The notes under the pieces are model-generated. The model was not told the origin of the DNA. It worked only from the letters and a program-made list of their open reading frames with translations, and did no database searches. Both the position numbers and the translations under genes were made by a program. A stretch of DNA of 24,169 bases from a virus, in the IMG/VR virus record IMGVR_UViG_3300035698_014853, positions 1 through 24,169 of that record, one strand, 5' to 3'. The stretch's first letter is position 1; every line of letters begins with the position of its first letter. This document shows positions 1 through 24,169 of the stretch, piece after piece.

Positions 1-2252
1 GCAGAGGGAGAGACAGATGCGGAGATAGAAGCAGACGGGGACACACTTGCGGACGGGGACACTGAGGCAGAGCTAGATGATGAAGGACTGACACTGGCAG
101 ATGGAGAGACTGATGATGAAATACTCGCTGATGGAGAGACTGATGCTGAGATTGATGATGATGGAGATACGGATGCTGAGCTAGAAGCAGAAGGACTGAC
201 ACTAGCAGATGGAGAGACTGATGCTGAAATTGATGATGATGGACTGACACTTGCTGATGGAGATACTGAGGCTGAAATTGATGCCGAGGGTGAAACTGAC
301 GCAGAGGTAGACGCTGATGGAGATACTGAGGCTGAAATTGATGCCGAGGGTGAAACTGACGCAGAGGTAGACGCTGATGGAGAGATTGAGGCTGAGATGG
401 ATGCTGACGGGCTTACACTCGCTGAAGGAGACCTAGATGCTGAGCTAGAGGCAGATGGAGACACTGATGCAGATGGAGAGCGAGAAGCTGAACTGGAGGC
501 CGAAGGACTTACACTCGCTGATGGAGATACTGAAGCAGATATTGATGATGATGGAGAACGAGACGCTGAACTAGATGTTGACGGTGACACACTTGCTGAA
601 ATTGATGCTGAGGGTGAAAGCGAGGCTGAACTAGACGCTGAAGGACTAACACTTGCAGATGGAGAAACACTGGCTGAACTAGAAGCAGAGGGTGACCTAC
701 TCGCAGACGGAGAAACGGACGCAGAGCTAGAAGCAGAAGGACTGACACTAGCTGATGGGGAAACTGAGGCTGAAATTGATGCTGATGGAGAGACTGATGC
801 TGAGATTGATGATGATGGAGATACGGATGCTGAAATTGATGCTGAAGGAGAACGTGATGCTGATGGAGAAACTGAGGCTGAGCTAGAGGCTGATGGGCTT
901 ACACTAGCTGATGGAGACCTAGATGCTGAGCTAGAGGCTGATGGGCTTACACTAGCTGATGGAGAAACTGATGCTGATACTGAAGAAGAAGGAGAAACAG
1001 AAGCTGAGATTGAAGCAGATGGAGAGACAGACGCTGAGCTAGATGCAGAAGGACGGACACTCGCAGATGGAGAGACTGAAGCAGAGCTAGAAGCAGATGG
1101 AGAGACACTCGATGATGGAGAAACTGAAGCAGAGATAGATGAAGATGGAGAGACAGAAGCTGAGATTGAAGCTGACGGAGAGACTGAAGCAGAGCTAGAT
1201 GCAGAAGGACTGACACTCGCTGATGGAGAGACAGAAGCAGAGCTAGATGCAGATGGACTTCTACTTGCAGAAGGAGAAACTGAAGCAGAGCTAGATGCAG
1301 ATGGACTTCTACTTGCAGAAGGAGAAACTGATGCTGAGATTGACGATGAGGGAGATCTAGAAGCTGAACTAGACGCTGATGGAGAAACTGAAGCTGAGAT
1401 TGATGATGATGGACTAACTGAAGCTGAACTAGAAGCTGATGGGCTTACACTTGCAGATGGAGAGACACTTGCTGAACTAGAAGCAGATGGAGATAAACTC
1501 GAAGACGGACTCCCAGCAGCTGCGATCTCAACTGTCACACTCTCCGTAATTATGATTGTGTCGGTGTATCCAGTCAGAACATCAGTCATCATAACTGTGT
1601 CATTTACATCTATTTCAGTTATCGCAACATAACTAATACGAACTTCTCCTCTGAACCCATCTCCACCATCTCCTCCAAAATCAGACAAGTTAGCTCCTGC
1701 ACCTCCTCCACTTAGTGTCAACCCAGCACCGCCACTAACACTTCCACCATTACCACCATCAGCAGTACCACCAGTACCACCAGTACCATTACTTGCGTTT
1801 CCACCAACTGCTGCATCTCCAGCACCTCCACCTCCACCTCCACCAGTAAAAACAGAAGCATTTGCTCCGTTACCACCAGAATATTTTGTATCTCCAACAC
1901 CAGAACCTGAAGCTCCGCCATTACCACCAATGCCAACTGTTCCCCCTCTGCCACCTTGAGCAAAAACTTCGGAATCATCATCAAAACCTGAATTTCCACC
2001 ATGATTTCCGGAACTGTTCACAGATGTAGCACCTAATCCTCCAACTCCAACAGTTACGTCATATTCAACTCCCGGTACAACAGTAATAGAAAGAGTCTTA
2101 GAATATGCTCCACCACCAGCACCACCACCAGAATTAGTAACACCATTACCTGTCGCTCCACCACCTCCGGCAGACCACACCTCAACTTGAATATCTGTTA
2201 CTCCTGCTGGTGCAGTCCACGTTCCTGTACTTGTAATAATATCTGTAGTCAT
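1..2252 (-). CDS. Gly-rich fibre-like protein with giant Ser/Pro/Ala repeat stalk (3' end cut by window)
   Basis: The reading frame starts at ATG 2252, three bases beyond the stop of the preceding gene, and stays open to position 1, giving at least 750 residues; the C-terminus lies outside the window. It begins [18 protein letters not shown] and continues into [12 protein letters not shown], the usual opening of phage Gly-rich domains (known family pattern). Residues about 30-205 are dominated by Gly with Asn, Ser and Ala. Residues about 205-247 form a hinge containing EIDVNDT and [12 protein letters not shown]. From about residue 248 to the edge it is only Ser, Pro, Ala, Val, Ile and Leu in [11 protein letters not shown]-type repeats. 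I infer a virion surface fibre or spike: compact Gly-rich head plus extended, possibly O-glycosylated, stalk. The product is not recognised beyond this. The opposite strand shows an acidic-repeat ORF that I regard as spurious. Confidence 0.85.
253..372 (-). repeat. Perfect 60-bp tandem duplication in the stalk repeat
   Basis: Positions 253-312 and 313-372 are identical, and the identity runs 11 bp further into the next unit. Each copy encodes 20 residues of the Ser/Pro/Ala stalk. Perfect identity inside an otherwise degenerate array indicates recent unit expansion. Confidence 0.85.
1234..1329 (-). repeat. Perfect 48-bp tandem duplication in the stalk repeat
   Basis: Positions 1234-1281 and 1282-1329 are identical 48-bp units (16 codons). 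A second near-48-bp step is visible at 877-917 against 925-965, with 41 identical bases. Together with the 60-bp duplication this indicates slippage or unequal recombination that preserves frame. Confidence 0.85.
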
Positions 2253-2255
2253 AAT

Positions 2256-2552
2256 CTATTGTATTACTACGCCTGTATATTTAGGTGTTGATGTTTGCGG
2301 AACATCTACAAAATAATCTGTAATAACAACTGTTTCTACATCTTCTGAAATAGTTATCGAATCACTAACATCTATACCATCGATTGTGTCGCCTGCGGCT
2401 AGTTCAAAGTCAAAATTGTACCAATCGTGCTGCCCAAGGTCGTCGGACTCAGTAGCATAACTGTTATTAGAAGAATACGCCCGAGTCGGGTTAGTCCAAT
2501 CTGAGTAATCATCTCCGTTGGCTGTTGGGTCTTTAAATCCTGTGTCTGCCAT
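2256..2552 (-). CDS. Small modular phage protein (98 aa) with VSDSITISE motif
   Basis: The N-terminal half (MADTGFKDPTANGDDYSDWTNP, then NNSYATESDDLGQHDWYNFDF) resembles a module repeatedly placed at the front of phage virion surface proteins; this is family memory, not a search. The middle reads AAGDTIDGIDVSDSITISED, where larger relatives normally enter a beta-sandwich ('DGIEV'), so this looks like a shortened version. The VSDSITISE stretch recurs in neighbouring genes. It stops four bases before the start of the Gly-rich stalk protein and is presumably co-translated with it. The leader is A/T only, with no Shine-Dalgarno sequence. It is probably a virion accessory protein; no function can be assigned. 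Confidence 0.75.
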   Translation of the reverse strand: MADTGFKDPTANGDDYSDWTNPTRAYSSNNSYATESDDLGQHDWYNFDFELAAGDTIDGIDVSDSITISEDVETVVITDYFVDVPQTSTPKYTGVVIQ

Positions 2553-2562
2553 AATAATTTAT

Positions 2563-2754
2563 TTAAAAAATACGTACTCCTTTCTCGAAGCTTTCTTCAT
2601 TAATTCTTAGGATGTTCAAGAGAAATATATCTTCTGAAACGGTAATCGAATCAAACACATCTATATCAAGGTCCTCAGCCAGTGCATCCAGTAAAATACC
2701 ATCACCTATCTCCTGCAGGATCTTATCTCCAGTTTCTTGGAGTAGAAAAGCCAT
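2563..2754 (-). CDS. Small phage protein (63 aa) with LQE-repeat N-terminus
   Basis: Residues 1-23 contain an internal repeat, LLQETGDKILQEIGDGILLD, a pattern I know from the N-termini of short proteins in phage tail and fibre regions. Residues about 29-42 carry DIDVFDSITVSEDI, the same motif class as in the gene just downstream. It sits four bases after the fibre-like gene at 2759-3328 and ten bases before the 98-aa gene, so it is part of one tight operon. It has no signal peptide and no membrane segment. The function is unknown; a virion-associated adaptor is a guess. Confidence 0.65.
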   Translation of the reverse strand: MAFLLQETGDKILQEIGDGILLDALAEDLDIDVFDSITVSEDIFLLNILRINEESFEKGVRIF

Positions 2755-2758
2755 AATG

Positions 2759-3328
2759 TTAAGCGATTAACTCTGCCATTAAATAGGTCCCTGTATATGT
2801 GGGACCGTTGACCTCAATTCCACCGATCTCGATTGCTTGTAATCGAATCTTGTCTGTCGCAGTAAGCGATACGATTTTCTGACACATTGATGATGTACCT
2901 TCATCAATTGTTCTTGTATACCCTGCTGTATTCATTCCTGTTTCTTCTGCATAACTTCCTACACCCAATGGGTCTATTTGTAACTGTGCGAAACCGTGAG
3001 CACGCGTTCCACTCGGTAGGTTCCACATAATTGCGTATGTAAGTCTATATAGTCCTGTTGTGTTAATTGTTAGAATTCCATTTGTGTTATCCCATGTGAA
3101 CGGCGAATCCTCTTGCTCTGCTGCCGCCCATGCTGTGATCGTACTTAACGATGCTGTCATCTCTTGTTGGGATGTTTTGGATGCGTAAAAGAATTGCGGA
3201 GTAAACAAATTAGCTCTAGTAATTTTTTGTGTTACAGGAGTTCCACCTGTGTCATTAACGATAGCCAATTCATCTGCTCCTTCATGAACTGTCATTTCGC
3301 CTAATGCTGTAATTTTTGCATCTGCCAT
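2759..3328 (-). CDS. Fibre / receptor-binding-like protein (189 aa)
   Basis: Residues 1-42 match the common phage structural opening: MADAKITALGEMTVHEGADE, then LAIVNDTGGTPVTQKITRANL (K-I-T-A-L...D-x-L-x-I-V-D...T-K-K-I). The remaining 145 residues are beta-rich, with an ITINTTGLYRLTYAIMW segment like the core strands of C1q/TNF-type jelly-roll domains, followed by a set of short strands ending in LMAELIA. I infer a trimeric surface or receptor-binding tip. It is the first gene after the terminator-like hairpin and the triple 12-bp repeats, so it probably opens a new transcription unit with the two small genes and the stalk protein downstream. Confidence 0.75.
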   Translation of the reverse strand: MADAKITALGEMTVHEGADELAIVNDTGGTPVTQKITRANLFTPQFFYASKTSQQEMTASLSTITAWAAAEQEDSPFTWDNTNGILTINTTGLYRLTYAIMWNLPSGTRAHGFAQLQIDPLGVGSYAEETGMNTAGYTRTIDEGTSSMCQKIVSLTATDKIRLQAIEIGGIEVNGPTYTGTYLMAELIA

Positions 3329-3367
3329 ATTTCATTAATTAAATTGGTAAATATTAAATATACGACC

Positions 3368-3376
3368 ATTTTACCA
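3368..3376 (-). promoter_or_regulatory. Candidate extended -10 promoter for the fibre operon
   Basis: On the minus strand the sequence reads TGGTAAAAT, a TGn extended -10 followed by TAAAAT (5 of 6 to TATAAT). No good -35 is present; instead the three 12-bp direct repeats start one base upstream. This could be a factor-dependent promoter for the gene starting at 3328. The evidence is the motif and its position between a terminator-like hairpin and a start codon. Confidence 0.35.
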
Positions 3377-3377
3377 T

Positions 3378-3413
3378 AGTACTTAATGAAGTACTTAATG
3401 AAGTACTTAATGA
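3378..3413. repeat. Three perfect 12-bp direct repeats (AGTACTTAATGA)
   Basis: Three contiguous, identical copies of AGTACTTAATGA occupy 3378-3413. Each holds the palindromic core AGTACT. They lie between the terminator-like hairpin and a possible extended -10 for the fibre operon. The 12-bp spacing and the position where a -35 would be suggest a binding site for a multimeric regulator; this is inference. Confidence 0.8.
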
Positions 3414-3415
3414 CG

Positions 3416-3438
3416 AAACCGCCTGTGTGGCGGTTTTT
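3416..3438. terminator. Intrinsic-terminator-like hairpin after the glycosylation operon
   Basis: AAACCGCC (3416-3423), loop TGTGT, GGCGGTTT (3429-3436) form a perfect 8-bp stem. On the plus strand it is followed by TTTTT. On the minus strand, the direction of the genes, the stem is followed by only three T. It lies six bases after the stop of the two-domain glycosyltransferase, so it most likely ends that operon, perhaps in both directions. Confidence 0.7.
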
Positions 3439-3443
3439 AAAGG

Positions 3444-5114
3444 TTATTTTCGGAACAATTTATTGAAATCGTAGTCAGACCACCCTTCTATTTTGTTGCG
3501 TGTAGTTTCCAGCCAGCCTTCACAGGTGCTGGGATTCTTGAATTGCTCTTTACTCCATCTTTGGTGAGTGAGATTCTTCTCGTGCTTAATGTCGATTACT
3601 GGGAGTTCGGACTTCCATACACTATGTTTACTGTCGCTGATCCCCCCTTTCTTAGTCCCACGAGTACCTGGTTCATATCCCATGGAGTTCTTCCATCCTT
3701 CATCCTCGATTCGTCTTACACGCTCCTTGTACTCTGCGATTGCTAGGTCTCTATAACAACACAATCCAGAGAGCTGGCTAGCGTCGTAATGTATCGCCAA
3801 ATCATCTGTAGGGCGTATCTTCCACCAGTTCTGGTTGTACAGATACTCGTCCTTCTTAGGAGGTATACAGTCAAAGTGCGATTTGTGATAAAGTACGTCG
3901 TGCTCACAGAAGAAGACCACATCGGCTTCACTAGCTTCTAATGCTGCTAGGATTTGTTTCATCATACTTAGGCGTCCTGACTGACCGTCTAATACTATAT
4001 TCTTACCCATATCCATAGGTTTAAGCGAGGCACTCACTATAGGAATACCTGTTTCTTTACTTATCTTTTTAAGTTGTTTTTGTACTGCACGTGCTATTTT
4101 AAGCGTCAATTTGTTGTCCGTGTAGTAGATAATGCCCTTGGAAGGACCTCCCTTAAGCTTCGCGAGGTCTGCGTCTGTCCAGTGGTTTACAGGCCAGAAT
4201 TTCTCCACAAGCCACGATAGTGGGCGCACTGCCCCTTCCCATCCTCCTTCGAAGAATTGCTTTTTAGCATGTGACTTCGCCTTATTAACCTTAGATTGGT
4301 GCATTTTATAAGGGAATCCGAAGTCTCCCCCCTGTGTGCGAAACATGTGAGCATACCAAGTTTTATGATTCACTATCACTTTACCTCCTGAAAGCCACGT
4401 TTTTACCGCGACTTCAATTCCTTGACTCCCCCACGAACCGAATGATTCTGAGCATATGTCTAGTTCCCAATACTTATCACGTGTCAACATGAAGCAAGAC
4501 CCCTGCAGAGACATAGTTTCTGTGAGTTGGGTGGTTTCCAAGTCTGTTTTAAATGGCTCACGCTTACACCACTCTCCAAAGTACTGAAAATGCGGTTCAG
4601 GGTCGAAACTATACGATTTGCTCTGTGGGCTCTGTTTTGCTATCCACACGACGTCTTTAGTCGTTTCTAGTCCACATGCCTCTCCAGAGGTGTTTTCGTG
4701 CTTACAGGGGCCACTGGGGCCTTGGTAGCGGTCATGTCCGTCTGGACACACCCAGTTAAATGCATGTAGGTTGCGCATGATAGGTACCATCGTCCAGTTA
4801 TCTTGCATATCTGCCATAAGTTTCACGTCAAACCCTTGATCAAACGCGCAATGTGCGTCTACTTTCATTATGTATTTAGCGTTAGAAAGGATACATAACT
4901 GATTTGTCATCTTTCTCTGACCTAGGCTCTCGGACACGTACACAATAGTAAGGTCTTGGTGGTCTTCCAGCCCAGGGTCAGCCCATTCACCATCTAATCC
5001 AATAATCACCTCGGTCTTACCCTCAGTGTGTTCGAAAATGTCCTTCACTGTCTTTGCGAGGAACTCTTCGTTTCGTGCTGGAATCAATATGCTTAAGTCG
5101 TATTGTTTTTTCAT
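3444..5114 (-). CDS. Two-domain glycosyltransferase (GT2-type plus second GT-like domain)
   Basis: A protein of 556 aa. Residues 1-310 are a GT-A fold family-2 type glycosyltransferase: LSILIPARNEEFLAKTV at 7-23, a nucleotide-sugar segment GLDGEW at 39-44, a DxD-like KVDAHC at 84-89 and a Trp/acid motif around 228-240 (WGSQGIEVAVKTW). C123, H127, C137, H139 and C147 could form a zinc site. Residues 327-556 are a second domain (GIIYYTDNKL, KPMDMGKNI, EHD at 404-406, SHFD) that matches the stand-alone protein at 6088-6774. The N-terminal half resembles the stand-alone enzyme at 9159-10061. It is therefore a natural fusion of two activities also present separately in this operon. It likely transfers sugars in the cytoplasm to a phage or host acceptor; the sugar is unknown. 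It is the last gene before the hairpin at 3416-3438. Confidence 0.85.
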   Translation of the reverse strand: MKKQYDLSILIPARNEEFLAKTVKDIFEHTEGKTEVIIGLDGEWADPGLEDHQDLTIVYVSESLGQRKMTNQLCILSNAKYIMKVDAHCAFDQGFDVKLMADMQDNWTMVPIMRNLHAFNWVCPDGHDRYQGPSGPCKHENTSGEACGLETTKDVVWIAKQSPQSKSYSFDPEPHFQYFGEWCKREPFKTDLETTQLTETMSLQGSCFMLTRDKYWELDICSESFGSWGSQGIEVAVKTWLSGGKVIVNHKTWYAHMFRTQGGDFGFPYKMHQSKVNKAKSHAKKQFFEGGWEGAVRPLSWLVEKFWPVNHWTDADLAKLKGGPSKGIIYYTDNKLTLKIARAVQKQLKKISKETGIPIVSASLKPMDMGKNIVLDGQSGRLSMMKQILAALEASEADVVFFCEHDVLYHKSHFDCIPPKKDEYLYNQNWWKIRPTDDLAIHYDASQLSGLCCYRDLAIAEYKERVRRIEDEGWKNSMGYEPGTRGTKKGGISDSKHSVWKSELPVIDIKHEKNLTHQRWSKEQFKNPSTCEGWLETTRNKIEGWSDYDFNKLFRK

Positions 5115-5116
5115 AC

Positions 5117-6091
5117 CTATATCTTAATTCTCCTGATAATTAAACGGGTATACCCCAATACCTTCTGGGTGAAGAACCTGTGTAGTCCGTCCTGTATCAC
5201 ATTTTTTGTGCTCATTAATATGGGGAACTTCATTCCCTCCTTTTCTATGTCAACAATAGCGTCGCGCTTTCCAGCGACAATGCTATGTATGTCCATTTTC
5301 CTGCCATGCTGTTGCTTCTGCTTTTTCTCTAATTTGAAATATTCAGTAGACTCGATGTCCAACTCTTTATCTTCCAAGCACTGTTGTACAAAACGTTCTA
5401 GCTGTTGCTGTCGTCTTGAGTTGTCTTCCTTAAATTGTACATCAGTCCATGGGATAGATTCGAGCACTCTAGATTTGAATAGCATGCTGTACATGTCTCT
5501 GGGGTGTGAGTCACCCTCTTGTTCTAACCCACTGATAGTGCCAACGTGATCCCAGTCCTTAAATAAGAATTTAGTGTTCTCTGCCTTACAGCTACCCTTC
5601 CAAGTAACTTCTTTACCAGGACGATCAGCAATTGAAACTACGATAACATTCAGTGCCTTCCTCGCTAAGTTATCCATGAGGAATGCAACGTCATTTATTG
5701 GTAGGTGATAGATAAAATTGGGTAGTAAAACAAAGTCTGCGACAGGCAGCTGGTCGAAATCAAAGGTGCCTTCACTGATGCTTTCGTTTATTATCTTGTA
5801 GTCCAGACCCAATGAATCACGATATGCACTTCCCACCTGACAGTCCTTTCGGCTCTGTTCAACTCCTATCACACGTCTAAACCCCTTCTTCTTAGCCATG
5901 CTAAGGAAGAGACCAGCATTACTACCGAATTCCATGAGTGTCAGCTCCTCGCAGTCCTCTATATGTTCGGGTAAAAATGGAAGGATAAAATTTTCCCACT
6001 TACCCTCGTTACAGAACTTAGAGCTAAAACGCTCATCTCCGTCTCCGAGTGCCTCCCCGTCTATGAATATATTTTGATGGACTTTTTTCAT
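5117..6091 (-). CDS. SAM-dependent methyltransferase fused to a ParB-like C-terminal domain
   Basis: A protein of 324 aa. Residues 45-160 are a class I methyltransferase: motif I LMEFGSNAGLFL at 52-63, acidic post-I residue in VIGVEQS at 74-80, and FVLLPNFIYHLP near 120-131. Residues 215-265 are charged and probably coiled coil. Residues 265-324 end in VIQDGLHRFFTQKVLG (298-313), the 'DGxHRxxAxxxLG' signature of ParB/sulfiredoxin-type nucleotide-binding domains (known family). The start overlaps the upstream stop as ATGA, and its own stop lies two bases from the next start. A sugar or small-molecule methyltransferase is likely given the neighbours. The ParB-like part may bind or hydrolyse nucleotide, or may modify the acceptor; this is open. 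Confidence 0.8.
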   Translation of the reverse strand: MKKVHQNIFIDGEALGDGDERFSSKFCNEGKWENFILPFLPEHIEDCEELTLMEFGSNAGLFLSMAKKKGFRRVIGVEQSRKDCQVGSAYRDSLGLDYKIINESISEGTFDFDQLPVADFVLLPNFIYHLPINDVAFLMDNLARKALNVIVVSIADRPGKEVTWKGSCKAENTKFLFKDWDHVGTISGLEQEGDSHPRDMYSMLFKSRVLESIPWTDVQFKEDNSRRQQQLERFVQQCLEDKELDIESTEYFKLEKKQKQQHGRKMDIHSIVAGKRDAIVDIEKEGMKFPILMSTKNVIQDGLHRFFTQKVLGYTRLIIRRIKI

Positions 6092-6774
6092 GATTCGTTA
6101 TACATATTTACGATATCGGATGCTTTTCCCCACGGAGCTAACTCTTCCGTTGGCTCCAATCCTAACCTCTTTCGCTTCCCCAGTGACTTGTATCCTACAG
6201 CTGCAGGATGTGAAAACATGATACTAGGTTCTGCAGAGTGGTAGAACTCTGTTTTATTAACAGTGACATTCATCTGTCTCTCGTATTTACCAGGTTCCCC
6301 CCACAGGTGTAGAGGTGCCTTATCTTGGTCTGGATATTTCTCGAATCGCTCTTCTATAACCTTAATGAATAGCTCACGATTACAAATAAGTGACCACAGG
6401 TTCCTGCGACCCTTATACGAGAACACAGGCGGATCAGTCCATGTGTAGATACCCCAAATGTTCTCATTGTAGGCGAATACGTCCTTCTTAGGGACGTAAT
6501 CGAAGTGAGACTCTGAGTAGAGGATGTCGTCTTCTCCCATAGCTATGTTCTCTGTAGTTGCTTCTTTAGCACCAATCAGTGCTTGCTTATATATATTTAA
6601 AGTCGACATCCCAATATCTCCGACGCAGATGTTCTTACCGAAATCCATGGGTTTCTGTGACACAGAGATTAGTGGTGTGTCCCCAATCACTTTTAGTAAC
6701 TGTTCCTGCGTACGAGCCAAGAACCCCTCTGGGACTCTGTTAGCTGTATAGTAAATTATTGAGAGATCTTTCAT
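6088..6774 (-). CDS. Stand-alone glycosyltransferase-like protein, paralogue of the fused C-terminal domain
   Basis: A protein of 228 aa. It begins LSIIYYTANRVPEGFLART, then KPMDFGKNIC at 41-50, AMGEDDILYSESHFD at 78-92 and YNENIWGIY near 102-110. Every one of these blocks has a counterpart at the same spacing in residues 327-556 of the 3444-5114 product (IIYYTDN, KPMDMGKNI, EHDVLYHKSHFD, YNQNWWKI). EDD at 81-83 is a candidate metal-binding DxD-like site. The family is not one I can name; the motif order fits a GT-A-like nucleotide-sugar fold. It ends with TGA overlapping the next ATG. Confidence 0.7.
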   Translation of the reverse strand: MKDLSIIYYTANRVPEGFLARTQEQLLKVIGDTPLISVSQKPMDFGKNICVGDIGMSTLNIYKQALIGAKEATTENIAMGEDDILYSESHFDYVPKKDVFAYNENIWGIYTWTDPPVFSYKGRRNLWSLICNRELFIKVIEERFEKYPDQDKAPLHLWGEPGKYERQMNVTVNKTEFYHSAEPSIMFSHPAAVGYKSLGKRKRLGLEPTEELAPWGKASDIVNMYNES

Positions 6775-6778
6775 ATTT

Positions 6779-7489
6779 TTATATTACCTTAGTTAATTTA
6801 GACTTCAAACTCTTCTCGTACCAGTTAAGGCCACGGTTCATGCGGTATTTCTTGGTCTTATCGTCCATGTACTCACAGCGTGAGTACAAGTGCTTTGAAC
6901 GTTTGATGAAATAATCACGTGATAGATATCGATAATGTAGCAACATTAACTTAGCTTTCCTTAGAGGCACCCCCTCTGGTAACTCTATAGAGTGTCTCCC
7001 ATGCCCGAGCTTGACATCTAATTCTGGGTCAAAGATAACAGGCTTGTCGTAGTCGCGGTACCTAAGACCAGTTACACACTCATCATATATTTGCCCGTCT
7101 CCACTAGGAGGAATCTCTGATACCATCATGTATCCCGTTGCTTTAATCGCCCTCACACCCTTCTTACGTTGTGTTTCGAGTACTTCTCGCATGTTCTCGT
7201 TATAGATCAACTCATCTGAGTCAGCTATCATCACCCAGTCCGCCTTGCCACGACTGTGCTTCTTATAAGCGTTCTCGAAGCACTCGTTGAAGTCGTCCTC
7301 GTTCATTCCTCGATTGTACTCGAAACTTGACAAGTGAACCTTAGAATTCTGGCGGGCTAGTGCACGTGTATTATCAGTACTGTGGTCGTCGAAGATGAAT
7401 ATTTTGTCAGCGAATGTCTCATAGTGCCGTAAGAAGTAAGGCAATATATACGAATCGTTTCTTACAATACTATAGACATGTATCTCCAT
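6779..7489 (-). CDS. Family 2-like glycosyltransferase (Glyco_tranf_2_4 type)
   Basis: A protein of 236 aa from ATG 7489. A longer start at 7525 exists, but 7489 follows the upstream stop directly (TAACATG) and places the first strand MEIHVYSIVRND at the N-terminus, as in the family. The sequence shows RNDSYILPYFLRHYETF at 10-26, FIFDDHSTDNT at 31-41 and the metal-binding DxD in MIADSDELIY at 87-96, all typical of glycosyltransferases that read 'RNExxxLxxwlxHhxxlGvdxixixDnxSxDxT'. No membrane segment is visible, so it is probably cytosolic. It belongs to the sugar-modification operon; the donor and acceptor are unknown. Confidence 0.8.
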   Translation of the reverse strand: MEIHVYSIVRNDSYILPYFLRHYETFADKIFIFDDHSTDNTRALARQNSKVHLSSFEYNRGMNEDDFNECFENAYKKHSRGKADWVMIADSDELIYNENMREVLETQRKKGVRAIKATGYMMVSEIPPSGDGQIYDECVTGLRYRDYDKPVIFDPELDVKLGHGRHSIELPEGVPLRKAKLMLLHYRYLSRDYFIKRSKHLYSRCEYMDDKTKKYRMNRGLNWYEKSLKSKLTKVI

Positions 7490-7490
7490 G

Positions 7491-8126
7491 TTACGGTTTA
7501 ATGAACATCCAAGAACGGCTACCATCTCTAGTTGTCCCTCTAATTTTACCTTCAGCTCCTAACACGAACCATGGAACAATCTCATGCTCTGCTGTATATC
7601 TCTTGATTCCTGGAATCACCCCCCATTTTACTCCAGATACCTTGGAATAGTCATGCCCCGCGACCATTCCTCCTGAACGCACCTTCTTAGGCCACTCATT
7701 TATATCTTGCGAGACAAAAGGGTCTTCGTGGTTACCATCGATATATACGAAATCTAATGACTCATCTTCGAAGTCCTCTAGCGCGTCCATGCTCCACTTC
7801 TTTAAGAACGTGTAGTTGTGCCTCTTTCCAAGGTTATGTACAGCATTCTTTTCTAATTTCTCAAAAGTAGATACTTTCGAATAGTCCCTGTATTCTGAAT
7901 AGGGTTTGAATGGGTCTACCCCTGTCAAATGCATCTGAGGGTTCGCTAATATCAATTGTAGTGAATAATCACCAGATGCTACCCCTATCTCTACTCCCTT
8001 CCTGTAGTCGAGGTGATGTAACCACCCGGGTAACACGTCTCGTCCGATGTTCGGAATCATGATTGGCAACTCCGCCTCTTTATCTAAATTATATTTCTCT
8101 AAAATGTATTCTAATTCTTCAGTCAT
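7491..8126 (-). CDS. Class I SAM methyltransferase (Methyltransf_24-like)
   Basis: A protein of 211 aa. Motif I is GVEIGVASGDYS at 44-55, followed by LTGVDPFKPYSEY, and SLDFVYIDGNHEDPFVSQDI, then WPKKVRSGGMVAGHDYS. The 'DFxxIDxxHxYxxVxxDIxxWxxxxxxGGxxxGHDY' pattern is that of the small class I methyltransferases found in O-antigen, mycosamine-type and phage glycan clusters (established family pattern). It resembles the 8645-9169 product in the same blocks, so the two are likely paralogues within the operon. It is probably an O-methyltransferase acting on a sugar; the substrate is not determinable here. Confidence 0.8.
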   Translation of the reverse strand: MTEELEYILEKYNLDKEAELPIMIPNIGRDVLPGWLHHLDYRKGVEIGVASGDYSLQLILANPQMHLTGVDPFKPYSEYRDYSKVSTFEKLEKNAVHNLGKRHNYTFLKKWSMDALEDFEDESLDFVYIDGNHEDPFVSQDINEWPKKVRSGGMVAGHDYSKVSGVKWGVIPGIKRYTAEHEIVPWFVLGAEGKIRGTTRDGSRSWMFIKP

Positions 8127-8133
8127 AGTGATG

Positions 8134-8643
8134 TTATTGTGATGATAATATTCCTAGTTTCATTTCTTCTACTATTTGACTTACCTTCATAAATCTTCCG
8201 GTGATGTTCATCTCACAACTAAAGTCCGGAATGAGTTCCACCCAGTATTGAAACTCCTCAAGAGTGAGAACGTGTCGATAGACATCAAAGATTTTGAAGG
8301 GTTCGCCTGACAATAGCCTATTTCTAAGGAATGGGATTAACTGGTGTTCATTCGTGCTCCAATATGGGTTACCGAGACGTACGATAGTATAATGCTTGAA
8401 ATGTTTTTTTATATACGCCTCAACATGAAGCTTATGTAGCGTATATGGCGATTTAGTGTCGAAGACAGATAAAGTACTAAAATAAACGATGTGTTTTGTC
8501 TTGTCTTGATGCGTAAGCAGTCGAAACTCTCTTTGAAACTCACTGACTCGCTCCTCCTTACTGTTTGAAACGCCACTAGCAAAAAACAAGAGGTCATCTC
8601 TGTCCTTAATTGCCTTTGCTATTGTACCGTCGCCTATAATCAT
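8134..8643 (-). CDS. Short SDR-type NAD(P)-binding epimerase/reductase-like protein
   Basis: The start chosen is ATG 8643, which follows the upstream stop as TAATATG; a longer frame to 8748 adds 35 residues that precede the Rossmann strand and overlap the upstream gene. The resulting 169-aa protein begins MIIGDGTIAKAI, a GxGxxA-type dinucleotide fold. It shows VYFSTLSVFDTKSPYTLHK, with the catalytic Ser and Tyr-x-x-x-Lys of extended SDRs, then TIVRLGNPYW and a C-terminal substrate segment. It is much shorter than usual extended SDRs (about 300 aa), lacking part of the beta-sheet after the nucleotide motif. It could be a nucleotide-sugar epimerase or dTDP-4-dehydrorhamnose-reductase-like enzyme. 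The reduced size makes activity uncertain. Confidence 0.7.
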   Translation of the reverse strand: MIIGDGTIAKAIKDRDDLLFFASGVSNSKEERVSEFQREFRLLTHQDKTKHIVYFSTLSVFDTKSPYTLHKLHVEAYIKKHFKHYTIVRLGNPYWSTNEHQLIPFLRNRLLSGEPFKIFDVYRHVLTLEEFQYWVELIPDFSCEMNITGRFMKVSQIVEEMKLGILSSQ

Positions 8644-8644
8644 A

Positions 8645-9169
8645 TTAGTGGTCCTTCTTAAAGTACCAGCACTGCTGTCTATCGTCTCGTACTGGATTGT
8701 GACGGTCGTAATCCGTAAGTTGTAGCTTATACCCGTGTTCAGCCACAAATTCGTCTACAGCTCGAATCACTCCTGTATTACCAGTACGTGTGAGGTAGTA
8801 GTTGTGTCCTGAGAGATATCCTCCAATCTTGACCTTGCCTACCCACGCAGCTATGTCTTCTACTACTGACTTGTAAGAGTGCTCTGCATCAATGAAGATG
8901 AAGTCTAACGACTCATCCTTTATTGTTTTCGCGTGCTCTACACTAGCAGCATGAGCAATCGTGACATTTGGATAAGGAGCTAGTCTGTCTCGAGCGATTT
9001 GACATTTAGGTAATATTTTCCCTGCCCAGCTGTCCACTGACAGGAGTTCAATATCAGGAATCGTTTGCACGATTACTTCAGAGAACCTTCCATCGAACAC
9101 ACCCACCTCAGCAGCCTTCTTGAATCCTTGCTCTCCAAAAAACTTTATTAGTTCTATTCTATTTTGCAT
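8645..9169 (-). CDS. Class I SAM methyltransferase (Methyltransf_24-like), second copy
   Basis: A protein of 174 aa from ATG 9169; TTG 9175 is in frame but gives only two more residues. The motif I region is KKAAEVGVFDGRFSEVIVQ, then LLSVDSWAGK, LDFIFIDAEHSYKSVVEDI, and WVGKVKIGGYLSGHNYY. The acid loop, the ID-x-x-H motif and the GG-x-x-x-GH-x-Y ending match the small O-methyltransferase group seen also at 7491-8126. It overlaps the 3' end of the upstream glycosyltransferase by 11 bases and is followed by the SDR start two bases after its stop. It is probably a glycan methyltransferase. Confidence 0.8.
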   Translation of the reverse strand: MQNRIELIKFFGEQGFKKAAEVGVFDGRFSEVIVQTIPDIELLSVDSWAGKILPKCQIARDRLAPYPNVTIAHAASVEHAKTIKDESLDFIFIDAEHSYKSVVEDIAAWVGKVKIGGYLSGHNYYLTRTGNTGVIRAVDEFVAEHGYKLQLTDYDRHNPVRDDRQQCWYFKKDH

Positions 9170-10061
9170 GTTCAATTTCTCTAGCTGCTAATATACGCGC
9201 CTTCCAGTCACCATCCCACCCTGGCATAAGAGGAAATAGTGTCATGAACCAATCCCAATCGTACCGGTAGTCCTTAGTTTCAAGCCAGAAGTCTCGGCAA
9301 TAGAGACGACCTTTCTCCATGCTTTTTCCATGTTCTTTGTATTGTGCGTTAGAAAATCCGTAGCTCTTCCCTAGCTTTCCCTTATGTAGGTGTGAGTACC
9401 ACGTCTTCTTGTTCACCATAACGTGTCCACCCTTAAACCAAGAATTGAACCCAACCTCCTGTGCCTCCTGTGTGAAGGCTCCGTATTTGGACTCATCTAG
9501 TGGGCCGATAGCGTCAAACCACCACTTCTTAGTTGTGAAGTAACAACTCCCCTGCATTGAAGGAGTGAAATCTAGAAGTATCTCAGACCTCTCTGGTCGT
9601 TTCCATTCACCTCCGTGTAGCCCACAAGTCTTATCGTTAGGCCGTTGGAATGGGAAGTCAATGTGCATGTAGTCAATAGGTGGACGTCCGTCGGATAAGT
9701 TGCCCCATGTCTCTAGGTCGAGACGGTAACGTCGTGGAATAACCACATCGTGACGACCACAGTCTGCAGCGAGCTTCACGTCGTACCCTTGATCTACGTT
9801 ACAGTGCTCGTCTATTTTCATTACGTAGTCTCCTTTAGCAAGAGCCATCCCCATGTTAATACTAGCTCGCATCCCGTTGTTATTGAACTGCTCACCGTGG
9901 TGCGCTATGGTGACTCTAGGGTCGTCTTTTACCATAACGCCTGGCCAGTAGCCATCTAGCACGACGATAATTTCAACCTCTCCCTCTGCTCTCTCTAGCA
10001 GTGAGTCTATTGTTTTTTGCAGGAACTCGTCGCACCTGCTTGGGATTATGATCGAGAGCAT
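9159..10061 (-). CDS. Family 2 glycosyltransferase
   Basis: A protein of 300 aa with a GT-A fold. It opens MLSIIIPSRCDEFLQKTIDS, then IIVVLDGYWPG at 31-41, GMRASINMGMALAKGDYVMK and the DxD-like site KIDEHC at 82-87. The late motif AFTQEAQEVGFNSWFKGG and VMVNKKTWYSHLHKG mirror the first domain of the 3444-5114 product (WGSQGIEVAVKTWLSGGK, VNHKTWYAH). The two are therefore paralogues, one free and one fused. Its start overlaps the stop of the dehydrogenase gene by 16 bases. No membrane helix is seen. It is likely cytosolic and acts on a soluble or protein acceptor. Confidence 0.85.
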   Translation of the reverse strand: MLSIIIPSRCDEFLQKTIDSLLERAEGEVEIIVVLDGYWPGVMVKDDPRVTIAHHGEQFNNNGMRASINMGMALAKGDYVMKIDEHCNVDQGYDVKLAADCGRHDVVIPRRYRLDLETWGNLSDGRPPIDYMHIDFPFQRPNDKTCGLHGGEWKRPERSEILLDFTPSMQGSCYFTTKKWWFDAIGPLDESKYGAFTQEAQEVGFNSWFKGGHVMVNKKTWYSHLHKGKLGKSYGFSNAQYKEHGKSMEKGRLYCRDFWLETKDYRYDWDWFMTLFPLMPGWDGDWKARILAAREIEHAK

Positions 10062-10804
10062 AGGTATTCTTCATTAGCTTCTAGTAAGTCTTTAGTTAGA
10101 TGAGGTGTGTACCCACAACTCTCTGCCCATGCAGCCCATCCGTACACGTCTTTTGGAATGCACTTAGAGGAGAAACCTCTTTCATTAGGATATACGAAAG
10201 TCCACCACAAGTTAAACCTCGGGTCATCTCCGTAAACGGCGTCACGTATTGTGTAATAATCTACTCCAGCGGCTTCGCACACGTCATAGAGCTCCTGACA
10301 TTGTGCGACTTTGAATGCTATAGCTCTGTTCTCTGAGATTTTAATAACCTCAGCTTCTGTATTAGTCACCTGTCGTATAGTGATATTTGCGTTGTACGCC
10401 TTTTGGTACAGTTCAATCACATCACGACGAGCTTCTGGCTTTCCACCGATAACAAGGAAAGGTCTTTCGTGCTGGTCTGTCATAGGGTGATTAACTGTCT
10501 CCCCCAGATATTCTGGTTGCATAACGATATCCTTGTTGTACTTCCTTGCGAGCTCGTCACATGTCCCTGGCATCACAGTAGATCGTATTACTAAGATGTC
10601 TTCTTTAGAATTTTTCACTACATCCTCAACTATCGATGAGTCAAGTGACCCGTCATCGTTATTGGGAGTAGGAACACATACAAACCCTATGTCACATGGT
10701 ATGTCTCTTGAAAGACCTAGTTGAGGGTCATGCACTACAGCATCAGGGAAGAGCTCATGCATTGCTTTCCCTACCCAACCATAGCCATAAATCTTTACTT
10801 TCAT
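10046..10804 (-). CDS. Short UDP-glucose/GDP-mannose dehydrogenase-like enzyme
   Basis: A protein of 252 aa. It has the NAD-binding GYGWVG at 7-12, VPTPNNDDGSLD at 44-55, STVMPGT at 75-81, the TNTEAEVIKISENR segment at 147-160 (conserved Glu, Lys and Asn of the central helix) and GFSSKCIPKD at 210-219 with the catalytic Cys215. Known members oxidise the C6 hydroxyl of UDP-sugars to uronic acids in two NAD-dependent steps. The usual C-terminal UDP-binding domain, about 100-150 residues, is absent, and the protein ends soon after the catalytic Cys. It could be a complete short viral form or could need a partner. It is expected to feed a uronic acid to the neighbouring glycosyltransferases. Confidence 0.8.
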   Translation of the reverse strand: MKVKIYGYGWVGKAMHELFPDAVVHDPQLGLSRDIPCDIGFVCVPTPNNDDGSLDSSIVEDVVKNSKEDILVIRSTVMPGTCDELARKYNKDIVMQPEYLGETVNHPMTDQHERPFLVIGGKPEARRDVIELYQKAYNANITIRQVTNTEAEVIKISENRAIAFKVAQCQELYDVCEAAGVDYYTIRDAVYGDDPRFNLWWTFVYPNERGFSSKCIPKDVYGWAAWAESCGYTPHLTKDLLEANEEYLCSRS

Positions 10805-10813
10805 AATATTTTG

Positions 10814-10924
10814 TTATTTATTAATATCTTGCCCGGGGCCTAAAGAAGCTAGGTTCATGGAATCAGATACATTTATTTCAAGAATATTTGAGTCCTTCTT
10901 TTTTTTCTTTTTTCTCTCCTTCAT
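10814..10924 (-). CDS. Possible 36-aa protein with Lys-rich start and VSDS motif
   Basis: An open frame of 36 codons lies in the 137-bp gap between the glycosyltransferase at 10942 and the dehydrogenase. It starts MKERKKKKKKD, continues SNILEINVSDSMNLASLG and ends GPGQDINK before a TAA. Start and stop fit the gap neatly, ten bases from the next ATG. The EINVSDSMNL stretch resembles the DVSDSITISE motif of the fibre-region proteins. It could be a real micro-protein, or a remnant of a modular virion gene. No Shine-Dalgarno sequence is present and no homology can be claimed. Confidence 0.4.
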   Translation of the reverse strand: MKERKKKKKKDSNILEINVSDSMNLASLGPGQDINK

Positions 10925-10941
10925 TAACTTATATTAACACA

Positions 10942-11862
10942 CTACTTTATCTCCTTAGACTTGCGTCCTGCCTTCGGAGCGTACTTCTGTGGAACTCCAC
11001 CTAATGGGTATTGACGCCCACATTCATCGATATGCTGCACAAAAATATTAGTATCCACTAAGAATGGATTCTTTTTCTTCTGGTGAGCTGGCCATCCTGC
11101 TTTCTTAAGGATGTCGTCGCGTATAACGCGTGTACAGAAGTTAAGGTCAGTAGTCCCGCGCGTGTATGAGAAACGTCCGTTTTCATCCATATCAGCCTCA
11201 TCTGCGTTGTCAAAGCCGTAGTTTCCCGTGTTTCGGTCGGGTAGTTCGAACACCTTGCGAGTCAATTCGTTACCTACCATGTATTCCTCACTTTCGTTCC
11301 ATAGAGCTCGGATGATAGATCCGTGGATTAATGTCAGACCGAAAGGTACCCCATCACACCACACCTTGTCTCCGAGTCTGAAGTCCTGAAACGAGCCGTT
11401 CCCACGTCCGCGATAAAGAATCGGTTCTGGCGGCTGTGACTTAGTGAAGTAAAGTCCTGAGATGATAGGGTGTTTCCCTGAAATCATGTACTCATTAAGA
11501 CGTATATACGTGTCTGGTGGAATAAGGTTATCCTGCTCTATAGAGAGCATCCACTCATAGTTCCCCTCTACCACTTGTTTTGCGATAAGGTTCTCTGCGT
11601 CTGGAAGCTGGTATTCCAAAGGTGAGTAAGTACTCAACCATTGAGTCATCTCTACCTGTGACCAGTTAGTAGGGATTATCTGTCCATACTTCGCCATTAC
11701 CCACTCAACACGCACTAACCCAGTCGTAGGAATAGCAATCAAGATACGGTTAGTCCAGGTTCCCGGGTTCTTATCCAAATCGTGACGTATTTGCCCCTTC
11801 GCTGAATAGTCATTACGCTTCTGTTTTACAGCCTTTTTAGCTACATTTTTAGTTTTTTTCAT
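10942..11862 (-). CDS. Glycosyltransferase-like protein (GT-A fold) with basic N-terminus
   Basis: A protein of 306 aa. The first 17 residues are Lys-rich (MKKTKNVAKKAVKQKRN). A GT-A-like start follows: NRILIAIPTTGLVRVEWVMA at 39-57, then NYEWMLSIEQDNLIPPD at 101-117, where EQD takes the DxD position, and ISGLYFTKSQPPEP. The late part has a Tyr/Asp-rich metal-binding region, TTDLNFCTRVIRDDILKKAG, typical of 'acid + dicysteine' variants of viral glycosyltransferases. It follows the methyltransferase as TAATATG and precedes the 36-aa frame. The donor is unknown. The family call is weaker than for 9159-10061 because the DxD motif is atypical. Confidence 0.7.
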   Translation of the reverse strand: MKKTKNVAKKAVKQKRNDYSAKGQIRHDLDKNPGTWTNRILIAIPTTGLVRVEWVMAKYGQIIPTNWSQVEMTQWLSTYSPLEYQLPDAENLIAKQVVEGNYEWMLSIEQDNLIPPDTYIRLNEYMISGKHPIISGLYFTKSQPPEPILYRGRGNGSFQDFRLGDKVWCDGVPFGLTLIHGSIIRALWNESEEYMVGNELTRKVFELPDRNTGNYGFDNADEADMDENGRFSYTRGTTDLNFCTRVIRDDILKKAGWPAHQKKKNPFLVDTNIFVQHIDECGRQYPLGGVPQKYAPKAGRKSKEIK

Positions 11863-11863
11863 A

Positions 11864-12439
11864 TTATTTTAGTAATTTAGTATGCTTTTTCAGTAAACGT
11901 TGGTATTCCGTGTCAACTGGAATTGTTTTAGTGATGGCTCGTTTAACTAGCACCACCTCAACGTTCCCCGTTGTGTGCCACGTATTTATCTTAATTGTCC
12001 ACGGAAGAGGTCCGTAGATGCCATAAAGGCCACCTTTATATAGCTGATCAGCAGGATCAAAGTAACTCCACGTCTCCTCATTAATAAAGTTGCAATGTGT
12101 TGGGTCGCGAAACATACCTATAGATGTAGCGTATGGCGCCCCTATGATGAACTGTCCACCTGGCTTTAGAATACGCCACGCTTCGTTCATAAATGATATA
12201 AAAATACCATGTGATGGGTTTATATGTTCCACAACATGGGATGAAATAGCTATGTCAAAGGATTCAGACGGTATCGCCCATGGGAAGGACTCTAAGTCCT
12301 GTACTAGGTCTACCCCTGGTAGAGCTCTATAGTCGATGCCAAACCATTCTGGCCCTTGTTTGTTCGCCCCACATCCTATATCAACGTACGCTATCTTACT
12401 TTTCTTAATACGATCTCTCGTTTTCTTTGTTATTTTCAT
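11864..12439 (-). CDS. Class I SAM-dependent methyltransferase (Methyltransf_11-like)
   Basis: A protein of 191 aa. Motif I is AYVDIGCGANKQGPEWFGID, followed by VDLVQDLESFPWAIPSESFD, ISSHVVEHINPSHGIFIS and WRILKPGGQFIIGAPYA, a textbook order for small class I methyltransferases ('DxGCG...GvD...LPf...fD...s...leHi...L..vlr.LKPGG'). It is the first enzyme of the sugar block, preceded by a hairpin-containing gap and followed by a glycosyltransferase as TAATATG. The leader is AT-rich with no Shine-Dalgarno sequence. Substrate unknown; given the neighbours, a sugar or glycan is more likely than DNA, as no DNA-recognition domain is visible. Confidence 0.85.
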   Translation of the reverse strand: MKITKKTRDRIKKSKIAYVDIGCGANKQGPEWFGIDYRALPGVDLVQDLESFPWAIPSESFDIAISSHVVEHINPSHGIFISFMNEAWRILKPGGQFIIGAPYATSIGMFRDPTHCNFINEETWSYFDPADQLYKGGLYGIYGPLPWTIKINTWHTTGNVEVVLVKRAITKTIPVDTEYQRLLKKHTKLLK

Positions 12440-12457
12440 ATTTCATCTAATTATTAA

Positions 12458-12502
12458 GTAACTAATCAGTATGCCCCGTATACGAGGCACACTATCAGTT
12501 AC
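12458..12502. other. Long imperfect hairpin between fibre gene and enzyme block
   Basis: GTAACT (12458-12463) pairs with AGTTAC (12497-12502), AGT with ACT, TGCC with GGCA, and CG with CG around a TATA loop, with small mismatched bulges. It lies six bases after the stop of the 12509-13030 gene. There is no T-run after it on the minus strand, so it may attenuate or stabilise the message rather than fully terminate. Confidence 0.55.
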
Positions 12503-12508
12503 CTAAAA

Positions 12509-13030
12509 CTAGGCGCTAGCGAAACGTATTTGGTACGTTGCGTTAACAGACTGGTTTGTAGCTACTGCACTAGATGCAAATGTGTTACCCGCGAAGAGGG
12601 TACCAGCGTTTGCTAGTGATGTTAAACGTGTTTCAAACAATCCAATGTTTGAGATGTTAGCTGATGCAGTCACAAAGCTGTTTGCTGAAGCAAACTGAGC
12701 TGTAAATTGTGCTGTACCAGAAGCGACTATGGATGTAGAGACTGCTGCACGAGAGTTCGTGGTTGCGTCTGTACTCTTGTGGAAGTTTTCTCCCGATAGA
12801 GAAGTGTCATTTGAGGCAGGTGCTCCTCCTGTTCCAAGAGCCATGTGCGTCACGGACTTTCCTGTTCCAGAAACGAGCCATCCAACGATGTACTGTCGAA
12901 TACCCAAGTTTGTCACTTGGTTTTCTTGCCATCCTGAATCTCCTACTACTCCCTTACCGTTCTCGGTAAGTTGTACACGAAAGAATCCGCGTACTTTCAT
13001 TCCGTCTGAATGAGATTTCGATGTTGACAT
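12509..13030 (-). CDS. Phage fibre / virion surface-like protein (173 aa)
   Basis: The N-terminal region MKVRGFFRVQLTENGKGVVG, then DSGWQENQVTNLGIRQYIVG, and THMALGTGGAPASNDTSL form a pattern I recognise from proteins near phage tail or fibre genes ('G-x-F-R-x-x-L...SGW-x-x-N-x-x-T-N-x-G...alGTG...T.L'). The C-terminal 90 residues are rich in Ala, Ser, Thr and Asn, in short beta strands. No enzyme motifs are seen. It is the first gene after the strong promoter at 13162-13190, separated from it by a leader of about 125 bases, so it likely opens the transcript that continues into the glycan enzymes. Confidence 0.75.
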   Translation of the reverse strand: MSTSKSHSDGMKVRGFFRVQLTENGKGVVGDSGWQENQVTNLGIRQYIVGWLVSGTGKSVTHMALGTGGAPASNDTSLSGENFHKSTDATTNSRAAVSTSIVASGTAQFTAQFASANSFVTASANISNIGLFETRLTSLANAGTLFAGNTFASSAVATNQSVNATYQIRFASA

Positions 13031-13059
13031 AGAGATTTTTTTCTAAAGCTAATAAATCC

Positions 13060-13071
13060 TAATCTAGATTA
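13060..13071. promoter_or_regulatory. 12-bp perfect palindrome in the leader of the fibre gene
   Basis: TAATCTAGATTA at 13060-13071 is a perfect inverted repeat in the leader, about 90 bases after the predicted transcription start and 30 bases before the ATG at 13030. It could be an operator or a small hairpin. A palindrome of this size in AT-rich DNA may also be chance. Confidence 0.3.
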
Positions 13072-13161
13072 ACATTCTCACCACGTCTTCGTCCCCGCGG
13101 TAAAAAAGCTTAAATAATGTTCTTCATATTTAAATTGTAGTTAACTTTCACAGTATACATG

Positions 13162-13190
13162 ATTATATCAGAATGCAAAACTCTTGTTAA
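13162..13190 (-). promoter_or_regulatory. Strong sigma70-type promoter with extended -10
   Basis: On the minus strand: TTAACA (13185-13190, 5 of 6 to TTGACA), a 17-base spacer, then TATAAT (13162-13167, perfect), preceded by TG at the extended -10 position (TGATATAAT). The predicted start is near 13155, giving a leader of about 125 bases before the ATG at 13030. It sits directly behind the hairpin at 13195-13228, an arrangement expected for the end of one unit and the beginning of the next. Confidence 0.75.
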
Positions 13191-13194
13191 GTAA

Positions 13195-13228
13195 CAACAC
13201 CCAGACCTATGGGAGGGTCTGAGCGTTG
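13195..13228. terminator. Hairpin after the 66-aa membrane protein gene
   Basis: CAACACCCAGACC (13195-13207) and GGTCTGAGCGTTG (13216-13228) pair over 13 positions with two mismatches, around an 8-base loop. It lies between the stop at 13256 and the promoter at 13162-13190. No T-run follows on the minus strand, so termination would be weak or factor-dependent. Confidence 0.5.
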
Positions 13229-13255
13229 CTGTACTTCGATAGGGTCTACTTTAGA

Positions 13256-13456
13256 CTACCCTGGCAATACAACGAGAGCAATGAGAGCTCCAACTACGCT
13301 AACGAGAATGATAGCGACTAAGCCGTACACGATCTTCTTGATAGGCTCGAACTCTTCTCTACTGATGTAGTGACCATCCAGTTTCTTTTTAATATCAGCT
13401 ATATCTCTCTGTATATATTCGATTCGCACGTCCATTGTATCTGTATTTTCTGGCAT
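13256..13456 (-). CDS. Small coiled-coil plus transmembrane protein (XhlA/holin-like)
   Basis: A protein of 66 aa. Residues 1-40 are a charged amphipathic helix, MDVRIEYIQRDIADIKKKLD, then HYISREEFEPIKK. Residues 43-64 are one hydrophobic helix, IVYGLVAIILVSVVGALIALVV. The protein ends LPG with no cytoplasmic tail. This layout matches the haemolysin XhlA / holin-accessory type of small phage membrane proteins, which sit in the inner membrane and take part in lysis or virion-membrane contact. It is the only lysis candidate in the window, and no endolysin is seen. The alternative is a membrane anchor unrelated to lysis. Confidence 0.7.
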   Translation of the reverse strand: MPENTDTMDVRIEYIQRDIADIKKKLDGHYISREEFEPIKKIVYGLVAIILVSVVGALIALVVLPG

Positions 13457-13480
13457 ATTATTGTTGTTTTATCGTTTATT

Positions 13481-14350
13481 TTAGACTTGCGGTGATGGCG
13501 ATACTGAAGGCGATACTGATGCTGAAGGCGATGCAGAAGCAGATGGTGAGGCCGATGCTGAAGGCGATGCAGAAGCAGATGGCGACACTGAGGCTGATAC
13601 TGATGATGAAGGCGATACAGAAGCAGATGGCGATACTGAAACTGAACTAGATGCTGAAGGACTGACTGATGCTGAAGGACTGACTGATGCTGAAGGACTG
13701 ACTGATGCTGATGGGCTAACCCCTGCTAACATTTCAACATCGATGCTTTCAGTAATAGTAAGGGTGTCAACGTCGTAGATGACGTCACCGAAGTTAGAGT
13801 CTTCGTATCCCTCGTGCATGATGTATGACTGGATGCCTTCTACGTTGATATAGTTAAGCAACAGGTTAGAGCCTGCTGTCATGTTCGATACATATAGACT
13901 CATCGGGTCTCCTGGAACCGATATATCATTTATTACTGCTTGTTCGTTACCATTGACGTAGAACTTAGCTGTTCCAGCTTCCCACTTTACGCGGAATTCT
14001 ACGTCTGTACTTGTCCAAGCACTTTGCCATGTGATGGTACTGGAGTTGGTGTTAGTTCCGTCCGACGATTCGGCCGTAATAACATTGTCAGCTATTTTGA
14101 AATATAAGTAAGCGTTTTTGTTGTATTGTATGAATCCGAACTTTCGGTCGTGTCCTGCTGCTGGAGCTGGGACATTCACACTGAATACAGCATCACCACG
14201 GCGCATGTCTCCGTAGTGAAGTATTGCTGCGATTGGAAGATTTAATTCACTTCCAAGCACTTCTGGTGCACCCCAAAGAGTCTTCCATGAAGATGAATCG
14301 TATCCTTCTCGAACAGGATCGTAATATAGGTTAAAAAATTTATTTGACAT
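13481..14350 (-). CDS. LamG/concanavalin-like domain protein with SPSASV repeat tail
   Basis: A protein of 289 aa. Residues 1-180 look like a beta-sandwich lectin/glucanase (LamG-like) domain: FGFIQYNKNAYLYFKI, then VEFRVKWEAGTAKFYVNGNE, DISVPGDPMSLYVSN and LLLNYINVEG are the usual strands and the 'FYVNG' turn. Residues about 195-211 contain VDTLTITESIDVEMLAG, and residues 212-289 are [12 protein letters not shown] repeats ending SPSPQV. The hinge and tail match the giant protein at 1-2252 ([12 protein letters not shown] then SPSSS). I infer a virion surface protein with a carbohydrate-binding head and an extended tail. The tail is shorter and far more regular than the one at 1-1517. No Shine-Dalgarno sequence precedes it. 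Confidence 0.8.
   Translation of the reverse strand: MSNKFFNLYYDPVREGYDSSSWKTLWGAPEVLGSELNLPIAAILHYGDMRRGDAVFSVNVPAPAAGHDRKFGFIQYNKNAYLYFKIADNVITAESSDGTNTNSSTITWQSAWTSTDVEFRVKWEAGTAKFYVNGNEQAVINDISVPGDPMSLYVSNMTAGSNLLLNYINVEGIQSYIMHEGYEDSNFGDVIYDVDTLTITESIDVEMLAGVSPSASVSPSASVSPSASVSPSASSSVSVSPSASVSPSSSVSASVSPSASASPSASASPSASASPSASVSPSVSPSPQV
13484..13717 (-). repeat. SPSASV/A 18-bp coding repeat (78 residues)
   Basis: The last 78 residues of the LamG-like protein are built from 6-residue SPSASV or SPSASA units, with two longer variants ([20 protein letters not shown]). The unit is the same as in the array at 1-1517. Repeats of this kind are a likely site of length variation. Confidence 0.85.
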
Positions 14351-14396
14351 GATATATATTGGTAAAGGCTGTTAACTGACTGTCCCTAATATAATA

Positions 14397-20695: not shown

Positions 20696-22810
20696 CTAAC
20701 TTTGTAAGCTCGAAGCTCTATTCATTAACTGCGATTCTGGGTTGCTATGTTGTGTGTTCATCGCAATGTTCGTATTCACCTTACCTCCTCTGTTCATCCC
20801 TCGTGGGTTCGATGTTGGTAATCCAATCCTTGGTGCTGTGGGTGGTACCCCTCCAGCGTTCAACAGATTGATAGGTGATGCCGCCTGCCCGAAGGCTGGT
20901 GGTGTGGCTCCCCCTGGACCTTGCAACATAGCTAGAGCTTGTTTAGCAACGTCTGGTGAAATACTACTTTTCTGAGTTGGTGGTGGGCCTAGTTCTGGAG
21001 ATCCTTGTGGCATCCCGTGAGGACCTAATTCTGGTTGTGCAGCCTCTTCCTCCTCACCCTTAGATACTGAGTCTAAATCCCAGTTCCAGTCAACAAGTAT
21101 CTTCTGAGTAAGCTTCTGTGGATCAACAAACGGCAAGTTGATAAGCAATTGGAACAAATCCATGTCTTGCTTCTTCTTGATGTCTTGTTGTCCAGCAATA
21201 GATGGTAACACAGCAGCGCGGTAATCAAATCTTCCCTCTAGGTCATCTTTTTCAATAAGTGGGAACATCTCCTTTCCGTCGTCACCGACGATACGGATAA
21301 TCATATCTTCTGTGAAGAACTGTCGTGACATATCCATCCAGAAACGCATCAGCACTGAGAACCCGTCTCCTAGGTGGTTCACGTAAAGACGAACACGTTC
21401 TAGGGTAGATTCACGTAAGTGACGTACTTCTGTAGCTGAACCTGCTCCTCCTCCTACACCCATGGAGAAATCGTCTACTCCTGAGGCGTATCGCATGTCT
21501 GCCTTGAGCAAATCCTCTTCTTTGTAGGCACTTGTCTTAATGTCGCTAAATTCCACCTCACGTACACCATTAGGGTCTACTGAGTAAATAATACCGAACG
21601 GACGTGTGACAAGTTCGTCTTTATTGATGTTGGCTAGTGGGTTTACAATCCACATTTTGTGAATAGACAGAGTTGTTGCGTCTAGACGTTGGTTTTTAAT
21701 CATGTTCATCATGATCTGTGGGTTTTCAAGAATCATCGGTAAACTGTACCCTTCGAACTCTCCTGGTACCTTCAAATATGGGAAATCGATGAAAGATGCC
21801 TCTTTATAGTCATAAGGAATGGGCATAAACCCTTCTTTTAGGATCGGAACGTAAGAACCTCCGACGTGAACTGAATATTCGTCTGCAAATGGCTGTGTCC
21901 ACTCGAAAACTTCGTACATTTGGAGTTCTGCGTTGCCTGCAGTCGTATATTTGTCGACTCCAGCGTTATACATCGATCCGTTACCTGAAATTGATGAAGA
22001 ATACGCAGCATTACTCGATGCTCCGCCTCCCTTTGTGATTAATTCGTGATTTTGCTTAACTTGAGTCCTGATAGACGCGTAATCAGTCAAATCACCCCCA
22101 GGGTTTTGTAACGCCATCTCTAAACGCTTCTCATCCACGTTTGGATACTTTCGTCGAATCTCTGGAGCAGTCAAAACTAGTCGCTTGAACCAATACTGCT
22201 TGCTTTCACGTGCATCATTGTGCCAGTCATACCAAAGGTTGTAGTTGTCTACCCACTCTGCGTACGGAGCATCGTAAAATACTCGTTCCTCTTCCTTCCA
22301 TTCGTACTTCTTCTTCGCCAAGTCTTTAGTCTTAAGGAATTTTTGTGTTCTAACATCTTTTTTCCATGAAGGCTGCAAGTACCCAGTTCCATAAATCAAA
22401 GAAGAACGCACCACGTTCTCAACGGTAACGTCCATGCCTGAAATTTCCCATATGTAGTCAGTCAGTTGTTGTTGTTTCTCTGTTTTAGGTTGGTCTTCTG
22501 GAGTTCTTGCCTGGACATTAAAGTCTGGGCGAGCATCTAGCACACGAGGCATCAGTGTTTCTACTACGGCCTGCACGTATGGTACGAAAATATTCGATTG
22601 CCACGACTTAATTTGTAATTGACGATCTCCTGTGTATGCAATATATAATTTGTAAGACCTGTCTAGCCGGGGCTTAATAACTCCGAGGAAGTACCCGCGA
22701 GAGTCGTTCATCTGCAGGTGGAATCGTGTCATTCGCTCTACCTCTGCCGGGCTAAAGTCTGAAGGGTTATACGCTTTTCCGTTTCTATTTGGTTTTGTTT
22801 TTTTCTCCAT
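20696..22810 (-). CDS. Portal protein
   Basis: A protein of 704 aa. The N-terminal part RLDRSYKLYIAYTGDRQLQI, then IFVPYVQAVVETLMPRVLDA and VVRSSLIYGTGYLQPSWKKD is the usual opening of large portal proteins. It is followed by EERVFYDAPYAEWVDNYN and DWHNDARESKQYWFKR, the middle 'NPQIMMNMIKNQRLDATTLS' helix, GVDDFSMGVGGGAGSATEVR and the long helix with HLGDGFSVLMRFWMDMSRQF. The last 100 residues are Pro/Gly/Gln-rich and end in Asn/Ser. Twelve copies form the dodecameric ring at the capsid vertex through which DNA is packaged. The gene follows TerL by 43 bases. A TATAAT lies seven bases before its ATG. Confidence 0.9.
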   Translation of the reverse strand: MEKKTKPNRNGKAYNPSDFSPAEVERMTRFHLQMNDSRGYFLGVIKPRLDRSYKLYIAYTGDRQLQIKSWQSNIFVPYVQAVVETLMPRVLDARPDFNVQARTPEDQPKTEKQQQLTDYIWEISGMDVTVENVVRSSLIYGTGYLQPSWKKDVRTQKFLKTKDLAKKKYEWKEEERVFYDAPYAEWVDNYNLWYDWHNDARESKQYWFKRLVLTAPEIRRKYPNVDEKRLEMALQNPGGDLTDYASIRTQVKQNHELITKGGGASSNAAYSSSISGNGSMYNAGVDKYTTAGNAELQMYEVFEWTQPFADEYSVHVGGSYVPILKEGFMPIPYDYKEASFIDFPYLKVPGEFEGYSLPMILENPQIMMNMIKNQRLDATTLSIHKMWIVNPLANINKDELVTRPFGIIYSVDPNGVREVEFSDIKTSAYKEEDLLKADMRYASGVDDFSMGVGGGAGSATEVRHLRESTLERVRLYVNHLGDGFSVLMRFWMDMSRQFFTEDMIIRIVGDDGKEMFPLIEKDDLEGRFDYRAAVLPSIAGQQDIKKKQDMDLFQLLINLPFVDPQKLTQKILVDWNWDLDSVSKGEEEEAAQPELGPHGMPQGSPELGPPPTQKSSISPDVAKQALAMLQGPGGATPPAFGQAASPINLLNAGGVPPTAPRIGLPTSNPRGMNRGGKVNTNIAMNTQHSNPESQLMNRASSLQS

Positions 22811-22853
22811 AGGGATAATTATAAATACTTAACAACATGTTAGCATAGTCCTG

Positions 22854-24169
22854 TTAATACCCAGCTTGTGGTAAGTGCTGGTTGTAATCGATCTGGTTCA
22901 TGGGTTTGTCTGATATAACTTTGAAACCCTGGCAGGCTATTGCCGTAGCGAAAATGGCGTCATCGTGGTATGAGTCCATAGCCACCATGTTGTTTGCGTT
23001 GTTGAAAATAAACACCGTCATCTCGTCAACAGTCTCCTTGCTGTGAATAGTAATGTCGTCCTCTCGCGTCATTTGTTCGAACTCATCGATAAGTATAGGT
23101 CGTGTGAGCTTGGTAGTTTTCCACCCCAACTTGTCTGACCACGGGTTTCCGATAGTGTCAAATCTAGAAGGTCTGAAATACAACGATGGGTACAGTAGGT
23201 TTTTCAACACATTAAGAACTACGTTTCCATGTGCTTCAGCCTCCACAACGAGTAAGCCGTTATTGTAGTACCTACCCCACTTGTCTAGAACCTTTGCGAA
23301 CCTATCTGGTGAAATGTGTCCTCTCCAGAATCCTACCTCCTCCCCCGAGGAGCGTTCAATCACAGAGCAAACAGAGTAGTCACCTCCTGAAACACCTTCT
23401 GAACAGTCAGCCCCGAGGACATAGAACTTACCCTCCTGCACAGGCTTATATATCCTGAATCCTTCTTCCTCGCGCACGATGTGTTCTGTCCCGTCTTCCA
23501 GCTTCACACTGTGACCCACTTTCCATACGTTCTTACGTTGCAATGAAATAGCTTCCTGTGTGAACACAGCGCGTCCAGATATCAGGAATTCGAGCGCATA
23601 GTTGTTGTTGAACTTACGAGGGTTATGCATACGACGACGAATCGTGTCAATCTCTTCTTCTGTATAGTTCCACCACCATCCATACTCTTTCTTGGTGTAA
23701 CCGTTATCCGACACCCACATTCTGTGGAAGTAGTCACCCACAGCACCCGGAGATGATTCAACTATAATCTTTCCCGTGACAGGCACAGACGCCTCGAGTG
23801 TCACAATCTTGTCTTCTGCCTTCTCCCAGAAAGGCACCTCCGTAAGTAGAGCATAGTTGATTGTATACCCACGTCCTACGTTCTCTGTAGATGGAAGCAC
23901 TAGAATTTTAGAGTCCGCCTTAGGGAACGAAATCTCATACTTAGAGTTGTAGTGAATTGTTGGCTTGAGGGCATCTGGAGTTGTCCTATAAAAAGTTTTG
24001 ATCTTGTCCAGAAGCTCAGCGGTAAGGTCGTTGTTGTAACCAACAATAGCTGTAGTAACACCAGCTGTCGTAATAGTCTTGTGGTACAGGTAGCCAGTTA
24101 CAATAGTGCTAAAGCCAATCTGGCGAGCTTTCATAATGATCACACGATTGTGCTTGCGTATGACATTCA
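22854..24169 (-). CDS. Terminase large subunit (N-terminus cut by window)
   Basis: At least 437 residues; the frame is open at the window end, so the true start lies outside and the GTG at 24143 is internal. Walker A: MKARQIGFST (about 24105-24134), the deviant type of phage terminases. Walker B region: INYALLTEVPFW with catalytic Glu. Coupling motif: IIVESSPGAVGDYF. Nuclease (RNase H-like) acids: GADCSEGVSGGDYS, then LLVVEAEAHGN, and DSYHDDAIFATAIA. It powers DNA translocation into the prohead through the portal and cuts the concatemer. The following gene is the portal, as usual. Confidence 0.9.
   Translation of the reverse strand, partial: NVIRKHNRVIIMKARQIGFSTIVTGYLYHKTITTAGVTTAIVGYNNDLTAELLDKIKTFYRTTPDALKPTIHYNSKYEISFPKADSKILVLPSTENVGRGYTINYALLTEVPFWEKAEDKIVTLEASVPVTGKIIVESSPGAVGDYFHRMWVSDNGYTKKEYGWWWNYTEEEIDTIRRRMHNPRKFNNNYALEFLISGRAVFTQEAISLQRKNVWKVGHSVKLEDGTEHIVREEEGFRIYKPVQEGKFYVLGADCSEGVSGGDYSVCSVIERSSGEEVGFWRGHISPDRFAKVLDKWGRYYNNGLLVVEAEAHGNVVLNVLKNLLYPSLYFRPSRFDTIGNPWSDKLGWKTTKLTRPILIDEFEQMTREDDITIHSKETVDEMTVFIFNNANNMVAMDSYHDDAIFATAIACQGFKVISDKPMNQIDYNQHLPQAGY

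Follow-up and report, generated by a model that had tools for sequence, protein, structure and literature searches.

A putative phage glycosylation island that comes and goes with alternating-serine fibre tails

Polypeptide GalNAc-transferases (CAZy GT27) initiate mucin-type O-glycosylation (PMC4202792). In the SRR adhesins, an alternating-serine pattern goes together with intracellular glycosylation on Ser/Thr, and soluble glycosyltransferases are encoded beside the acceptor (PMC6973325). According to the accounts of Freeman et al. 2023 given in PMC12363180 and PMC12619734, mycobacteriophage glycosyltransferases decorate the phage's own capsid and tail-tube proteins. Where Patescibacteriota phages carry ConA-lectin and nucleotide-sugar genes, these have been interpreted as serving surface adhesion (PMC12911398). 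We found no report of alternating-serine phage fibres or of GT27-like phage enzymes in the open-licence literature.

The window analysed here is the entire IMG/VR record IMGVR_UViG_3300035698_014853 (24,169 nucleotides). A previous sequence-only reading had described a dense block of eleven genes in it, and all eleven ORFs (A to K, 3444-12439, minus strand) were found at the coordinates it had given. Tightly packed and coding mostly for sugar enzymes, they run end to end or share a few bases, as had been claimed, given the likelier ATG starts at 7489 (D), 8643 (F) and 9169 (G). The block is set among the structural genes of a tailed phage; its neighbours encode terminase, portal, scaffold, major capsid and tail-fibre proteins, which makes this a late region of a phage genome. 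As in the mycobacteriophages described in those accounts, the glycosyltransferases are phage-encoded; their genes here stand in a structural context, between the MCP/tail-fibre genes and the fibre genes. The difference is that in this phage alternating-serine fibre tails are associated with an island of nine genes, among them genes for GT27-like enzymes, methyltransferases and a dehydrogenase.

Two serine-repeat proteins, SPSAS1 and SPSAS2, both on the minus strand, bracket the block, and the flanking repeats reported earlier were borne out by counts of serine at alternate positions in both ORFs. SPSAS1 (3..2252) joins a Gly-rich N-domain of tail-fibre type (PF21722) to an alternating-serine repeat (about 3-1511) of at least 503 residues, which runs off the left end of the contig, has Ser at 251 of 252 alternate positions across 503 residues, and uses mixed serine codons (226 TCN and 55 AGY); assembled contigs, this one included, break at such repeats. 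We take this N-terminal domain to be of a type known from phage tail fibres. SPSAS2 (13481..14350) has a ConA/GH16-like N-domain followed by a 78-residue tail (about 13481-13717), with Ser at 38 of 39 alternate positions, mixed codons and the C-terminal end ...SVSPSPQV. Both are proposed glycan acceptors, and both contain the alternating-serine repeat domain typical of SRRP systems. Neither N-domain has a membrane segment or an N-terminal hydrophobic signal, no SRRP-type signal peptide or LPXTG/cell-wall anchor was seen on the SPSAS proteins, and no GtfA/GtfB priming pair or accessory Sec occurs among the window proteins scanned. Unlike in the SRRP systems, the proposed acceptor would be a phage fibre, and the candidate initiator is GT27-like instead of GtfA/B. 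The alignment of the SPSAS2 N-domain offered no conserved stretches fit for a distant search. Three small fibre-region genes (98, 63 and 189 aa) occupy 2256..3328 on the minus strand, the 189-aa one with a weak BclA_C match; the 63-aa one has a relative in G007 that is joined to a serine repeat of 1138 aa.

Among the genes A to I, A (3444..5114) encodes a two-domain glycosyltransferase (Pfam GT2, 2e-7) and is a candidate initiator; its C-domain is GT-A-like in the AlphaFold model, with the motif E404-H-D406. C (6088..6774) gave no Pfam match and no PDB sequence match, but it is a stand-alone homologue of this C-terminal half of A, and a probable GT-A transferase. D (6779..7489) is a glycosyltransferase (Glyco_tranf_2_4, 1e-15; GT92-like), and H (9159..10061), the other candidate initiator, matches Pfam GT2 (5e-11) and has a GALNT-like profile. 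No GT4-type transferase is present among the island genes. E (7491..8126) and G (8645..9169) are SAM methyltransferases of the Methyltransf_24 type (6e-17 and 5e-12), and B (5117..6091), with an extra C-terminal part, is a probable one (Methyltransf_23, 0.005, a weak match). F (8134..8643) is a short NAD-binding, SDR/epimerase-like protein, the short SDR proposed earlier being backed weakly (Epimerase, 0.004). The UDP-sugar-dehydrogenase-like enzyme of the sequence-only reading was recovered as I (10046..10804), a compact UDP-glucose/GDP-mannose dehydrogenase with central (6e-14) and N-terminal (7e-12) UDPG_MGDP_dh matches in Pfam. It comprises the NAD-binding and central domains with the catalytic Cys, Lys and Asn, and retains the STV, PEYL, K..N and C..KD motifs when aligned with the GDP-mannose dehydrogenase 1mfz; at 252 aa, it has no UDPG_MGDP_dh_C match in Pfam, that is, it lacks the C-terminal UDP-sugar-binding domain. 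That the glycan is methylated and contains uronic acid, as suggested before, is a plausible guess from these genes. None of the island enzymes has a membrane segment or an N-terminal hydrophobic signal, and the island encodes no membrane protein, flippase, polymerase, lipid-carrier enzyme or initiating phosphoglycosyltransferase.

The remaining genes of the block belong to the phage backbone. K (11864..12439, minus strand) is a methyltransferase (Methyltransf_11, 3e-8) adjoining a tail-fibre-like gene, itself backbone (12509..13030, minus strand; PHROG 4176/5417), and J (10942..11862, minus strand) is conserved together with K in capsid relatives, whether the island is present or not. Both were dropped as island members, and the block holds as one unit for A to I only. 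J gave neither a Pfam match nor an assignment with a seven-sequence profile, and its earlier description as a glycosyltransferase is unsupported; of the five glycosyltransferase genes with six domains counted before, four genes with five domains stand. Of the four methyltransferases, E, G and K are backed by Pfam, and B weakly. A search of 50,697 public phage records gave the A, C, H and J families no more than two matches, and those were weak.

A likeness to GALNTs, which the sequence-only reading had not mentioned, was found for A and H. The best PDB match of the H family profile was GALNT4 (E 5e-14, across the catalytic domain), and the top PDB matches of the A profile were polypeptide GalNAc-transferases (4e-12); a control GT2 profile from SST phages matched dolichol-P-mannose synthase and no GALNT. 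The structure-based search that had been suggested was run with an AlphaFold model of A built from 70 sequences (pLDDT 94.1), which replaced a 7-sequence model (pLDDT 62.6), and nearly all top Foldseek matches were GALNTs, the best being 8v9q (E 1.8e-14). The A N-domain contains the DxH motif (D86/H88), WGxQG..E..K.W..GG and H256-x-F-R. D86, H88 and the third metal-binding His, H256, are invariant in 70 A sequences, as are D84, H86 and H224 among 14 H relatives. The Gal/GalNAc-T motif (WGGEN.E...W.CGG) has its counterpart in SWGxQGxExxxKxWLSGG of A, which aligns with GALNT1 WGGENLEISFRIWQCGG. Features in common with the animal GT27 enzymes are the GT-A fold, the DxH metal motif, the Gal/GalNAc-T motif and the third His, and Ser/Pro-rich repeats lie nearby. 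A and H differ in that identity is about 14%, in that they are bacterial and phage proteins, and in that the ricin-type lectin domain is absent: H stops after the catalytic domain, and A has its second GT-A-like domain in that place. Peptide GalNAc transfer by A and H is a prediction, and given that the chondroitin polymerase K4CP likewise matches both, they may act on sugars and not on peptides.

Evidence linking the island to the serine tails comes from relatives in the same capsid clade. Taking a match above the Pfam cut-off in capsid-clade records as GT2 presence, GT2 matches occur in 11 of 11 records whose SPSAS2 orthologue has a Ser/Thr-rich tail (the window included) and in 0 of 8 records without the tail, three of which are 86-97 kb long. 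The association is strong when records are counted singly (Fisher 1.3e-5), although the clade contains just 3-4 independent presence/absence pairs, with which a phylogeny-corrected sign test cannot reach significance. In a TerL/portal/MCP tree, the tail and enzyme states are interleaved, with 4 presence changes, or about 6 over three states, always concordant: the SST phage L009 is sister to the SPS phage L015 (support 100/100), and the SPS phage L110 to the tail-less L111 (99/98). The SPSAS2 N-domain is conserved across the clade, and its tail comes and goes with the island. Moreover, alternating-serine (SPSx) tails pair with enzymes of the H, C, E and A families, and phages with SST tails carry a GT4/GT2 set that is not related to these, with no cross case. 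The sequence-only reading had named serine-repeat proteins in relatives lacking the enzyme block as evidence against it; the opposite was found, tail and block being gained and lost jointly. Its proposal that the phage glycosylates its own virion, as far as genomic comparison can tell, is thereby strongly supported.

The same link is seen in viral contigs at large, across many phages that are not related to one another. A single scan confirmed 404 A-family relatives. A strictly alternating-serine ORF is carried by 68 of 80 A-family viral contigs, every one on the same strand, and by none of 80 random contigs; where it lies downstream of A, the median gap is 39 bp, and 11 of the 12 A-family contigs without it end at most 2.3 kb past A. 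In a check for mis-called cell DNA, TatC was found in 0 and terminase in 23 of 50 A-family viral records, which had been chosen mostly for repeats already seen and do not form a fresh co-occurrence sample.

Close relatives of A were found almost only in Patescibacteria genomes, which points to the host and to the origin of the gene: the phage probably infects these ultra-small bacteria, and the distribution suggests that they were the source of A. The phage and Patescibacteria genes of the A family are interleaved. The same cassette, with giant alternating-serine proteins, also sits on Patescibacteria chromosomes, and is thus not phage-specific; a TatC-like gene adjoins it in 2 of the 3 loci read. 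In PMC12911398, which treats nucleotide-sugar and lectin genes of Patescibacteriota phages, the sugar genes are seen as altering how the host surface adheres; in the present case they go with structural proteins of the phage. The capsid gene gives only a hint of the same host, with matches in 6 of 380 Patescibacteria versus 1 of 395 Pseudomonadota genomes (p 0.06), and in none of the 27 genomes that carry A-family genes.

We propose, with a probability of about 0.7, that a cytosolic O-glycosylation line coats the phage's own serine-stalk fibres with sugar, A to I constituting, as part of this explanation, a swappable and horizontally moving island. In the order of steps that we infer, the soluble enzymes would act in the host cytosol, presumably that of a patescibacterium, late in infection. 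H and/or the A N-domain would attach the first sugar to serines of the tails of SPSAS1 and SPSAS2, putative acceptors that would be fibre or decoration proteins of the phage; C, D and the A C-domain would lengthen the chain. A uronic acid may come from I and a further modified sugar from F, and B, E and G would methylate the glycan. The virion would end up with densely O-glycosylated, mucin-like stalks. We give about even odds to a broader proposition, namely a mucin-type-like O-glycosylation outside eukaryotes, with GT27-like peptide transferases in Patescibacteria and phages, alternating-serine scaffolds, matched swaps of tail and transferase recurring across phage lineages, and a host-like glycan coat on the fibres.

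The most serious rival holds that the SPSAS proteins are no virion parts but glycoproteins that the phage encodes for display on the surface of its Patescibacteria host (lysogenic or surface conversion), serving, like SRR adhesins, in adhesion or superinfection block. The chromosomal cassettes with their giant serine proteins and TatC-like neighbour, the interleaving of phage and bacterial A-family genes, and the surface-adhesion view of such phage lectin and sugar genes (PMC12911398) all speak for it. We nevertheless regard it as unlikely, because SPSAS2 stands in the structural array, between the capsid and the tail-fibre genes, and keeps its N-domain in tail-less relatives, the SPSAS proteins lack a signal peptide or anchor, and TatC is missing from the A-family viral records checked. 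The Gly-rich domain of SPSAS1, presumably of phage tail-fibre type, argues in the same direction. A different kind of surface change, put forward as the other half of the sequence-only reading, would have the eleven enzymes remodel host polysaccharide (O-antigen-type conversion), while the serine repeats would serve as bare stalks. GT2, UGD and methyltransferase genes are indeed common in surface polysaccharide clusters, and the cassette on Patescibacteria chromosomes is a counterweight in its favour, but the island enzymes are all soluble, with no membrane-embedded glycosyltransferase, flippase, polymerase, lipid-carrier enzyme or initiating phosphoglycosyltransferase among them, and the joint gain and loss of repeat and enzymes and the matching of repeat type would be left unexplained. 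This half is unsupported for this phage, and we hold it to be very improbable.

No better a chance is given to mere linkage, in which island and repeat genes travel as neighbours on a mobile cassette with no enzyme-substrate relation. In many loci the repeat ORF does lie directly downstream of A; however, the tail of SPSAS2 is fused to a resident protein, separated from the island by the tail-fibre gene, K and J, yet co-varies with it, and SST and SPSx tails follow different enzyme sets. Least credible of all is DNA hypermodification, with the glycosyltransferases and methyltransferases acting on phage DNA bases. Phage glycosyltransferases frequently modify DNA (PMC12619734), and PHROGs labels the E/G family 'DNA methyltransferase', but Methyltransf_24 is of the small-molecule O-methyltransferase type, A and H match polypeptide GalNAc-transferases rather than DNA glucosyltransferases, and the genes are linked to serine repeats in the structural region.

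If O-glycosylation of serine-stalk fibres is correct, glycosylation of phage virions would be a widespread trait with a predicted acceptor and starter enzymes, and the evolution of the mucin-initiating GT27 enzymes would be tied to bacteria and phages. It would also offer a way into Patescibacteria-infecting phages, about whose biology next to nothing is known. That tail and enzyme set are exchanged in matching combinations suggests transferases specific for their peptides, which could be useful for synthetic mucins. Serine at every second position would then be a sequence signature of glycosylated phage fibres. A more generic rule, linking any Ser/Thr-Pro repeat with glycosyltransferases, was dropped: an unbiased scan for the SPSx pattern returned mostly Thr-Pro (TPTP) linkers and microsatellites, with no clear excess of GT2 (14 of 50 contigs versus 8 of 47 random ones), and only the strict alternating-serine and SST classes are linked. 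One contig (L043) bears glycosyltransferases without a repeat, and three others (L165, L180 and L201), found through the repeat DNA pattern alone, carry relatives of H and C.

The SPSAS2 N-domain (weakly ConA/GH16-like), part of one of the two serine-repeat proteins flanking the enzyme frames A to K, is kept throughout the capsid clade. The sequence-only reading had proposed checking related phages for co-occurrence of enzyme block and SPSAS proteins; when this comparison was run, tail and enzymes proved to be gained and lost together. Among the 19 phages having the 3' end of this domain and at least 3 kb downstream, the SPSAS2 orthologue carries a Ser/Thr tail in 11 and none in eight. Family-2 glycosyltransferases over the Pfam cut-off were found in all 11 tailed phages (window counted) and in 0 of the 8 tail-less ones, three of which have records of 86-97 kb (Fisher 1.3e-5; 2.3e-5 with the window left out). 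Tails with Ser at every second position (SPSx) occur in the window, L001, L015, L107 and L110, all with relatives of H and E, with C relatives in all but the truncated L001, and with A relatives too where the contig extends that far. The other Ser/Thr-rich type (SST) occurs in L009, L014, L019, L108, L113 and L118, together with an unrelated GT4 enzyme and another GT2, and no phage in the capsid clade mixes the two sets. On a tree built on TerL, portal, MCP and p188 the tail states interleave, presence changing four times, with six changes over three states; L009 (SST) and L015 (SPSx) are sisters (support 100/100), as are L110 (SPSx) and L111 (no tail; 99/98). Independent presence/absence pairs, just three or four and all concordant, are not significant as a test alone. 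The swapping of tails along with their matching enzyme sets is added here, as are GT27-like enzymes and a link to Patescibacteria; no earlier report of these was found in the open-licence literature searched.

In the SST phages, sisters of the SPSx phages, the tail on the SPSAS2 orthologue is purely SST/SSST; their GT4-type enzyme, conserved among them, has 480 aa, and their GT2/methyltransferase set is unlike that of the window. SST tail and GT4/GT2 set may represent a second acceptor-enzyme pairing.

The A profile has 404 relatives in viral contigs. An alternating-Ser ORF is present at 68 of the best 80 of these loci, on the same strand in all, at a median gap of 39 bp in the 59 loci where it lies downstream, and in 0 of 80 random contigs drawn by an arbitrary 14-mer. 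In 11 of the 12 loci lacking it the contig stops no more than 2.3 kb past A, which would fit assemblies breaking at repeats. Phages found via dehydrogenase I, several of them near-duplicates, have repeats in nine of ten cases with GT2 enzymes and in none without GT2. L165, L180 and L201, found by the repeat DNA pattern only, have H and C relatives; for Thr-Pro linkers from the same pattern an enzyme excess is not clear.

In SPSAS1 (3-2252, cut by the contig end) 251 of the 252 alternate positions across 503 residues are Ser, and in SPSAS2 (13481-14350) 38 of 39 across 78 residues. Since the residues between vary (Ala, Pro, Val, Ser, Ile, Arg) and both Ser codon families are used (226 TCN and 55 AGY in SPSAS1, with 83 switches between neighbours), the repeats point to selection for serine as such and not to a recent DNA repeat. 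Directly ahead of the Ser repeats, and also within the small fibre proteins of 98 and 63 aa, stands a short D(S/T)ITI(S/T)E(S/D)V-like motif (window regions 1511-2252, 2256-2754 and 13717-13800); G002 and G008 have similar motifs in their fibre genes.

Profiles of A (3444-5114; 70 sequences) and H (14 relatives) best match polypeptide GalNAc-transferases (GALNTs), the initiators of mucin-type O-glycosylation: GALNT1 for A (4e-12) and, among PDB entries, GALNT4 for H (E 5e-14, positions 3-256 of 281). GALNTs form family GT27, with a GT-A fold and a DxH motif (PMC4202792). The DxH is conserved (D86/H88 in A, D84/H86 in H), as are a third His (H256 and H224) and WGxQGxE...W..GG, the equivalent of the Gal/GalNAc-T motif, and the best 50 PDB matches of an AlphaFold model of A (pLDDT 94.1) are nearly all GALNT structures. 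A control profile of SST-phage GT2 enzymes, constructed in the same way, matches dolichol-phosphate-mannose synthase and others, with no GALNT among its matches. Because both A and H lack the ricin lectin domain of the animal enzymes, we term these predicted transferases GT27-like and do not place them in GT27. In the C-half of A, strands and helices follow one another, and E404-H-D406 comes after a strand, as a second GT-A domain would have it; a transferase role for this half is putative.

The 24,169 bases of the window are the entire IMG/VR record, and its minus strand holds every main gene: a terminase, an SU10/P22-like portal and a scaffold-like protein, the major capsid protein (PHROG 1328), two paralogous proteins (236 and 247 aa), a 188-aa protein, an HNH endonuclease (HNH/NUMOD4; 14397-14891), SPSAS2, a small protein with one membrane segment, a tail-fibre-like gene, K (11864-12439) to A, three small fibre-region genes and SPSAS1. 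The eleven frames read earlier between 3444 and 12439 are all present at the positions given, nine with Pfam support (weak for B and F) and C and J with none. The block falls into two modules. In the capsid relatives the tail-fibre gene, K and J occur as a set whether or not A to I are present, and L002, L013, L016, L032 and L111 have these three with no relative of A, C, D or H; the mobile island is therefore A to I, set in between J and the fibre genes. L001 has a collinear island without I, its contig ending inside D. The second half of A and C are homologues. Protein I, a dehydrogenase of 252 aa, shares STV, PEYL, K..N and C..KD elements with GDP-mannose/UDP-glucose dehydrogenases but has no C-terminal domain. 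No membrane segment was found in any island enzyme, and no hydrophobic N-terminus in the SPSAS N-domains. I-type dehydrogenases lacking the C-terminal UDP-binding domain (10046-10804 in the window), ~57-72% identical, also occur in L035 and L049-L064, phages without the glycosyltransferase island. By eye, the C-terminal part of B (5117-6091; QDGLHRFF), behind the weak methyltransferase domain, resembles ParB/sulfiredoxin-type motifs.

Most likely, the enzymes work jointly in the cytosol, where they modify the Ser tails of fibre proteins that have just been made. The first sugar would come from A and/or H, and extension from C, D and the second A domain; I and F would make special sugars, and B, E and G would methylate. 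Dense O-glycans may stiffen and shield the stalks, or give the virion a host-like glycan dress. Alternatively, the SPSAS proteins could be a host-surface glycoprotein. This main rival gains from the fact that the same cassette also serves cells, and we consider it improbable; virion glycosylation, as first proposed from sequence, is well supported by the co-gain and co-loss of tail and enzymes and by the GT27-like enzymes. Phage-encoded virion glycosylation has a precedent in mycobacteriophage work (Freeman et al. 2023, as cited in PMC12363180 and PMC12619734).

Run against 84,980 species genomes of bacteria and archaea, the A profile found 38 loci, almost all in Patescibacteria (WWE3, Woese-, Levy-, Davies-, Zambryski-, Saccharimonadales and others); 22 of the 38 have alternating-Ser ORFs. 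In the A-gene tree phage and Patescibacteria sequences are interleaved, which forces six switches or more; the A of the window groups with Patescibacteria sequences (82% SH-aLRT, unstarred branch) and lies far from the A gene of L015, a capsid relative. The interleaved tree and the cellular loci together indicate that the island moves between phages and Patescibacteria, and that a Patescibacterium is the most likely host of the phage, which the capsid gene supports weakly. Cell DNA alone does not account for the A-family viral contigs, given TatC in 0 of 50 and terminase in 23 of 50. The cellular cassette sits on long chromosomal contigs, followed in two by a TatC-like gene (labelled by eye).

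In L489 (4598-20501), L503 (1206-17641) and L485 (6146-16293), all Patescibacteria, chromosomal cassettes place methyltransferases and C- and A-family enzymes ahead of giant alternating-Ser proteins; L489 has an H relative, and the TatC-like gene comes after the giant proteins in L489 and L503. These cassettes may form a cellular glycoprotein system of the SRR kind, perhaps with export by Tat. Matches to the major capsid gene of the relatives L016, L024, L031, L032 and L034 are split into pieces with spacers of ~0.8-3 kb, which suggests introns or inteins with homing endonucleases.
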